Shown: positions 1-64,000 of the stretch, in pieces | How positions within the stretch are numbered: the first letter of the stretch is position 1 | Layout: each line of letters begins with the position of its first letter | DNA from: Streptomyces laurentii | GTDB lineage: Bacteria > Actinomycetota > Actinomycetes > Streptomycetales > Streptomycetaceae | DNA length: 64,000 nt | Reading direction: 5' to 3' | NCBI GenBank assembly: GCA_002355495.1 | Contig: AP017424.1 | Location: 6,079,501-6,143,500, forward strand | The notes under the pieces: generated by a model | The model's database searches: none | The model's input: only the letters and a program-made list of their open reading frames with translations | Told to the model about the DNA's origin: nothing | Translations under genes and position numbers: made by a program

Positions 1-179
1 GGCGACGACACCGGCACACGGCAGGCAACTGGGCCGTCCACCGGAAGTCAGGATTCCGTACGGAGTTGCCGCGCCCTTGCCGGAGTTGTTGCCTGGAGTC
101 CGGGTGATCACTACCCGGAACATGGGCCCGGCGTATCCGTACCGGTGTCCGGCACGGCACCCGAACGTGGAGAAGTCCC

Positions 180-530
180 ATGACTGACAGCAGCACCGTG
201 ATCGACTCCGGCTCGGTGGAGGAGCTGGTGAGCAGGCTCGTGCTGCTCGTCGCCCCCCAGAAGAACGAGGACAGCCGGCCCGAGCAGCGCCTCATCTCCG
301 AGCTGGGCTACCACTCGCTGGCCCTGGCCGAACTCGCCTTCACCTTGGAGGACCTGTTCGGGCTCGACCCGCTCCCGCCGGAGAAGGCGATGTCGCTGGA
401 GAGCGTCGGCGACGTCACCGGGCTCATCGCCGCCGAACTGGAAGGCGGCGCCGGGCACCTGCCGAACGACGACGACATCCAGCTGATCTTCGCCCGCTAC
501 GGCGTCGAGTGGGCGCCCCAGGCCGCGTAA
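180..530 (+). CDS. acyl carrier protein
   Basis: A 116-residue acyl carrier protein that would carry acyl chains on a 4'-phosphopantetheine arm. The core motif is GYHSLALAEL at about residues 42-51; the Ser of HSL is the expected attachment site. Most carriers have Asp before this Ser, so the His is a variation. Helix-rich segments around it (FTLEDLFGLDPLP) fit the ACP fold, and the length is slightly above the usual 80-100 because of a C-terminal tail rich in D and aromatic residues. The ATG follows a GGAGAAG ribosome-binding sequence about 5 bases upstream. No synthase is visible to the right, where a transposase remnant intervenes, so any partner enzymes must lie left of the window or have been lost. 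It could serve polyketide, peptide or lipid synthesis; the sequence does not decide. Confidence 0.85.
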   Translation: MTDSSTVIDSGSVEELVSRLVLLVAPQKNEDSRPEQRLISELGYHSLALAELAFTLEDLFGLDPLPPEKAMSLESVGDVTGLIAAELEGGAGHLPNDDDIQLIFARYGVEWAPQAA

Positions 531-605
531 GGCGCTCCGCCACCCCCCCCGGAACGGCCGCATGCCGTGTTGTCCCCCGCACGCGGCATGCGGCTTCGCC
601 GGGGA

Positions 606-1345
606 TCAGTCCGTGTTCGGCTTCGTGTACCCCGCGACCTCGCGCGGGCTCCGCGCGCCCGGGCCCACGTCATGCGCCGAGGGGCGCTCAATCTTGATGC
701 CCAGGATGGGGAGCGCTCGTCCGGGTTCATCGCGGATCGCCCGGGTGGTCTTGGCGATGTTGTCGGCTCCGAGGGTTCTCAGCACGCCGATGGCCAGGTT
801 GCGGAGGGTCGCCATGGCGCGAGGTGCGGTCCCGGTGTGAACGGTGGAGGCGTCCTCGCCGAAGGTGACGTCCCTGATGTGGCGCGAGGAGTTCTCCACT
901 CCCCAGTGCCCGCGGATCCCGGCGGCCAGGTCGGCCGGGCCGGTCTGGTGGGCGTCGAGACTGGTGACGGCGTAGACGCTCTCACGGGTCTCGCGTTCGC
1001 CGGTGGGCTTGCGGCGGCGGTGGACACGGATGGCCGGACGAGCGTGAGGGAAGGCGGTCCCGCCAAGTTGGTCCGCGATGGCGCAGGTCTTGATCGAGCG
1101 GGACTCCCGCCTGCCGTGCGCGGAGGTGGAGGCGGTGTGCCGGACCGGAATGTCCCGCCATGGCAGGGCCGCGAGCCGGCTGTAAGCGGTCGGCTGGTTG
1201 GTCTTGATCACGGCGATGTAGTGGGCCTTCTTGGACTCGACCAGCCATGAGATGTTCGCCCTGACCGAGTGCAGGGCGTCGAAGGTGACGACGGCGCCGG
1301 CCAGGTCCAGCGGCGCCGGCAGCGGCCGGAAGTGCGTGCAGGGCA
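606..1345 (-). pseudogene. truncated ISAs1-family transposase
   Basis: The C-terminal half of an ISAs1 (H-repeat) transposase. Reading leftwards from about 1345, one open frame gives FRPLPAPLDLAGAVVTFDAL, HSVRANISWLVESKKAHY, VIKTNQPT, then REIRHWGVEN-like GIRGHWGVENSSRHIRDVTF and FGEDAST, all characteristic of DDE_Tnp_1-assoc/ISAs1 proteins. The first catalytic region and the N-terminal domain are absent: homology stops abruptly at about 1345, less than 90 bases from jetA. No intact methionine start precedes the conserved part; the first ATG is at 1211. No terminal inverted repeats were identified. The element is a relic, and marks a past insertion or recombination at the left border of the Wadjet operon. 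Confidence 0.8.
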
Positions 1346-1427
1346 GGCATGATCAAGAGCGGTGCGAATCGGTCAAGTACTTAAGTCCCTGCCGATCACG
1401 GAGAACGGTCCGGGAGGATGGCATGCG

Positions 1428-2990
1428 ATGGACATGACTTCTCCGCGCCCGGCAGGCCCGCCGGACGGGTACGGGCCCTTCGCGCATCTCACCGCCCCGA
1501 ACGTGCTGCTCTACCGCTCGGTGATGCGCGCCTTCCTCGTGGCCAAGGAGCGGTTCGCCGTACACCTGCGGCCCGAGGACGTGTACGCCGCGCTGCCCGC
1601 CGCCGTACGGCCCGGTGAGTTGGAGGGGGTCGTCGGAGCCCTGGACAAGCTGGTCGAGTGGGGGAACCTGCGCGCCGACCCGGACACCGGGCGGGTCACG
1701 GCCGTCGAGGACTTCTACCGCAAGCGTTACATCTACCAGCTCACCCGGGAGGGTGAGGCGGCCGAGGAGGCCCTGTCCGCCTACGACGAGGCGCTCGGGC
1801 GTCGGGGTGCGCTCCAGGCCGTCGCGCTGCACGACATCGTCACCCAGCTCCGCGCCCTCCTCGTGCTGGCGGCCGAGGAGGCACCGGATCCGGCCAAGAC
1901 GCATCTCGCGCTGGACGGGCTCGCCAGTCGGTTCGGGGCGCTCGCCGACAACGCGCGGGCCTTCATGGGGTCCCTGCAGCGGACCATCGACCTCCACGAC
2001 GTGGGGGAGGAGGTCTTCCTCGCCTACAAGGACCAGCTCATCCAGTACCTGGAACGGTTCATCCAGGACCTCATCACCCTCGGCGGCCGCATCGCCCGGC
2101 TGATCCTGGAGCTGGAGGAGGGCGGGAGGATCGACCTCCTGCTGCGCGCCGCTGCCGCCCGCGAGGCCGCCGACGCCACGCCGCAGGAGGCCACGTACGC
2201 CGAGCAGGCCGCCTACGAGCGGTGGGCCGGCCGGTGGGCCGGGCTGGCGGCCTGGTTCCTCAGCCGGGACGGCCGGGAATCGCAGGCCCGGCTGCTGCGC
2301 GGCCGCGCGCTCGGGGCCGTACCCCAGCTGCTGGCCGTCGTACGGTCGCTGAACGAGCGGCGGGCAGGGCGTTCCGACCGGTCCGCCGACTTCCGTACGC
2401 TCGCCCGCTGGTTCGCCGAGGCCCCCGACGACGAGTCCCGGCACCGGCTGTGGCGCACCGCCTTCGGGCTGTACCCGGCCCGGCACCTCACGGTGGACGC
2501 CGAGACCCTGGCCGCCCGTGCCGCGCGCCCCGATCCCGCGTCCACACCATGGGCCGACGCCGAGCCGCTGCGCATCAGCCCGCAGCTGCGCCGCACCGGC
2601 AGCTACGAGCGGCGCGGCAAGCCCCGCAAGGTGGAGGACCGGCAGGAAGCGCGCCGCAGGCTCGCCGAGGTGGCCGTCAAGCAGGCCGCGGAGATCGCGG
2701 CCGCGCGGGCCCGGCTCGTCACCGACGGCGTCACCCGGCTGTCCGGGCTCGGGGAGCTCGACCCCGTCAGCTTCCGGCTCTTCCTCCAGCTCCTCGGGGA
2801 CGCCCTGGCCACCTGGCGGCCCGGTATGACGCACACGGTGGCCACCAGCAACGACGGGTCCATGGAGATCCGACTCACCGCCTTGGCCGATGGATCCGCG
2901 GCGGAGGTCCTCACTCCGGGCGGCATCTTCCGAGGCCCTGACCACACCATCGAGATCATCGATCTGGCGGAAGGAGACGACGGACTGTGA
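1428..2990 (+). CDS. jetA: Wadjet type I subunit JetA (TIGR02677, MukF-like kleisin)
   Basis: A 520-residue protein matching the TIGR02677 family, the kleisin-like JetA of Wadjet, which bridges the heads of the JetC SMC dimer. Seen in the sequence: an N-terminal winged-helix-like part (LTAPNVLLYRSVMRAFLVAKER), a helical central part with YRKRYIYQLTREGE and the long helix DQLIQYLERFIQDLITLGGRI, and a C-terminal charged helix with KVEDRQEARRRLAEVAVKQAAEIAAARA before a beta-rich end. I chose ATG 1428 (MDMTSPRP) because GGGAGG lies about 11 bases upstream; an in-frame GTG at 1362 is possible but has no ribosome-binding sequence. The stop overlaps the GTG of jetB by four bases. Only about 80 bases separate it from the transposase relic, so the promoter must lie there or within the relic. 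Confidence 0.92.
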   Translation: MDMTSPRPAGPPDGYGPFAHLTAPNVLLYRSVMRAFLVAKERFAVHLRPEDVYAALPAAVRPGELEGVVGALDKLVEWGNLRADPDTGRVTAVEDFYRKRYIYQLTREGEAAEEALSAYDEALGRRGALQAVALHDIVTQLRALLVLAAEEAPDPAKTHLALDGLASRFGALADNARAFMGSLQRTIDLHDVGEEVFLAYKDQLIQYLERFIQDLITLGGRIARLILELEEGGRIDLLLRAAAAREAADATPQEATYAEQAAYERWAGRWAGLAAWFLSRDGRESQARLLRGRALGAVPQLLAVVRSLNERRAGRSDRSADFRTLARWFAEAPDDESRHRLWRTAFGLYPARHLTVDAETLAARAARPDPASTPWADAEPLRISPQLRRTGSYERRGKPRKVEDRQEARRRLAEVAVKQAAEIAAARARLVTDGVTRLSGLGELDPVSFRLFLQLLGDALATWRPGMTHTVATSNDGSMEIRLTALADGSAAEVLTPGGIFRGPDHTIEIIDLAEGDDGL

Positions 2991-4234
2991 GTACTCCGCT
3001 CGCCGAAGTGCTGGACGGGCAGCACGCCGCAGAACTGCGCAAGGCCGCCCGCGCTCTGCTGAAGCAGCCTCTGCTGCTCGCCGGTGGCGCGTACGCCGAC
3101 GAGTTCCGTCTCGTCCGGCGGCACGCCTCCGACCTGCGCGAGTGGTTCGACCGCAACACCGGCTGGTCTCTCCAGGTCGACGCCGAGACCGCCCGGCTGG
3201 GCAAGATCCCGGCCCACCTCGCCGATGCCACCCACTCCGCCCGCGAGGCCACGCGCAGCGCCGCCCCCTTCACCCGCCGCCGGTACGTCCTGCTCTGCCT
3301 CGCCCTCGCCGCCCTCGAACGCGGCGAGGCGCAGATCGCGCTCGGCCGCCTCGCCGACCAGGTCGTCCTCGACGCCGCTGATCCGCAGCTGGCCGCGACG
3401 GGCATCCAGTTCACCCTTGACCGCCGCGACGAGCGCCTCGACCTCGCCGCCGTCGTACGCCTCCTGCTCGGCCTCGGAGTGCTGCGGCGCGTCGCCGGCG
3501 ACGAAGAGGCGTACGTCAGCGGCGCCGGAGACGTCCTGTACGACGTCGAACGGCGGGTGCTCGCCGGGCTGCTCGCGACCCGACGCGGCCCGTCCACCAT
3601 CCGGGCCGCCACCCTGGACGAGCGGCTCGTCGGGCTCACCGCCGAAACGGCCCTCGACAGCGACGAGCTCCGGTTCCGCGCGATGCGCCGCTCGCTGACC
3701 CGCCGACTGCTGGACGACCCCGTGCTCTACTACGACGAGCTGACCGACGCCGAGCTGGGCTACCTCACCCGCCAGCGCGGATTCCTCACCGCACGCATCA
3801 CCGAACTGACGGGCCTGGTGGCCGAGGTCAGGGCCGAAGGCATCGCCATGGTCGACCCCGACGACGACCTCACCGACCTCCGCATGCCGGAATCCGGCAC
3901 CCACGGTCACGTCACCCTGTTGCTGGCCGAGTACCTCACGAGGGCCGAAGGACCGGTCGTCTCCACGGCAGACCTTGAGCGCCGAGTCGCCGGACTGGCC
4001 GCCGAACACGGAGGCTTCTGGGCCAAGTCGGCCCGCGAGCCGGGAGCCGAGGGTGAGCTCGTGGAGCAGGCCGTCAGCCGGCTCGCAGCCCTGGGCCTGG
4101 TCGCCCGTACTCCTGACGGGGTGGTGCCGCGCCCGGCGCTCGCCCGGTACGCGGTCGGCGAGACCGTCGTACTCGAACCACGCACAGTCGGCACCGCTCA
4201 GGTGCCCGCACAGCGAAAGGCCCACCAGCGTTGA
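2987..4234 (+). CDS. jetB: Wadjet type I subunit JetB (TIGR02678, MukE-like)
   Basis: A 415-residue TIGR02678-family protein, the MukE/KITE-like subunit of Wadjet that binds the JetA kleisin and helps close the SMC ring. It opens with helical segments (AAELRKAARALLKQPLLLAG), then the family-typical REWFDRNTGWSLQVDAETARL at residues 48-70 and RRRYVLLCLALAALERGEAQ at about 97-117, followed by winged-helix-like repeats such as VVRLLLGLGVLRRVAGDEEAY. The GTG start at 2987 overlaps the jetA stop (GTGA), and its own stop overlaps the TTG of jetC (TTGA), so translation of the whole operon is probably coupled. Length and order are those of standard type I Wadjet. Nothing suggests truncation. Confidence 0.92.
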   Translation: MSTPLAEVLDGQHAAELRKAARALLKQPLLLAGGAYADEFRLVRRHASDLREWFDRNTGWSLQVDAETARLGKIPAHLADATHSAREATRSAAPFTRRRYVLLCLALAALERGEAQIALGRLADQVVLDAADPQLAATGIQFTLDRRDERLDLAAVVRLLLGLGVLRRVAGDEEAYVSGAGDVLYDVERRVLAGLLATRRGPSTIRAATLDERLVGLTAETALDSDELRFRAMRRSLTRRLLDDPVLYYDELTDAELGYLTRQRGFLTARITELTGLVAEVRAEGIAMVDPDDDLTDLRMPESGTHGHVTLLLAEYLTRAEGPVVSTADLERRVAGLAAEHGGFWAKSAREPGAEGELVEQAVSRLAALGLVARTPDGVVPRPALARYAVGETVVLEPRTVGTAQVPAQRKAHQR

Positions 4235-7200
4235 CCCCCCGTGCCGTACTCCCGGCCCCCGCGCGCGCCCGCTGGCAGCCCCTGCGGATCGGTCTTGTCG
4301 ATCTTTTCCATTACGACGTGGAGGAATTCCACTTCCGCGACGGGCGGCTGCTTCTCCGGGGGAACAACGGCACCGGCAAGTCCAAGGTGCTCGCCCTGAC
4401 CCTGCCCTTCCTCCTCGACGGGGACCTGAGCGCGCGGCGGGTTGAGCCCGACGGGGACGCCGGAAAGAGGATGGAGTGGAATCTGCTGCTCGGCGGAGAG
4501 CACCCCCACTCCGAACGGCTCGGCTACACCTGGGTGGAGTTCGGCCGTCGCGAAGAGGTGAGCGGCGAGGAGCAGTTCCGTACGCTCCTCTGCGGGCTCA
4601 AGGCCGTCAGCGGGCGCGGCATCGCCCGGCACTGGTGGGCGGTGACCGCCCAGCGGATCGACCACGCACCGGCCGAGGCGGTGTTGGAGGGGTCGCTCAG
4701 CCTCCTCGACGCCACCGGCACGGTGTTGTCCCGGGACCGGCTCATCGAGGCGGTCGCCGGACACGGGATGGTCTACGACCAGGCCAAGACCTATCGCCGG
4801 GCCGTCGACGAGGCGCTCTTCGGGCTCGGGGAGCAGCGCTACGGCGCTCTCGTGGACCTGCTCATCCAGCTGCGCCAGCCCCAACTGTCCAAACGCCCCA
4901 ACGAAGCCGCCCTCTCCCGAGCCCTCACCGAAGCGCTCCCGCCCATGGACCAGGCCGTCATCGCGGATGTGGCCGAGGCCTTCCGCTCCCTGGACGAGGA
5001 GAAGGAGGAACTACGGGCAGCCGGCGCGGCCGAGCGCGCGGCTTCCGCGTTCCTCGACCACTACCGGCGCTACGCCCGCATCGCCTCCCGCCGGCGCGCA
5101 CGTCTCCCGCGCAGCGAGCACTCGAAGTACGAGCACTTGCTGCGCGACCTCGCCGAGGCACAGGCCGAGAAGGCCGCGGCCGAGGAGGAGCGGGCGGCGG
5201 CTGATGAGCGGATCGCCGCGCTCACTGAGACGCAGGCCCGACTGGAGGCCGTCGACGCAGCCCTGCGCGAGGGCCCGGAGATGCGCAGCGCTCATGAACT
5301 GGAGCGGGCCGCCAAGGCGTTGGAGCGGTGCGGGCAGGACAGCGCACGCGCACGCGCCGACCGGGAGGAGGCCGCGCTGCTGCACACACGGGCGCTCGGG
5401 CGCCTCGCGGCGGCGGAGAACCGGCTTCAGGCCGCCCGGCACCTGGTCGAGGACACGCTTCGCCTCGCGCAGGAGACCGCCGAGGCGGCCCGACTGGACC
5501 TGCCCGGGGACGAGGGGCTGACGGCGGCCGAACTGCGCGCCGCCGTGACCGAGGCGACCGACCGCCGTCGCCGCACCCTCGCGCACGTCGAGGAGCTCGC
5601 GGACCGCGCCGAGGCGGCGGCGGCCGAACGCCGGGCCGCCGCACTGCGGCTCGACGAGTCGGAAGCCGACCTGGCGCACGCCGCCGAGGAACAGGGCGCG
5701 GCCGACGAGACCGTGACGGCCGCGGGCCGGGCCCTGGTGGATGCCGTACGCGAGCACGCGGGCCGGTGCGAGGAGCTCGCGTACGCCGACCCGGTCGGAC
5801 TGTTGGACGAGCTCCAGGAATGGGCCCGGCACCAGGACGGGCCCTACCCGGCACGCCGGCACGGGTCGGACGCACACAGCGCCACGGCAGCGGTACTCGC
5901 CGACCAGGCGGCGCAATCAGCGCAGCGCAGGGCAGCCCTGGCGGACCGTGCCCGAGACGCGGAGCAGGAGCTTGCCGAGCTGGAGGCAGGCGGCCGCCGT
6001 GGACCGCTGGCCCCGTACACCCGGAACCCCGGCCTGCGCGATCAGGCGGCCGGCGCCCCACTGTGGCGGCTGGTCGACTTCCGCGACGAGGTCGCGGACC
6101 GGGAGCGCGCCGGCCTGGAGGCGGCCCTGGAGGCGGCCGGGCTGCTGGACGCGTGGGTGCGCCCCGACGGCGCGGCCCTGGCGGCGGACGGTCACGACGT
6201 ACTCCTTGACCCGCGGACGGGTCCGGTCAACGGGTCATCGCTCGCCGACGTGCTGCGCCCGGCCGTCGACCACGGCGATGCCCAGGCGGCCCACGTGGGT
6301 GAGGAGACCGTGGGCCGACTCCTCTCGGCGATCGGCCTGGGCGAGGTTGCCGGGAACGCGGAGGCGGGCGCCGGGCCGGGGGGCACCGAGCCGACAGCGG
6401 GCACGTGGGCCGCTCCGGACGGGCGCTACCGCGCAGGCGTCCTCATCGGTCGGTGGGCCAAACCTGCGGCCGAGTACATCGGTGAGGGCGCCCGGGAAGC
6501 CGCGCGGCGCAGCCGTATCACCACCCTGCGCGCCGAACTCGCCCTTCTCCTGGGAGAGGAGGCAGCCGAGGCCGTGCACGCGCAGGCTCTGGAGGCCCGG
6601 CGCCGTACGCTCGACGCCGAACTGGCCGCGGTGCCCGACGACGGGCCGCTGACCCGGGCGCACGCCCGCGCGGCGGCTGCCGCCGACACCGCGCGCCGGG
6701 CCAGGTCCCGTCGTGAGGGACGGGCCGCCGACGCGCTGGCCGCAGCCGAGCGGTCGGGGCTGGCGAGCGCCGAGCTCCAGGAGGCCGCCACCGATCTGGG
6801 GCTGCCCCCGGACCGGCCGGCGCTGGCGGTTGTACGGCAGGCCCTCGTCGAACTCGCGGCCGTCCTGGCCGCACTCTGGCCCGCCCTGCGAGAGCGGACC
6901 GAAGCGGCACGGCAGGCGCAGGAGGAGCGTGAGGAAGCCGGCCGGGCAGGGGAGCGCACCGCCGAACTCGCTCTGCGCGCAGAGGAGGCCGCCCGCGAGG
7001 CGGCAGCCGCGGACGAGCGGCTCACCACGCTGCGCTCGACCGTGGGCGCGGCCGTGGCCGAGCTGGAACGGCGGCTGGCGGAGACCGCGGAGGCCCTGCG
7101 CGGCTGCGCTGCCGATCGGCGGTTGTCCGAGGACCGTCGCACGGAGGCGGACCGGCGGGCCAACCGGGCCGAAGGCGGGATCGTACAGCTGGAGAAGGCC

Positions 7201-8376
7201 GTCACCGAGGCTGCCTCCGCGCGCTCCGAGGCCATCGCCGCGCTCCAGCGCTTCACCGCCACCGGGCTGATCACGGTCGCACTTCCCGAACTCGCCGTAC
7301 CGGCCACCGCCGACGGCCCGTGGGCGGCCACCCCGGCCATCGCCCTCGCCCGTTCCCTCGAAGCGGAGCTGTCGATGACGGACGACTCGGACGGTGCTTG
7401 GGAGCGCGTACAGCGGCGTCTGAGCGAAGAGCTCAAAACCCTGCAGGACGCGCTGTCCCGGCACGGCCATACCGCCTCGGCCCGGATGGTCGAGGACGGG
7501 ATGATCGTCGACATCGTCTACCAGGGCCGCGAGCGCGCCGTACCCGAACTCGCCGAGGCACTGGCGGTCGAGGTCGGCGAACTCACCCGCATCCTCTCCG
7601 CGAACGAACGCGAAATCCTCGAAACCCACCTCATCACCGAGGTCGCGGGCACCCTTCAAGAGCTGATCGCGACCGCCGAACGGCAAGTACTCGCCATGAA
7701 CGCCGAGCTGGAGGACCGTCCGACCTCCACCGGCATGACCCTGCGCCTGGTGTGGCGGGCCTCCCGCAAGGCCCCCGCCGGCCTTGCCCAGGCCCGTGGC
7801 CGACTGCTCCAGACCGCCGACGCCTGGACTCCCGAGGAACGGGCCGCGGTCGGGGAGTTCCTGCAGACGCAGATCGCCCGCCAGCAGACCGAGGACGCGG
7901 CCGGCAGCTGGCTGGAACACCTCACAGCGGCGCTCGACTACCGCTCCTGGCACGAGTTTGCCGTCGAGAGGCAGCAGCACGGTCGCTGGGTACCCGCCAC
8001 CGGTCCCGCTTCCGGAGGCGAACGCGTCCTGGCGGTCTCCGTGCCCTTGTTCGCCGCGGCCTCCTCGCACTACGCGAGCGCGGCCAGCCCGTACGCACCA
8101 CGACTCGTCACCCTGGACGAGGCGTTCGCCGGCGTCGACGACGACTCGCGCGCCAAGTGCCTCGGCCTCCTGCACGCCTTCGACCTGGATGTGGTCATGA
8201 CCAGCGAACGGGAATGGGCCTGCTATCCGCAGGTACCGGGCATCGCCATCGCCCAGTTGTCCCGCGTCGACGAGGTGGCCGCCGTTCTGGTCACCCGATG
8301 GGAATGGGACGGCACGGCTCGTACCCGTCACGAGGACCCGGTGCGCACGCCGGACCCGGAGCCCCTGTGGACGTGA
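4231..8376 (+). CDS. jetC: Wadjet type I SMC ATPase JetC (TIGR02680, MukB-like)
   Basis: A 1381-residue SMC-like ATPase, the DNA-extruding motor of Wadjet. Residues about 44-52 hold the Walker A loop GNNGTGKSK. A very long Ala/Glu/Arg-rich coiled coil follows (about 250-1150), interrupted near 590-750 by a globular hinge-like part (GPLAPYTRNPGLRDQAAGAP, WVRPDGAALAADGHDVLLDP). The C-terminal head carries the ABC signature SGGERVL near 1261 and Walker B LVTLDEAFAGVDDDSRA near 1292. All ATPase motifs appear intact. The likely start is a TTG that overlaps the jetB stop. In characterised Wadjet systems JetABC extrudes DNA loops, senses small circular DNA and hands it to JetD for cutting. Confidence 0.95.
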   Translation: MTPRAVLPAPARARWQPLRIGLVDLFHYDVEEFHFRDGRLLLRGNNGTGKSKVLALTLPFLLDGDLSARRVEPDGDAGKRMEWNLLLGGEHPHSERLGYTWVEFGRREEVSGEEQFRTLLCGLKAVSGRGIARHWWAVTAQRIDHAPAEAVLEGSLSLLDATGTVLSRDRLIEAVAGHGMVYDQAKTYRRAVDEALFGLGEQRYGALVDLLIQLRQPQLSKRPNEAALSRALTEALPPMDQAVIADVAEAFRSLDEEKEELRAAGAAERAASAFLDHYRRYARIASRRRARLPRSEHSKYEHLLRDLAEAQAEKAAAEEERAAADERIAALTETQARLEAVDAALREGPEMRSAHELERAAKALERCGQDSARARADREEAALLHTRALGRLAAAENRLQAARHLVEDTLRLAQETAEAARLDLPGDEGLTAAELRAAVTEATDRRRRTLAHVEELADRAEAAAAERRAAALRLDESEADLAHAAEEQGAADETVTAAGRALVDAVREHAGRCEELAYADPVGLLDELQEWARHQDGPYPARRHGSDAHSATAAVLADQAAQSAQRRAALADRARDAEQELAELEAGGRRGPLAPYTRNPGLRDQAAGAPLWRLVDFRDEVADRERAGLEAALEAAGLLDAWVRPDGAALAADGHDVLLDPRTGPVNGSSLADVLRPAVDHGDAQAAHVGEETVGRLLSAIGLGEVAGNAEAGAGPGGTEPTAGTWAAPDGRYRAGVLIGRWAKPAAEYIGEGAREAARRSRITTLRAELALLLGEEAAEAVHAQALEARRRTLDAELAAVPDDGPLTRAHARAAAAADTARRARSRREGRAADALAAAERSGLASAELQEAATDLGLPPDRPALAVVRQALVELAAVLAALWPALRERTEAARQAQEEREEAGRAGERTAELALRAEEAAREAAAADERLTTLRSTVGAAVAELERRLAETAEALRGCAADRRLSEDRRTEADRRANRAEGGIVQLEKAVTEAASARSEAIAALQRFTATGLITVALPELAVPATADGPWAATPAIALARSLEAELSMTDDSDGAWERVQRRLSEELKTLQDALSRHGHTASARMVEDGMIVDIVYQGRERAVPELAEALAVEVGELTRILSANEREILETHLITEVAGTLQELIATAERQVLAMNAELEDRPTSTGMTLRLVWRASRKAPAGLAQARGRLLQTADAWTPEERAAVGEFLQTQIARQQTEDAAGSWLEHLTAALDYRSWHEFAVERQQHGRWVPATGPASGGERVLAVSVPLFAAASSHYASAASPYAPRLVTLDEAFAGVDDDSRAKCLGLLHAFDLDVVMTSEREWACYPQVPGIAIAQLSRVDEVAAVLVTRWEWDGTARTRHEDPVRTPDPEPLWT

Positions 8377-9647
8377 ACAGGAATCCGGTCGACGAAGCCC
8401 GCCTGCGCCGCCTCCTTGGCGGGCCCGATCTGGCCTGGCTGCTGGAGCGCGTACGCCGCCGGCTGGAGCGCGGGCAGCCACTCACCGGACCCGTCTCCCT
8501 GGCCGCGGCGACCCCAGCCCAACGGGCCGCGGCCGAGCGGCTGCTGGGCCGGCCCCCGGGTGGTGGCAGGGCGCTGACGGTCCGGCTCGACGCCGTGGAC
8601 GCCGTACTGGTCAGATCAGGCGTCAGCCCCGAGGGCCTGACGGCGGCCGTGACGAGGCTCACCGGGCCCGTCGTCCCTCTCGAAGAGGTCCGCCGGAGTG
8701 AGGATCAGGCATGGGTGGAGGCCTACGCTCCGCTCACCGCACTCGCCGATGAGGTTCCGTCCCTCGCGGAATGGGCCGGCCGGGTACGCGAAGACGGCCT
8801 TGTGCGGCGTCTCGCCCGTACGCCCGAGGCCGCCCGACCGCTGCTCGATCGGGTGGCTCGCGTCCTGCGGGAGCTGCCGGCCGAGCCGCCGCGCTCCCTG
8901 TCCGTGTTCGCCGCGGACATCCTGGGCAGCGCCCACGCACTGGACGACGGGACACCCCCGGCGACGATCTGCCTCTCCGGCATCCGTGCCCTCACCGGAC
9001 ATCCGGACGGGGCGGGCGCTGCCTGGCGGCGGGCCGCCTGGGCCTCCGCCGGCCTGCTCCGTGACGACGTCTCCTCCACGGTCCTCACCCTCAACCTCCG
9101 TGGGACCCCCGCTCTGGACTGGATGGCAGACATGGGGGAACCGTGCGTACTCACCCTTCGCCAGCTCGCCCACCGTCCGCCCCGGACGACGCCGTCGGTG
9201 GTCCACATCTGTGAGAATCCCGCCGTCCTGTCGGCCGCGGCCGACACCTACGGCCCGGACGCCCTCCCGCTGGTCTGCCTCCAGGGCCAGCCGTCGGCTG
9301 CCGCCCTGGCCCTCCTGGCACACCTCCACGAGCTCGGTGCCGCCCTCCGCTACCACGGCGACTTCGACTGGGGCGGAATGCGCATCGCCACGACGCTGCA
9401 CCAGCACGTGCCGTGGCAGCCGTGGCGCTACACGGCCGACGAATACCGTGCGGCGGTAGCCGCTGCCAGCCCTGCTCCCCCGCCTCTGACCGGGATGGCG
9501 GCTCTGTCGCCTTGGGATCCGGATCTGGCGGCTGCTCTCGCTGAACACGGCGTCCGTATAGAGGAGGAGGCTGTTCTGGACTCGTTGCTGGCAGACCTTA
9601 GACAGGACGTTCGGCCGGTGAGACATGCGACGTGCCGAGACCTGTAG
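8373..9647 (+). CDS. jetD: Wadjet type I nuclease JetD (TIGR02679, TOPRIM)
   Basis: A 424-residue TIGR02679 protein, the topoisomerase VI A-like nuclease that cleaves plasmids trapped by JetABC. A helical, winged-helix-bearing N-terminal half precedes a C-terminal TOPRIM domain: the acidic motif is ICENPAVL (Glu near residue 280) and the metal-binding DxD motif is HGDFDWGGMRIA (about 327-338). These are the expected catalytic residues, so the nuclease looks functional. The GTG start at 8373 shares four bases with the jetC stop; another in-frame GTG lies two codons upstream. It is the last gene of the operon, and no obvious terminator hairpin was seen directly after it. With jetA, jetB and jetC the system is complete. 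Confidence 0.93.
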   Translation: MNRNPVDEARLRRLLGGPDLAWLLERVRRRLERGQPLTGPVSLAAATPAQRAAAERLLGRPPGGGRALTVRLDAVDAVLVRSGVSPEGLTAAVTRLTGPVVPLEEVRRSEDQAWVEAYAPLTALADEVPSLAEWAGRVREDGLVRRLARTPEAARPLLDRVARVLRELPAEPPRSLSVFAADILGSAHALDDGTPPATICLSGIRALTGHPDGAGAAWRRAAWASAGLLRDDVSSTVLTLNLRGTPALDWMADMGEPCVLTLRQLAHRPPRTTPSVVHICENPAVLSAAADTYGPDALPLVCLQGQPSAAALALLAHLHELGAALRYHGDFDWGGMRIATTLHQHVPWQPWRYTADEYRAAVAAASPAPPPLTGMAALSPWDPDLAAALAEHGVRIEEEAVLDSLLADLRQDVRPVRHATCRDL

Positions 9648-9944
9648 CGGCCGGGGCCGACGCCAGGACTGGTGACGCTCGTTTGACGCACGGACCCTCA
9701 CGAGGGGCGTGAATGGCGATTCATGTGGCCTTTGACCTGCTCCTTCGCTGACCGACCTCGATTCGTACATGTTCCCGATGACGCATCATGTGGAGTGCGT
9801 GGCGATTCTGGAGCCGGTGAAGAAGGACGCCTGACCTGGGGATTCTTTGACCCGCGGCGGACCGGCCGAGGGGAGACCGGCCGCCGGGCAGTGAGGTGAC
9901 CCCGCCCGTCGGCGCTGTGCCGGCGGGACGGTGCGTGGTGCGGG
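9648..9944. other. intergenic region with a gene relic
   Basis: About 300 bases without an intact gene. On the + strand, between a TGA at 9733 and a TGA at 9832, an open stretch of 32 codons reads ...LTDLDSYMFPMTHHVECVAILEP.... The core MFPMTHHVECVAIL closely resembles the C-terminal end of TrmA/RlmC/RlmD-type uracil-5 RNA methyltransferases (E. coli TrmA ends FPYTHHMECGVLL from memory). No other part of such an enzyme is visible, so this is a possible vestige and not a gene. The remaining bases show nothing recognisable. Confidence 0.4.
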
Positions 9945-10862
9945 TCAGCCCGTGGGGCGGGCCCAGTGCTGCCAGGGCTGTGCCGCGACCCACTCGGTCA
10001 CGGGGGTGAGGCGTACGCCGAAGGCGGTCTGGGTGTCGGCAGGGGACGGGGCCAGCAGGCCGGCGGCCCGGCCCGTGCCGGCGTGGTGGTAGATGCCGGC
10101 GACGCCGGCGGCGGCCTCCGGACCGATCGCCCGGGCCAGGCCTTCCTCGAAAGCGGCGACTTCCAGGGGGAGATAGGCGACCTCACGGCCGAGCGCGCGC
10201 CCGAAGGCGGCGGCGAGTTCGGGGCCGGTGAGCACCTCGGCGCCACCCACGTTCCACACGCGTCCCGTGGGTACGTCCTCGTCGAGGGCGCGGGCGGCGA
10301 CGCGGGCGAGGTCGGCGTGGGACATCCAGGCGACCTTCCGGTCGGCGGGCAGCGGGTAGGCGAGGACGCCGTCGTCGACGACGGCGGGGCCGTTCCAGGG
10401 GCTGAAGAGGTTCTCCAGATAGACCGGGGGCCGTATGGCCAGGGCGGGGACCGTGCCGTCGAGGAGGATCCGCTCGGCCAGCCGACGGGTCTCGAAACCG
10501 GCGTACGGGGTGGTCTCGTCCGGGACCGGCGTGTTGACGTTGTAGACGAGGCGGCGCACCCCGGCCTCCCGGGCGGCCTCGGTGATGTTGTGGGCGTACC
10601 CGGCCACGGTCGCGGAGTCGTACACCAGCGGCATCACGACGACGGCGTGGCTGACGCCGTCGAAGGCGGCGCGCAGCGCCTCGGGGTCGCCCAGGTCGCC
10701 GTGGAACGGGATGACCCCGGACGGCAGGGCCGCGGCCTTCGCCCTGTCCCGGACGAGCCCGCGCACGTGGTGCCCGTCGGCGGCGAGCAGCCGGGCCACG
10801 GCCCCGCCCTGGAAACCATTGGCGCCGGTCACGAGGACGCGCTTGCGGTGCTCCTGTTTCAT
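9945..10862 (-). CDS. NmrA-like/atypical SDR NAD(P)-binding protein
   Basis: A 305-residue atypical short-chain dehydrogenase of the NmrA or NAD(P)H-binding type. The N-terminal Rossmann motif is VLVTGANGFQGGAVARLLAADGH (residues 8-30; GxxGxxG). LVRDRAKAAAL after strand 2 suggests NADP(H) preference. The classical Tyr-x-x-x-Lys pair is not evident, which is usual for NmrA-like redox sensors and quinone reductases. The ATG at 10862 has an AGGAAAGG sequence upstream; an open frame continues further but is outside the family alignment. It is transcribed away from a cupin-AraC regulator over a 321-base gap, and such pairs are often regulator and target. The substrate cannot be predicted. Confidence 0.85.
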   Translation of the reverse strand: MKQEHRKRVLVTGANGFQGGAVARLLAADGHHVRGLVRDRAKAAALPSGVIPFHGDLGDPEALRAAFDGVSHAVVVMPLVYDSATVAGYAHNITEAAREAGVRRLVYNVNTPVPDETTPYAGFETRRLAERILLDGTVPALAIRPPVYLENLFSPWNGPAVVDDGVLAYPLPADRKVAWMSHADLARVAARALDEDVPTGRVWNVGGAEVLTGPELAAAFGRALGREVAYLPLEVAAFEEGLARAIGPEAAAGVAGIYHHAGTGRAAGLLAPSPADTQTAFGVRLTPVTEWVAAQPWQHWARPTG

Positions 10863-11183
10863 GTCGTGCCTTTCCTGAGGTGAGATGCGGTGAGGTGGGG
10901 CGGCGGCGGCCGCCGGGATGCCGGGGCCTGCGACGAAGACCTGGCGCGGTCTCCAGGAAGGGGAGGGCGCGAAGTCGCGTGGAATGGAGGCCCGGTTCGG
11001 CGGCTGGACCACGGATACCGGCGCCGAAACACACGATCCTCATGGAACGAGTTCCCCACGAAATGCGACCCCGTTCCTGCCGGCCAGCTGACCGGCCAAG
11101 GCTCCCGGAATTTCCCTCTCATCGTTCTCGGATCGCTGGCTACGATCAATAAAGCGAGATCCGAACCGCTTTAAGGAGCGTCC
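10863..11183. promoter_or_regulatory. divergent promoter region with inverted repeat
   Basis: The 321-base divergent region between the SDR gene and the AraC-type gene. It holds an inverted repeat with arms TCGGATCGCT (11128-11137) and AGCGAGATCCGA (11153-11164; two extra bases in the right arm) around an AT-rich core TACGATCAATAAA. The repeat lies just upstream of the AAGGAG ribosome-binding sequence of the regulator, where an autoregulatory operator could sit. The other part of the gap shows no gene or motif I recognise. Confidence 0.4.
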
Positions 11184-12158
11184 GTGGGGGACGACGTACT
11201 GACCGCGCTGCTGCGGCCGTTGTGGCTGATCGACACCTTCCACAGCGTCTGGGAGGCGGGCGGGACCTGGGGGGTGAAGGGGCACCAGGACAGCTGCGCG
11301 ATCGTGCACCACATGGTCCGGGGCGGCTGTGTGATCACCTTCGAGGACGGTTCCGACCCGGTGGACCTGCGGGAGGGGGACCTCGCGATCTTTCCGCACG
11401 GCACGGCCCATTCGTTCTCCGCCGAGCGCGGGGCGCGTACCACTCCGCTGTCAGCGCTGGTGCCGAACGTGAGCCTGGGGCGGTCAGGGCTGGTCAGGGT
11501 GGGGACGGCGCCGTACGAGACCCGGATGCTCTGCGCCAGCCTGCGCTACAGCCCGCTGACGGACCCGGGACTCTATGGCGGGTTGCCCCGGATCATCGTG
11601 CTGCGGCGGCCCACGCTGGAGGGCGAACCGCTGCTGATGTCGACGCTGGCCGCACTGCCCTCCGAGATCGCCCGGACCGCCCCGGGCGCGCGGATGGTGG
11701 CCCTGCGAGCCTTCGAGACCGTCTTCGTCCTGGCCCTGAGGGTCGCCCTGGAACGGCTCACGGAAGAGTTGCCGGCGCTGCGGGCCCTGCGGCACCAGGG
11801 CATCAGCAAGGCACTGATGGCGATCCACGGTTCGTATGCCGAGCCCTGGACGCTGGAGACGCTGGCGAGGAAAGCGGGCATGTCGCGGTCGGCCTTCGCC
11901 CAGCAGTTCAAGGAGCTGGTGGGCGAGTCACCCATGCGTCACCTCATGGCGCGTCGGCTCCAGGAGGCGAAGCGGCTGCTCTCGGACACCTCGGTGGCGC
12001 AGCAGGAAATCGCGCAGCGTGTGGGATATCGCAGTCAGGTCGGATTTCACCTGGCGTTCCGCAAGGAATTCGACATGACCCCGGGCGTGTATCGCTCCGG
12101 GCGGAAAGTCGGGCGAGTCGGAGAACCGGCGCGGGAAACGTCGAAGAATTTCCTGTAA
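11184..12158 (+). CDS. cupin-AraC family transcriptional regulator
   Basis: A 324-residue AraC-type activator. Residues about 10-190 form a cupin_6 ligand-binding domain (GGTWGVKGHQDSCAIVHHM, then LREGDLAIFPHGTAHSF, a typical cupin turn). The C-terminal part is a double helix-turn-helix: WTLETLARKAGMSRSAFAQQF and EIAQRVGYRSQVGFHLAFRKEFDMTPGVYR, the standard AraC signature. The GTG start at 11184 follows AAGGAG by five bases. Members of this subfamily often control a neighbouring oxidoreductase, and here the divergent SDR gene is the obvious candidate target. The effector is unknown. Confidence 0.92.
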   Translation: MGDDVLTALLRPLWLIDTFHSVWEAGGTWGVKGHQDSCAIVHHMVRGGCVITFEDGSDPVDLREGDLAIFPHGTAHSFSAERGARTTPLSALVPNVSLGRSGLVRVGTAPYETRMLCASLRYSPLTDPGLYGGLPRIIVLRRPTLEGEPLLMSTLAALPSEIARTAPGARMVALRAFETVFVLALRVALERLTEELPALRALRHQGISKALMAIHGSYAEPWTLETLARKAGMSRSAFAQQFKELVGESPMRHLMARRLQEAKRLLSDTSVAQQEIAQRVGYRSQVGFHLAFRKEFDMTPGVYRSGRKVGRVGEPARETSKNFL

Positions 12159-13028
12159 TCGAAGGGGTGTTGCAGTTCCTGTGGCACGTGATTCTTTCGG
12201 GTCCGGTCGCGCCGACCTGGCGAGGCGAGAGGCGGCGCGGTCGGATTGTCTGATGGCTCGTCAGATTCCTTAGGTGGCTGCTTCATTGGTGAGACGTGGA
12301 CTGGGGGCGCATGTGGGTGCTTGGCGGCGCGCGGGGGTGAATTGACAGGCGCGCGGGTGAGTGGCGCGCGCTGAACTCGCCGCTGATCGCGTCATCCTGC
12401 AGCCGGATCCGGTCGTTGCGCCCGTTCCGATGACTGTTTCCGGGCGAGGGCGCACGCTGCCGTATTACTGTGCATTGACCTTCTCTTGAACTCCCTTTTG
12501 TGAAATGTGAGGGCAGAGCGTCCCTGGGGGAGGGATGTGCCCATCGTGTCGGCCGTCCGCACACCTTCGCCTCGACGAACAGGCGCCGTCGCTGCCGCTG
12601 TCCTGAGCGCCCCGATCGGGTGCGGACGAAGCGCGTTGCCGGACGTACGTCGAACCAGCCTGAACCGAGCCGTGTTCAGGCCCTCGTCGGGGTGACCCGA
12701 AGCAAGACCCCGTCGGCCGAGGACGGACAACCCGGCCGTGAGGCGAGGCGTGTCCCGGGCTCGCGTACATCCGTGTGAGCCCGGCTGTCCCGCACCCTGA
12801 CCAGGGCTGCCGGCTCCGGCGTTCCTCGCCCGTTCGGCTGACCACCCCCTCACGCGACACGTAAGGCGCCGACCCGCGTGCGCGACCCGGGCAGGCGGGA
12901 CGCACCCGCCGTCCATCGGCCCGGCGTGCCCTCGGGGCGCGGGCCGCGCATCACCCGTTCCGGCGTTCGGGAACGCGGACCCGTGGGTTCGCGGGCCCGC
13001 TCCGCAGAGACCCCTTGGGGGGACACAC
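12159..13028. other. 870-base region without a recognised gene
   Basis: Open frames on both strands here are arginine- and proline-rich and have the look of high-GC shadow frames; none resembles a family I know. An inverted repeat TCTGA-N7-TCAGA occurs at 12249-12265. The stretch 12470-12500 is unusually AT-rich for this genome (TTGACCTTCTCTTGAACTCC and TTTTGTGAAATG) and could hold a promoter. The last 500 bases precede the SulP gene and may be its leader. GGGGGGAC just before 13029 acts as ribosome-binding sequence. Confidence 0.4.
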
Positions 13029-14525
13029 ATGCCCTTATTCCTTCACCGCATACGGCAGGACCTCTCCGCCTCGATCGTCGTCTTCCTCGTGGCTCTCCCG
13101 CTCTGTGTCGGGGTGGCCATCGCCTCCGGCGTGCCCGCCGAACTCGGCCTGATCTCGGGCATCGTCGGCGGCCTCGTCACCGGCGCGATGCGCGGGAGCA
13201 CCCTCCAGGTGTCCGGGCCGGCCGCCGGTCTCACCGTGCTCGTCGCGGAGCTGGTCCGGGCCTTCGGACTGCCCGCCCTCGGTCCGGTCGTCCTGCTGGC
13301 CGGGCTCCTGCAGATCGTCATGGGCGTCCTGCGCTGGGGGCGTTGGTTCCGGGCGATCTCCCTGTCCGTCGTCGAGGGCATGCTCGCCGGCATCGGCCTG
13401 GTGATCATCGCGGGCCAGTTGTACGCGGCGGCCGGCCTGACGGCGCCCTCCTCGGGGCTCGCCAAGTTGGTGGGCCTGCCCGGCGCGCTGGCAGGGGCCC
13501 TGGGTGGCTCCGCGTCCCTGGCCTCCCTCGCCGTCGCCGCCGGGACCGTCGCCGTGGTCGTGGGGTGGCGGAGGCTGCCCAGCCGGGTGCGGGTGGTGCC
13601 CGGCGCCCTGGTGGCGGTGGTGCTCGCCGCCCTGGTCACCGCGGTGGGCGACCTGCCGCTCGCCACCGTGCGGGTGAACGGCGTCCTGGACGCCGTACGG
13701 CTGCCCGGCGCCGACGCCTTCGCCGGCCTCACCGACCTGGCGCTGCTCGCCACCGTGCCGGCCTTCGCGCTGATCGCCTCCGCCGAGTCGCTGTTCAGCG
13801 CGGCGGCCGTCGACCGGCTGCACACCGGACCGCGTACGGACTACGACAAGGAACTCGTCGCCCAGGGCACGGGCAACGCCGTATGCGGCCTGCTCGGCGC
13901 CCTGCCGCTGACGGCGGTCATCGTGCGCAGCTCGGCCAACGTGGAGGCCGGCGCCCGTACGAAGGCGTCCCGCGTGCTGCACGGGGTGTGGCTGCTGCTC
14001 TTCGTCGTCCTGCTGCCCGCCGTCCTCGCGTACCTCCCGCTCGCGGCCCTCGCCGGGCTCCTTGTCCACGCCGGCTGGAAACTGATCCCGTTCCGGGGCA
14101 TGGCGGTGCTCTGGCGCACGCATCGCGGCGAGGTGCTCGTGCTCGCCGCGACGGCGCTGGCGATCGTCGTGGTCGGCATGTTCGAAGGCGTGCTGATCGG
14201 ACTCGTGCTGTCCGTGGCGAAGGCCGCCTGGGAGGCGTCCCATCTGCGGGTGGAACACAGCGACGACGGTCGTGGCGGAGTACGAGTGCGGCTCGCCGGG
14301 ACCGTCACCTTCCTGCGTCTGCCGCAGATCCTCGACAGCCTGGAGGCCCTGCCCGGCGACCGCCGGATCGTCCTGGACCTCTCGGGAGTCCACCACCTCG
14401 ACCACGCGTGCCGCGCCGCCCTGCACGCCTGGGCCGAACGGCACAGTGCCACCGGGACCGAGTCCGTACGGCTCCACGCCCTCCCGGAAACCTCGCGCGC
14501 GCGGCAGGCCAAGGCCTCGGGGTGA
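13029..14525 (+). CDS. SulP-family anion transporter with STAS domain
   Basis: A 498-residue membrane transporter of the SulP/SLC26 family, which moves sulfate, bicarbonate or other anions. About ten to twelve hydrophobic segments fill residues 15-400; the family core is visible in ALPLCVGVAIASGVPAELGL and GNAVCGLLGALPLTAVIVRS (about residues 280-300). The C-terminal 90 residues form a STAS domain (RLAGTVTFLRLPQIL, then RIVLDLSGVHHLDHACRAAL), which regulates transport. The ATG follows GGGGGGACACAC. It is the first of two SulP genes within 5 kb; the two differ clearly in sequence and are not a recent duplication. Its substrate cannot be read from the sequence; bicarbonate and sulfate are both possible. 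Confidence 0.92.
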   Translation: MPLFLHRIRQDLSASIVVFLVALPLCVGVAIASGVPAELGLISGIVGGLVTGAMRGSTLQVSGPAAGLTVLVAELVRAFGLPALGPVVLLAGLLQIVMGVLRWGRWFRAISLSVVEGMLAGIGLVIIAGQLYAAAGLTAPSSGLAKLVGLPGALAGALGGSASLASLAVAAGTVAVVVGWRRLPSRVRVVPGALVAVVLAALVTAVGDLPLATVRVNGVLDAVRLPGADAFAGLTDLALLATVPAFALIASAESLFSAAAVDRLHTGPRTDYDKELVAQGTGNAVCGLLGALPLTAVIVRSSANVEAGARTKASRVLHGVWLLLFVVLLPAVLAYLPLAALAGLLVHAGWKLIPFRGMAVLWRTHRGEVLVLAATALAIVVVGMFEGVLIGLVLSVAKAAWEASHLRVEHSDDGRGGVRVRLAGTVTFLRLPQILDSLEALPGDRRIVLDLSGVHHLDHACRAALHAWAERHSATGTESVRLHALPETSRARQAKASG

Positions 14526-14587
14526 CCGCGTAGCCGTCCCGATCCCGGCGCGCTCGACGCAGGTGACGTACCGACGTACCGACGTAC

Positions 14588-14630
14588 CGACATGCCCCGG
14601 TCGTGCCGTTCAGGCGACCGGGGCATGTCG
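14588..14630 (+). terminator. hairpin terminator after the SulP gene
   Basis: A perfect inverted repeat with 16-base arms (CGACATGCCCCGGTCG, 14588-14603, and its complement at 14615-14630) around an 11-base loop. It begins about 60 bases after the SulP stop and fits an intrinsic terminator of the actinobacterial type, without a strict T run. Just before it an 8-base unit GACGTACC is repeated three times (14566-14589). Confidence 0.75.
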
Positions 14631-14657
14631 TGCGGTCGTGTGACGGCGCCGCGGCGG

Positions 14658-16123
14658 ATGATCGTTTCTGCCGCTGACACGTCCGCCGTCAGCACCCTGC
14701 TCCCCGCCATCAGCGAGGACACGGGGGCGTCCCTGGCCACGCTGCAGTGGGCGGTGACCGGGTACGCGCTGGTGGGTGCGGCGGTCATCGTGACCTCCGG
14801 GGCGCTGGGCGACATCTTCGGGCGCCGCCGGATCTTCATCGGCGGGCTGCTGCTGTTCGTGGCGTCGTGCGTGCTGATCGCGCTGAGCGACAGCGGGGGG
14901 ATGGGCATCGCCGGCAGGGCCCTGCAGGGCGCGGCCGGCTCGACGATCCTGGCCTGCGGGCTCAGTCTGCTGTCCGCGGGTTCCTCGGGGGGACGCGCAG
15001 ATGCGGGCGGTGTCGCTGTGGGGCGCGGCGTCGGCGGCCGGTGCGGCCGCCGGGCCCTTGGTGGGCGGTGCGCTCGTCGATGTCACCGGGTGGCAGGGGC
15101 TGTTCTGGATCGACGCGGTGATCGCCCTGCTGTGCGTGCCGCTGACCCTGCGTACGGTGCCGGAGTCGCTTGACCCGACGCGCCCCCGGTCGGTCGACCT
15201 CGCCGGGACGGTGCTGATCGCCGCCGTACTCGTACCGTTCGTCTTCGCTGTGACCGAGGGCGCGAGCTGGGGCTGGCTCAGCGCGCCGACCCTCGTCTGC
15301 TTCGTGATCTCGGCCGCGTCGGTGGTCGGGTTCGTCGTCGTCGAGAAACGTGTCCGCGCGCCCCTCATCGACGTGGCCCTGCTGCGCAACAAGGTGCTCG
15401 TCGGCGCGAGCGTCGCGATCCTTGTGGTGGCCGGCTGTATCAACGCGGTCATGTATCTGTATCTGTGCAGCCTCTACTTCCAGAACCCCGACGGCCTGGG
15501 CATGACGCCGCTGATGGCGGGGTTGGCCACACTGCCGGCGGCGGCCGGGATCGTGGTGACGGCACCGCTGATCACCCGGTTCGTCGACCGCCTGGGCGCG
15601 CGCCGGGTCATCGCCTCCGGGTTCGGGATCGCGACGGTCGCGTTCGCCGTGTTCGCCTTCGTCGACGCGTCCTGGGGGGTACGCCGCGTTCGTCGGGCCG
15701 CTGATCGTGCTGGCCTTCGGGCTCGGGCTGGCGAACGGGCCCTCGTCGTCCGTGGCCACCGCCTGCGTCACCACCGACCAGGTCGGGGCGGCGTCCGGTA
15801 TCTCGAACATGGGCCGCTACGTGGGGTCGGCGGTCCTCACCGCCGTCACCGCGGCCCTGTTCAGCGCGGTCTATACCCGCCGGCACGTGGGCAGCACGGC
15901 GGTGGCGGACGCGCTCGCGGCCGGATTCTCCCGCTCCTCCATCGGTCTCGCCCTCTTCTGCGCGTTCGGCGTCGTCCTGTCCCTTCTGGTCGGCCGAATC
16001 CGCCCCACCGGGCCGCCCACCGCCGCCCACTACGCGACGGCAGCGGCCGCCGGCTCCCACACGGTCCCCACCCGGCCCACCACCGGAGGGAGCGCGGTCG
16101 GCGAGCGAGGCGCCGGGACCTGA
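14658..16123 (+). pseudogene. MFS (DHA2-type) transporter broken by two frameshifts
   Basis: A drug-efflux type MFS protein spread over three frames. Part one (from 14658) gives LQWAVTGYALVGAAVIVTSG and GDIFGRRRIFIGGLL, the conserved loop 2-3 motif. Part two (to about 15680) continues with MRAVSLWGAASAAGAAAGPLVGG and TRFVDRLGARRV. Part three gives LAFGLGLANGPSSSVATACV to the stop at 16123. Both breaks are at G6 runs, 14988-14993 and 15674-15679; removing one G from each restores one 487-residue frame. So either the gene is newly inactivated or both are sequencing errors; I favour the second. The N terminus is short compared with DHA2 proteins (helix 1 begins at once), and the start is uncertain. 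Confidence 0.8.
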
Positions 16124-16198
16124 CGATGCGGCGGATTCAGCTGTGAGGACAACTGCCGTCCCTTGGAGGCCACTTCACGGGGTGACAGGCTGGCGGAC

Positions 16199-17221
16199 AT
16201 GAAGATCCTGGTGATGGGTGGAACGGTCTTTCTGGGGCGGGCGTTCGTCGACGAGGCGTTGCGGCGCGGGCATGAGCTGACGTTGTTCAACCGGGGGCAG
16301 TCGGGAGTGACACCCGCCGGGGTGGAGGCGGTACGAGGGGACCGCGAGGACGAGGAGACGCTGGCCGCGCTCGTGGAGGGGCGGCACTGGGACTGGGTGG
16401 TCGACACCTGCGGGTTCGAGCCCCGGATCGTGCGGCGTTCGGTGCGGGCGCTGGCCGGGCACGTGGAGACGTACGCCTTCGTGTCGTCGTTCCACGCGTA
16501 CGCCGACTGGCCGGCCAAGAGCGTCGACGAATCCTTCCCCCGGCACGCCTGTGCCGTCGACGCGGCGCCGGAGGACGTGCCGTACAACGCGCTCAAGGCG
16601 GGCTGCGAGCGGGTCGTCGAGGAGGGCTTCCCGGGGCACGCGCTGATCGTCAACCCGGGCATCATCGTCGGACCCGGCGAGCCTGTCGGGCGGCTGCCGT
16701 GGTGGCTGGAGACCGTCGCGCGCGGCGGGCGGGTGCTGGCCCCGGGCTCCCCGGACCGGGTGATGCAGCTGGTCGACGCCCGGGACATCGCGGCCTTCCT
16801 GCTCGACCGGCTCGCCGAGGGCGACAGCGGGCGCTATCTGACCACCGGCGTAGCAGGGAACACCACCATGGGCGAGCTGCTGGCCGCGTGCGCCGAGGCC
16901 ACCGGGTCGGACGCCGCGTTCGTCTGGGCCGACGAGCGGTTCTGGCAGGAGCATGACGTCGCGCCATGGACCGAGCTGCCGCTGTGGGCGCCGGACCTGC
17001 CGGAGTTCGCCGGCACCTGGACCCCGTCCTCGGCCAAGGCCCTGGCCGCCGGGATGCGCTGCCGCCCGGTCGCCGAGACTGTCGCGGACACCTGGCGGGC
17101 GCTCCGGGACGGCGGGTACCCGCCGCCGAAGTACCTCCAGGGGCAGCTCCCGGTCGGCCTGGCCCAGGACAAGCGCGACGCGGTCCTCGCGGCCTGGGAC
17201 GCGCGGGGCCCGCAGGGCTGA
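16199..17221 (+). CDS. NAD-dependent epimerase/dehydratase-like SDR protein
   Basis: A 340-residue extended-SDR protein. The dinucleotide-binding motif MKILVMGGTVFLGRAFVDEAL is at the N terminus (residues 1-21), here GGTVFLG. SSFHAYADWP and VPYNALKAGCERVV (about residues 97 and 127) contain the Tyr-x-x-x-Lys pair (YNALK) of an active SDR. NPGIIVGPGEP and LVDARDIAAFLLDRL are typical of reductases acting on sugars or aldehydes. ATG 16199 matches the start of the Rossmann strand. It stands alone, facing a MerR regulator across a terminator. Substrate unknown. Confidence 0.85.
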   Translation: MKILVMGGTVFLGRAFVDEALRRGHELTLFNRGQSGVTPAGVEAVRGDREDEETLAALVEGRHWDWVVDTCGFEPRIVRRSVRALAGHVETYAFVSSFHAYADWPAKSVDESFPRHACAVDAAPEDVPYNALKAGCERVVEEGFPGHALIVNPGIIVGPGEPVGRLPWWLETVARGGRVLAPGSPDRVMQLVDARDIAAFLLDRLAEGDSGRYLTTGVAGNTTMGELLAACAEATGSDAAFVWADERFWQEHDVAPWTELPLWAPDLPEFAGTWTPSSAKALAAGMRCRPVAETVADTWRALRDGGYPPPKYLQGQLPVGLAQDKRDAVLAAWDARGPQG

Positions 17222-17230
17222 AGCGTCGCT

Positions 17231-17273
17231 GCGCGCCTGCCCGTAGGGCCTCCGGCCTTGAGCGGGCGGCGCG
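17231..17273. terminator. bidirectional terminator between convergent genes
   Basis: Arms GCGCGCCTGCCCG (17231-17243) and CGGGCGGCGCG (17263-17273) pair over 11 bases with one bulge. An inner GGCC-TCC-GGCC stem lies in the loop. It sits in the 52-base gap between the converging SDR and MerR genes and can serve both. Confidence 0.7.
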
Positions 17274-17717
17274 TCAGTCCCGCGTCGTGGGGGAGGGCGT
17301 GGGAGCGGGGGACGGGGTGGGCGGTGGGGTGACGCGGGCGCGCAGGGTGGCTTCGAAGTCCTCCGCGCGGGAGAGCTGGACGCGAAGCTTTCCGACCTGT
17401 TCGGCGGCGGACTGCTGGTAGGCGCGGATACGTTCCACCAGGGCCTCGCGCTCGTCGGCGCCCAGCGTGCCCCGGTCGGCGTCGAGGCGGTCGGTGGCGT
17501 CGAGCAGGTCGCGCATCTGGTCCAGGGTGAACCCGAGCGGCTTCATCCGCCGGATCACCATGAGGCGGGCGACGTCGTGCTCGGTGTAGAGGCGGAAGCC
17601 GCCCTGGGAGCGGGCCGACGGGATGACCAGGCCGGTCTCCTCGTAATGCCGGATCGTGCGCAGGGACAGCTCGGTTCGCGCGGCGACCTCGCCGATCTGC
17701 ATGTGCTTGCCGTCCAC
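17274..17717 (-). CDS. MerR-family transcriptional regulator
   Basis: A 147-residue MerR-type regulator. The N-terminal winged helix reads MQIGEVAARTELSLRTIRHY and EETGLVIPSARSQGGFRLYTEHDVARL, the classic signature; a dimerisation helix (EREALVERIRAYQQSAAEQV) follows, and the C-terminal 25 residues are Pro/Thr-rich. No cysteine is present, so it is not a thiolate metal sensor. The start is GTG 17717 or ATG 17702. It diverges from a SulP transporter gene, and a perfect 24-base palindrome lies in between, so it probably controls itself and the transporter. Confidence 0.93.
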   Translation of the reverse strand: MDGKHMQIGEVAARTELSLRTIRHYEETGLVIPSARSQGGFRLYTEHDVARLMVIRRMKPLGFTLDQMRDLLDATDRLDADRGTLGADEREALVERIRAYQQSAAEQVGKLRVQLSRAEDFEATLRARVTPPPTPSPAPTPSPTTRD

Positions 17718-17755
17718 GCCCTGACCCTCTGGTACGTCGTCGTATCCCCGCTGAT

Positions 17756-17779
17756 CTCTACCCTAACGTTAGGGTAGAG
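17756..17779. promoter_or_regulatory. perfect 24-base palindrome, probable MerR operator
   Basis: Half-site CTCTACCCTAAC (17756-17767) is followed directly by its exact complement to 17779. It lies 38 bases upstream of the MerR start in the divergent region facing the SulP gene. MerR proteins bind such dyads within long-spaced promoters. The AT content of the centre is high for this genome. Confidence 0.8.
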
Positions 17780-18097
17780 TTGCCGTCGGTGAGGCCGGTG
17801 TTCCGCTGCCCCGCGCCGAGCCCCGATTCTCGCAGGAGAGCTGCGTGCGCGAAGCCGCGACGCCCGCCGCGCTCGGCTGCCCGCCCCTGAGGATCCGCTC
17901 CCGGGCCTGACCCCTGCCGCGCCGGTCGCGCCTTCCGTCCGTGCCGCCGGAGCACCGCGTCTGCCCTCCTTTCCGACGTACGGCTCCGCATCTCCGGGGC
18001 CGCCCGCGGGGCCCCGCCCGGGCCCCGTCTCCTTCCGTGCGCCCCGGCCCCGGCCCGCCGAACGGGGTGCGCCCGAGTACGACAGGTTCCCGCTTCC
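17780..18097 (+). other. leader region upstream of the second SulP gene
   Basis: The 318 bases between the palindrome and the SulP start. An AGGAG sequence at about 17834 precedes GTG 17844, which opens a 21-codon frame ending at a TGA (VREAATPAALG...SRA). This could be a short leader peptide or chance. Nothing else is recognised. The length is compatible with a regulated leader, or the annotated TTG start may be too far downstream. Confidence 0.35.
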
Positions 18098-19621
18098 TTG
18101 TCTTCCGCCGTTCCCGCCGCCGCGCCCGCCGCGTCCCCGTCCCCGCGTCCACGCGGCCGGATACCCGACTGGCTGTCCGATCCGAAGGTGTGGCGCACCG
18201 AGATCCTGGCCGGTCTGGTCGTCGGCCTGGCGCTGATCCCCGAGGCGATCTCGTTCTCGATCATCGCGGGCGTCGCGCCGGCGGTCGGCCTGTTCGCCTC
18301 GTTCACCATGGCCGTGACGATCTCGATCGTCGGCGGCCGGCGGGCGATGATCTCCGCGGCGACCGGCGCCGTGGCGCTGGTGATCGCGCCGCTGAACCGG
18401 GAACACGGCTTCGGCTGCCTCGTCGCCGCCGTCATCCTGGCCGGCGTCTTCCAGATCATGCTGGGCGCCCTGGGCGTGGCGCGGCTGATGCGGTTCATCC
18501 CGCGCGGCGTCATGGTCGGCTTCGTCAACTCCCTCGCCATCCTGGTCTTCATGGCGCAGGTGCCGGAGATGCGGGACGTGCCCTGGCCGGTCTACCCGCT
18601 CATCGCCGCCGGCCTCGTGATGCTGGTGCTGTTCCCGAGGATCACCACCGTGGTCCCGGCCCCGCTCGTCTCGATCACGGTCCTGACCGTGATCACGATC
18701 GCCGCCGGCATCGCGGTGCCGACCGTGGGCGACAAGGGCGAGCTGCCGTCGTCCCTGCCGGTTCCGGGCGTGCCGGACGTACCGTTCACGCTCGACACGC
18801 TCACGACGATCGCCCCCTACGCGTTCGCCATGGCGCTGGTCGGTCTGATGGAGTCCCTGATGACCGCGAAGCTGGTCGACGGCATCACGGATACGCACTC
18901 GAACAAGACCCGCGAGTCCATCGGGCAGGGCATCGCCAACATCGTCACCGGCCTCTTCGGCGGCATGGGCGGCTGCGCCATGATCGGTCAGACGATGATC
19001 AACGTGAGGGTCTCGGGCGCCCGCACCAGGCTGTCGACCTTTCTCGCCGGCGTGTTCCTGATGGTGCTCTGCATCGTGTTCGGGTCGGTCGTCACCGACA
19101 TCCCCATGGCGGCGCTGGTGGCCGTGATGGTCATGGTGTCGTTCGCCACCTTCGACTGGCACTCCATAGCGCCGAGGACCCTGCGCCGGATGCCCGCGGG
19201 CGAGATCGCCGTCATGCTGATCACGGTGGCCTGTGTGGTGGCCACACACAATCTCGCGATCGGTGTCGTCGTGGGGTCCGTCACCGCCATGGTGATCTTC
19301 GCCAAGCGCGTCGCCCACCTCGCCGAGGTCACCGCCGTCGTCGATCCCGACGGCACCACGGTCGTCTACCGGGTCACCGGCGAACTGTTCTTCGCCTCCT
19401 CCAACGACCTGGTCGGTCAGTTCCGGTACGCGACCGACCCGGACCGGGTCGTCGTCGACCTGAGCGAGGCCCACGTCTGGGACGCCTCCTCCGTCGCCGC
19501 CCTCGACGCCATCGAGGCCAAGTACGCGCAGCGCGGCAAGACGGTGGAGATCACCGGTCTCAACGATCCGAGCGCCCGCCTGCACGGCAGCCTCAGCGGC
19601 GAACTGGCCGCGGGCGGCTGA
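18098..19621 (+). CDS. SulP-family anion transporter with STAS domain (second copy)
   Basis: A 507-residue SulP/SLC26 transporter. The membrane domain begins with [20 protein letters not shown] (about residue 30) and contains [20 protein letters not shown] (about 270-290), a signature close to cyanobacterial BicA-like bicarbonate and sulfate carriers. The STAS domain covers the last 90 residues ([20 protein letters not shown], then [20 protein letters not shown]). The N-terminal 25 residues are Ala/Pro/Arg-rich and the TTG start at 18098 is weakly supported, so the true start could differ. The stop is only five bases from the convergent MerR gene. The upstream palindrome and MerR gene point to regulated expression. 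Confidence 0.88.
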
Positions 19622-19626
19622 GCCCC

Positions 19627-20070
19627 TCACGGCTCCGTACGGGGGTGTGGGGCCGGGCCGGGCAGGGAGACGCGGTCGGCCACGGCACGCTGGAAGTGCG
19701 GGCACCGGGCGATGTCCTCGTGGTCGCACGCGAGCGCGCGTTCGAGCAGGTCGAGGGAGGCCCGGGCGGCGACGATACGGGCGCGCAGCGCCGCCGCCTC
19801 GTCGCGGATGGCCTCCCGGCGCCGGGCCGGATCGGCGGTGGCGGTCAGGAGGCGGATCGTGTCCAGCGGCAGCCCGGCCTCCTTGGCGCGCAGGACGACC
19901 GCGATACGGACGAGGTCGGCCGCCCCGTAACGGCGACGGCCGGCCGGGTCCCGGGCGGGGGCGAGCAGGCCCACCGCCTCCCAGTGGCGCAGGACGTGCG
20001 GGGCCAGCCCGAAGCGCGCGGCGGCGGCGCCGACGCTCAGGGGCCCCTGGTGCCGCTCGCTTGACTTCAT
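19627..20070 (-). CDS. MerR-family transcriptional regulator
   Basis: A 147-residue MerR-type regulator. The DNA-binding part is LSVGAAAARFGLAPHVLRHW followed by EAVGLLAPARDPAGRRRYGAADLVRI (residues 12-57). A coiled dimerisation helix (RREAIRDEAAALRARIVAAR) and a C-terminal segment with CDHEDIARCPHFQRAV follow; the Cys/His residues could bind a ligand or metal, but this is conjecture. Start ATG 20070 is chosen because the winged helix begins 11 residues later; the frame stays open further upstream. It diverges from a methyltransferase gene with starts only about 30 bases apart, so the two must share an operator. Confidence 0.88.
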   Translation of the reverse strand: MKSSERHQGPLSVGAAAARFGLAPHVLRHWEAVGLLAPARDPAGRRRYGAADLVRIAVVLRAKEAGLPLDTIRLLTATADPARRREAIRDEAAALRARIVAARASLDLLERALACDHEDIARCPHFQRAVADRVSLPGPAPHPRTEP

Positions 20071-20084
20071 GCCGACATTAAGTC
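20063..20084. promoter_or_regulatory. inverted repeat between MerR and methyltransferase starts
   Basis: Arms GACTT (20063-20067) and AAGTC (20080-20084) are separated by 12 bases in an AT-richer stretch, and TTGACT at 20061 could serve as a -35 element. It overlaps the start codon of the MerR gene, so binding would block that gene. Weak arms make this tentative. Confidence 0.4.
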
Positions 20085-20098
20085 GCAGCCTGGCACGC

Positions 20099-20861
20099 AT
20101 GACCACGGAAACAGCCGGTTCCGGCCGCTCCACGGACGCCCTCGTCGCCCTTCTCGACGCCGCCGACCACATGCCGGGAGCCGCCGAACCGCGTTCCTTC
20201 TCGTACGACGTACTCGGCGCCGCTCCGGGGCGGTCCGTCGTGGACATGGGCTGCGGCGCGGGCCGGGCCGTGGCGGAACTCGACGAACGAGGGGCAGCGG
20301 CCGTCGGCGTGGATCCCGACGCGCATATGATCGCCCTCGCCCGCTCGCGGTGGCCCGAGGCCGACTTCCGGATCGCGGGGGCGTACGAACTGCCCCTGGC
20401 GGACTCTTCCGTACACGGCTACCGCGCCGACAAGGTGTTCCACGAACTGGCCGACCCAGAGCGGGCGTTGGCCGAGGCGCTGCGGGTCCTCGCCCCCGGC
20501 GGGCGGATCGTGCTCATCGGCCAGGACTGGGACACCTTCGTCATCGACTCCGACCATCCGGCCCTCACCCGCGCCCTGGTCCACGCCCGCGCCGACCTCA
20601 CCGCCGGCCCGCGGACCGCGCGCCGTTACCGCAACCTGCTCCTCGACGCCGGCTTCGGGGACGTGACCGTCGAGGTACGCACCGGCGTCCTCACCGGCCC
20701 GGCCGCTGCTGACCGGACTGGCCGAAGGCGCTTGTTCCGCCGGTGCGTTGACGCGCGAGGAGACGGACCGCTGGATCGCCGACCAGCGCTCCCGGGCCAC
20801 GCGGGACCGTCTCTTCCTCGCGCTGCCCCTCTTCATCGCGGCGGGGACGGCACCCCGCTGA
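20099..20861 (+). pseudogene. SAM-dependent methyltransferase with a frameshift
   Basis: A class I methyltransferase in two frames. The first 200 codons give VVDMGCGAGRAVAEL (motif I), GVDPDAHMIALARSRW (motif II) and LAPGGRIVLIGQDWDTFVID. Near GGCCCGGCC (20696-20704) the frame is lost; the next frame, PLLTGLAEGACSAGAL then TREETDRWIADQRSRATRDR and FLALPLFIAAG, completes a normal C terminus ending at 20861. Removing one base gives 253 residues, a usual length. ATG 20099 is preferred; an ATG at 20069 is possible. It could be a true mutation or a base-call error in a GC run. The divergent MerR gene probably regulates it. Confidence 0.78.
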
Positions 20862-20933
20862 CGCGCGCTCCCGCGTGCGGGGTCCGAGGTGCGGGGAGGC
20901 GGAGGGTGCGGGGACGCGAAGGGTGCGGTGCGG

Positions 20934-21773
20934 TCAGCCGATGCGTACCGCCGTACCCGTCACCTCGATGCCGCTCGACGGATCCGCCGGAATCCCCACG
21001 GTGAGCAGACTCGGGCGGCCCATGTCCGCGCCCTGGTGAATCGTCAGGACGGCGGGAAGCTCGACATGTCGCAGTTCGCGCAGATACCCGCCGAACGCCG
21101 CGGCCGCCGCGCCCGTGGCCGGGTCCTCGACGACCCCGCCGGGCGGGAAGGGGTTGCGTGCGTGGAAGACGGTGTCGGACGCGCGGTGGACCAGGGCGAT
21201 GGTGGTCCAGCCCCGGCGCGCCATCAGGTCGCCGAGCGCTGTCATGTCGTAGTCGAGGTTCGCCAGACGGCTCCGCTCGGCGGCCGCGATCACCGGGTGC
21301 CAGGCCCCGCCGTAGGCCACGCGCGGCGGCAGGGCGGGGTCGAGGTCGGCGGCGTCCCAGCGGAGCGCGGCCAGCAACTCGGCCAGGTCGGCCTCGTCGA
21401 TCTCCACCGTGCGCGGTGTGACGCTCACCAGGGTGGCGACGACGGCGCCGTCCGGCCGCTTCGAGGCGGTCACCGGGACCGGCCCGGCCTGGGTGTGCAG
21501 GAGCAGGTCGCCGACACCGTGCCGCTGCGCGTGGGCGACGGCCGTGGCGATGGTGGCGTGGCCGCAGAAGGGCACCTCGGCGAGCGGGCTGAAGTAGCGG
21601 ACGTCGAGCGTCCCGTCGGGCCGGGGCACGACGAACGCCGTCTCCGAGTAGCCGACCTCCGCCGCGGTCGCGGCCATCGTCGCCTCGTCGAGGCCCGCGG
21701 CGTCCAGGACCACGCCCGCCGGGTTCCCGCCGTGCGGATCGGTGCTGAAGGCCACGTAGCGCAGGATGTCCAT
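20934..21773 (-). CDS. PhzF-family isomerase/epimerase-like protein
   Basis: A 279-residue PhzF/DapF-fold protein. Family motifs are present: DPHGGNPAGVVLD (residues 12-24), GYSETAFVV with the catalytic-type Glu (about 41-49), PFCGHATIATA (about 68-78) and VVEDPATGAAAAAFGGYL near the C terminus. All expected active-site elements are present, so an enzyme is likely. PhzF itself isomerises a phenazine precursor, but most relatives have unknown substrates, and no phenazine genes are nearby. It stands alone on the minus strand. Confidence 0.9.
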   Translation of the reverse strand: MDILRYVAFSTDPHGGNPAGVVLDAAGLDEATMAATAAEVGYSETAFVVPRPDGTLDVRYFSPLAEVPFCGHATIATAVAHAQRHGVGDLLLHTQAGPVPVTASKRPDGAVVATLVSVTPRTVEIDEADLAELLAALRWDAADLDPALPPRVAYGGAWHPVIAAAERSRLANLDYDMTALGDLMARRGWTTIALVHRASDTVFHARNPFPPGGVVEDPATGAAAAAFGGYLRELRHVELPAVLTIHQGADMGRPSLLTVGIPADPSSGIEVTGTAVRIG

Positions 21774-21966
21774 CGTCCGAACGTAGCCGCCGCTCCTTGG
21801 CCCGTCAAAGACCTTGGAGCGGTGGTCGTTCAGGGGTTCGGCGGGGATGCCGGGGGCTGGATCGAAGGTCCCTGGCCGGGGGCGGCCGGGGATCGTTCGG
21901 GTGTCGCGGGCCGGGGCGTGCGAGGCGTGCGGGGCCGTACGGGCGCACGGGTGCATGTGTCGTACG

Positions 21967-23418
21967 TCAGGAAGCCGGCGAGGACGGGCGCTTCGGCAGT
22001 AGCAGGCCGATTGCCGCGAGTGCGAGCGCCAGCCCGGCGGCGATCAGGAACACCCGGTCGTATCCGGCGGCCAGGGCTGCCGCCGCCGGGCGGCCGGTCT
22101 CCGCCGCGGTCGCGGCGCCGGCGGCCGTCGCGAGGATCGCGAGGCCGATCGATCCGCCCACCTGGTTCGCCGTGGAGGCGACACCGCCCACGATCCCCGC
22201 GTCCTCGGCGGGGGCGTCCGCGGTCGAGGCGGCCATCAGCGTGGGAAACACCAGCCCGATGCCGATCGCGATCAGCAGCGTGGGGCCGAGGACATGGGTG
22301 GCGTAACCGCTGTCGACGCCGGCCTGGGAGAGCCAGCCGAACCCGGCCAGGAACGCGGCACCGCCGATCAGGATCAGGGCCCGCGCCCCGAGGCGGGGCA
22401 GCAGCCCGGCCGCCCAGCGTGCGACGAGCATGAAGGTCACCGCGGCCGGGGTCTGGCCGAGTCCGGCCCACAGGGCGCTGTAGCCGAGCACGTCCTGCAG
22501 GAAGAGTGAGGTGAAGTACCACATGGCGATGCCGATCGCACCGAACACCGCGAGCAGGACGCTGCCGACGGCGACACCCCGGAGGCGGAACAGCCGCAGT
22601 GGCATGAGGGGTTGAGCGGTGGTGCGCGCCTCGACCACGGCGAAGACGGCGAGCAGTGCCACACCGGCGGCCAGCGGTCCGGCGGTCATGGCGGAGGTCC
22701 AGCCATGGTCGCCGCTCTGCATGACCCCGTAGATCAGCGCGGCCAGTCCGGCCGTGCCCGTGAGCGCGCCGGCGAGGTCGAGCGATTCCCGCCGCTCCGT
22801 GGTCGGACGGCCGAGTAACACGAGGGTGGCGGCGATGAGCGCGGCGCCGATCGGCACGTTGATGAGGAAGACCCAGCGCCACGACAGGCCGGTGGTGATG
22901 GCACCGCCGGCGACCGCGCCGGCCATGCCGCCCACTCCGCCCGCGGCGGACCAGGCGCCGAACGCGCGGGCCCGTGCCGCCGCTTCGGTGAAGTGGGTGT
23001 GGACGACGACCAGGGCCGTCGGGGCCATCAGGGCGGCCCCCGCTCCCTGGAGGACACGCGCCGCGACCAATACCTCGGGGGAGCCGGCCAGCCCGCCGGC
23101 GAGACTCGACGCCGCGAACAGCGTCAGTCCGGCGGTCAGCATGCGCCGCGGTCCGAAGAGGTCGGCGGTGCGGCCGCCGAGGAGCATGAAGCCGGCGAAG
23201 GTGAGCAGGTAGCCGTTGACCACCCAGGCGAGCCCGGTGGAGGTGAAGCCGAGGTCCCGGTCCACGGAGGGCAGGGCGACGTTCACGATGGACGCGTCGA
23301 GGATCACCATGAACTGGACGGCGCAGGCCAGGGCCAGGATCTTCCAGCCGGGGCCGCCGCCGGCGGCGCTTGTCGAGCTGCGCGGGGGCAGCGAGGTCGT
23401 GGTCGTCCTGGATGACAC
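21967..23418 (-). CDS. DHA2-family MFS drug efflux transporter
   Basis: A 483-residue, 14-helix MFS exporter of the EmrB/QacA type. Helix 1 ends in FMVILDASIVNVALPSV, followed by GLAWVVNGYLLTFAGFMLLG and GRTADLFGPRRML (motif A), then VLQGAGAALMAPTAL (motif C region). The GTG start at 23418 follows GAGGAG; an alternative upstream start lacks a good site. It is transcribed away from a MarR regulator, and two palindromes lie between the genes, the usual arrangement of a MarR-controlled efflux pump. Substrate unknown, probably a small hydrophobic toxin or antibiotic. Confidence 0.93.
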   Translation of the reverse strand: MSSRTTTTSLPPRSSTSAAGGGPGWKILALACAVQFMVILDASIVNVALPSVDRDLGFTSTGLAWVVNGYLLTFAGFMLLGGRTADLFGPRRMLTAGLTLFAASSLAGGLAGSPEVLVAARVLQGAGAALMAPTALVVVHTHFTEAAARARAFGAWSAAGGVGGMAGAVAGGAITTGLSWRWVFLINVPIGAALIAATLVLLGRPTTERRESLDLAGALTGTAGLAALIYGVMQSGDHGWTSAMTAGPLAAGVALLAVFAVVEARTTAQPLMPLRLFRLRGVAVGSVLLAVFGAIGIAMWYFTSLFLQDVLGYSALWAGLGQTPAAVTFMLVARWAAGLLPRLGARALILIGGAAFLAGFGWLSQAGVDSGYATHVLGPTLLIAIGIGLVFPTLMAASTADAPAEDAGIVGGVASTANQVGGSIGLAILATAAGAATAAETGRPAAAALAAGYDRVFLIAAGLALALAAIGLLLPKRPSSPAS

Positions 23419-23514
23419 GAGAGTCTCCTCGGAGGGTGGGGTGGGCGATCGGCGCGCGGGGTGGGGCACGGGAAGGGCAGCCCCGCTTGCGCGGAGTTGC
23501 TTAGGCGCATAACG

Positions 23515-23541
23515 TTATCTGGATAATAATTATCCGGATAA
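23515..23541. promoter_or_regulatory. tandem palindromes, probable MarR operators
   Basis: TTATCCGGATAA (23530-23541) is a perfect 12-base palindrome; a near copy, TTATCTGGATAA, lies at 23515-23526, 15 bases away centre to centre. The sites are in the AT-rich divergent gap directly upstream of the MarR ribosome-binding sequence AAGGAGG, so MarR probably represses both itself and the efflux pump. Confidence 0.8.
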
Positions 23542-23562
23542 GAGAACTGTCAAGGAGGATTC

Positions 23563-24000
23563 ATGGACTTCGCCCAGGCCGACGCCGTGAACCAGGCCAT
23601 CCGCCTGCTGAGCCTGCGTCACCGCGCCCGCGTGGCAACGCTGTTGACTCCGCTCGGCCTGCATCCCGGCCAGGAGGCGCTGCTGCTCGAACTCGCCCGT
23701 ACGGGCCCGATGATCCAGGCCCAACTCAGCGGCGCGCTCGGGGTGGAGCCGCCCAGCGTCACGCTCATGACCCGCAAGCTCGAAGCGCAGGGACACCTCC
23801 GCCGCACCCCCGCCCCGAACGACAGGCGGGCCACCATCGTCGAGTTGACCGAGAGCGGCGAGAAGCTGGCGGGGCAGGTCAAGGAGGTGTGGTGTGTGCT
23901 GGCCGAGGAGACCGTGGCCGGGATCGCGGACCGCGCAGTGGCCGAACTGCCCGCTCTGCTCACGACGTTGGCCCGCAACGTCGACGCGAAGCAGTCCTGA
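23563..24000 (+). CDS. MarR-family transcriptional regulator
   Basis: A 145-residue MarR-type repressor with the family winged helix: LHPGQEALLLELARTGPMIQ, then LSGALGVEPPSVTLMTRKLE (recognition helix, about residues 55-75) and GHLRRTPAPNDRRATIVELT (the wing with the DxR motif). The terminal helices form the dimer interface. ATG 23563 has AAGGAGG about eight bases upstream. It faces the DHA2 pump, which it probably represses until a drug-like ligand binds. One Cys occurs (near residue 110), not in an OhrR-type position. Confidence 0.93.
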   Translation: MDFAQADAVNQAIRLLSLRHRARVATLLTPLGLHPGQEALLLELARTGPMIQAQLSGALGVEPPSVTLMTRKLEAQGHLRRTPAPNDRRATIVELTESGEKLAGQVKEVWCVLAEETVAGIADRAVAELPALLTTLARNVDAKQS

Positions 24001-24127
24001 GGGCCCGGGTGCGCGGCAGCGCTGGAGCGGTCTTCGCGACGGCGGTGCCGCCGTACGAGTGGCGATCCCGTTCCCGCGGAGGTCGGGGCGGGAGCTGATT
24101 CCCGGCGCGGGGTGCGGGGTGCGGGTG

Positions 24128-25729
24128 TCAGCAGTCCTTGGCCGCCCGCGCGGGCTCGTCGTGCGGCGTCGCGTGGACCCGCTCGTACACCGTCACCCTG
24201 CGCCCTCGTATCTGGCGGTCCGCCGTCGGGGTGAAGTGCTCGCGCAGGACACACGTCTTCACGCGGTCCCGCTCGGTCGACAGGGGTGGCGCGACCTCTC
24301 CCGCGTCCGTGACCAACAGGATGCGGTCCTGTGTCAGCATCGCCGCCCCTATCCGCTGGGGGCTCTTCTCCACTCCCTTCAATGTCCCTGATTCCACCGG
24401 GCCTTGGGCGAGGGCGATGTCGCGCAGTCCGGTGAACGCTCCAGGGGAGACCAGGCGGGTGTCGCGGCGCGCCGCCGGTATGTAGAGCACCGCGTCACCG
24501 TCCCGCGCCAGCTCCCGTATGTCGTCCGCGACCGCCAGGACGTCGTCCACGCGGCTGTCCGGGGACCGCTTGGCCAGGAACTGCGGTGTCAGAGCCGCCG
24601 TCGCCACGGCCATCACCACGGGGAGGATCATCCGTGAGGCCCTCGGAAAGCGCGGCCGGGCCGCCCGGACCGCCGCGCCGATCGCGGCCCCGATCAGCAG
24701 CGCCAGGCCGACCAGGCTGAACAGCACGTACCGGTCCAGGAACAACGGCTGGATCAAGGAGAGCCCCACCAGGCCGAGTTGGGGAAGCGCGAGGAGCGGG
24801 AGCCCGACCGAGGCCGCCGACAGCCGGCCCGCCCGCGGCCGGTCGAGCAGGGCGCCGAGCGCGCCGATCGCCAGCAGGATCGCCGGGCCGATCAGCATGT
24901 GCCAGGTCAGCGGCGGTATCCATGACACCTGATCGGACTGGGTCCGGGTGAACAGGATGAGCGGCAGGACCCCCGCCACGGCGCCCGTCGCGGCCATCGC
25001 CCAGCGCACCCGGACCGGGCGCGCGGCCCGCGCCCGGATGAGGGTGGCGAGGTGAGCGGGCAGGATCATCAGCGAGAGCCAGTTGAGCAGTCCGCAGACG
25101 AGGATCGTGCCGCCGTAGGCGACCCAGAGGGCCGACCGCCGTCCCCGGCCCAGTGCGGCCTGGTCCCGCCCGGCCCGGTCCCGTTCAGCCCGGTCCTGGA
25201 GGGCGGTCACGAGCAGCAGGGTCGAGATTCCCGCGCCGGCGGCGACGAGCGCGTACGGACGTCCCTCCTGCAGATGGAACTGGATGGCGGGCAGCAGCCC
25301 GAACCCGAGCCCGCCGCCCAGCCCCGCCCACGGTCCCGCGAGCCGGTTCCCGAGGGATGCCACACAGACCGCGGCCACCGTCATGGCCAGCACGGAGGGC
25401 AGCCGCAGAACCGTGGTTCCGGGCCCGAAGCAGCTGAAGAGCCCGTGCATCAGCAGGTAGTAGAGCCCGTGGACGGCGTCGACGTTCTCCAGCAGGCGCA
25501 GGATGTCGCCGGTGGACCGCCGCGCCACCTGCCAGGTCGCCGCCTCGTCCCGCCATACGCTGTTCTGTCGGGACAGCCCCCACAGGCCGAGCGCGAGCGT
25601 CCATACCCCCGGGACGGCCCGGACGGCCCAGACAGCCAGGACGGTCCAGACAGCCCGGACGGTCCAGACGGCCCGGAGACGGTCGCGGTGGCGGGGCGTC
25701 GGCAGGGCCGGTGGGCAAGGGGAGGGCAT
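24128..25729 (-). CDS. membrane glycosyltransferase, GT39/GT-C-like
   Basis: A 533-residue integral membrane protein with a GT-C glycosyltransferase layout. After the first membrane helix comes the extracytoplasmic acidic motif NSVWRDEAATWQVA (about residues 55-68), the DE pair typical of the first loop of PMT/ArnT-like enzymes that use polyprenyl-phosphate sugars. Around ten further hydrophobic segments follow, and a soluble C-terminal domain begins about residue 375 (DDVLAVADDIRELARDGDAV). The start ATG 25729 is followed by low-complexity WTVRAVWTVLAVWAVRAV, encoded by imperfect DNA repeats at 25610-25690. It may mannosylate proteins or cell-wall lipids; acceptor unknown. The stop is 127 bases from the MarR gene end. 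Confidence 0.8.
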   Translation of the reverse strand: MPSPCPPALPTPRHRDRLRAVWTVRAVWTVLAVWAVRAVPGVWTLALGLWGLSRQNSVWRDEAATWQVARRSTGDILRLLENVDAVHGLYYLLMHGLFSCFGPGTTVLRLPSVLAMTVAAVCVASLGNRLAGPWAGLGGGLGFGLLPAIQFHLQEGRPYALVAAGAGISTLLLVTALQDRAERDRAGRDQAALGRGRRSALWVAYGGTILVCGLLNWLSLMILPAHLATLIRARAARPVRVRWAMAATGAVAGVLPLILFTRTQSDQVSWIPPLTWHMLIGPAILLAIGALGALLDRPRAGRLSAASVGLPLLALPQLGLVGLSLIQPLFLDRYVLFSLVGLALLIGAAIGAAVRAARPRFPRASRMILPVVMAVATAALTPQFLAKRSPDSRVDDVLAVADDIRELARDGDAVLYIPAARRDTRLVSPGAFTGLRDIALAQGPVESGTLKGVEKSPQRIGAAMLTQDRILLVTDAGEVAPPLSTERDRVKTCVLREHFTPTADRQIRGRRVTVYERVHATPHDEPARAAKDC

Positions 25730-26212
25730 GAGCGTCCGTCTTCGTCCTCGGGTGGCGCGGAAGCGTGCTGTGGGCAGCGCACGATAACCGCGGTCGCAGG
25801 AGAGGCGCGGTGTTCGTGGTCCGAACCGGCCGAGGGGGAACGGGACGCCGGAAGGGGCGTTTTCGGCCAGGTGAGGGGGGCGCGTTCCCCTCCCTTCACC
25901 GTGGTGGCCAAGAGAGTCGAAAGGTTGAGTGAAAACCCGCCTTTGACACATGAGTTCGATCATCTCGTGTCCCACGTTCACTTGGCCGCTTTTGGCCCCC
26001 GCCGCTCCGCACCCGTCGGCACCGGACGCTCGAACCGGAGCCGCCCCGTGATCGTCGTCCGCACCTTCACCGGCACCGGCGCGCTGCCCGCGACGACATG
26101 CGCCGGTTCGGTAGGTGTGCGTGGGTGGAACGGGAACCGTGGACGCGAACCGCGGCGCGTGGACAGCGGACCGTGGAACGCGAAGACGGAACGTCATGAG
26201 GAAGGGTGAGGC
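25730..26212. other. divergent intergenic region, 483 bases
   Basis: No gene seen between the glycosyltransferase and the lactonase. A possible -35 element TTGACA is at 25943-25948 within a stretch that also forms an imperfect dyad (GACACATGAG and CTCGTGTC). A convincing -10 was not found. The last bases, GAGGAAGGGTGAGGC, hold the ribosome-binding sequence of the lactonase gene. Confidence 0.35.
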
Positions 26213-27157
26213 ATGGCAGAGCGCGGGCGGCCCGAGTTGTACGAGGTGTTCGACGAGCGGTTCCGCACGGGCCGGTGCACGTCCGGCGACGCACGCCTGG
26301 AGGTCCTGTACGACGGATGCCGCTGGGCCGAGGGCCCGGTCTATCTGCCCGCCTGGCGGCAGGTGATCTGGAGCGACATCCCCAACGACCGGATGCTCCG
26401 CTGGGACGAGGAGACCGGCGCCGTCGGCGTGTTCCGCCGCGACGCCGGCCACCCGAACGGCAACACCCTGGACCGCGAGGGCCGGCTGATCAGCTGCGAA
26501 CAGGGCAACCGCCGGGTGACGCGGACGGAGCACGACGGCACGCTCACCGTGCTCGCCGACCGCTGGCAGGGCAAACGGCTCAACAGCCCCAACGACGCGA
26601 CGGTGAAGTCGGACGGCTCCGTCTGGTTCTCCGACCCGGACTTCGGCATCATCACCGACTACGAGGGGCATCGGGGCGCGAGCGAGATCGGTGCCGGCAA
26701 CGTCTACCGGATCGACCCCGCCACGGGCGAGGTCCGGCTGGTCGCCGACGGCTTCGGGGCGCCCAACGGCCTGGTCTTCTCGGCGGACGAGAGCCGGCTT
26801 TTCGTCTCCGACACCCGGGCCGGGTACGTGCGCGTCTTCGACGTACGCGACGACGGCACCCTCTCCGACGGCACGGTCTTCGCCGACGCCTCCGCCCGCC
26901 CGGACGCCCGCTTCGACAATCTGCGCTTCGACGCCGACGGCCGGTTGTGGGTCGCCGCGATGGACGACGGCGTGCACTGCTACGACCCCGACGGCACCCT
27001 GATCGGCCGGCTCGACGTCCCCGAGGCGGTGGCCAACATCGCCTGGGGCGGCGCCAAACGCAACCGTCTCTTCCTCGCCGCCGAGAGCAGTCTCTACTCG
27101 GTCGTCACCTCCGTCACGGGCACCCATCCGGCGCCGGGACCCGCCCGCCGGAGCTGA
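26213..27157 (+). CDS. SMP-30/gluconolactonase family protein
   Basis: A 314-residue six-bladed beta-propeller of the SMP-30/gluconolactonase/LRE family, which hydrolyses sugar lactones using a divalent metal. Metal ligands are visible: EGPVYLPAWRQVIWSDIPND (Glu near residue 40), LNSPNDATVKSDGSVWFSDP (Asn near 126), APNGLVFSADESRLFVSDT (about 184-202, with Asn) and NLRFDADGRLWVAAMDDGVH (Asp region). AGGAAGG precedes the ATG. It stands alone; the physiological lactone cannot be deduced, and gluconate metabolism genes are not nearby. Confidence 0.9.
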   Translation: MAERGRPELYEVFDERFRTGRCTSGDARLEVLYDGCRWAEGPVYLPAWRQVIWSDIPNDRMLRWDEETGAVGVFRRDAGHPNGNTLDREGRLISCEQGNRRVTRTEHDGTLTVLADRWQGKRLNSPNDATVKSDGSVWFSDPDFGIITDYEGHRGASEIGAGNVYRIDPATGEVRLVADGFGAPNGLVFSADESRLFVSDTRAGYVRVFDVRDDGTLSDGTVFADASARPDARFDNLRFDADGRLWVAAMDDGVHCYDPDGTLIGRLDVPEAVANIAWGGAKRNRLFLAAESSLYSVVTSVTGTHPAPGPARRS

Positions 27158-27278
27158 TCACCCGCCCCGCCTCCGTGCCTCCCGTTCCGGGACCTCCGCG
27201 CCTCCCGTTCCCGGAGAAGATGTGGCTCGACCCGTGTCGCTGTTGGGCCGAACGAGTGAGGGACGGGAGGATGGCCTT

Positions 27279-27680
27279 ATGAGTAGGTACGAGAGGTACG
27301 ACGTCACCGACGAGCAGTGGGAGGGCCTGGCCCAGGTCGTCCCGCTGCGCGGCAGGGATGAATGGCCGTCCAGGATCGATCACCGTGCGATCCCCGAGCA
27401 GCAAGAGGCGGCCGAACAGCGCCGGATGATCGTCCTGCGCGTCCAGGTCTTCGCGGACGCGCGCGAGGTCGCGGAGTACCTCATCGCCCAGATCCCCGTG
27501 CTGCTCGACCTGACGAGCGCGGACACCGAGGTCGCCAAGCGCATCCTCGACTTCAGCAGCGGCGTCGTCTTCGGCCTCGGCAGCGGGATGCACCGGGTCG
27601 ACCGCAACGTCTTCCTGCTGGCGCCGGCCGGCACCGAGGTCGAGGGCGCCGAGGACGAGAGCGAGGCGGGCAACGCCTGA
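27279..27680 (+). CDS. SepF-like cell division protein
   Basis: A 133-residue DUF552/SepF-family protein. The conserved core runs from RMIVLRVQVFADAREVAEYL (about residue 49) through IPVLLDLTSADTEVAKRILDF to SGVVFGLGSGMHRVDRNVFLLAP, the FtsZ-binding, ring-forming domain. The N-terminal membrane-binding amphipathic helix of true SepF is not obvious, and the gene is far from ftsZ, so this is one of the SepF-like paralogues (SflA/SflB type) that Streptomyces carries besides SepF. ATG 27279 has GGGAGG upstream. It may influence septum formation or hyphal growth; this is by family. Confidence 0.85.
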   Translation: MSRYERYDVTDEQWEGLAQVVPLRGRDEWPSRIDHRAIPEQQEAAEQRRMIVLRVQVFADAREVAEYLIAQIPVLLDLTSADTEVAKRILDFSSGVVFGLGSGMHRVDRNVFLLAPAGTEVEGAEDESEAGNA

Positions 27681-27756
27681 GGCGCGCTCCCTCGTTCGTA
27701 GGAAGGTCGTTCAGACGTAACGGTTCGGCGTGCGGAGGGCTGCGTACCTTCCGGTC

Positions 27757-29172
27757 ATGACCAACACCGGTGGCAGCGCCCCCGACCGTCCGCCCCGTCC
27801 ACCCCACCCATCTCACCATTCCCCACCGCCTCTTCCGCCCTGGCCGGCTCGTCCGTCCGGGCCGCAGCCGCCGCCCGCTTCCGCGGACGGGCGCGTGCCC
27901 GCGCAGGGACGGCGCCCGGGCCAGGTGCCCTTCCGCGCCCGCCCGCTCCCCGCCCCCACCGCGGAGGCCGCCCTCGCGCTCGCGGCCGCGCTCTCGCCCG
28001 TACGGGTCGACGAGGCGGCGCCGGTGCCCGTCGAGCGGACCACTGGCGGGGCGCTGCTCCGGCCCACCGTCACCGAACTGCGGCTTTCGGCCTTCGGGGT
28101 GCACCGCGGGACCGTCCTGCCGCTCGGCCCCGTGACACTGCTGCGCGGGGCGAGCGGCAGCGGGAAGACCACCGCCCTGCGCGCGTACGAGGCGCTCGCG
28201 CGGCTCGGGGCGGGCGCGGAGCTCGAGGAGGTGCTGCCGGACGCCGCCGACCGCGTACCGGAGCGGTCGCGGGCCGACGCGCAAGGCCGGCGCGGCTTCC
28301 GGATCGGCTGCACGGTCGACGGCCCGGTGGGACCGGTCCACCTCGACCTCGCCGTGCAGGCCGAACCGACCCTGCGGATCGTCGGGGAACGGCTCACCTC
28401 GCCGGACCGCACCCTGTTCACCACCGCGCTGCGGGACCCGGGGCGCAGCACCGTCCAGGCCGAGTGGCACACCGCCGGCAACACCCCGGTGACCCGCGCC
28501 CCGTTCCCGGACGACGTGCTCGGCACGGCACTCCTGCCGCTGCGGGTCGCCGGGAAGACGCAGGGGCAGCGGGACGTCCTGGCCGCCGCGGAACAGGTGG
28601 TCGTCGGACTGCGTGCGGCCTTCCCCTGTCACCCCCTGCCGCACCGGATGCGGCAGCCCGTGCCGGTCGGCGAGGGCCGGCTGCGGCGCGACTGTCACAA
28701 CCTGGCCGCCGTGCTGCACCGCACCGCCACCGAGTGCCCGCGCCGCCACGCCCGCCTGGCGGCCCTCGCGACGGCGGGATGTGCCGGTACGGTCGCGGGG
28801 CTCGGGTTACGGGAATCGGAGACGGGCGGCACGGTCGAGGCCGTCCTGGAGCGGGCCGGCCTGCCGGACATGGCACTGGGCCGGCTCGGCGACGGCGAAC
28901 TGCGCTATCTCGCCCTCGGGCTCGTCCTGCTGACCGGCCCCGGGGTGCTCGCGATGGACCCGGTCGCCGAGGTGCCGCAGGCCATGCAGACGCTCACCGT
29001 GCTCGCCGACGGGCTCGATCACGCGCTCGATGCCCGGCAACTGGCCGCTCTGTTCGGCCTGGCCGGCGAGATCTGCGCGAGCGGACACGTCCGGCTGGTC
29101 GCGGCCGTGGGGGAGGGGGTTACGGGTGTGACGGACGTGCCCGGTGTGACGATGGTAGACCTGGGTGCGTGA
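27757..29172 (+). CDS. P-loop ATP-binding protein (AAA/ABC-like)
   Basis: A 471-residue ATPase. The first 75 residues are Pro/Ser-rich and probably disordered. From about residue 105 there is an ABC/AAA-type start: LRLSAFGVHRGTVLPLGPVT then the Walker A LLRGASGSGKTTALRAYEAL (about 127-146). Late in the protein, LGDGELRYLALGLVLLTGPGVLAMD resembles a degenerate signature plus Walker B. The predicted fold is close to the RecF/SMC-like ATPases used in overcoming-lysogenisation or DNA-repair proteins, but I recognise no named family. Its stop overlaps the GTG of the MazG-like gene (GTGA), so the two are co-translated and may act together. Confidence 0.75.
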   Translation: MTNTGGSAPDRPPRPPHPSHHSPPPLPPWPARPSGPQPPPASADGRVPAQGRRPGQVPFRARPLPAPTAEAALALAAALSPVRVDEAAPVPVERTTGGALLRPTVTELRLSAFGVHRGTVLPLGPVTLLRGASGSGKTTALRAYEALARLGAGAELEEVLPDAADRVPERSRADAQGRRGFRIGCTVDGPVGPVHLDLAVQAEPTLRIVGERLTSPDRTLFTTALRDPGRSTVQAEWHTAGNTPVTRAPFPDDVLGTALLPLRVAGKTQGQRDVLAAAEQVVVGLRAAFPCHPLPHRMRQPVPVGEGRLRRDCHNLAAVLHRTATECPRRHARLAALATAGCAGTVAGLGLRESETGGTVEAVLERAGLPDMALGRLGDGELRYLALGLVLLTGPGVLAMDPVAEVPQAMQTLTVLADGLDHALDARQLAALFGLAGEICASGHVRLVAAVGEGVTGVTDVPGVTMVDLGA

Positions 29173-29576
29173 CTGAACTTGATGTGGCGGGCCTGCAGCG
29201 CAGGCTCGCCGACTTCGCCGCGGCCCGCGACTGGCAGCCCTTCCATACGCCCAAGAATCTGGCGGCGGCGCTGAGCGTGGAGGCGGCCGAACTCCTCGAG
29301 ATCTTCCAGTGGCTGACGCCCGAGGAGGCGGACCGGGTGATGGCGGACCCGGACACGGCGCACCGGGTCCGCGACGAGGTCGCGGACGTCCTCGCCTATC
29401 TGCTGCAGTTCTGCGGCGTGCTCGGCGTCGATCCGCTGACGGCTCTCGCGGCCAAGATCGACCGCAACGAGATCCGCTTCCCTGCCCGGGGACGCCGGGG
29501 CGACGACACGTCGTCCGGCCCCGGCGGCGAGCCCCGAGAGGCGGGAGACGACCGTGATCGTCACTCTACGGAGTGA
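29169..29576 (+). CDS. MazG-like nucleotide pyrophosphohydrolase
   Basis: A 135-residue all-alpha NTP pyrophosphatase. Metal-binding motifs are SVEAAELLEIFQWL (ExxE, about residues 36-49) and RDEVADVLAYLLQFC (ExxD, about 73-87), with KNLAAAL before them and KIDRNEIRFP at the end, as in the RS21-C6/MazG group that hydrolyses non-canonical or methylated dCTP-like nucleotides. The start overlaps the stop of the preceding ATPase, and the last codon lies inside a near-palindrome shared with another promoter (see 29559). Role: probably cleansing the nucleotide pool. Confidence 0.88.
   Translation: MTELDVAGLQRRLADFAAARDWQPFHTPKNLAAALSVEAAELLEIFQWLTPEEADRVMADPDTAHRVRDEVADVLAYLLQFCGVLGVDPLTALAAKIDRNEIRFPARGRRGDDTSSGPGGEPREAGDDRDRHSTE
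29559..29576. promoter_or_regulatory. CGTCACTCTACGGAGTGA element (copy 1)
   Basis: An inverted repeat with arms TCACTC and GAGTGA around four bases. It differs at only one of 18 positions from the element at 37219, 7.7 kb away. It overlaps the end of the MazG-like gene and lies about 130 bases upstream of the DUF6099 gene. The binding protein is unknown; spacing does not fit the BldD consensus. Confidence 0.5.
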
Positions 29577-29581
29577 TCGAG

Positions 29582-29608
29582 TTATCCTCAACGAGCTTCC
29601 TGTCCACA
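29582..29608. other. two DnaA-box-like sequences
   Basis: TTATCCTCA (29582-29590) and CTGTCCACA (29600-29608) each differ by one base from the consensus TTATCCACA or the streptomycete form TTGTCCACA. They lie in a 126-base intergenic, AT-richer stretch upstream of the DUF6099 gene. They could titrate DnaA or regulate the downstream gene, or be chance. Confidence 0.35.
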
Positions 29609-29702
29609 GATTTCCGAATTCCTCTGGTGTTCAGGCTCGGTCGGCCTCACGCTGGGTAATGGAATGAGTGAGCGGTAAGTCGTCAGAACGGGGGCGTCGT
29701 TG

Positions 29703-30188
29703 ATGGACGCGGAGCGTTTGATCGCGAACGGGCGATACGCGCTGGCGGAAGCCCACACGGCGTGGGACATCATGCGGGAGGCCTGGGAGGCTCAGGCTCT
29801 CGCTCAGGTGATAGGAGGTCACCTCGCGGCCGAGGGGCCGCTGGAGTTGCGGAGCGAGGCGCGGGGGCTGAGCGAGACCGGCGGCGGACGCGTGGGGTTC
29901 GATCACCCCGCGCTGCGCGCCGGAGTGCCGAGGGCCGCGCAGCTCACCTCCGTCGGGGACACGCGCGCGGCGCTGACCGCGCTCGGCGTGCTGCTCGGCG
30001 ACGTGGGCATCGCCTTGGTGGGCGTGGCCTGCGCGACGGGTGAGGACGGGCTGTACTGGCAGTCCATCGAGGCGATCGACGCCGCCGACGAGGCGGGCGA
30101 CCGTGTTCGCGCCATGCTGCACCGGCTCGCGGTGCGCGAGCGGGACCGTCCGCCCGACCCGGCCCGGGGCCGCGCGGGCCCCGGGTAG
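29703..30188 (+). CDS. DUF6099 family protein
   Basis: A 161-residue soluble helical protein that I recognise as the Streptomyces DUF6099 family; no function is known. It begins MDAERLIANGRYALAEAHTA, contains two predicted helix bundles (AWDIMREAWEAQALAQVIGG and ALTALGVLLGDVGIALVGVA, the latter moderately hydrophobic), and ends with a charged Pro/Arg tail. ATG 29703 has a weak upstream site. The 126-base region before it holds the CACTC/GAGTG element and two DnaA-like boxes, which suggests it is regulated. It stands alone. Confidence 0.75.
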   Translation: MDAERLIANGRYALAEAHTAWDIMREAWEAQALAQVIGGHLAAEGPLELRSEARGLSETGGGRVGFDHPALRAGVPRAAQLTSVGDTRAALTALGVLLGDVGIALVGVACATGEDGLYWQSIEAIDAADEAGDRVRAMLHRLAVRERDRPPDPARGRAGPG

Positions 30189-30359
30189 GGGCCTGGGGCG
30201 CCGAGGCGATGGCCGGTGTGTGGCCGTACGGCGGGCGGAGTGGCGGGGCCCGGGGCCGGGGTGCGGGCCGAGCCGGCCGGGCCGGGACGCGGGGAAGGAG
30301 CCGGCGGCGGTCGGGGAGGGTCGGGGGAGGCCGGGCCGTGGGCCCGCCCCGCTGCCCGG

Positions 30360-30650
30360 TCAGCGGGACGCGGCGTCCGGTCTCGTGGGGCCGGGTCCGG
30401 CCGGACCCGGGTCGTCGGCGCCGTCGGCGGCCGCCTGACGGTCCGCCGAGGACTGGAGGTCGGCGTCGAGCTGCGAGAGGTCGGCGGTGAGCGCCGCCAT
30501 CATCGCCTCCATCTGACGCAGCAGGCCGGCGGGGGCGTCTCCCCGCTGCGGCTGCGCGGGTACGGACGATACGGAGGACACCGCGGGCATCGGCGGTGTG
30601 AGGGGCTGCTCGGACACGGCGGCGTGCTGTGGCGCGGCTTCCTTGGACAT
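30360..30650 (-). CDS. small hypothetical protein
   Basis: A 96-residue protein of unknown family. ATG 30650 has a clear GAGGAG sequence nine bases upstream, which is the main reason to accept it. The middle has a likely coiled helix (GLLRQMEAMMAALTADLSQL, DADLQSSADRQAAADGADD); the N and C termini are Ala/Pro-rich and probably disordered. No signal peptide or membrane segment. The frame continues upstream to 30800 without further support. Confidence rests on the ribosome-binding sequence and on the helical core. Confidence 0.6.
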   Translation of the reverse strand: MSKEAAPQHAAVSEQPLTPPMPAVSSVSSVPAQPQRGDAPAGLLRQMEAMMAALTADLSQLDADLQSSADRQAAADGADDPGPAGPGPTRPDAASR

Positions 30651-30894
30651 GGCGGCCTCCTCGGCCAGGGGCCCTCCCGTACGGGAAGGACCACCACACA
30701 AAGGGACGTCCCGGCAGGTCGGCCGACACGTGGGGCCGGGCGGTCCGGCTACGCCCGAGCCAACGACATGTCCGCGGCCCAGGTCACTGGCCTGGCCCAA
30801 CGCCCCTCGACCGGGGACGGTTATTCACCCGGCCGAGGCCGTGTTGATCACCGGGTGACGAACCGGTTGACGCACCCGGGTGCAGGATGGAGGC

Positions 30895-31818
30895 ATGGAT
30901 CTCCGAATCTTCACGGAACCCCAGCAAGGGGCGTCCTACGACACCCTGCTCACGGTCGCCAAGGCCACCGAGGACCTGGGCTTCGGCGCGTTCTTCCGCT
31001 CGGACCACTATCTGCGCATGGGGTCCGGCGACGGGCTGCCCGGCCCGACGGACGCCTGGATCACCCTGGCCGGTCTCGCCCGGGAGACCCGGCGGATCCG
31101 TCTCGGCACGCTCATGACCGCCGCCACCTTCCGGCTCCCCGGCGTCCTCGCCATCCAGGTCGCCCAGGTCGACCGGATGTCCGGCGGCCGGATCGAACTC
31201 GGCCTGGGCGCGGGCTGGTTCGAGGAGGAACACCGGGCGTACGGGATCCCGTTCCCGAAGGAGAAGTTCGGACGTCTGGAGGAGCAGCTGGAGATCGTCA
31301 CCGGGCTGTGGGGCACCGCGGCCGGCAAGACGTTCTCGTACGAGGGGGAGCACTACCAGCTGACCGACTCGCCCGCGCTGCCCAAGCCGGCCCAGGAGCG
31401 GATCCCGGTGCTGGTCGGCGGGCACGGCGCGCGCCGCACGCCGCGTCTGGCGGCACGGTTCGCGGACGAGTTCAACATCCCGTTCGCCTCGCTGGAGGAG
31501 ACCGAGCGGCAGTTCGGGCGGGTGCGGGCGGCGGTCGAGGAGGCGGGGCGGCCCGCCGACGCGCTCGTGTACTCGAACGCGCTGGTGGTCTGCGTCGGCC
31601 GGGACGACGCGGAGGTGGCCCGCCGGGCCGCCGCCATCGGCCGGGACGTGGACGAACTCAAGGCCAACGGCCTCGCGGGCTCGCCCGCCGAGGTCGTGGA
31701 CAAGATCGGCCGCTACGGGGCCCTCGGCGCCCGCCGGATCTATCTCCAGATCCTCGACCTGGACGATCTGGACCATCTGGAGCTGATCTCCGGTCAGGTC
31801 CAGTCGCAGCTGGGGTGA
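30895..31818 (+). CDS. LLM-class F420-dependent oxidoreductase
   Basis: A 307-residue luciferase-like TIM-barrel oxidoreductase that probably uses coenzyme F420. Family motifs: TEDLGFGAFFRSDHYLRMG near residue 27, then TRRIRLGTLMTAATFRLPGV (about 65-85), MSGGRIELGLGAGWFEEEHR (about 95-115) and RIPVLVGGHGARRTPRLAAR (about 175-195). ATG 30895 is preceded by GGATGGAGG. The next gene, a homocysteine S-methyltransferase, begins four bases after its stop, so the two form an operon. Substrate unknown. Confidence 0.93.
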   Translation: MDLRIFTEPQQGASYDTLLTVAKATEDLGFGAFFRSDHYLRMGSGDGLPGPTDAWITLAGLARETRRIRLGTLMTAATFRLPGVLAIQVAQVDRMSGGRIELGLGAGWFEEEHRAYGIPFPKEKFGRLEEQLEIVTGLWGTAAGKTFSYEGEHYQLTDSPALPKPAQERIPVLVGGHGARRTPRLAARFADEFNIPFASLEETERQFGRVRAAVEEAGRPADALVYSNALVVCVGRDDAEVARRAAAIGRDVDELKANGLAGSPAEVVDKIGRYGALGARRIYLQILDLDDLDHLELISGQVQSQLG

Positions 31819-31822
31819 TCCG

Positions 31823-32740
31823 GTGAGGCCCGGCCGCACCCTGGGCGCCGCCCTCGCCGACGGGGTGCTCGTGCTGGACGGCGGGCTCTCCAACCAGCTG
31901 GAGGCCCAGGGCTGCGACCTCTCCGACGCGCTCTGGTCCGCCCGGCTGCTCGCCGACGGTCCGGAGCGGATCGAGGCGGCGCACTCGGCGTACGTGGCGG
32001 CCGGCGCCCAGGTGCTCACCACCGCGAGCTACCAGGCCACCTTCGAGGGCTTCGCCCGGCGTGGGATCGGCCGGACGGAGACGGCACGGCTGCTCGCCCG
32101 CGGCGTGACGCTCGCCCGGGCGGCGGCCGGGCCCGCCGAGCGGGAGACCTGGGTGGCGGCCTCCGTCGGGCCGTACGGGGCGATGCTCGCCGACGGCAGC
32201 GAGTACCGGGGCCGGTACGGGCTGTCGGTCGGCGCGCTCACGCGGTTCCACCGGCCCCGGATCGAGGTCCTGGCCGAGGCCGGGCCCGATGTCCTGGCCC
32301 TGGAGACGGTGCCCGACACCGACGAGGCCGAGGCGCTGCTGCGGGCCGCCGAGGGGTGCGGGGTGCCGGTCTGGCTCTCGTACACCGTCGACGGCACGCG
32401 CACCCGCGCCGGACAGGATCTGGCGGAGGCGTTCGCCCTGGCGGCGGGCCGGGACCAGGTCGTCGCGGTCGGGGTGAACTGCTGCGCCCCGAAGGACGCC
32501 GGGCCCGCCGTGGAGATCGCCGCCGTGGTGACCGGCAAGCCGGTGGTCGTCTACCCGAACAGCGGCGAGGACTGGGACCCGGGCGCGGGGGACTGGCGGG
32601 GCCCGGCCACCTTCGACCCGGCCGGGGCGACGCGTTGGCGTGCCGCGGGTGCCCGGCTGATCGGCGGCTGCTGTCGCGTCGGCCCCGCCGCGATCGCCGC
32701 CCTGGCCGCCGGACTGGAGCCGGGGACACGGGGCGGGTGA
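31823..32740 (+). CDS. mmuM: homocysteine S-methyltransferase
   Basis: A 305-residue zinc-dependent homocysteine S-methyltransferase of the MmuM type, which makes methionine from S-methylmethionine or SAM. The first half has LDGGLSNQLEAQGCDLSD and VLTTASYQATFEGF. Zinc ligands are in VAVGVNCCAPKDA (about residue 215) and the C-terminal LIGGCCRVGPAAIAAL (GGCC, about 280). The GTG start lies four bases after the stop of the oxidoreductase gene, so it is co-transcribed with it. The family is well conserved and the match is full length. Confidence 0.92.
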   Translation: MRPGRTLGAALADGVLVLDGGLSNQLEAQGCDLSDALWSARLLADGPERIEAAHSAYVAAGAQVLTTASYQATFEGFARRGIGRTETARLLARGVTLARAAAGPAERETWVAASVGPYGAMLADGSEYRGRYGLSVGALTRFHRPRIEVLAEAGPDVLALETVPDTDEAEALLRAAEGCGVPVWLSYTVDGTRTRAGQDLAEAFALAAGRDQVVAVGVNCCAPKDAGPAVEIAAVVTGKPVVVYPNSGEDWDPGAGDWRGPATFDPAGATRWRAAGARLIGGCCRVGPAAIAALAAGLEPGTRGG

Positions 32741-32769
32741 GGCGGTACCGGGGCGCGGGCGGCGGGGTG

Positions 32770-32962
32770 TCAGTTCCCGTTGAAGGAGGAGACGGAGGCC
32801 GCGCCGGCCGGCTCGCCGGGCCGGTCGATGCCGAGGTGCGGGTGGTCGCCCGTCCGCGTCCGCCGGCCCCGCTCCGCCGCGTCGTCCAGGTGGCGCAAGC
32901 CCGCCGCGCGCCACCCCGCCGGGCGCGGAAAATGCCTGGTCGACGGAGGGGTGCCTGGTCAT
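32770..32962 (-). pseudogene. possible small protein with a frameshift
   Basis: Two minus-strand frames appear to be one short gene. The first, from ATG 32962, begins MTRHPSVDQAFSAPGGVARG; the second ends LRHLDDAAERGRR, then GDHPHLGIDRPGEPAGAASV and SFNGN before the stop at 32770. The span is 193 bases (3n+1), so one extra base in the GCGCGGCGGG stretch would explain the break. The C-terminal composition looks like real protein and GAGGAA lies upstream of the ATG. It would encode about 63 residues of unknown function, divergent from hen1. It may be chance. Confidence 0.35.
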
Positions 32963-32972
32963 ACTCGGACGG

Positions 32973-34502
32973 GTGTTCCTCACCATCCGTACCACTGGTA
33001 CGCCTCAGCGACCCGCGACCGACCTCGGCTTCCTGCTGCACAAGCATCCCGGGAAGGCGCAGTCCTTCACGACCGCGCACGGCACCGCGCACGTCCTGTA
33101 CCCCGAGGCGGACGTGGAGCGGTGCACCGCCGTCCTGCTGCTGGAGGTCGACCCCGTGGCGCTGGTGCGCAAGGGGCGGGGAAAGGGCCGGGGCGGGGCG
33201 CCCGACGCGGCGCTCGCGCAGTACGTGAACGACCGGCCGTACGCCGCGTCGTCGCTGCTGGCGGTCGCGCTCGCCAAGGTCTTCACGACCGCCCTGCACG
33301 GCACCTGCGCCGCGCTGCCCGAACGGGCCGCCGCGCCGCTGCCGCTGCGGATCGAGATCCCGGCGCTTCCGGCGCGCGGCGGACCGGGTCTCGTGACGCG
33401 GCTGTTCGAGCCGCTCGGCTGGACGAGCGTCACGGCGGAGCCGGTCGCGCTCGACCCGGAGTTCCCCGAGTGGGGCGACTCCCGCTACGTACGGCTGGTC
33501 CTGGAGGGCGAGTTGCGCCTCGCCGACGCGCTCAACCAGCTCTATGTCCTGCTGCCGGTGCTCGACGACGCCAAGCACTACTGGGTCGCGCCCGACGAGG
33601 TGGACAAGCTGCTGCGCGCCGGTGACGGCTGGCTCGCCGGCCACCCCGAGCGGGAGCTGATCACCAGCCGCTATCTCGCGCGGCGCCGGAGTCTCACCCG
33701 CCAGGCCACCGAGCGGCTCGCCCTCGTACGGCTCGCCGAGGCCGACGGCCTGGAGGTCGAGGACGTCGACAACGCGGTCGACGAGGCGACCGACACCGAG
33801 GAACGGCCGGTGCCGCTCGCCGAGCGGCGCCGTACGGCGATCCTCGGTGCGCTGGGCACCGCCGGCGCGGCCCGGGTGCTCGACCTCGGCTGCGGGCAGG
33901 GGCAGTTGGTGCAGGCCCTGCTCAAGGACAAGCGGTTCACCGAGGTCGTCGGCGTGGACGTGTCGGCGCGGGCGCTGTCCGTCGCCGCCCGCCGGCTGCG
34001 TCTGGACCGGATGGGCGAGCGGCAGGCCGCCCGCGTGACGCTGCTCCAGGGCGCGCTCACGTACACCGACAAGCGGCTGGCCGGTTATGACGCGGCCGTG
34101 CTCAGCGAGGTCGTCGAGCACGTGGACCCGCCGCGGCTGCCCGCGCTGGAGTACGCGGTGTTCGGCTCGGCCCGGCCGCGTACGGTCGTCGTGACCACCC
34201 CGAACGTCGAGTACAACGTGCGCTGGGAGTCGCTGCCCGCGGGGCACGTCCGGCACTCCGACCACCGGTTCGAGTGGACGCGGGAGGAGTTCCGCGCCTG
34301 GGCCGCCCGGGTCGCCGGCCGCTACGGCTACGCGGCTGTCTTCGCGCCGGTCGGCCCGGACGACCCCGAGGTCGGGCCGCCCACCCAGATGGCCGTCTTC
34401 ACCCGTACCGGCGGCGACGCCGGCACCCGTACCAACAGCGACACGGACACAGGGACCGGCACCGGGAACGGCCCGGACACCACGAAGGAGGACGCGGCAT
34501 GA
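32973..34502 (+). CDS. hen1: bacterial Hen1 RNA 3'-terminal ribose 2'-O-methyltransferase
   Basis: A 509-residue bacterial Hen1. In RNA repair Hen1 methylates the 2'-OH at the 3' end of a cleaved RNA before ligation, protecting it from a second cut. The N-terminal half is the bacterial Hen1 domain (FLTIRTTGTPQRPATDLGFL, LHKHPGKAQSF, then AHVLYPEADVERCTAVLLLE). The C-terminal half is the methyltransferase: RVLDLGCGQGQLVQAL (about 300-315), and the Mn2+ site SEVVEHVDPPRL (ExxEH) with RHSDHRFEWTREEF (His). All essential residues are seen. The start is GTG 32973. Its stop overlaps the pnkp ATG (ATGA), as in characterised pairs. Confidence 0.95.
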   Translation: MFLTIRTTGTPQRPATDLGFLLHKHPGKAQSFTTAHGTAHVLYPEADVERCTAVLLLEVDPVALVRKGRGKGRGGAPDAALAQYVNDRPYAASSLLAVALAKVFTTALHGTCAALPERAAAPLPLRIEIPALPARGGPGLVTRLFEPLGWTSVTAEPVALDPEFPEWGDSRYVRLVLEGELRLADALNQLYVLLPVLDDAKHYWVAPDEVDKLLRAGDGWLAGHPERELITSRYLARRRSLTRQATERLALVRLAEADGLEVEDVDNAVDEATDTEERPVPLAERRRTAILGALGTAGAARVLDLGCGQGQLVQALLKDKRFTEVVGVDVSARALSVAARRLRLDRMGERQAARVTLLQGALTYTDKRLAGYDAAVLSEVVEHVDPPRLPALEYAVFGSARPRTVVVTTPNVEYNVRWESLPAGHVRHSDHRFEWTREEFRAWAARVAGRYGYAAVFAPVGPDDPEVGPPTQMAVFTRTGGDAGTRTNSDTDTGTGTGNGPDTTKEDAA

Positions 34503-37093
34503 GCGACGAGACCACCGAGCACGGCGCCCCGGCGCCCCGCACGCTGCCCGTCACCGACCTCTCCCTCGTCGTCCTGATCGGCGCGACCGGTTCCGGCAAG
34601 TCGACCTTCGCGCGACGGCACTTCAAGCCGACCGAGATCGTCTCCTCGGACTTCTGCCGCGGCCTCGTCGCGGACGACGAGAACGACCAGAGCGCCAGCG
34701 GGGACGCCTTCGACGTCCTGCACTACATCGCGGGCAAGCGGCTGGCCGCGGGCCGGCTGACCGTCGTCGACGCCACCAATGTGCAGCGCGAGGCGCGGCA
34801 GCAGCTCGTCCGGCTCGCCCGCGAGTACGACGTGCTGCCGATCGCGATCGTCCTCGACCTGCCCGAGGAGGTGTGCGCCGCGCGCAACGCGGCCCGCCCC
34901 GACCGGGCCCACCTGCCGCGCCACGTCGTCCAGCGCCACCGCCGCGAACTGCGGCGTTCGCTGCGCGGTCTGGAGCGCGAGGGCTTCCGCAAGGTGCACG
35001 TGCTGCGCGGCGAGGAGGAGGTGGCGGCGGCCCGGATCGAGCGCGAGAAGCGGTACAACGACCTGCGTCACCTCACCGGCCCGTTCGACATCATCGGCGA
35101 CGTCCACGGCTGCCGCTCCGAACTGGAGAGCCTGCTCACGCGGCTGGGCTACGTCGACGGGCACCACCCGGAGGGCCGCACCGCCGTCTTCGTCGGCGAC
35201 CTCGTCGACCGCGGCCCGGACAGCCCCGGCGTACTGCGCCGCGTCATGGGCATGGTGGCCGCCGGGGACGCGCTGTGCGTGCCGGGCAACCACGAGAACA
35301 AGCTGGGACGCTGGCTGCGCGGCCGCCAGGTGCAGCCGACGCACGGCCTCGCCGAGACCATCGAGCAACTGGAGCGCGAGCCCGAGGAGTTCCGGTCCGA
35401 GGTGGCGTCCTTCATCGACGGACTGGTCAGTCACTACGTCCTCGACGAGGGCCGGCTGGTGGTCTGTCACGCCGGTCTGCCGGAGAAGTACCACGGCCGC
35501 ACCTCGGGACGGGTGCGCGCGCACGCGCTGTACGGGGAGACGACCGGCGAGACCGACGAGTTCGGGCTGCCGGTGCGCTATCCGTGGGCGGAGGACTACC
35601 GCGGCCGGGCGGCGGTCGTCTACGGGCACACGCCCGTGCCGGACACGTCGTGGATCAACAACACCCTGTGCCTCGACACCGGCGCGGTGTTCGGCGGCCG
35701 GATGACCGCGCTGCGCTGGCCGGAGCGCGAGTTGGTCGACGTACCGGCCGAGCGGGTCTGGTACGAGCCGGTCAAGCCGCTCGCGGCCGCGGCGCCCGGC
35801 GCCCACCAGGGCCGGCCGCTGGACCTCGCCGACGTGCACGGCCGCCGGGGTGTGGAGACCCGGCTGATGGGCCGGGTCGCGGTCCGCGAGGAGAACGCGG
35901 CCGCCGCCCTGGAGGTGATGAGCCGGTTCGCCGTCGACCCGCGGCTGCTCGCCTATCTGCCGCCGACGATGGCGCCGACCGCGACCTCGAAGGAGGAGGG
36001 ATACCTGGAGCACCCGGCCGAGGCGTTCGCGCAGTACGCGGCCGACGGGGTCGGGCGGGTCGTGTGCGAGGAGAAGCACATGGGTTCGCGGGCCGGCGCC
36101 CTCGTCTGCCGGGACGCGGCGGCCGCGGAACGGTTCGGCGTCGACGGCGCGGGCGAGGACGACGGCCCGGGTGACGGGCGCGGTGTGACCGGTGCGCTGT
36201 ACACCCGTACCGGCCGGCCGTTCTTCGACGACCCGGACACCACCGAGGAGGTCCTCCAGCGGCTGCGGGCCGCGGTCGGCGCGGCCGGGCTGTGGGACGA
36301 ACTCGACACGGACTGGCTGCTGTTCGACGGCGAGCTGATGCCGTGGTCGCTGAAGTCGGTGGGGCTGTTGCGCACGCAGTACGCGGCGGTCGGCGCGGCC
36401 TCGCGCGCGGTCCTCCCGGACGCGGTCGCCGCGCTCGAACAGGCCGTCGCGCGCGGCGTGGAGGGGATCGACGCCCTGCTGGGCCGGCAGCGCGAACGGG
36501 CGGTGGACGCCGAGGCGTTCACCGACGCGTATCGCCGATACTGCTGGCCGACCGAGGGTCTGGAGGGCGTACGGTTCGCCCCCTTCCAGGTGCTCGCCGC
36601 GCGCGGCAGGTCCCTGGCCGCCGTCCCGCACGACGAACAACTGGCCTGGCTGGACCGGCTGGTGGAGCACGACCCGACGGGGTTGCTGAAGACCACCCGG
36701 CGGCTGGTGGTCGACCCGGCCGACGAGGCGTCCGTACGCGCCGGGACCGACTGGTGGCGGGAGCTGACCGCGGCGGGCGGCGAGGGCATGGTCGTCAAGC
36801 CGCTCGCGGCCGTCGCCACCGGCCGCGGCGGGCGGCCGGTGCAGCCGGGCGTGAAGGTGCGCGGCCGGGAGTACCTGCGGATCATCTACGGTCCCGAGTA
36901 CACCCGTCCGGACAACCTGGCGCGGCTGCGTGAACGGTTCCTCGGGCACAAGCGGTCGCTGGCGCTGCGGGAGTACGCGCTGGGGCTTGAGGCGCTCGAC
37001 CGGCTGGCGGCCGGCGAGCCGCTGTGGCGGGTGCACGAGGCCGTCTTCGCGGTCCTCGCGCTGGAGTCGGAGCCGGTCGACCCCCGGCTCTGA
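34499..37093 (+). CDS. pnkp: polynucleotide kinase-phosphatase-ligase Pnkp
   Basis: An 864-residue three-domain RNA-repair enzyme. The kinase domain has Walker A LIGATGSGKSTFARRHF (about residues 26-42), which phosphorylates 5'-OH ends. The phosphatase domain is a metallophosphoesterase with FDIIGDVHGCRSEL (about 197), VFVGDLVDRGPDSPG (about 232) and VPGNHENKLGRWL (about 260), which removes 2',3'-cyclic phosphate. The ligase/adenylyltransferase has nucleotidyl Lys in CEEKHMGSRAGALV (Lys about 526). Its family needs Hen1 for efficient ligation, and hen1 overlaps it here. The pair probably repairs tRNAs cleaved by ribotoxins. Length is as expected for the family. Confidence 0.96.
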   Translation: MSDETTEHGAPAPRTLPVTDLSLVVLIGATGSGKSTFARRHFKPTEIVSSDFCRGLVADDENDQSASGDAFDVLHYIAGKRLAAGRLTVVDATNVQREARQQLVRLAREYDVLPIAIVLDLPEEVCAARNAARPDRAHLPRHVVQRHRRELRRSLRGLEREGFRKVHVLRGEEEVAAARIEREKRYNDLRHLTGPFDIIGDVHGCRSELESLLTRLGYVDGHHPEGRTAVFVGDLVDRGPDSPGVLRRVMGMVAAGDALCVPGNHENKLGRWLRGRQVQPTHGLAETIEQLEREPEEFRSEVASFIDGLVSHYVLDEGRLVVCHAGLPEKYHGRTSGRVRAHALYGETTGETDEFGLPVRYPWAEDYRGRAAVVYGHTPVPDTSWINNTLCLDTGAVFGGRMTALRWPERELVDVPAERVWYEPVKPLAAAAPGAHQGRPLDLADVHGRRGVETRLMGRVAVREENAAAALEVMSRFAVDPRLLAYLPPTMAPTATSKEEGYLEHPAEAFAQYAADGVGRVVCEEKHMGSRAGALVCRDAAAAERFGVDGAGEDDGPGDGRGVTGALYTRTGRPFFDDPDTTEEVLQRLRAAVGAAGLWDELDTDWLLFDGELMPWSLKSVGLLRTQYAAVGAASRAVLPDAVAALEQAVARGVEGIDALLGRQRERAVDAEAFTDAYRRYCWPTEGLEGVRFAPFQVLAARGRSLAAVPHDEQLAWLDRLVEHDPTGLLKTTRRLVVDPADEASVRAGTDWWRELTAAGGEGMVVKPLAAVATGRGGRPVQPGVKVRGREYLRIIYGPEYTRPDNLARLRERFLGHKRSLALREYALGLEALDRLAAGEPLWRVHEAVFAVLALESEPVDPRL

Positions 37094-37218
37094 CGGTCCC
37101 GGCGCCGCCGGGCACGGCCCACGGGGCGTGGGGGCGCAAGAGGGCGTGCAATGCGCTTCCTTGCGCCCCGGTGTGCTCACTCGCCCGCGTTGACGGGATG
37201 GCATGGTGGCCCTAGGTT

Positions 37219-37238
37219 CGTCACTCCACGGAGTGACG
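37219..37238. promoter_or_regulatory. CGTCACTCC-AC-GGAGTGACG element (copy 2)
   Basis: An inverted repeat with perfect 9-base arms and a two-base spacer. It lies 90 bases upstream of the Crp/Fnr-like gene and matches the element at 29559 at 17 of 18 positions. The flanking sequence GTGTCAATACTGTGATT downstream resembles a promoter. It could be an operator for autoregulation of the Crp-like gene, but the other copy is far away. Confidence 0.55.
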
Positions 37239-37327
37239 GTGTGTCAATACTGTGATTCCGGAGACGCGTTGGCCGGGTTTCACCGATCCGGTGCGCGCCG
37301 GGCGGCGGTCGGGGGTGGAATCGGGAA

Positions 37328-38107
37328 ATGAGTCTCTTCGGCCAGGACCGGTCCTTCCTGCACGCCCTTCCCGCCGCAGACCGTCGCGCGCTGCTCGCCG
37401 AGGGGGCCCCGCGCCGCTACGCGCCCGGTGAGGTCATGATCCGCGAGCGCGACACCTCCGCGTACGTCCTCGCCCTGCTCTCCGGCTGGTCCGTGGTCTC
37501 GGTCGGCACCGAACGCGGCGCCCGGCTCATCCTGGCGCTGCGCGGGGCGGGCGAGGTGGTCGGCGATCTCGCGGCCGTCGACCGGGGGCCGCGCAGCGCC
37601 ACCGTCACCGCGCTCGGCCAGGTCGAGGCCGTCGCCATCTCCGGCGACCGGTTCCGGCGCTTCCTCGCCGCCCGGCCGCACGCCACCGCCCTCATCATGC
37701 GGCAGCTCGCCACCCGGCTGCGCAGCGCCGACGTCGAACGGCGCTCGCTCGCCTCGGAGACCGTCCTCCAGCGGCTCGCCGCCCGCCTCGTCGAACTCGC
37801 CGAACGCGCCGGCCGGCGCGCCGAGTCCGGCACCGTACTGGAACTTCCGCTGCCCCAGCACGACTTGGCGGCGGCCATCGGGGCGACCCGCGAAGCCGTG
37901 GCCAAGGCGCTGCGGCTGCTGCGCGAACAAGGGGTCGTCCGCACCGCCCAGCGCACCGTGATCGTGATCGACATGCCTGTGCTCGTGCTGCTCGCACAGG
38001 GCCGCCCGGCGCGCGAGACGCGTCCGGGGCGCCCGGGGAGGCAAGAACGCCCGGGGCGCGCGCATCCCGGCGCGCATTCGTCGGACGAACAACCCCCGCC
38101 TGTGTAA
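37328..38107 (+). CDS. Crp/Fnr-family transcriptional regulator
   Basis: A 259-residue regulator with a cyclic-nucleotide-binding beta-barrel (residues about 10-130) and a winged helix. The phosphate-binding cassette reads GEVVGDLAAVDRGPRSATVT (about residues 76-95): the Arg of RSAT is kept, while the usual Glu of GEL is Asp. The DNA-binding part is ELPLPQHDLAAAIGATREAV then AKALRLLREQGVV. No Fe-S cysteines. A Pro/Arg-rich tail of about 35 residues follows. The gene ends 85 bases before a cyclase-like gene, so it may sense the nucleotide made by it; that is inference. ATG 37328 follows a GGGGGTGGAATCGGGAA stretch. Confidence 0.9.
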   Translation: MSLFGQDRSFLHALPAADRRALLAEGAPRRYAPGEVMIRERDTSAYVLALLSGWSVVSVGTERGARLILALRGAGEVVGDLAAVDRGPRSATVTALGQVEAVAISGDRFRRFLAARPHATALIMRQLATRLRSADVERRSLASETVLQRLAARLVELAERAGRRAESGTVLELPLPQHDLAAAIGATREAVAKALRLLREQGVVRTAQRTVIVIDMPVLVLLAQGRPARETRPGRPGRQERPGRAHPGAHSSDEQPPPV

Positions 38108-38192
38108 AACGCTACATCGCCCGCGAGCCGCAGCCGCCAGTCTGGACGCGTCACCACCACGGAACCACCTGAAGCATCTCAGAGGAGTCCGA

Positions 38193-39191
38193 GTGAGCAG
38201 TACGGGAGCGAGCGCGGAATCGGGTTCGGATACGAGTACGAGGACGGGCGCGTTGACGGGCACGGGGGCCGGGGCCGGCGCGCGGGTGAGCGCGAGCACC
38301 GGGGCCCTGCACCGGTTCGTCGTCTTCGGGGACGTGGTCGGCTCCGGACGCCTGGGCATGGGGGACAAGCGGCTGGTCCGCGCCGCCCTGTACGAGGCGT
38401 TCGGCGAGGCGTACGCGTCCGTGGGCATCGAGCCGGGCACCGTGCACCAGGAGGACCGTGGTGACGGCATCCTCGCGGCGCTCCGCCCGGACGTTCCGCC
38501 GGACCTGATGGCCGGCCGCTGGATCGACACCCTCCACCGGAGCCTGCGCGAGCACAACGCGCGCGGCCGGGTACGGCTGCGGCTGCGGGTCGGCATGAAC
38601 GCGGGGCTGGTCCTCGACGACGGGCGCGGACTCGTCGGCCGCGCCGTGGACCTCGCCTGCCGGCTCTGCGACAGCGCGCCGGCGCGGCGGATCATGGCGG
38701 ACGTCCCGGACTCCGACCTGCTGATCGTGGTCTCGGACTGGCTCTACCGCACGGTGGTGGCCGAGGGCGGGCGGTACATCGAGCCGGACCACTACCGCCG
38801 GGAGGCCGTGGTCGCCAAGGAGACCGCGGAGGACGCCTGGTTCCTCGTGCCCGGACTCCTCGCGCCGCCCCAGGACCGCCGGGACCGCGAGCGGGACGGC
38901 GGCCGCGAGGCCGCGCGTGACCCGCGGGACGGCGGACACAGGACCGGCGGTGGGCCGTCGCGGGGGGATGGCCCACCGCCCGCACCCGCTCAGGCGCCGG
39001 GCAGCCGGACGTACACGGCGGGCCGCGACATGCAGATCGTCGAAGGCAACACGTTCCACGGGGGGTTCACCGGCATCCGTAACGACGGCGGCGGCCGTGA
39101 CGACGACTCCCGCGGCGACTCCCGCGACAACGCCCGTGCCGCCGCGCGTCGCGACGAGGACGGGCACGGCGGCAGGGAGCGGCGGGCATGA
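38193..39191 (+). CDS. class III nucleotidyl-cyclase-like protein
   Basis: A 332-residue protein with a cyclase homology domain at about residues 40-215. The two metal-binding Asp residues are present: RFVVFGDVVGSG (Asp about 47) and HQEDRGDGILAAL (Asp about 91). The later active-site motif, usually VNxAxRL, reads AVDLACRLCDS (about 151-161), so the transition-state Asn is Asp while Arg is kept. The enzyme may therefore make a cyclic nucleotide, perhaps with altered specificity, or only bind one. After a Pro/Gly/Arg linker comes TYTAGRDMQIVEGNTFHGGF (about 273-292), a short beta motif also seen in the next protein. GTG 38193 follows AGAGGAG. It opens the nine-gene operon and overlaps gene two by ATGA. 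Confidence 0.8.
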   Translation: MSSTGASAESGSDTSTRTGALTGTGAGAGARVSASTGALHRFVVFGDVVGSGRLGMGDKRLVRAALYEAFGEAYASVGIEPGTVHQEDRGDGILAALRPDVPPDLMAGRWIDTLHRSLREHNARGRVRLRLRVGMNAGLVLDDGRGLVGRAVDLACRLCDSAPARRIMADVPDSDLLIVVSDWLYRTVVAEGGRYIEPDHYRREAVVAKETAEDAWFLVPGLLAPPQDRRDRERDGGREAARDPRDGGHRTGGGPSRGDGPPPAPAQAPGSRTYTAGRDMQIVEGNTFHGGFTGIRNDGGGRDDDSRGDSRDNARAAARRDEDGHGGRERRA

Positions 39192-41551
39192 GCGACGACG
39201 ACCTGGAGCACGGCGCGGAAGCGCCCCCCGACCCGGCGCCCGAGCCCGCCAAGGACGGCGGCGACGCGCACGACGGCGCCCGGAGCGGCGGCGAAGGCAC
39301 TCCCGAAGCGGCCCCCGAGCCCAGCCCCTTCGCGCGCGTGGACCGGAGTCCCGGCGACGCGGGCCGGACCGGCAGCGCCGGCACGGCGCGTTCCGCGCGC
39401 AGGTCCCTGCGCGGCGGCTCCGCGCGGCCGGGCGACCACCACACGGCGGCCGGCCGCGACGCGTTCGTCCAGCACGGCGACCGTTTCAGCTACTACCTCG
39501 GCGACCGCCCCCACTTCGTCCAGGGCGCCGTCCCCGCCGAGACCCTGGACCACCTCGACGAGGTCTACTGCGAGACCGCCGGCTACCAGCGGATGAAGGA
39601 GCGGCTGCGCAGCCACCGCGTCCTCGTGCTGTGCGGGGAGCCGGGCAGCGGACGCAGGACCACCGCGCTCGCCCTGCTCGCCGAGGTGGTCGGCAGTGCC
39701 ACGACCGGCGCGGAGGACGAGGCGGCTCCGGGACGCCGGGTGTTCCGGCTCGACCCGCGCCACGGAGTCGACGAGATCACCGCGGACGCCCTCCACGAGA
39801 ACGCGGGACACCTCCTCGAACACCCTACGGAGGACGTCCGTCCCGAACACGGGCCGCGGCACGCCGGGCGGGAGCGCGCCGACCGCCCGCCGACGGCTCC
39901 GGCCCGCCTCTCCGAACTGCACCTCGACCGGTTCGCCGACCTGCTCGACGGCGTCGGCGGGTACGCGGTGGTCGTCGTCGACAGCGGCGACCTCGCCGAC
40001 CGGCTGCTGCGCGGACGGTACGGGACGTACTGCGCGCCGCCGCCCGCCGGCCAGGTCCTTCACCGCCATCTGCGGCTGCTGCTGCGCGACGCGCCCGAGG
40101 AGGCCCTGGCCGAGGCGCGGGCGCTCGCCCGGCGCCCCGACGTGGTCGCCGCCCTCGGCCTCGAAGAGCTCCGGCCGCGCGAGGCCGCCCGGCTCGCCGC
40201 CCATCTCGCCGGCCACCGGCGGGGCGAACTGACCGACGCGCGGCTCCTGGAGGAGTGCGGCACCTTCGTGCAGGCCCAGGCACGCGCCTGGTTCGCGGGC
40301 TCCGACCGGCCCGGCTCGCTGCCCGAGGCGCTGCCGCGGCTCGGCGCCGCCGCCCTGCGGATCTCCGTGGCCGTGTTCAACGGCTCCGCCTACAGCATCG
40401 CCTCCGAGGCCGCCGAACTCCTCGCCTGGGAACTGGCTGTCACCCTCGACCCCGAACACCCGGCGGGCCGACGCCTGTTCGGCACCCATGCCGAGCACCG
40501 CCCGGTCCTCGCCCGCTCCGTCCTGGAGGACACCGAACTGGACCTCGGCCCGGCCAAGGTGCCCGCGCGGACCGTCCGCTTCCAGGGCGACGCGCTCGCC
40601 ACCGCCGTGCTCGCCGAGGTCTGGCACGGCTACCACAACGTCCGCGGCCCGGTGGCCCGCTGGCTGCGCGCCCTGTGCGACGACGGCCGCTCCGAGGTGT
40701 GGGTGCGCGCCTCCCTCGCCGCCGGGGTGCTCTGCTCCTGGGACTGGATCCACGGCTTCCGCGAACTCGTCGCCCCGCTCGCCGTCACGGACGACCCGAC
40801 GGCGCGGATGGCCGCGGCGACCGCCCTCGCCGAGGCCGCCCGCGACCCCGAGGTGCGCCCCGCCGTCGCCGCCGTCCTCAAGGAGTGGGCGGCCTCGGAG
40901 GACTCCCGTCTGTGGGAGACGGCGTTGCTCACTCACGGATACGTGCTGGCCGCGGGCGGGCTCGCCGGCTCGCTCGACGCCATCGCGCGCGTGGTGCGCA
41001 CCCACGAGGCCGGCGACGTCGACATGCTCGTGGTGGCCTCCTTCAGCGTCAACCGGCTGCTGGCGGCGGGTGATCCCGAACCGGTGCTGGGGCGCCTGGA
41101 ACGCTGGCTGGCCGACGGCCGGCACAACCTGGGCAACGTCGCGCTCCTCACCGTGATCGGCGGCATGACCACCAGGACCACGCATCTGTGGGGGCTCCGG
41201 GACGTCCCCGAACTCGACGAACACGCCGCCCGCCCGCTGCTCCTCGCCCTGCTCGCCACCCGGCCCGACCTCGCCCCGGCGCTCGGCGCCCTGGTGGGGC
41301 GCGCCCTGACCACCGCGCGCTCCAGTGCCACGGCGCTGGACGCGCTGGCCAAGCTGCTGCGCCGGGCGGCGCGGGACGCCACGGCCCTCGACCTCGTCTG
41401 CGGACTGCTGCCCCTGCTCTCGGCGGGACGCCGGGACCGCGACCGCCTCCGCGGACTTCTCGACCAGCTCGTACGGGACCGGGACCGGCCCCTGGACAAG
41501 CGCGCGGCGCGCCGGATGTGGGACGCCGTCGCGGAAGGAGCGCACCGATGA
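39188..41551 (+). CDS. large P-loop NTPase (STAND-like)
   Basis: A 787-residue NTPase. The first 75 residues are disordered; residues about 80-100 contain HTAAGRDAFVQHGDRFSYYL, similar to the end of the preceding protein. Walker A is VLVLCGEPGSGRRTTALALL (about 140-160), with Arg replacing the usual Lys (GSGRRT), and GGYAVVVVDSGDLADRLL (about 256-273) is a likely Walker B. The C-terminal 400 residues are helical, HEAT/ARM-like (VWVRASLAAGVLCSWDW, ARMAAATALAEAARDPEVRP). No membrane segments. It resembles STAND sensors in layout, though I cannot assign a named family. It overlaps both neighbours by ATGA. The Lys-to-Arg change could alter or weaken hydrolysis. Confidence 0.75.
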   Translation: MSDDDLEHGAEAPPDPAPEPAKDGGDAHDGARSGGEGTPEAAPEPSPFARVDRSPGDAGRTGSAGTARSARRSLRGGSARPGDHHTAAGRDAFVQHGDRFSYYLGDRPHFVQGAVPAETLDHLDEVYCETAGYQRMKERLRSHRVLVLCGEPGSGRRTTALALLAEVVGSATTGAEDEAAPGRRVFRLDPRHGVDEITADALHENAGHLLEHPTEDVRPEHGPRHAGRERADRPPTAPARLSELHLDRFADLLDGVGGYAVVVVDSGDLADRLLRGRYGTYCAPPPAGQVLHRHLRLLLRDAPEEALAEARALARRPDVVAALGLEELRPREAARLAAHLAGHRRGELTDARLLEECGTFVQAQARAWFAGSDRPGSLPEALPRLGAAALRISVAVFNGSAYSIASEAAELLAWELAVTLDPEHPAGRRLFGTHAEHRPVLARSVLEDTELDLGPAKVPARTVRFQGDALATAVLAEVWHGYHNVRGPVARWLRALCDDGRSEVWVRASLAAGVLCSWDWIHGFRELVAPLAVTDDPTARMAAATALAEAARDPEVRPAVAAVLKEWAASEDSRLWETALLTHGYVLAAGGLAGSLDAIARVVRTHEAGDVDMLVVASFSVNRLLAAGDPEPVLGRLERWLADGRHNLGNVALLTVIGGMTTRTTHLWGLRDVPELDEHAARPLLLALLATRPDLAPALGALVGRALTTARSSATALDALAKLLRRAARDATALDLVCGLLPLLSAGRRDRDRLRGLLDQLVRDRDRPLDKRAARRMWDAVAEGAHR

Positions 41552-43098
41552 CCGGGGCCTACGAGAACGAGCGCGGCCGGGAGCCTTCCGGCCGGGAGGC
41601 GTACGACCAGGACGCGTACGAACGGGACGGGTCGGGTCGGGACAGGTACGACGGGGACGGATACGACCGCGACAGGCCCGACCGCGACAGGCCCGGGCGG
41701 GACGGATACCGACGGGACGGGTCCGGTCGGGACGCGCCGCGTCGCGCGTACGCCGGCCAGGACACGCCCCGGCGGGAGCCGTCGGGCGAGGAGCGGTACC
41801 GCCGGGAGACGCCCGACCGCGACGTACCGGGCCGGGACACGGCGGGCCGGGATGCCCCGGGCCGTGAGGTGGCCGGGCGTGACAGGGCGGACGGGGAGAT
41901 CTCCCGTCAGGAGTCGTCCGCCCAGAGCTCAGGCCGGCCGCTGCTGCGCGAGATCAGCCCGCCGTACCGGCGCCGCAGCGGCGAGATCGCGGCGGTCCTC
42001 CTCTACCGCAACGGCGGTCACCGGGTCGTGTGGCCCGACCGCACGGAGGACAGCGGCAAGCCCTTCCTTGGCTCCCCGTACACCGTCTTCGAAGTGCGCC
42101 TGGGCCGGAACGTCACCGGGTTCGCCCTCAGGCTGCCCGCCGCCGGGGACGGCGCCTTCTTCGACGCGCGGGTCCGGGTGCGGTGGACGGTGGAGGACCC
42201 GTATCTCGTCGTCCGCGAACAGGTGCGGGACGTGGCCGAGTTGCTGCACGACGAGCTGTTCGACGGGCTGCGCTCGCTGTCGCGCCGCTTCCGGCTCACC
42301 GAGGCGCAGCGCGCCGAGGAGGCGGTACGGGAGACCCTGGCCACCGGCCGGCTGGTCGTCGGCCGCGACATCGGACTGCGCGCCCAGGTCTACGTGTTCG
42401 TCGACCTCGACGAGAAGGTGCAGGAAGAGGTCGCCCGGGCCGACCGGGTCGACGTGACGCTCACGGCCGACGTCCGGGAGGCCCAGGCGGCCCTGCACCG
42501 GGAGGAATGGGAGCGGCGGCGGGTGGCGGCCGAGGCCGCCGCCCTCGAGGAGATGTTCCGGCGCGGCGACCTCGCCCAGCTCGCCCACCACATGGCGCGC
42601 AACCCCGACAAGGAGATGGAGATCCGCGCCCAGCTCCTGCAGGAGAAGCGCGAGGGACAGGCCGACCTGCTGGCCGTGTTCAACCGGATGCTCGACTCCG
42701 GGGTCCTGGAGCGCCACGAGGTCGACGAACAGGCGTACCAGATCCTCCAGCATCTGCGCGGCAGCGCCGGCGCCGTCCTCGGCGGGGTCGCCGAGCGGGT
42801 TCTCGACACCAGCCGCAGGGCGGGCCGGCCCGCCCTGGAGCGCGCCGTTCCCGAACCCGCCGCGCCCCTCTGGGACGACGAGCCGGAACCCGAGCGTGAA
42901 CCCGCTTCCGAGTTCGATCCGGAGTTCGATCCGGAGCCGGAGCCGGGATTCGAGCCCGAACCGGACGCTTCGACGGACCGCCGGGTGTACGAACCGACCC
43001 GCGTCCAGGCGTCCTTCGAGCGCGACGACGCCGAGAGCGACCGGGGCGGCCGGCGGGCCCGGCCGAGCGCCGACTTCGACGACTGGGACGACGCATGA
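41548..43098 (+). CDS. SPFH/band 7-like protein
   Basis: A 516-residue cytoplasmic protein. The first 125 residues are a low-complexity string of Arg, Asp, Gly and Tyr (RDRPGRDG-like units). From about 128 to 330 a band 7-like domain follows (SGEIAAVLLYRNGGHRVVWP, then FEVRLGRNVTGFALRLPAAG and FFDARVRVRWTVEDPYLVV), and then a long helix (AQAALHREEWERRRVAAEAA, about 310-345) as in SPFH scaffold proteins. No membrane segment is obvious, so membrane attachment would need partners or palmitoyl-like anchoring. The C-terminal 90 residues are acidic (DDEPEPEREPASEFDPEF). Codon overlap with both neighbours (ATGA) supports operon membership. Predicted role: oligomeric scaffold. Confidence 0.7.
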   Translation: MTGAYENERGREPSGREAYDQDAYERDGSGRDRYDGDGYDRDRPDRDRPGRDGYRRDGSGRDAPRRAYAGQDTPRREPSGEERYRRETPDRDVPGRDTAGRDAPGREVAGRDRADGEISRQESSAQSSGRPLLREISPPYRRRSGEIAAVLLYRNGGHRVVWPDRTEDSGKPFLGSPYTVFEVRLGRNVTGFALRLPAAGDGAFFDARVRVRWTVEDPYLVVREQVRDVAELLHDELFDGLRSLSRRFRLTEAQRAEEAVRETLATGRLVVGRDIGLRAQVYVFVDLDEKVQEEVARADRVDVTLTADVREAQAALHREEWERRRVAAEAAALEEMFRRGDLAQLAHHMARNPDKEMEIRAQLLQEKREGQADLLAVFNRMLDSGVLERHEVDEQAYQILQHLRGSAGAVLGGVAERVLDTSRRAGRPALERAVPEPAAPLWDDEPEPEREPASEFDPEFDPEPEPGFEPEPDASTDRRVYEPTRVQASFERDDAESDRGGRRARPSADFDDWDDA

Positions 43099-43652
43099 CC
43101 ACCACACCCACGCCCGACGCCACCACGCCCGACACGTCACCCGATACCGCGCCCGGTGCCGTACCGCCGCCGCCCGCGCCCTCGCCCGAGCCCGCCGAAC
43201 TGCGCGGCATGGCCGAGCAGCTGATGACCACCGTCCGCGAGGACATCGGACGCGCCGACACCAAGGCCGCGATCCTGCTGTCGGGTGCCCTCGCCTTCCT
43301 CGCCGTCGTCTTCTCCCGCGACCAGAACCCGCTGCCCGCCGGCGGCGCGCTCGCCGTGCTGGTCGTGGCCGGGCTGCTGTGGACCGCGGGCGTGCTGATG
43401 CTGGTCTCCGTCGTCCTGCCGCGCACCCGCCCCGGCGCCTCCCGCACCCTGCTGCGCGACCTCACAGCCGGCACCCCGACCGCCGACCTGCGCGCCCGGC
43501 TGGAGGCCTCCTCCGCCGACGCCACCGGCTGGTTCCTCGAACAGGCGAGCGTCCACGGGATCGTCCTCGCCGCCAAGTACCGGTGGCTGCGGCGCGGGGT
43601 CGCGGCCCTCGCGCTCGGCGTCCTCCTGGCCCTCCTCAGCGAACTGTGGTGA
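43095..43652 (+). CDS. two-TM membrane protein, Pycsar-effector-like (DUF5706)
   Basis: A 185-residue membrane protein. After a Pro/Thr-rich 35-residue start, ELRGMAEQLMTTVREDIGRA then DTKAAILLSGALAFLAVVFS (about 55-75) matches the pattern of the Pycsar membrane effector family (ADTKA followed by a TM helix). A second TM is GALAVLVVAGLLWTAGVLML (about 80-105), and a final hydrophobic helix LRRGVAALALGVLLALLSEL ends the protein. In Pycsar, such effectors disrupt the membrane after binding a cyclic nucleotide, and a cyclase-like gene starts this operon. The identification is by pattern only. It overlaps gene three by ATGA and ends 7 bases before the vWA gene. Confidence 0.7.
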   Translation: MTTTPTPDATTPDTSPDTAPGAVPPPPAPSPEPAELRGMAEQLMTTVREDIGRADTKAAILLSGALAFLAVVFSRDQNPLPAGGALAVLVVAGLLWTAGVLMLVSVVLPRTRPGASRTLLRDLTAGTPTADLRARLEASSADATGWFLEQASVHGIVLAAKYRWLRRGVAALALGVLLALLSELW

Positions 43653-43658
43653 CCCGCC

Positions 43659-46127
43659 ATGTCCTCGACCGATCCGACGACCACCCGACGCGGCCGCCCG
43701 CGCGGCTTCCTGCTCCTCGCCGCGGCCCTGCTCGCCCTCGCCGGCCCGTTCGGCGTGCCGTCCGCGAGCGCCGTGGCCGGCGCGGCCGGTGCGGCGCCCG
43801 CCCGGGCAGCGGCGGCGCCGGCCTCCGAAGGCCCTGACCCGATCGACTTCGCCGTCGTCGTCGACCAGTCGAAGAGTCTCAGCGATCGGGACCTCGTCCG
43901 GGAGACCGAGGCGGCCGCGCTGCTCAGCCAGGGCGAGATCTCCGAGCGTTCCCGGGCGACCGTGATCGGCTTCGGCAGCTCGGAGAAGTCCGGCCAGTCG
44001 CCCGTGCGCGAGGTGTGCCCGCCCACCGTCGTCGACGGCGCGGGCCGCCAGCGCCTCAGCGACTGCGTGACCCGGCTCGCCCACCGCGACAGCGTGCGTA
44101 CCGGCCCGGGAACCGACTTCCCGGCCGCCATCCGGCAGGCAGTCGCCCGCCTCACCGAGGACTCCGGCACGGGCGGCGCCCAGGCGCCGAAGACCCCCCG
44201 GGTCCTCTTCCTCCTCACCGACGGCCGCCTCGACGTCCGCGACAGTCCCGAGTACGGCGCCGACCCCGGCAGCCGCCAGGCCAACGGGGCCAAGCGCCTC
44301 GCCGACGAACTGGCCCGCGCCCGGGCCGCCGGCGTGCAGATCTGGCCGCTCGGCTTCGGCGGCGGGATCGATCGCGACGCGCTCACCGCGATGGCCGAGG
44401 GAGGCTTCCGCGGCGCCTGTTCCGACGTGCCCGGATCGGTCCCCCGGATGCGGGTCGTGTCCGGTTCGGCCGGCATCGACCGGGCGCTCCAGGAGACCTT
44501 CGCCGCCGCCCGCTGCGCCCGGATCGTCACGGGCGACGTGGCCCGGCCGCCCGCCGACCTGTACGTCACGATCCCGCCGATCGCCACCGACGGTTCCCTC
44601 ACCGTCGGCAAGCACGACCCGAAGGTCCGCGTCACCTACTACGACCCCGAGGGCCGCAAGGTCCCGCTCCACGGGTCCTTCGACGGCTCGTCGTTCGAGG
44701 TCAGCGGCGAGGACGGGCCGGTGGAGGCACTGCGCGTCACCAACCCGCTGCCCGGCCGCTGGCGGGTGCGGGTCGAGGCCCCCGAGGGCCACCGCGGCCA
44801 GGAGGTCGCCGTCCGCGCCCTCTGGCAGGGCCGGCTGCGGTCCGCCGTCGTCCTCGACCCCGCCTCGCCCCGGCCCGGTCAGCGCACCGTCGTCGAGGTA
44901 CGGCTGCAGACCCGGCGCGGTGTCGTCGTCGCCGACCCGCGCCAGCTGGAAGGGGTCACCGTCACGGCCCACCTCGCGGGCGACGGCTTCGCCCCGGTGG
45001 CGTTCCGGCTCGCCGACGACGGCCGGGCCCCGGACCGTACGGCCGGAGACGTCCGCTTCACCGGAACGGTCACCGTCCCCGCCACCGCCACCGGGGACCT
45101 GGAACTCACCACGAGCATGGCCGCGCCGGGCATCACCTCCGACCGGCGCCCCTTCCACACCCGGATCGCCGAGGGCACCCCGCCGGTGGTGGCCCAGCTC
45201 TCCCTGGAACGGGTCACCGCCCACCCGGGCGACGCCGTGCCGGGCGTCCTCCAAGTGGCCAACCACGACACCGTCCCGCACACCCTGCGCATCGCCCTCG
45301 CCGACGACGCGCCGGACACCCCGGACACCGGCACCGGGACCGGCACCGGGACCGGCACCGGCGGCAGCGGTCCGAAGGCAGGGAGCGCCGCGCCCCGGAT
45401 CAGCCCGGAGACGGTCGTCGTCCCGCCCGGCGGGTCCGTCGACGCGAGGTTCACCGTCACCCTCGGCGCGGGCACGCCCCTCGGCGAACTGGGCTCCCGC
45501 CTCGCCGTCACCGACACCGCTCGGGCCGGAGAGACGCTCGACACCGCCTTCCTCGACGTCCACGTGGAGGCGCCGCCCACCTGGTGGGAGCGCTGGTGGC
45601 CGTACGTCATCGGGGGCGCGGTCGTCCTGGTCCTGCTGGCCGCCCTCACCGCCGTCCAGCTTCTGGCCCGGCGCCGCCGCCTGGACCTGACCGGTGTTCG
45701 GATCGAACTGCGCAAGGAGGGCTGGGTTCTGGACACCCTGGAGGTACGCGCGGGCCAGAGCCCCGGCGGGGAGTTCCGCTTCACCATCGAGGAACCGGCC
45801 GGCCCCGCCCCCACCCTGCACCACGCGCACGGTGCCGGAGCCGCCCACCGGCTGCGCAGGACCGGATCCGGCGCGCTCCTGCTGCGCCCCGAGACGGGAC
45901 CCGAGACACCGGTGCACACCGCGGTCCCGGTCGAGGTGGCGGACGCCGAACTCGTCATCCGTACCCCCGGCGGCTTCCGCGGCCGGACCGGGCCGGTCCG
46001 CACCCCGCGCGGGGCGCGGCCGGGCCGCCCGCCACGGCGCCCGGACCCCGCGACCGCCCCGGGCGCCGACGGCACCGCCGCCGCGCCGTCCGCCCCTCCC
46101 GCCCCCGAACCGCACCCCGACTTCTGA
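43659..46127 (+). CDS. membrane-anchored von Willebrand factor A protein
   Basis: An 822-residue exported protein. N-terminal signal or anchor GFLLLAAALLALAGPFGVPS (about 14-35). The vWA domain starts DFAVVVDQSKSLSDRDLV with a MIDAS DxSxS (about 62-80), then TGPGTDFPAAIRQAV (Thr) and RVLFLLTDGRLDVR (Asp), so metal binding seems intact. Beta-sandwich segments follow (residues about 310-640), including a Gly-Thr repeat region near 555. A TM helix, YVIGGAVVLVLLAALTAVQL, is at about 648-668, and a cytoplasmic tail follows. So the vWA lies outside and the tail inside. The stop is 106 bases before the tubulin-like gene, the largest gap in the operon. Confidence 0.88.
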   Translation: MSSTDPTTTRRGRPRGFLLLAAALLALAGPFGVPSASAVAGAAGAAPARAAAAPASEGPDPIDFAVVVDQSKSLSDRDLVRETEAAALLSQGEISERSRATVIGFGSSEKSGQSPVREVCPPTVVDGAGRQRLSDCVTRLAHRDSVRTGPGTDFPAAIRQAVARLTEDSGTGGAQAPKTPRVLFLLTDGRLDVRDSPEYGADPGSRQANGAKRLADELARARAAGVQIWPLGFGGGIDRDALTAMAEGGFRGACSDVPGSVPRMRVVSGSAGIDRALQETFAAARCARIVTGDVARPPADLYVTIPPIATDGSLTVGKHDPKVRVTYYDPEGRKVPLHGSFDGSSFEVSGEDGPVEALRVTNPLPGRWRVRVEAPEGHRGQEVAVRALWQGRLRSAVVLDPASPRPGQRTVVEVRLQTRRGVVVADPRQLEGVTVTAHLAGDGFAPVAFRLADDGRAPDRTAGDVRFTGTVTVPATATGDLELTTSMAAPGITSDRRPFHTRIAEGTPPVVAQLSLERVTAHPGDAVPGVLQVANHDTVPHTLRIALADDAPDTPDTGTGTGTGTGTGGSGPKAGSAAPRISPETVVVPPGGSVDARFTVTLGAGTPLGELGSRLAVTDTARAGETLDTAFLDVHVEAPPTWWERWWPYVIGGAVVLVLLAALTAVQLLARRRRLDLTGVRIELRKEGWVLDTLEVRAGQSPGGEFRFTIEEPAGPAPTLHHAHGAGAAHRLRRTGSGALLLRPETGPETPVHTAVPVEVADAELVIRTPGGFRGRTGPVRTPRGARPGRPPRRPDPATAPGADGTAAAPSAPPAPEPHPDF

Positions 46128-46233
46128 CCCGCCCGCGTGCCCGTGCCGGCACGCCCGACCCACGACGATCCACGGCCAGGTCCCCGTCCGGACGCGCGAC
46201 CCCGCGCTCCTTCGGGCCTGAAGGGGAGACGAC

Positions 46234-49200
46234 ATGAAGATCTACCAGCCCATGCTGTTCGTGGGCCTCGGCGGCACCGGCGGACGCATCGGCAGCGAAC
46301 TGGAACGCGGCCTGCGCCGCGAACTGTGCGGCCCCGACGGCACCGACCTCGTCGACGGCGGCCGGCGGCTGCCCTTCCAGCTGCCCGACTGCCTGCAGTT
46401 CGTGTACGCCGACTTCAGCGAGGCCGAACTGCTCGGCCAGCCGCAGTTCCGGGCCAGGGGAGCCGAGAGCGCCGCCTACGCCCGCACCTCCCGCATGGTC
46501 CGCGACCTGCTGCCCACCGACTGCGACTCCTCGCCCGAGGTCACCCGCATGCTGCGGATCGCCTTGCACGAGGAGACCCGGCACTGGCTGCCGCCGCAGG
46601 CCCGCCAGCCGCGCGTCGCCCCGCTCAGCTCCGGCGCCGGGCAGCTGCCCACCGTGGGCCGGGCCGCCCTGTTCGCCACCATGCGCTCGGGTCTCGCGCC
46701 CGTGGTGCGCCAGCTGCGCGAGGCGATCGGCGCCATCGGCGGCTCGGCCGGCGACCTCCAGCGGGTCGGCGGGGGCCGGATCCGCGGCTGCGACGTGTTC
46801 GTCGCCTTCTCCGTCGCCGGCGGCACCGGCGCGGGTATCTTCTACGACTTCATCCACCTCATCGGCGACGAGTTCCGCAAGTCGCGGGTCCCCGGCGTGA
46901 AGATCTACCCGCTCGTCGTCATGCCCTCCGCGTTCCCGCCCGAGGCGGGCGGCGGCCGCGAGGCCGAACTGAACGCCGCTCGCTCGCTCGTGGACCTTTC
47001 CCGGCTCGTCGACGACCAGAACGTGCCCGACGCGCTCGACGAGGTCGGCGATGTCGAACAGCGCGGCCGGATCAGCGTCCACTACCCCGGCGAGGGCGTG
47101 GTCGCGCTGCGCCCCTCCACCGTGCAGACCGCGTTCCTCTTCTCCAAGCCCGCCGTCATCGGCACCGAGGACCTGCGCCGTTCCATCACGGCCATGGTGA
47201 TGTCGCTCATCGGCACCGAACTCGGCGAGGACAACGGCGCGGGCGGCCGGGCCGACGACGACTACCAGTCCTTCGCCGCCAGTTTCGTCAACAAGAGCGT
47301 CGAACGCTCCACCCCCGCCCGGACCGGTATCGGCTACCGCGGCATGTCCACCAGCCTGGCCGCCTCCCTCACCGTGCCCGTGGACGACCTCGCCGAGATC
47401 GTCGCCGCCCGGCTGCTCGCCCAGGCCGTCCGCGGCCTCGGCGACAAGGCCCGCCGCACCACCCCGGAGGACGGCCGGCTGGTCCAGGAACTGTTCAACC
47501 GCTCCGGCATCGGCCGGCTGTGGAGCCGCGACGCCCGCGACGTGCCCGCGCCCGGCCAACTGCCCAAGGGCGGCAAGGCCATCACCCAGGAGCTGCGCAA
47601 CCGGCTCGGCGACATGGAGCACGCGCTGCGCCGCTTGGAGGCCGACCTCGCGCGCGAAGTGCCCCGGATCACCGCCGACTTCAAGCCCGGCACGGCCGTC
47701 CGCGAACTCCTCGGCGCGCTCAGCCCGTTCCGTATCGAAGGCATCCTGAACGGCATGCCGGGCCACGCCGACCGGGTCGCGGCGGCCGGCTTCACCGGCA
47801 TGCTGGAGAACCGGCGCAACGACCCCGAACGGCCAGGCGACGTACAGACCTCCGCCCCCGTCATCCCGCACGTCAAGCGCGGCGCCGGCGGCCTCGTACC
47901 GGCCCGGTGGAGCGACCCCGACGTCCAGGACGCGCTCGCCCGCCAGGAAGCCTGGTACCAGTGGCGGGCCAGGACCCTGTGGCACCGCGCGTGGCAGGCC
48001 GGCGAGGCGCAGTGGCGGCCCCCGTTGCGCCGGGTCCAGCACCAGCTGGGCGAGTTCGCCAAGGCGCTGCGCGCCCACGAGCAGAGCGAGGGCAAGCTCT
48101 TCACCGACCGGCGCCGCGAGCTGTACCGCGACGACCGCACCGGCATCTCCTATCTGCTGCCCCCGCAGAACAACCTGCGCGCCTTCTACGACGACGTCCT
48201 CGACCGGCTCGTGCAGAGCGAGGGCCTGCCCGAGTCGACCGACGCCGCCGGACTGCTCGAACGGCTCATCGGCCCCGACGAGTGGCGCGGCGCCCTCGAC
48301 GCCGTGGTCCGCTCGCCGGGCGCCGCCGTCAAGGAGATCAAGCAGGTTGTCGAGCGGCGGGTGAAGAAGCTGTTCGGCGAGGCCGACGACGACCGGTTCG
48401 CCCGGCCGCTGCTGCCGTCCATGGAACTGCTGCTGCGCGCCGCGGCCGGCGACGAGGCTGCCGAGTCCAAGGTCGACCCGCGCTGGCTGGAACAGTTCCG
48501 CGCCGCGCTCGCCGGACTCCTGCCGGTCGGCTTCAGCCCGGACGGCGGCGGCCCGCTGAAGATCCTCATCGTGCACCCGGCGAGCCAGGCCGACGGCCGG
48601 GCCGCGGACTACCTGCGCCAGGAACTCAACCTGCCGCCGCGCGCCACCCAGGAATACCGGGCCGTCGACACCGACTCCCTCACCGTCGTCCTCTTCCGCA
48701 GCGGCATGAACCTCACCGACGTCTCCGAGGTCCGTTCCGTGCTCAGCCTCTGGGCCGACGCCCGCGATTCGGGCGGCCAGGAGGACTTCCTGCACTGGCG
48801 GCAGCGGCTCGGCCACCAGGACGACTGGCTGGTCGCCACCGCGGAGGACCGGCGGCGGATCCTGCACCGGCTGCTGTGCGCGATGTGGAACGGCCACATC
48901 CGGATCGGCGGCCCGGCGGACTCCCCGCACCAGGTCCGCATCCGGCTCCAGGAGGGCGAGTCCGCCACGATGACGCTGCGTCTGGAGGAGTTCGACGGCG
49001 CCCTGTCGAGCTGGGCCGGGCTGCTGCGCGCGTACGAACGGTGGGCGCTGCTCGACGAGGGGCAGATCATCGAGGAGTTCTGCGGCCGGCTGATGCAGGC
49101 CGTACCCAAGGGCCTCACCACGACGCCCGCGGCCCCGTCCCCGCTCTTCGTCCACTTCGTCGAGAAGGTCGCCCCGCGGCAGCGGGCGCTCCTCGACCAG

Positions 49201-49572
49201 CTGGCCGCGGAGTACGGGGAGGAGTACACCGAATGGCTGGCGCCGTTGCGCGACTTCTGGGAGGTCACCTACCCGGCCGCGCTCGACCTGCGGTTCGCGG
49301 GCGCCGGCCACCCCGTCCGGCCCACGCTGCGGGCCCTGTTCGAGCGGCACGCGCCGGGCGGCGCGGGGCCGGCGGCCGGCGCGAGGCGGCCGGGCGCGGA
49401 CCGGGACCCGGAGCCGGGATGGGGCGAGGGCGGCCCCGAGCCGGAGCCCGCGCCCGCTTCCGCGTCCGAGTCCGCGCCGAAGTCCGGCTCCGGGGGTGGC
49501 TCCCCGCAGCGGCCCGAGTCCGAGCCCGAGGGCGGCCGCTATCCGTGGGACCTGGACGGTGAGGACGTATGA
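46234..49572 (+). CDS. tubulin-like domain protein
   Basis: An 1112-residue protein of the bacterial tubulin-like group. The N terminus MKIYQPMLFVGLGGTGGRIG (residues 1-20) is a nucleotide-binding start, and DVFVAFSVAGGTGAGIFYDF (about 186-205) carries the tubulin signature GGTGAG. IKIYPLVVMPSAFPPEAG and AELNAARSLVDLSRLVDDQN (about 225-265) continue the GTPase-like core. A long helical C terminus (about 500-1000) and an acidic disordered tail (Pro/Glu/Ser from about 1040) follow. No TM segment. AAGGGGAGACG precedes the ATG. Its stop overlaps the next gene by ATGA. Such proteins occur in multi-gene NTPase clusters in actinobacteria; filament formation is possible but not shown. Confidence 0.85.
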   Translation: MKIYQPMLFVGLGGTGGRIGSELERGLRRELCGPDGTDLVDGGRRLPFQLPDCLQFVYADFSEAELLGQPQFRARGAESAAYARTSRMVRDLLPTDCDSSPEVTRMLRIALHEETRHWLPPQARQPRVAPLSSGAGQLPTVGRAALFATMRSGLAPVVRQLREAIGAIGGSAGDLQRVGGGRIRGCDVFVAFSVAGGTGAGIFYDFIHLIGDEFRKSRVPGVKIYPLVVMPSAFPPEAGGGREAELNAARSLVDLSRLVDDQNVPDALDEVGDVEQRGRISVHYPGEGVVALRPSTVQTAFLFSKPAVIGTEDLRRSITAMVMSLIGTELGEDNGAGGRADDDYQSFAASFVNKSVERSTPARTGIGYRGMSTSLAASLTVPVDDLAEIVAARLLAQAVRGLGDKARRTTPEDGRLVQELFNRSGIGRLWSRDARDVPAPGQLPKGGKAITQELRNRLGDMEHALRRLEADLAREVPRITADFKPGTAVRELLGALSPFRIEGILNGMPGHADRVAAAGFTGMLENRRNDPERPGDVQTSAPVIPHVKRGAGGLVPARWSDPDVQDALARQEAWYQWRARTLWHRAWQAGEAQWRPPLRRVQHQLGEFAKALRAHEQSEGKLFTDRRRELYRDDRTGISYLLPPQNNLRAFYDDVLDRLVQSEGLPESTDAAGLLERLIGPDEWRGALDAVVRSPGAAVKEIKQVVERRVKKLFGEADDDRFARPLLPSMELLLRAAAGDEAAESKVDPRWLEQFRAALAGLLPVGFSPDGGGPLKILIVHPASQADGRAADYLRQELNLPPRATQEYRAVDTDSLTVVLFRSGMNLTDVSEVRSVLSLWADARDSGGQEDFLHWRQRLGHQDDWLVATAEDRRRILHRLLCAMWNGHIRIGGPADSPHQVRIRLQEGESATMTLRLEEFDGALSSWAGLLRAYERWALLDEGQIIEEFCGRLMQAVPKGLTTTPAAPSPLFVHFVEKVAPRQRALLDQLAAEYGEEYTEWLAPLRDFWEVTYPAALDLRFAGAGHPVRPTLRALFERHAPGGAGPAAGARRPGADRDPEPGWGEGGPEPEPAPASASESAPKSGSGGGSPQRPESEPEGGRYPWDLDGEDV

Positions 49573-52150
49573 GCCGGGACGTCGTCCCCGACCGGCCCGT
49601 GCCCGGTCACGCCGTCTGCCTGGACCTGAGGGCCGAGGCATACGACCCCGAGGACCGGTACGGCCCCGACGCGGCCGTCCGGCGGGCGCTGGCGGCGCCG
49701 CAGCCCGCGGGCGAACGCCGCTTCCTCGTCGTCGACGACGCCGACCGGCTCGTCGGCCACCAGCTCCTGCACGAACGGCTCTCCTCGTACGGCCCCGCGC
49801 GCGTCGTCTGCCTCGCCGTCGGCGCGCCGGAGGAGCGGACCCTGCGCCGCACCCTCACCCTGCGGCCCCCGGCCGCCGGGGTGCTGTGGCTGCTCGACGG
49901 CTTCCACGGCCCCGACACCGCCGCGCTGCGGCCGCTCGTGGACGTGCTCGCCACCCCCGAGGTGTTCGACGCCGTGCTGGACGCCCTGTGCCGGGTCGCC
50001 GACGGGGTCGCCGTGCCGTCGGTACGGATCCTGGAGCACGACCTGAGCGACGAGGCCCGGGCCCGTGCCTGGCGGCAGGCCGTCGCGGCGCTGACCGGCC
50101 CCGACGTGCCCGCCGCGGGCTCCGTCGGCACCGTCCCCGGCGAACTCGCCCCCCTGCTCGACGAGTCGGTGCCGGGCTCGCTGGCCGGACACGACTGGCT
50201 GCCCGCCCAGGGCCGTATCGGAGCCCGGCTGCGGGCCTGCGCGGACGCCCTCGACGAGGCCGCCGACGGCCACGCGCGCGTCCGCGGACCGGCCGGACTG
50301 CTCACCCGGCGGGCCGCGGACACCGATCTGCCCGGCGCCGTGGAACGGCTCGGCACCGCCCTGCGCGGCGTCCGCGACGGCGTCGCCGACGTCCTCGCCG
50401 TCGCGGGCGGCCCCCGGCCGAGCGTCGAGGAACGCGGACTGCTCGCCGACCGGGGCGTCCGGCTCCCCGAGCTGCCCCGGGAGGTCACGCGGACCGGCAC
50501 CGTGCCCGCGCTGCGCGACCACACCCGGGAGCTGATCGCCCGCCGGCTCCCGCTGCGTTCGGTCGCCGCCCGCCTCACGGCCCTCGCGGCCCGGACCGCC
50601 CCGGCCGGCAGCGCCGCCCGGCTCACCACACTCGACCGGATCTGCGGACCGGCCCGCCTGGACCGGCTCAGCGCGCAACACCCGTTTCTCGCGGGCGGTT
50701 CCCGGCCCGCCGCCGCGGCGGTCACCGCCCTGCTCGCGCTGCTCGCGGGGCTGTGGCCGGTCCTCGGCTGGGTCCTCGGCCCGGCCGTCGGCCTGCTCGC
50801 CGCCGCCCTCGCCTACCGGACGCTGCGCCACCGGCCCAACCGTTCGCCCGACGGCCGGCTCGACGGCGGCGGCAGCGCGGGTGTCGCCCCGCGCCTGGCC
50901 GGCGGGCTCGCGGGCGGCCTGGCCGGTGCGGTGCTCGGCCATCTCCTCGCGCCGCCCCTGTGGGTGGGCGCGCTCACCCTGCCCGTGGCGGTCGGTTGCG
51001 TGGTCCTGCTCGCGCTGCGCGACTGGACCCGCGCCGTCGACGACTGGTGGGACCGCGTGGACGCACAGGACGCGGGCCGCGCGCTCCAGGAGATACGGGC
51101 CCTCGTCGTCACGACCGCCGTCCACGACTGGCTGTTCGCCGAGGTCCGGCACCACTGCTCGGACGGGGCGGGCGCGGTCGCCCGGCTGCTGCGCGGCCTG
51201 GCGGCGACGGCCGACACCCATCCGGGCCCGGACGAGGGCGGGGCGGGGGGAGTGCCGGCGGTACGGGGTCGCGTGCCGGCGCGCCTGCCGCGACCGTCCC
51301 GCACCAGACGGGCCCGGTCGACGAACCGCCGGCGGAGTCGGGCTGGGACTGGGACGACTGGTCGGACGACACCGCTCCCGGCGCGGTGCCGTCGCCGGAC
51401 GGATGGTTCGGCGACGCCCCGCTCGCGGACGCCCCGCTCGCCGGCACTCCGGCTGCCGGCGACCGGTTCGCCGACGTTCCGCCCGACGACGGTGCGCTCA
51501 TCGGCGACCCGCCCCGCGAGGACGCGTTCGGCGGACCCGGGGCGGACCCACCGGATCCCGGGGTCGCCCCCGGCCGGCCCGAGCCGGCGTGGCTGGAGCG
51601 GCGGTACGGGGACGGGGGACCGGAGTTGGTCGACACCCTGGCCGAGGACCTGGTCGAGGGGGTCACCGCGATCCTCGACGGCTGCTGGGCGGGCATCGAA
51701 CGCGACCCCGGCAACGCCGGCCGGCTGCGGCTCGACGGCCCGATGACCGCTCTGCTCGACGAGACCCGCACCCGGCTGGAGTGGGACGCCGCCGCGTCCC
51801 CGCCCGCCGGCCGGGAGGACCGGGGGCGGCCCGACGCGGCCCGCCTCACCGGAGTCGCCCCCGACGGCGTGACACGCCTGCTCGCGGCCGACGACGACCG
51901 GGACGCGACGGTCCCGTTGTGCGGCCCCGAGCACCTGCGGCTGCTGTCGCAGGACCCGGGAGCCGTACGGCGGGTGCGGTTCGTGCCGGAGACCATGCGG
52001 CGCGGCACCACCGGCGACGACATCTGGCGCCACGGCACCGAGGACGTGGTGTGGACCGACGCCGGCCGGCACGCGGGCGTGCTCCGGCTCGTCCCGCTCC
52101 GCGCCGACGTCGTCCGCACGATCAGGGCGGAGGAGGACGCGGCACCATGA
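49569..52150 (+). pseudogene. two-TM membrane protein with a frameshift
   Basis: A protein in two frames. Frame one (49569 to about 51245) gives an N-terminal soluble domain (RFLVVDDADRLVGHQLLHER, about 55-75), then two hydrophobic regions, AAAVTALLALLAGLWPVLGW (about 381-400) and LAGAVLGHLLAPPLWVGALT (about 448-467). At the G6 run 51245-51250 the frame breaks. The continuing frame reads GWDWDDWSDDTAPGAVPSPD and VDTLAEDLVEGVTAILDGCW and ends at 52150. Adding one G gives 860 residues, so the break is probably a missed G and the gene intact in the cell. The stop overlaps gene eight by ATGA. I know no family for it. Confidence 0.75.
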
Positions 52151-54276
52151 GCGCACACCCACCCGAGGAACTGGAATTCCACACCCCCCAGGGAGATCCG
52201 GTCCGGTTCGCCGTCCGCTACGGGGAGGACACCCGGCCGCCCGGGCCGCCGCACCGGTGGACCCGGCCTCTCACCCTGGGCGCCGGCTGGTCCGTCACCC
52301 AGGTCCGGCTGCCCGCCTCCGCGCAGGGCGACCCCCGCGCGTACACCCTGCTCGAACGGGAGGTGACCGCCGCCGTCGCGCTCGAACGACGGTACGGAGC
52401 CGAGAAGTTCGCCGCCGTGTTCACCCGGATCGTCGGCTACGACCTCGACTGCGCCGAGCCGTTCGTGCTCTACCACCAGTCGGCCGGGGCGCCGCTGAGC
52501 GAGGCCCTGCCGGACCTCGGCGCGGAGCAGCACCGGCACATCGTGGGCCAACTCGCCTTCGCCGTAAGGCTGCTGGACGACGTCGGCCTGGTCCACCGGG
52601 CCCTCGCGCCCGACACCGTGCGGTGGGACGGCAGCCATGTGCGGCTGAGCGAGCCGTACGCGGTGCTGCGCGCCGGGGAGGCCCGCGAACCGTTCGGCGC
52701 CGCGCCCTGGGCCTCGCCCGAGCAACGGGCCGGGAGCGGCGCCGCCGACTCCCGCGACGACCTCTGGTCGGTCGCCCGCATCGCCTATCTGCTGCACTCC
52801 GGGCACCCCGGACCGCCCGGGCGTACCGACCGGGCCGACGGGCCACCGGACGACCTCGGCGACTACCGGCGGCTCGCCGTCCTCGCGCAGAGCGGCCTGT
52901 TCGCCGCCGAGGCCGCCGCCCGCCCCTCGCCCGCCGCGCTCCTGCGGCTGCTCCGGCTGCCCGACCCGCTCGCCCACACCGCCGGTGCCGCCGACCCGCT
53001 CGACGCCGGCCGGCAGCGCTACACCACCGAACTCGCCCGTAAACAGGCCGTCTTGCGCGCGGCGCGCGAGGACGCGGAGGAGCCGACGCACGAACCCCCG
53101 TCACCCCCGCCCCGCCGCGGCGGTCTGCGCGCGCTGCTCTTCGGCGACCCGCCGGACCGGCCCGGCCGCCCCGGCTCGCCCGACCGGCCGACGGATTCCG
53201 GGCCCCCGTCCGTCGAACAGGCCGAGGACGGCACGCGGATGTGCCCGCACTGCCTGCTGCCCGTCGCGTACGACGAGAGTCTCCTCGTCACCATCGACGC
53301 CAAGGGCAACCGCATCCGGCTCGACCTGTCCGCCGAGAACCGGCCCGGCCGCCGGCAGGACCTGCTGCGGACCGCGTACCAGCTGTGTCCGGACGGTGGC
53401 GACGGCGACGAGGCGCACGAGCTGCCCGTCCCGTACCTCACCAACGGCCGCCCGCTCTCGATCGCGTTCGTCGGCAGCTCCGCCGTCGGCAAGACGCATC
53501 TGATGGCCGCCATGCTCGGCGAGGTCGAGCTCGGCGGCCTGGAGCCGTACGGGCTCAAGTGCCTGCCGCTGAACCCCGAGGCCCACCGCACCTATCTGCG
53601 CGAACGGGTGCAGCGCCTCCAGCAGGGCCGGCAGCTCGGCCGCACCGGACAGCAGACCTTCGCCCGGTTCGCCGACGGTCTGCTCGTGTCCGCGCCCGGC
53701 CGCGTCCCGCGCCCGGTCGTCTTCTTCGACCTGGCCGGCGAGGACCTCGTCCAGGACGGCGCGGTGACGAGCTTCCTGCTCGGCGTGGACGCCTTCGTGT
53801 TCGTCGTCGACCCGCTGCGCGCGCTGCGGATGCCGTCGCTCGACCCGGTGCGCGAGCGGTACGGGCTGCCGCGCCGCGATCTCGGTGACGAGGCGTTCGC
53901 CACCGTCCTCAACCGGCTGGACCGCCCGCACGGATTCGTCGCGGCGCCGGCCGCGCTCGCCGTGAACAAGAGCGACCTGCTCCGCTTCGAGCCCGTGGTG
54001 GACGACTGGCTGGGCCGGGCGCTGCCCGCGCGCCACGACCCGGCGGCCGAGACGGCGGAGAGCCGCGACGCGTACGCCTTCCTGGCCCACCACGCGAGCC
54101 CCGCGTGGCTGAAGCCCTTCGACGACTGCGCGCGCTGTTCCCTGCACTTCGTCGCCGCGACCGGTGGGCAGGCTCGTGACGACCGTTTCCCGCACGGGGC
54201 CCGGCCCCGCCGGGTGCTCGGACCGCTGGTGTCCATTTTCGCCGCGTGCGGGCTGCTGGAAGGGAGTGACCGATGA
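52147..54276 (+). CDS. pseudokinase fused to a GTPase domain
   Basis: A 709-residue fusion. The N-terminal 270 residues follow a protein kinase fold: QVRLPASAQGDPRAYTLLER, ALERRYGAEKFAAVFTRIVG, and LVHRALAPDTVRWDGSHVRL, where the catalytic HRD loop is HRA and the DFG region is changed, so it is a pseudokinase. A CPHC pair near 364 suggests a zinc site (with another CARC near 660). The GTPase domain has P-loop AFVGSSAVGKTHLMAAML (about 438-455), a Walker B/G3-like FFDLAGEDL (about 525) and G4 LAVNKSDLLRF (NKxD, about 604-614). All GTPase motifs are present. It overlaps both neighbours by ATGA. This pairing resembles GTPase-centred conflict systems described by Aravind and colleagues. Confidence 0.8.
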   Translation: MSAHPPEELEFHTPQGDPVRFAVRYGEDTRPPGPPHRWTRPLTLGAGWSVTQVRLPASAQGDPRAYTLLEREVTAAVALERRYGAEKFAAVFTRIVGYDLDCAEPFVLYHQSAGAPLSEALPDLGAEQHRHIVGQLAFAVRLLDDVGLVHRALAPDTVRWDGSHVRLSEPYAVLRAGEAREPFGAAPWASPEQRAGSGAADSRDDLWSVARIAYLLHSGHPGPPGRTDRADGPPDDLGDYRRLAVLAQSGLFAAEAAARPSPAALLRLLRLPDPLAHTAGAADPLDAGRQRYTTELARKQAVLRAAREDAEEPTHEPPSPPPRRGGLRALLFGDPPDRPGRPGSPDRPTDSGPPSVEQAEDGTRMCPHCLLPVAYDESLLVTIDAKGNRIRLDLSAENRPGRRQDLLRTAYQLCPDGGDGDEAHELPVPYLTNGRPLSIAFVGSSAVGKTHLMAAMLGEVELGGLEPYGLKCLPLNPEAHRTYLRERVQRLQQGRQLGRTGQQTFARFADGLLVSAPGRVPRPVVFFDLAGEDLVQDGAVTSFLLGVDAFVFVVDPLRALRMPSLDPVRERYGLPRRDLGDEAFATVLNRLDRPHGFVAAPAALAVNKSDLLRFEPVVDDWLGRALPARHDPAAETAESRDAYAFLAHHASPAWLKPFDDCARCSLHFVAATGGQARDDRFPHGARPRRVLGPLVSIFAACGLLEGSDR

Positions 54277-56973
54277 CGCGAGAACACGCGCGAGGGCGAG
54301 CGCGGGCCCAGGACGAGGCCGACCAGATCGTCTTCCGCTGGGACGGCGACAACGCCTCCGGGAACACCGGGTTCGGGCCGGTGGCCTGGTCGGGCGACCA
54401 GGAGGAGGCGGAGGCGCTGTTCCAGAGCGCCGGGGCGGTGCTGCGGGCGAGCGGGGAGGAGGTCCGTCCCGCCCTGGTCCGGCTCGAAGGCCGGGGCGAG
54501 GTCGTCCTGATCCGCCGCACCCCGTGGACCGATCCCGGCGGCGGATCCTCCACGCTCTGCCACGCCCTCATCGGCTCCCGCGACCTCCTGGACCCGGCGC
54601 GCTGTCTCGGCCTGCACACCTGGACCTGGGACGGCGCGGACCTGCCGCTCGCCCGGGTACGGGGCGAGCTGTCGGTGGTACGGAAGCAGGCGCTGTTCCC
54701 GGCAGCGGAGCGGGGCCTGCGCACGCTCGACGCCCGGTTGGCGGGCGCCGAGCGGGAACTGGCGGGCGCGGTGGCGGAGTTGCTGCGCCGGCCGCAGGGA
54801 AACTTCACGTTCCTGGACCGGCGGGGCGACACGGCGCTGCCGGTGCTGTGGGGCTGTACAGCCTGTTCGGCCGGCTCACCGACCGCCGGTGGAGTTTCGC
54901 CACCCACGACACGGCCGAACTGCCCGCCATCCGTTATGTGTTCGTCGGCCGTTGGGCGGGCGCGGCCAGCCGCAACACCGACCGGCACCGGGCCGATCCG
55001 TCCGAACGGTCCGGTGACGAAGCGGAGTCGCTGGCGGGCCGCCTGGTCGCGCACCATCTGCGGTTCATGGGCGCCGGCGGGGACCGGAAGGGGGTGGTGG
55101 GCGCCGAACTGGGGCATTCTCTGGCCGGGCCCGGAGCCCCGCTCCGTGACACGGTCCGGGCGGCCCTGGCCCGACTCGACCGCCGCTTCCCACCGGAGCG
55201 GCCCGCGCCGCCGCCTCAGGGAGCCCGGCCGTCAGGGTCGTCCGGGACGTCCGGGACGTCCGGGACGTACGGACAGCCGGGCAGGCCGGAGCGACCGGAG
55301 AAGCAAGAGCAGCCGGAGAAGCCGGAGAAGCGGGAGCAGCCGGAGAAGCCGGAGAAGCCGAATCAGGGCGAGGCGTCCCGGCGGTCCGGGCGGCCGGTGT
55401 GGTCGGAGGGGCTGGAGTGGTCCGACCCGCCGGAGACGAAGTCGCGGCAGGAGGAGCCGGAGCGGCCCGTACCCCCGACTCGGCCGCAACCGCAACCGCA
55501 ACCGCAACCGAAGCCGCAGTCGCACGCGCAGTCGCCCGCGCGACCGCCGTCCCCGCCGCTGCCGCCGGCAGGGCCGGAGGCGCCGCAGACGTCGGAGCGG
55601 CCCGTACGCCCGGACTCGGCACGGAACCGGGAGGGGCTCGCGTGGGGCGAGCCGCCCGGTGCCGCCGCGCCGGCGCCCGAGGACGCCACCCGGCCCGGTC
55701 CCGTACCGCCGTCTCCGCCTCCGCCGGACCCCGCGCCCGCCGCGCCGCCCGCGGCCCCGCCCTGGGGCCCGTACCGTCCGAGCCGCCGGCCCCGCGCCGG
55801 GACGCCGCTCCCGAGCCGCCGGACCGGCCGGCGTGGGCCGGGCCCGGGGACGCCCGGCGCGGGTTCCGGGCGAAACGGCGGCGGTCCGCGCGGCAGTCGA
55901 GCGGTTCGGGGGTGTGGCTGTCGCGCGCGCGGACGGCCGAGGAGGCGCGGGACGCGGCCCGCGAGGCGGCGGATTCGGAACTCCTCGCCGCGCTCCGCGA
56001 CCGGACGTTCCCGTACGCCGTCATGACCGCGCTCGTCCAGGAGATCGCCGGGCGGTACCCGTCGTGGGGTGCGGGACTCCGGGGCGAGCTGCTGGAACTC
56101 GTCATCGCGGAGGAGTACTTCGTCGCCCGCTCCCACCCCCGCGACCTGGTCGGTCCGGCCGAGCGGGCCGCCGACGCGGCGGCCCTGCACGACTGGGCCG
56201 TGCGCCCGTTGCTCGGCGGCCGGAACGCCGGCGCGGTGCCGGCCGACCGGGTCGCCGGGGTGCTCGCCCGGCTCTGGGCGAGCCCGGAACCGGCGGCCCA
56301 GGGCGTGTTCCGAGGGATCGTCGAACGCCCCGGGCTGCCCGAGTCCGTCCTGCGCGCCCTGGTCCTGGACCTCCCGCGCCCGGCGGCCCCGCGCGCCGCA
56401 CCCGCCCCTCGGGTCCCGGCCCAGCCCACGGCCTCGCCGGCTCCGCCCTCCCTGCCCCCGGTCTCTCCGCCCCCGGCCCCTCCGGCTCCCGCCGATCCGC
56501 CGCCGGTTCCGCGCTCCGTCCCCGCGCAACCGGCGGCGCCCGCGGACACGCTGTCCCTCCGGCCCGTACCGCCGAGGCCCGTGACCTCCACGTCCCCACC
56601 CCCGCCGGTGGCCCCGCAGCGTGCCGCGCCCCCACGCGCCGTCCCTCCGGCGCCCGCAAGCCTCCCGGCCCCTCGTCGCGACGACACCGGCGCCCCGGTC
56701 CCGCGTCCCGCCCCCGAGCCACCGCGGCCGTCCCAAACACGGCCGCCGGAACCGCGGCCGTCCGAAACACGGCCGCCGGAACCGCGGGTGCCCGAAGCGC
56801 GGTCGTCTGAAGCGCGGCTCTCCGAAACGAGGGAATCCGCACCTCACCCGTCCCCACCGCAGCCGCCCGACGCGCCGCCCGTGGAGCACGCCAAGCACGG
56901 GCAGCTCGCGGTGATCGTGCTCCTCGGCGTGGCCGCGTTGCTGATCACGGTGCTGGTGGCGATCCTCGTGTAG
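54273..56973 (+). pseudogene. tail-anchored GTPase-partner-like protein with two frameshifts
   Basis: A large protein split over three frames. The first frame begins FRWDGDNASGNTGFGPVAWS (GAP1-like start) and breaks at a G4 run (54850-54853). The second begins GLYSLFGRLTDRRWSFATHD and continues through a Pro/Glu/Lys repeat region to GGGGCCC (55764-55770), where it breaks again. The third ends with DRTFPYAVMTALVQEIAGRY and a C-terminal membrane anchor [20 protein letters not shown]. One base is missing at each site; with both restored there are 900 codons. So it is probably intact in the cell. It would be a tail-anchored partner of the preceding GTPase; the name is by position and resemblance. 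Confidence 0.7.
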
Positions 56974-57052
56974 GCCGGCCGGTCCGCCGCTCGACGTCCG
57001 TATGACGTCCCGCGTACTACGCGCGACCGCCCCGCTCGGTCAGGATGGACGC

Positions 57053-58285
57053 ATGGGATTCCATGTCGATTCCGAGACCGGGCGGCTGCGCCGCGTCATC
57101 CTGCACCGCCCCGATCTGGAGCTGAAGCGGCTCACCCCGACCAACAAGGACGCCCTCCTCTTCGACGACGTGCTGTGGGTACGCCGGGCCCGCCAGGAGC
57201 ACGACGGGTTCGCGGACGTCCTGCGCGACCGGGGCGTCGAGGTCCATCTGTTCGGCGACCTGCTGCGCGAGACCCTGGAGGTGCCCGAGGCGCGCACGCT
57301 CGTGCTCGACCGTGTCTTCGACGAGAAGGAGTACGGTCCCCTCGCCACCGACCACCTGCGCGCCGCCTTCGACTCGCTGGACTCGGCGGGTCTGGTGGAG
57401 GCGCTGGTCGGGGGCGTGACGAAGCGGGAGTTCCTGGCGGAGCACCGGGAGCCGACGTCGGTCCGCTTCCACGCCCTGGATCTGGACGAGTTCGTGCTCG
57501 GCCCGCTGCCCAACCACCTCTTCACCCGGGACACCTCCGCCTGGATCTACGACGGGGTGTCGATCAACGCGATGCGCTGGCCCGCCCGGCAGCGCGAGAC
57601 CGTCCACTTCGAGGCGATCTACCGCCACCACCCGCTGTTCACCGGCCCGCAGGCCGGCGACTTCCACCACTGGTCGGAGGGGCAGTCCGACTATCCGTCG
57701 ACCATCGAGGGCGGCGACGTCCTGGTCCTCGGCAACGGCGCCGTCCTCATCGGGATGAGCGAGCGCACCACTCCGCAGGCCGTGGAGATGCTGGCCCGGG
57801 GCCTGTTCGCGGCCGGGTCGGCGCGCACGATCATCGCGCTCGACATGCCGAAACGGCGGGCGTTCATGCACCTGGACACGGTGATGACGATGGTGGACCA
57901 GGACACGTTCACGCAGTACGCGGGCCTCGGCGACCTCCGCTCGTACACGATCGAGCCGGGCGACGAGGGCCGGTCGCTACGGGTGACCGACCATCCGCCG
58001 GAGCAGATGCACAGCGCGATCGCCGCCGCCCTCGGCCTCCAGGACATCCGGGTGCTGACGGCCACCCAGGACGTGCACGCGGCGGAGCGCGAGCAGTGGG
58101 ACGACGGGTGCAACGTGCTGGCCGTCGAGCCGGGGGTCGTGGTCGCGTACGAGCGCAACGTCACCACCAACACCCATCTCCGCAAGGAGGGCATCGAGGT
58201 GATCGAGATCCCGGGCAGCGAGCTGGGCCGGGGGAGGGGCGGCCCGCGCTGTATGAGCTGTCCGGTGGAGCGGGACGCGGTCTAA
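57053..58285 (+). CDS. arcA: arginine deiminase
   Basis: A 410-residue arginine deiminase, which turns arginine into citrulline and ammonia. Catalytic and binding motifs: [20 protein letters not shown] (about 160-180; Asp), [18 protein letters not shown] (His/Asp, about 273-290) and the terminal [18 protein letters not shown] with nucleophile Cys (about 399). The start ATG 57053 fits the [20 protein letters not shown] strand of the family. It is followed by ornithine carbamoyltransferase (210 bases away) and further on by an amino acid transporter, matching the arginine deiminase pathway; no carbamate kinase gene is in this window. Confidence 0.96.
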
Positions 58286-58416
58286 GGCGCGGGAGGCGGG
58301 GGAGGAGACAGGGAGAAGAAGAGGAGAGAACAGGGGAAGGGAGAGGGCCGTGGTGCGCTCGGCGCGGACGGGGCCGGGGACGGGCTCCGGGGGTGGTTTC
58401 CGGCCACACCCCGGAC

Positions 58417-58444
58417 TGTATAAGAATTCTAGATTACGTATACA
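58417..58444. promoter_or_regulatory. AT-rich palindromic region upstream of argF
   Basis: Arms TGTATA (58417-58422) and TATACA (58439-58444) bracket AGAATTCTAGATTACG in the otherwise GC-rich 210-base gap. Its position 52 bases before the argF start and its AT content suit an arginine-repressor (ArgR) box with an overlapping -10 element, but it does not fully match a known ARG-box consensus. Confidence 0.45.
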
Positions 58445-58495
58445 CTTCCAAGGTCCTCGTCCCTCGACGTCCCGAACGTACCCCAGGAGCGCACC

Positions 58496-59497
58496 ATGGC
58501 CACCGACCTCATCGGCCGCCACTTCCTCAAGGAGCTGGACTTCACCGCCGAGGAGTTCCGCGGCCTGATCGCGCTCGCCGCCGAGCTCAAGGCGGCCAAG
58601 AAGGCCGGTGCCGAGGTGCCGCGGCTGCGGGGTCGCAACATCGCCCTGATCTTCGAGAAGACCTCCACCCGCACCCGCTGCGCCTTCGAGGTCGCCGCCG
58701 CCGACCAGGGCGCCTCCACCACGTACCTGGACCCCGCGGCGTCGCAGATCGGCCACAAGGAGTCGGTCAAGGACACCGCCCGCGTGCTCGGCCGGATGTT
58801 CGACGCCATCGAGTACCGCGGCGACAGTCAGGACGCCGTCGAGGAGCTGGCCGCCCACTCCGGCGTCCCCGTCTACAACGGGCTCACCGACGACTGGCAC
58901 CCCACCCAGATGCTCGCCGACATCCTCACCATGACCGAGCACACCGACAAGCCGCTCGACGAGATCGCCTTCGCGTACCTCGGCGACGCCCGCTTCAACA
59001 TGGGCAACTCCTACCTGATCACCGGCGCCCTGCTCGGCATGGACGTGCGGATCGTGGCCCCGCAGGAGTACTGGCCGGCCGAGGACTTCGTCACCGCCGC
59101 GCACCGGCTCGCCGAGACGAGCGGCGCGTCGATCACGCTCACCGAGGACGTCGTCGAAGGCGTCCGGGGCGCCGACTTCGTCGCCACCGACGTGTGGGTC
59201 TCGATGGGCGAGCCCACCGAGGTCTGGGACGAGCGGATCGCCGCCCTCGCCCCGTACTCCGTGACCATGGACGTCCTGCGCGCCACCGGCAACCCGGACG
59301 TGAAGTTCCTGCACTGCCTGCCCGCCTTCCACGACCTCGGCACCGGCGTCGGCCGCGAGATCCACGCCCGGCACGGGCTGACCGAGCTGGAGGTCTCCGA
59401 CGAGGTCTTCGAGTCGGCGCACTCGGTCGTCTTCGACGAGTCCGAGAACCGGCTGCACACGATCAAGGCCGTGATGGTCGCGACGCTGGCCGGCTGA
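58496..59497 (+). CDS. argF: ornithine carbamoyltransferase
   Basis: A 333-residue ornithine carbamoyltransferase, interconverting citrulline and carbamoyl phosphate plus ornithine. Carbamoyl phosphate motif [12 protein letters not shown] (SxRTR, about 53-64), [15 protein letters not shown] (HPTQ, about 128-142), ornithine-binding [15 protein letters not shown] (SMG, about 235-250) and [11 protein letters not shown] (HCLP, about 268-278) are all present. Start ATG 58496 follows CAGGAG. Next to arginine deiminase it may act in catabolism (arcB role), but biosynthesis (argF) is equally possible; no second copy is seen here. The 3' end overlaps the antisense relic of the collagen-like gene. Confidence 0.95.
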
Positions 59498-60213
59498 CCG
59501 GCCGGGTAGCCGGCCGGGTTCGGTCCAGTTCGGTTCGGTCCGGGCCTATGCCGGTGGCAGCCACGAGGGTGGCGGCCACCGGCACCGTCGTACACCGCCC
59601 CACCCGTCGTACCGTCGGCGGTTGGACACCGGCGTCGCCTTGGACGCCTTGGGCGCCCTGCAGGCCGATGTCGCCCTGCGCGCCCTGCGTTCCGGTCACG
59701 CCCCGGAATCCCCGGAAACCTTGCGGGCCCTGTGGTCCGGTGCCGCCCGGGACGCCCGTGTCGCCCTGGGGACCCTGCGGGCCCGGCTCGCCCTGGGGAC
59801 CCTGCGGGCCCGGCTCGCCCTGGGGACCCTGCGGGCCCGGCTCGCCCTGGGGACCCTGGGAGCCCTCGGTCCCGCTGCCGTAATCACCGTCGCCGCCTCC
59901 CCGGTCGCCGTAGTCGGCCGTCACCGCGGTCGCGGCCTTGCCCTCGCCGCGGCACGCTCAGGGCCCCGTTCGGACCGGGAGGGGCCACGCTGCCGGCGGT
60001 GCCCGATGAACGGTGGATCGCGTCGGCGACGGCCACCGCGCCCGGGACGACGTTCAAGGCCACGGCAAGGACGCCCGCCGAGACCACCGTGGTGGAATCT
60101 CAGGCGTGCGCTGGCGGGTCGTTCTCGGGCTCACTGAGCACCTTCCTCTTCCTCGCGAAGTGGTTCACACCCGCGAGCGCGCGCCGTGTGCGCTCGCTCC
60201 GTATGTCTGTCAT
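59463..60213 (-). pseudogene. decayed collagen-like protein gene
   Basis: A minus-strand gene with both a nonsense codon and a frameshift. From ATG 60213 it reads MTDIRSERTRRALAGVNHFA, KRKVLSEPENDPPAHA, then an in-frame TGA at 60100-60102 (codon 38; CGA would give Arg), then hydrophobic VVSAGVLAVALNVVPGAVAV. Near 59945-59955 the frame shifts by one base; the next frame gives [20 protein letters not shown] and 25 Gly-x-y triplets ([12 protein letters not shown]). The C terminus runs into low-complexity sequence overlapping the end of argF. Total 751 bases, 3n+1. Collagen-like secreted proteins are common in Streptomyces. Two independent lesions support true decay. Confidence 0.75.
59761..59860. 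repeat. 27-base tandem repeat in the collagen-like region
   Basis: About 3.7 copies of a 27-base unit start at 59761, 59788, 59815 and 59842 (the last partial). On the minus strand each unit encodes nine residues, GEPGPQGPQ-type Gly-x-y triplets. The first three copies are identical. Confidence 0.9.
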
Positions 60214-60535
60214 CTGGTGTTTTCGTATCACCGGCGGAGATCGCCCGCCCGCCGACCGCGCGGGCGCGGTGACGCCGACCCGGCATCCCGATCCGCCCGC
60301 CCCGAAGGCGTGTCCCGGGGTGCCGGGGGACCCTGACCCGCGGGGGCATAGAGATACGTCCGGTTGGGTGAATATGCGGGATACGGGCTACCATCACCTC
60401 ATCGAGGGGGGTTCGGGCAGATATGCCCGGACCCCTCCTTCGGGTGCGCGGCCCCCACCCGCGCACGCCCGCTCACGCTCGTACGACCGCGTTCCCGTGC
60501 GTCCGAGTGCCCGAATCAGAGATGAGAACGACCGC
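60214..60535 (+). other. leader region of the amino acid transporter with a strong hairpin
   Basis: This 322-base gap holds a likely 5' leader. GGTTCGGGCA (60410-60419) pairs with TGCCCGGACC (60424-60433) across the loop GATA; with flanking G and C runs the stem extends to about 13 pairs. Upstream, TTGGGTGAATATGCGGGATACGG (60364 on) could hold a promoter. The hairpin is about 100 bases before the gene start and could be a terminator, attenuator or part of a riboswitch; I recognise no known riboswitch core. Confidence 0.45.
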
Positions 60536-61957
60536 ATGACCTCGCGGATCAAGTCCCCGAGCCGGCTGATCGCCGAATCCGGCGCCGACCTCGAAGGTCA
60601 CGGCCTCAGGCGCACCATGGGGCTGTTCCAGCTCGTGAGCTTCGGCATCGGCGCCATCGTCGGCACCGGCATCTTCGTCGGACTGTCCGACAGCGTCTCC
60701 GCGGCCGGGCCCGCCGTCGTGATCTCGTTCGTTCTCGCGGCCGTCACCTGCGTCTTCACCGCCTTCTCGTTCGCCGAGCTGGGCAGTGCGATCCCGGTGT
60801 CCGGCTCCTCCTACTCCTTCGCCTACGCGAGTCTCGGCGAGCGCGTCGCCTTCCTCACCGGCTGGTGCCTGCTGCTGGAGTACGGCGTCTCGGTCTCCGC
60901 GGTCGCGGTCGGCTGGAGCCAGTACCTGAACGAGCTGCTCGACAGCGTCATCGGCTGGCAGCTGCCCGCCGCGCTGTCCGCCGGGCCCGGCGACGGCGGT
61001 GTGGTCAACCTGCCCGCCGTGATCGTCATCCTGCTCGCCGCCCTGCTCCTCGTGCGCGGGGTACGGGAGAGCGCCCGGGCGACCGCCGCGATGGCCATCC
61101 TCAAGATCGTCATCCTGGTGGTCTTCTGCGCGATCGGGTTCACCGCCTACCAGAACGGTCACCTCTCGCCGTTCGCGGGCAGCGGCTTCAGCGGGATCAC
61201 CGCCGGCGCGTCCCTCGCCTTCTTCTCCTTCATCGGCTTCGACGCCATCACCACCGCCGGCGAGGAGGTGAAGAACCCGCGGCGCAACATCCCGCTCGCG
61301 ATCCTCATCTGCATCGGCGCCGTCACCGTCCTCTACTGCGCCGTCGCGCTCGCCGCGATCGGGGCGCTCGGCCCGGACGCCGTCGCCGACCAGCCGGCCG
61401 CGCTCTCGGTCGTCGTCGACAAGGTGACCGACTCGACGATAGGCGGCGGGATCATCGCCTTCGGCGCGGTCGTCGCCATCGCGTCCGTCGTCCTCGCCGT
61501 GATGTACGGGCAGACCCGGATCCTCATGTCGATGTCCCGCGACGGGCTGGTGCCCCGGATCTTCGAGCACGTCTCGCCGAAGACCCGTACGCCGGTGGCC
61601 AACACCTGGATCGTGGCGCTCGTCTTCGCGGTCCTCGCGGCGTTCGCGACGCTCGGCATGGTCGTCAACCTCACCACCATCGGCACCCTCGCCACCATGG
61701 CCGTGGTGAACATCGCTGTGATCACCCTGCGCCGCCGCAATCCCGAGCTGGCGCGTTCCTTCCGCGTCCCGCTCTACCCGCTCAGCCCGATCCTCGGGGT
61801 CGCGTTCTGCGTGTACCTCATGTGGGGGACCGGCTGGGTGACCTGGCTGGAGTTCGCCGGCTTCCTCGTCGTCGGCCTGCTCGTCTACGCGGGATACGGG
61901 CGCCGTCACTCGCGCCTCGTCACCGACCCGGAGTACGCGGGGCAGCCGGTGGACTGA
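60536..61957 (+). CDS. APC-family amino acid permease
   Basis: A 473-residue amino acid/polyamine permease with about twelve hydrophobic segments. The first helix has FGIGAIVGTGIFVGLSDSVS (about residues 36-55), the family signature, followed by SFAELGSAIPVSGSSYSFAY (about 79-98) and FFSFIGFDAITTAGEEVKNP (about 228-247). ATG 60536 follows a 5' leader. Its place after arginine deiminase and ornithine carbamoyltransferase suggests arginine or ornithine transport, as in the arc-type clusters of Streptomyces; the cationic amino acid transporter branch of the family fits this. Confidence 0.92.
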   Translation: MTSRIKSPSRLIAESGADLEGHGLRRTMGLFQLVSFGIGAIVGTGIFVGLSDSVSAAGPAVVISFVLAAVTCVFTAFSFAELGSAIPVSGSSYSFAYASLGERVAFLTGWCLLLEYGVSVSAVAVGWSQYLNELLDSVIGWQLPAALSAGPGDGGVVNLPAVIVILLAALLLVRGVRESARATAAMAILKIVILVVFCAIGFTAYQNGHLSPFAGSGFSGITAGASLAFFSFIGFDAITTAGEEVKNPRRNIPLAILICIGAVTVLYCAVALAAIGALGPDAVADQPAALSVVVDKVTDSTIGGGIIAFGAVVAIASVVLAVMYGQTRILMSMSRDGLVPRIFEHVSPKTRTPVANTWIVALVFAVLAAFATLGMVVNLTTIGTLATMAVVNIAVITLRRRNPELARSFRVPLYPLSPILGVAFCVYLMWGTGWVTWLEFAGFLVVGLLVYAGYGRRHSRLVTDPEYAGQPVD

Positions 61958-61984
61958 CCGGCCCGCCGCGGAGTCCCCGGGCGG

Positions 61985-62494
61985 TCAGCGCCGGGGCCCG
62001 GCCGGCAGCGGCACGGCCGGGAGCGTGAACCAGACCGCCTTGCCGTGCGCGGTGGGGCGGTGTCCGCAGTCGCTGCTCAGCGCGCGGATCAGGAGCATCC
62101 CGCGGCCGTGTTCCTGCCACGGGTCCACCGGGACCGCCGGGTCGGGACAGGGCATGTCGTCCGGGCCCGCCGGGCGGTCGTCGTGGACCTCGATCTGGCA
62201 GCCGCCGGGCGCCGGGAGCAGTTCGACGACCAGCTCGATCGGGCTGTCGCCGGGGGTGTGCTGGACGGCGTTGGCGACCAGTTCGGCGGTGAGGAGTTCG
62301 GCGGTGTCGCAGTCCGCGGCGGCCTGCTCCGGGCCCTCGATCTCGGTGAGGGCGGTACGGACGAGGGCGCGGGCGATCGGTACGGCGGCCGTGGTGTGCG
62401 GCAGCTCGGTGCGCCAGGCCGGAGGGCCGGAGACTTCGAACACGGCGGCGGCTCCCGTTCGGGGGTCGGGTGCGGATGCGAGGGCAGGCGACAT
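61985..62494 (-). CDS. RsbW-like ATP-binding protein
   Basis: A 169-residue GHKL-fold ATPase, the anti-sigma-factor-like type of which Streptomyces has dozens. The N box is CDTAELLTAELVANAVQHTP (about 63-82, Glu/Asn), the G1 box IEVHDDRPAGPDDMPCPDPA (about 102-121) and the G2 box EHGRGMLLIRALSSDCGHRP (about 128-147). KAVWFTLP ends the fold. ATG 62494 is chosen; the frame is open upstream to 62596 but the AT-rich TAAATCC near 62521 looks like a promoter. No sigma factor or antagonist is adjacent, so its partner is unknown. It faces the permease gene. Confidence 0.9.
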   Translation of the reverse strand: MSPALASAPDPRTGAAAVFEVSGPPAWRTELPHTTAAVPIARALVRTALTEIEGPEQAAADCDTAELLTAELVANAVQHTPGDSPIELVVELLPAPGGCQIEVHDDRPAGPDDMPCPDPAVPVDPWQEHGRGMLLIRALSSDCGHRPTAHGKAVWFTLPAVPLPAGPRR

Positions 62495-62585
62495 CCTGGG
62501 TTGCCACCTTACGGACTCATAAATCCGGACAGTGGGGCGGGCCGCTGTGTCCGGCTCGTCGGATCCGGGGCGTGGAGGCCTCGGT

Positions 62586-62625
62586 GTATCGCGCACTCGT
62601 GACGACAGTCACATACGAGTGATAC
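62586..62625. promoter_or_regulatory. inverted repeat upstream of the aromatic-CoA operon
   Basis: Arms CACTCGT (62594-62600) and ACGAGTG (62615-62621) are perfect complements with 14 bases between them, and flanking GTATC (62586) and GATAC (62621-62625) extend the dyad. It lies 62 bases upstream of the enoyl-CoA hydratase gene, as expected for a repressor operator. The regulator is not in the window. Confidence 0.6.
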
Positions 62626-62686
62626 TCTCCAGATGTCGTGTCGACGATGCCCCGCACGTGCACGCAATCAGGGAGGTCCTCCCGAA

Positions 62687-63514
62687 ATGAGCCCCTTCAC
62701 CGGCTCCGCGATCCGTACCGAACGCTGGCGGCACCTGCGCCTCACCGTCGACGACGGGGTCGCCACGATCACCCTCGACCGTCCCGACAAGCTGAACGCG
62801 CTCACCTTCGGCGCCTACGCCGACCTGCGCGACCTGCTCGCCGAACTCTCCCGGGAGCGGTCCGTGCGCGCCCTCGTGCTCGGCGGCGAGGGGCGCGGCT
62901 TCTGCTCCGGCGGCGACGTCGACGAGATCATCGGCGCCACCCTCGCGATGGACACCGCCCAGCTCCTCGACTTCAACCGGATGACCGGGCAGACGGTACG
63001 CGCGCTGCGCGAGTGCCCGTTCCCGGTGATCGCCGCCGTGCACGGGGTGGCCGCCGGCGCCGGGGCGGTCCTCGCCCTCGCCGCGGACTTCCGGGTCGCC
63101 GACCCCACCGCCCGCTTCGCCTTCCTCTTCACCCGCGTCGGGCTCTCCGGCGGCGATATGGGCGCGGCCTATCTGCTGCCCCGGGTGGTCGGCCTCGGTC
63201 ACGCGACCCGGCTGCTGATGCTGGGCGATCCGGTCGGCGCCGCCGAGGCCGAGCGGATCGGCCTGATCAGCGAACTCACCGAGGCCGGCGACGCCGGCAT
63301 CCGTGCCGCGGCCCTCGCCCGCCGGCTCGCCGAGGGGCCGGCGCTCGCGTACGCCCAGACCAAGGCGCTCCTCACGGCCGAGCTGGACATGCCGCTCGCC
63401 GCCTCCGTCGAGCTGGACGCGTCCACCCAGGCGCTGCTCATGCACGGGGAGGACTACGCGGAGTTCCACGCGGCCTTCACCGAGAAGCGCCCCGCGAAAT
63501 GGCAGGGCCGATGA
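62687..63514 (+). CDS. enoyl-CoA hydratase/isomerase family protein
   Basis: A 275-residue crotonase-fold protein. TITLDRPDKLNALTFGAYAD (about 26-45) begins the fold; the first oxyanion-hole element is GEGRGFCSGGDVDEI (about 68-82), and the second is AAVHGVAAGAGAVLALAADF (about 110-130). SGGDMGAAYLLPRVVGLGHA (about 150-170) carries the acidic active-site position (Asp of GGD). The stop overlaps the next gene by ATGA. With a salicylyl-CoA hydroxylase-like partner, it probably acts in aromatic-CoA degradation. ATG 62687 follows GGGAGGT. Confidence 0.9.
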   Translation: MSPFTGSAIRTERWRHLRLTVDDGVATITLDRPDKLNALTFGAYADLRDLLAELSRERSVRALVLGGEGRGFCSGGDVDEIIGATLAMDTAQLLDFNRMTGQTVRALRECPFPVIAAVHGVAAGAGAVLALAADFRVADPTARFAFLFTRVGLSGGDMGAAYLLPRVVGLGHATRLLMLGDPVGAAEAERIGLISELTEAGDAGIRAAALARRLAEGPALAYAQTKALLTAELDMPLAASVELDASTQALLMHGEDYAEFHAAFTEKRPAKWQGR

Positions 63515-64000
63515 CCCCGGGCCCGGGTGACCAGGTCCCCGACCCGGCCGCCCCCGCCCCCGCTCCCGGCGCCGAGGCGCCCCCCGACCGCCGTACCGCG
63601 CCGGGCGGCACCGGCGCGATACGGCGGGCCTTCGGGCACGAGGCTTCCGAGGCTCCTGCGCGCCCCGAGACTCCCGAGGCCTCCGAGGCCGCCGAGTCGC
63701 CTGGAACCCTTGAGGCCCCTGAAGCCCGCCCGTCCGACGGCCCCACCCCCGACGCCCTCACCACCCACCCCCTCCGGGTCGCCGTCATCGGCGGCGGCCC
63801 CGGCGGCCTGTACGCCGCCGCCCTGCTCAAGCGCGGCGACCCGCGCCGCGAGGTCACCGTCTGGGAACGCAACGCGCCCACCGACACCTTCGGCTTCGGC
63901 GTCGTCCTGTCCGACGAGACCCTCGGCGGCATCGGGAGCGCCGACCCGGTCGTGTACGCCGCCCTCCGCCGCGCACTCGTGCACTGGGACGACGTCGAGA
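63511..64000 (+). CDS. salicylyl-CoA 5-hydroxylase-like flavoprotein (partial)
   Basis: The first 163 residues of a FAD-dependent enzyme that continues past the right edge. About 85 residues are Pro/Ala/Glu-rich (EASEAPARPETPEASEAAES). The Rossmann motif is LRVAVIGGGPGGLYAAALLK (about 88-107), then VTVWERNAPTDTFGFGVVLS and DETLGGI, which closely resembles salicylyl-CoA 5-hydroxylase of the sdg gentisate pathway, often fused to an NADH:flavin oxidoreductase part. The ATG overlaps the stop of the enoyl-CoA hydratase. The long acidic leader is unusual and the true start may be further right, near residue 85. Confidence 0.75.
   Translation, partial: MTPGPGDQVPDPAAPAPAPGAEAPPDRRTAPGGTGAIRRAFGHEASEAPARPETPEASEAAESPGTLEAPEARPSDGPTPDALTTHPLRVAVIGGGPGGLYAAALLKRGDPRREVTVWERNAPTDTFGFGVVLSDETLGGIGSADPVVYAALRRALVHWDDVE

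What the first reader, a model, noticed from the sequence alone, without database searches (positions are those of the whole stretch)
1428..9647. Complete Wadjet type I anti-plasmid system at a transposase scar
All four subunits in standard order, all four-base overlaps, and all ATPase and TOPRIM motifs intact. The ISAs1 relic ends less than 90 bases upstream, suggesting arrival or rearrangement by recombination.
Basis: partly seen in the sequence, partly recalled or inferred. Interest (0 to 1): 0.62.

Follow-up and report, generated by a model that had tools for sequence, protein, structure and literature searches.

The report
Anti-plasmid system in stacked mobile island
An intact four-gene anti-plasmid defence system (Wadjet, of type II rather than type I) sits at the end of a chain of inserted DNA blocks piled up at the tail of one RNA-modifying enzyme gene in a Streptomyces-like bacterium, a landing site where related genomes hold other defence systems.

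Summary
The genes are real and intact: jetABCD at 1428-9647, three 4-base overlaps, ATPase and TOPRIM motifs present. But they are Wadjet TYPE II, not type I. The ISAs1 relic is real (truncated at 1337) but is not the likeliest carrier. A 69-bp repeat just beyond jetD (9770-9838) copies the 3' end of a single-copy TRAM/uracil-5 RNA methyltransferase gene 67 kb to the left. In the host chromosome three copies bound a 15.5-kb block with carotenoid genes and a 51.6-kb block with an NRPS cluster plus Wadjet. Of 80 related Wadjet-II loci, 19 hold the repeat (25 copies; about 0.5 expected), 15 as an extra copy, and 7 hold the methyltransferase gene itself. In sister species the same 8.5-kb Wadjet unit has other neighbours, BREX genes among them. 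Other genomes hold pPIWI-RE or type I R-M genes at the site. No Pfam tyrosine recombinase lies inside the array in 8 of 8 genomes; one further genome has one. Best reading: standard Wadjet-II cargo in an accretion island of mostly recombinase-less blocks, moved by helpers not identified here. The Wadjet is ordinary; the shared landing site is the interesting part.

The parts
606..1337 (-). ISAs1-family transposase relic, N-terminal 195 residues lost; broken end abuts the Wadjet unit
   Evidence: NF033564 E 3.7e-20; tblastn of a 418-aa relative: residues 196-416 at 1337-672, 82%; one match in the genome
1336..1427 (+). left edge and upstream region of the Wadjet unit shared with relatives
   Evidence: homology with L003 and L004 starts at 1336, with L005, L006, L062, L067 at 1347-1357; compared by eye
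1428..2990 (+). jetA (type II), DUF2397/TIGR02677
   Evidence: PDLC00536 E 1.1e-205; PDB 9qe0 chain E 'JetA' E 1.1e-24 over residues 19-462
2987..4234 (+). jetB (type II), DUF2398/TIGR02678
   Evidence: PDLC00543 E 2.2e-150
4231..8376 (+). jetC (type II), SMC-like ATPase, TIGR02680, TTG start
   Evidence: PDLC00553 E 0; TIGR02680 1182.7 bits; PDB 9qe0 chain A 'JetC' E 1.9e-64, two stretches, best 12-765
8373..9647 (+). jetD (type II), DUF3323+DUF2399, TOPRIM-type nuclease; C-terminal tail longer than in sister species
   Evidence: PDLC00557 E 2.8e-145; tail compared
9673..9690 (+). TGACGC-type direct repeats, inferred recombinase arm sites of the right end
   Evidence: sequence checked; two or more TGACGC in the 150 bases before 16 of 30 non-gene repeat copies examined
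9770..9838 (+). 69-bp copy of the 3' end (last codons, stop and 4 bases) of the RNA methyltransferase gene; right boundary repeat (inferred att site)
   Evidence: other copies at G000:C1:6022151-6022232 (gene end) and 6037700-6037777; 25 copies in 19 of 80 Wadjet loci
180..530 (+). phosphopantetheine carrier protein between the NRPS cluster and the IS relic, in the same block
   Evidence: PF00550 E 7.4e-05; NRPS genes to its left

Best explanation
1428-9647 is an intact type II Wadjet operon (EptABCD-like). Inferred action: JetABC, an SMC motor, extrudes DNA; on a small circular plasmid it runs out of DNA and stalls, and the TOPRIM nuclease JetD then cuts. The chromosome and linear or very large DNA escape. 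The operon is the rightmost cargo of a 67-kb island made of two blocks stacked at the 3' end of a core RNA methyltransferase gene. Each block ends in a copy of that gene end, so the gene stays whole. Blocks of this kind share end sequences, in at least two versions, but mostly carry no recombinase of their own, so they are moved by helper recombinases acting in trans, or in cis after a functional element lands beside them. In this lineage the Wadjet unit was joined to an NRPS cluster at a break inside an ISAs1 copy. Shown: operon, type, repeats, block structure, recurrence in other species. Inferred: plasmid cutting, excision and transfer, the helper.
For: Type II models for all four proteins; long matches to solved 'JetC' and 'JetA' chains 9qe0/9qe1. 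Three repeat copies in the host, copy 1 being the end of a 463-aa TRAM/tRNA_U5-meth_tr gene. S. omiyaensis and S. zaomyceticus match the window only over 1336-9836 (95%) and diverge from each other exactly after the repeat. Repeat in 19 of 80 Wadjet loci, 25 copies, none for two control versions; 7 of the 25 are the end of the gene itself, 18 are extra copies in 15 loci; density elsewhere predicts about 0.5 copies. Wadjet lies between repeats in 6 of 10 arrays read and behind one in a seventh. Three or more TGACGC within 400 bases behind the gene in 9 of 20 relatives, against 5 of 870 other windows of the same stretches. On the JetC tree the repeat label needs 12 changes, at least 11 forced. 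The gene is single-copy in 39 of 41 genomes, the two misses being 77% and 81% complete.
Against: No excision, circle or transfer was observed. No empty site joined to the window's right flank was found: among the listed matches 9840-13000 has only partial ones, the longer ones at 64-69%, in relatives, and the longer ones do not lie beside the methyltransferase gene; genes at window 27279-30188 are shared behind the gene in 2 of 20 relatives. 61 of 80 Wadjet loci show no repeat within the DNA held, some of them cut short by contig ends. Only 4 of 20 relatives chosen without regard to Wadjet show a second repeat in the stretch read. 14 of 30 non-gene repeat copies lack two TGACGC in the 150 bases before them. 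No plasmid interference is tested here.
Confidence: 0.8

Rival explanations
1. The ISAs1 element itself carried or placed the Wadjet operon.
For: The relic breaks at 1337, at the left edge of the unit shared with sister species.
Against: The transposase piece is the only match in the genome and is truncated at the end facing Wadjet. Six relatives whose JetC is 83-97% identical have other left flanks. The repeat right of jetD belongs to the methyltransferase gene. IS terminal repeats were not searched for.
Confidence: 0.08
2. The repeats are not att sites: the region is simply hypervariable and gene-end copies spread by homologous recombination between islands.
For: No Pfam tyrosine recombinase inside the arrays of 8 of 8 genomes; DNA behind the gene differs in nearly all relatives.
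Against: 24 of 25 copies near Wadjet have the same orientation relative to it. TGACGC repeats cluster behind the gene in 9 of 20 relatives against 5 of 870 control windows. Copies recur away from the gene: on two linear plasmids, where only the gene's last 23 residues match in the 48-49 kb read, and at second chromosomal places in G004 and G013.
Confidence: 0.17
3. The operon is a chromosome-handling condensin (MksBEF-like) rather than a defence system.
For: JetABC belong to the SMC-kleisin-KITE kind; review passages say that MksBEF of P. aeruginosa, likely a JetD-less descendant, organises chromosomes (PMC10586767).
Against: jetD is found in 81 of 81 loci and keeps both motifs in 80; the operon is accessory, absent behind the gene in 20 of 20 relatives, and sits beside BREX genes in S. 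omiyaensis.
Confidence: 0.07

Closest known systems
Wadjet type II / EptABCD of Mycobacterium smegmatis
   Same: Gene families, order and motifs. EptABCD is the first implicated Wadjet (PMC10586767, passages); that it is type II is recalled.
   Different: Host, and position in an accretion island. No activity data.
Wadjet type I (JetABCD of Pseudomonas aeruginosa, Corynebacterium glutamicum)
   Same: Same division of labour: SMC motor plus TOPRIM nuclease (PMC10586767, passages).
   Different: Different protein families; only weak matches to JetC1 and JetD1.
AICE/DAICE accretion in Streptomyces (PMC9513070, passages)
   Same: Tandem elements at one gene end, flanked by direct repeats, some without integrase.
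   Different: There the site shown is tRNA-Arg and elements carry traB; an rlmN insertion, another methyltransferase gene, is also reported. Here the site is a TRAM/uracil-5 methyltransferase gene and the blocks read carry biosynthetic or defence genes among others.
Cis-mobilizable elements (CIMEs) of streptococci (recalled; PMC7563491 and PMC5704250 seen as search listing only)
   Same: Att-flanked blocks without recombinase, stacked with others.
   Different: Different hosts, site and cargo; mobilisation not tested here.
PAISt island of S. turgidiscabies (PMC4057263, start of abstract in a listing)
   Same: Site-specific island at the 3' end of a protein gene, modular.
   Different: 8-bp palindrome at the end of bacA; virulence cargo.

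Membership tests
Wadjet type II | JetA2/JetB2/JetC2/JetD2 (DUF2397, DUF2398, TIGR02680, DUF3323+DUF2399) in one operon | tested here: met
   overlaps
Wadjet type II | intact JetC ATPase and JetD TOPRIM motifs | tested here: met
   Walker B read by eye
Wadjet type II | restricts small circular plasmids | not testable with these tools
   needs transformation assays
Wadjet type I | JetA1/JetB1/JetC1/JetD1 families as best match | tested here: not met
   type II models lead for all four; no type I match listed for JetA or JetB
Att-flanked accretion island / CIME | direct repeats that copy the target gene end, several in tandem | tested here: met
Att-flanked accretion island / CIME | no recombinase gene inside the blocks | tested here: met
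   PF00589 at E 0.001: 0 matches inside the array in 8 of 8 genomes; serine recombinases only by regex. A ninth genome, G007, has a tyrosine recombinase in its block
Att-flanked accretion island / CIME | excision and mobilisation by a neighbour element | not tested
   needs wet work
AICE | integrase, Rep and FtsK-like TraB in the element | tested here: inconclusive
   no PF00589 in the island; 34 of its proteins or fragments scanned with Pfam showed no FtsK (one search listed only E up to 1e-10); not every ORF was scanned
ISAs1 composite transposon | IS copies on both sides of the cargo | tested here: not met
   one truncated transposase match in the whole genome; IS ends not searched

The most novel reading that the evidence does not exclude
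Streptomyces possess an integron-like cassette economy: non-autonomous blocks of roughly 6-50 kb with common TGACGC-armed ends and a methyltransferase-gene-end att site, moved in trans, that shuttle whole defence systems (Wadjet II, BREX, pPIWI-RE, type I R-M) and biosynthetic clusters between chromosomes and linear plasmids.
Probability: 0.3. Interest if true: 0.78.

Novelty: new variant of a known kind. Interest (0 to 1): 0.5.

Why it matters
The operon itself adds one more type II Wadjet, a type that the 2023 review passages call less studied than type I. The landing site matters more: it says where to look for defence systems and perhaps movable biosynthetic clusters in Streptomyces, since the tail of one core gene marks the spot. 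Islands of this sort would probably be missed by searches that start from integrase or traB genes. It also offers an explanation of how a defence operon and a biosynthetic cluster came to share one inserted block.

Tried and rejected
Type I assignment: rejected by profile scores. ISAs1 as carrier: one truncated copy. The G007 tyrosine recombinase as the common helper: no close homologue (E up to 1e-40) in the host or in 12 of 14 other genomes; found in G021 on another contig and in G015 176 kb from the methyltransferase gene; no relative in viral contigs. Phage origin: no match of the repeat plus left end in 50,697 phage records; an exact left-end pattern is absent from viral contigs; one viral contig has a methyltransferase gene end followed by GntR- and FtsK-like genes (names from my reading of the ORFs). 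Solved-structure search for JetD gave no usable match (best E 0.13); JetB was not searched. Six literature searches did not show this site in their listings (with 0 papers, 63, 66, 82, 85), nor did the passages seen of PMC9513070 and PMC3218068; only open-licence PMC text is held, so this is weak.

Rows dropped or weak: G020 has only a 22-bp match and was not counted; two of its 20 regions are short (10.9 and 5.2 kb behind the gene). The 20 genomes were picked by hand from the 80 loci (14 with a repeat in the locus, 6 without), so the density behind the expectation is biased upward, and its thresholds differ from those. In one search, 151 relatives were found and the best 80 kept; two of the 80 loci (L026, L079) lie on one contig, and some loci are cut short. 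The JetC tree holds 80 rows (window plus 79, one JetC without Walker A left out), was built by the quick method, and the label clusters more than shuffled labels (mean 18 changes, 0 of 500 as low). For one search I took 9 of the 20 relatives and 7 of the Wadjet loci, picked partly for their ends; the unpicked count is. In one search two of 9 proteins had no PADLOC match at 1e-10: an S. omiyaensis gene beyond the second repeat, and the G007 recombinase.

Full report
OBSERVATION. Four genes lie head to tail at 1428-9647, overlapping by four bases each. PADLOC, NCBIfam and Pfam agree on their families. All four are type II Wadjet: JetA2, JetB2, JetC2, JetD2. Type I models match only JetC and JetD, and weakly. 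The motifs for ATP binding and for the TOPRIM nuclease are present and near-invariant in the window and 80 relatives. Two solved entries, 9qe0 and 9qe1, carry chains named JetC (best stretch residues 12-765 of 1381, a second stretch besides) and JetA (19-462 of 520); that they are type II is my inference from the match. The host genome, 8.03 Mb in one contig, has one JetC. That the host is a Streptomyces is inferred from its relatives.

THE SCAR. Upstream, on the other strand, is an ISAs1 transposase piece. A relative in L084 is 418 residues long; here residues 196-416 remain and the break is at 1337. It is the only match in the genome.

THE UNIT AND ITS EDGES. 80 loci with close relatives of the operon were fetched. 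Of 11 of them compared with the window, S. omiyaensis and S. zaomyceticus match at 95% over 1336-9836 and, for pieces over 60 bases, nowhere else in the first 20 kb; four more species match from about 1347-1357 to 9598, with other flanks. The first two are 95% alike over 14.9 kb and part company right after the repeat described next.

THE REPEAT. At 9770-9838 lies a piece of coding sequence ending in a stop. It occurs three times in the host, all on one strand: at 6022151, at 6037700 and in the window. The first is the true end of a 463-aa gene with TRAM and tRNA_U5-meth_tr domains. That gene is single-copy in 39 of 41 genomes searched; the two misses are incomplete genomes. Between copies 1 and 2 (15.5 kb) lie carotenoid-type genes: lycopene cyclase, phytoene synthase, polyprenyl synthase and amine-oxidase-type proteins. 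Between copies 2 and 3 (51.6 kb) lie an NRPS cluster, the IS relic, and Wadjet.

RECURRENCE. Of 80 Wadjet loci (1.80 Mb), 19 hold the repeat, 25 copies in all; the reversed and the complemented query gave none. Seven loci hold the methyltransferase gene itself, and 7 of the 25 copies are that gene's own end; 18 are extra copies, in 15 loci. From 52 copies in 20 genomes of about 181 Mb in all about 0.5 copies would be expected. Ten arrays were read: the methyltransferase gene heads 9 of 10; the tenth contig begins 2.8 kb before its first repeat. Wadjet lies between repeats in 6 of 10 and behind one in a seventh. Left of the gene the order of genes is conserved between species; right of it almost nothing is. 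On a JetC tree the label 'repeat nearby' needs 12 changes, 11 of them forced, so Wadjet seems to have entered or left this site many times; loci cut short could add false changes.

OTHER CARGO. The S. omiyaensis block carries BrxHI, BrxD, BrxC/PglY and PglW genes beside Wadjet, and MkoB lies beyond the second repeat; S. zaomyceticus holds close homologues of the BREX-type genes. S. olivoreticuli has a pPIWI-RE set in its first block and an MkoA/MkoC-like protein beyond the second repeat. G004 has an HsdM-HsdS-HsdR set in an 11.3-kb block. Two linear Streptomyces plasmids carry repeat copies that bound a shared block with T7SS- and SseB-family genes; in the 48-49 kb read of each only the last 23 residues of the methyltransferase match. 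Five large proteins of three other blocks matched nothing in PADLOC at 1e-15.

ENDS AND RECOMBINASE. Two or more TGACGC lie in the 150 bases before 16 of 30 non-gene repeat copies examined. Behind the gene, 9 of 20 relatives have three or more in 400 bases, against 5 of 870 other windows of the same stretches. Other ends are of a different kind. A strict left-end pattern gave 7 sites in 6 of 41 genomes and none for its reversed control: five of the seven lie behind the gene or a host repeat, two (G004, G013) lie elsewhere beside a repeat copy without the gene. Phage_integrase (PF00589) has 6-16 matches per genome in 8 genomes but none inside the arrays. One further relative, G007, has a 19.8-kb block with a tyrosine recombinase; it has no close homologue in the host, so it is a candidate only.

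HOW IT LIKELY WORKS. Wadjet: the reviewed mechanism is loop extrusion on circular DNA and cutting by JetD, with linear and large DNA spared (PMC10586767, passages; PMC12287153, passages). The review says most work was done on type I, so its transfer to this operon is inference. The island: site-specific accretion, as described for AICEs in Streptomyces (PMC9513070, passages); movement itself is inferred.

RESULTS AGAINST. No empty site joined to the window's right flank was found. Of 20 relatives taken without regard to Wadjet only 4 show a second repeat in the stretch read behind the gene, and none has jet genes there. 61 of 80 Wadjet loci show no repeat within the DNA held, so this site is one of several homes.

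VERDICT. Observation confirmed, type corrected, context reinterpreted. The operon is a new member of a known kind; the island family is a variant of known accretion islands that I did not find in the listings of six searches.

Noticed in passing
9602-9647: jetD has a 14-residue longer C-terminal tail than in S. omiyaensis and S. zaomyceticus: their stop codon is a sense codon here.
   Followed up: partly
1368-1396: The region before jetA holds a short inverted repeat (ATCGG...CCGAT), also seen in sister species, a possible promoter or operator (by eye).
   Followed up: no
L117 2222-17700 (G000:C1:6022222-6037700): A carotenoid-type gene cluster occupies its own repeat-bounded 15.5-kb block, that is, a possibly mobile biosynthetic cluster.
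   Followed up: partly
L172 2938-29566 and L173: Linear Streptomyces plasmids carry repeat-bounded blocks, in L172 two in tandem, one with putative T7SS-secreted and SseB-family proteins shared by both plasmids.
   Followed up: partly
L165 10209-17763: A pPIWI-RE type defence set lies in the first block behind the methyltransferase gene of S. olivoreticuli.
   Followed up: no
L005 5591-6945: Left of another Wadjet copy the repeat is followed by an IS110-type transposase fragment and a truncated DUF262-like gene (names from my reading, not from a profile).
   Followed up: no
L079: Streptomyces sp. SM10 has, on the same contig as a full JetC (L026), a second JetC match covering only residues 411-1372.
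   Followed up: no
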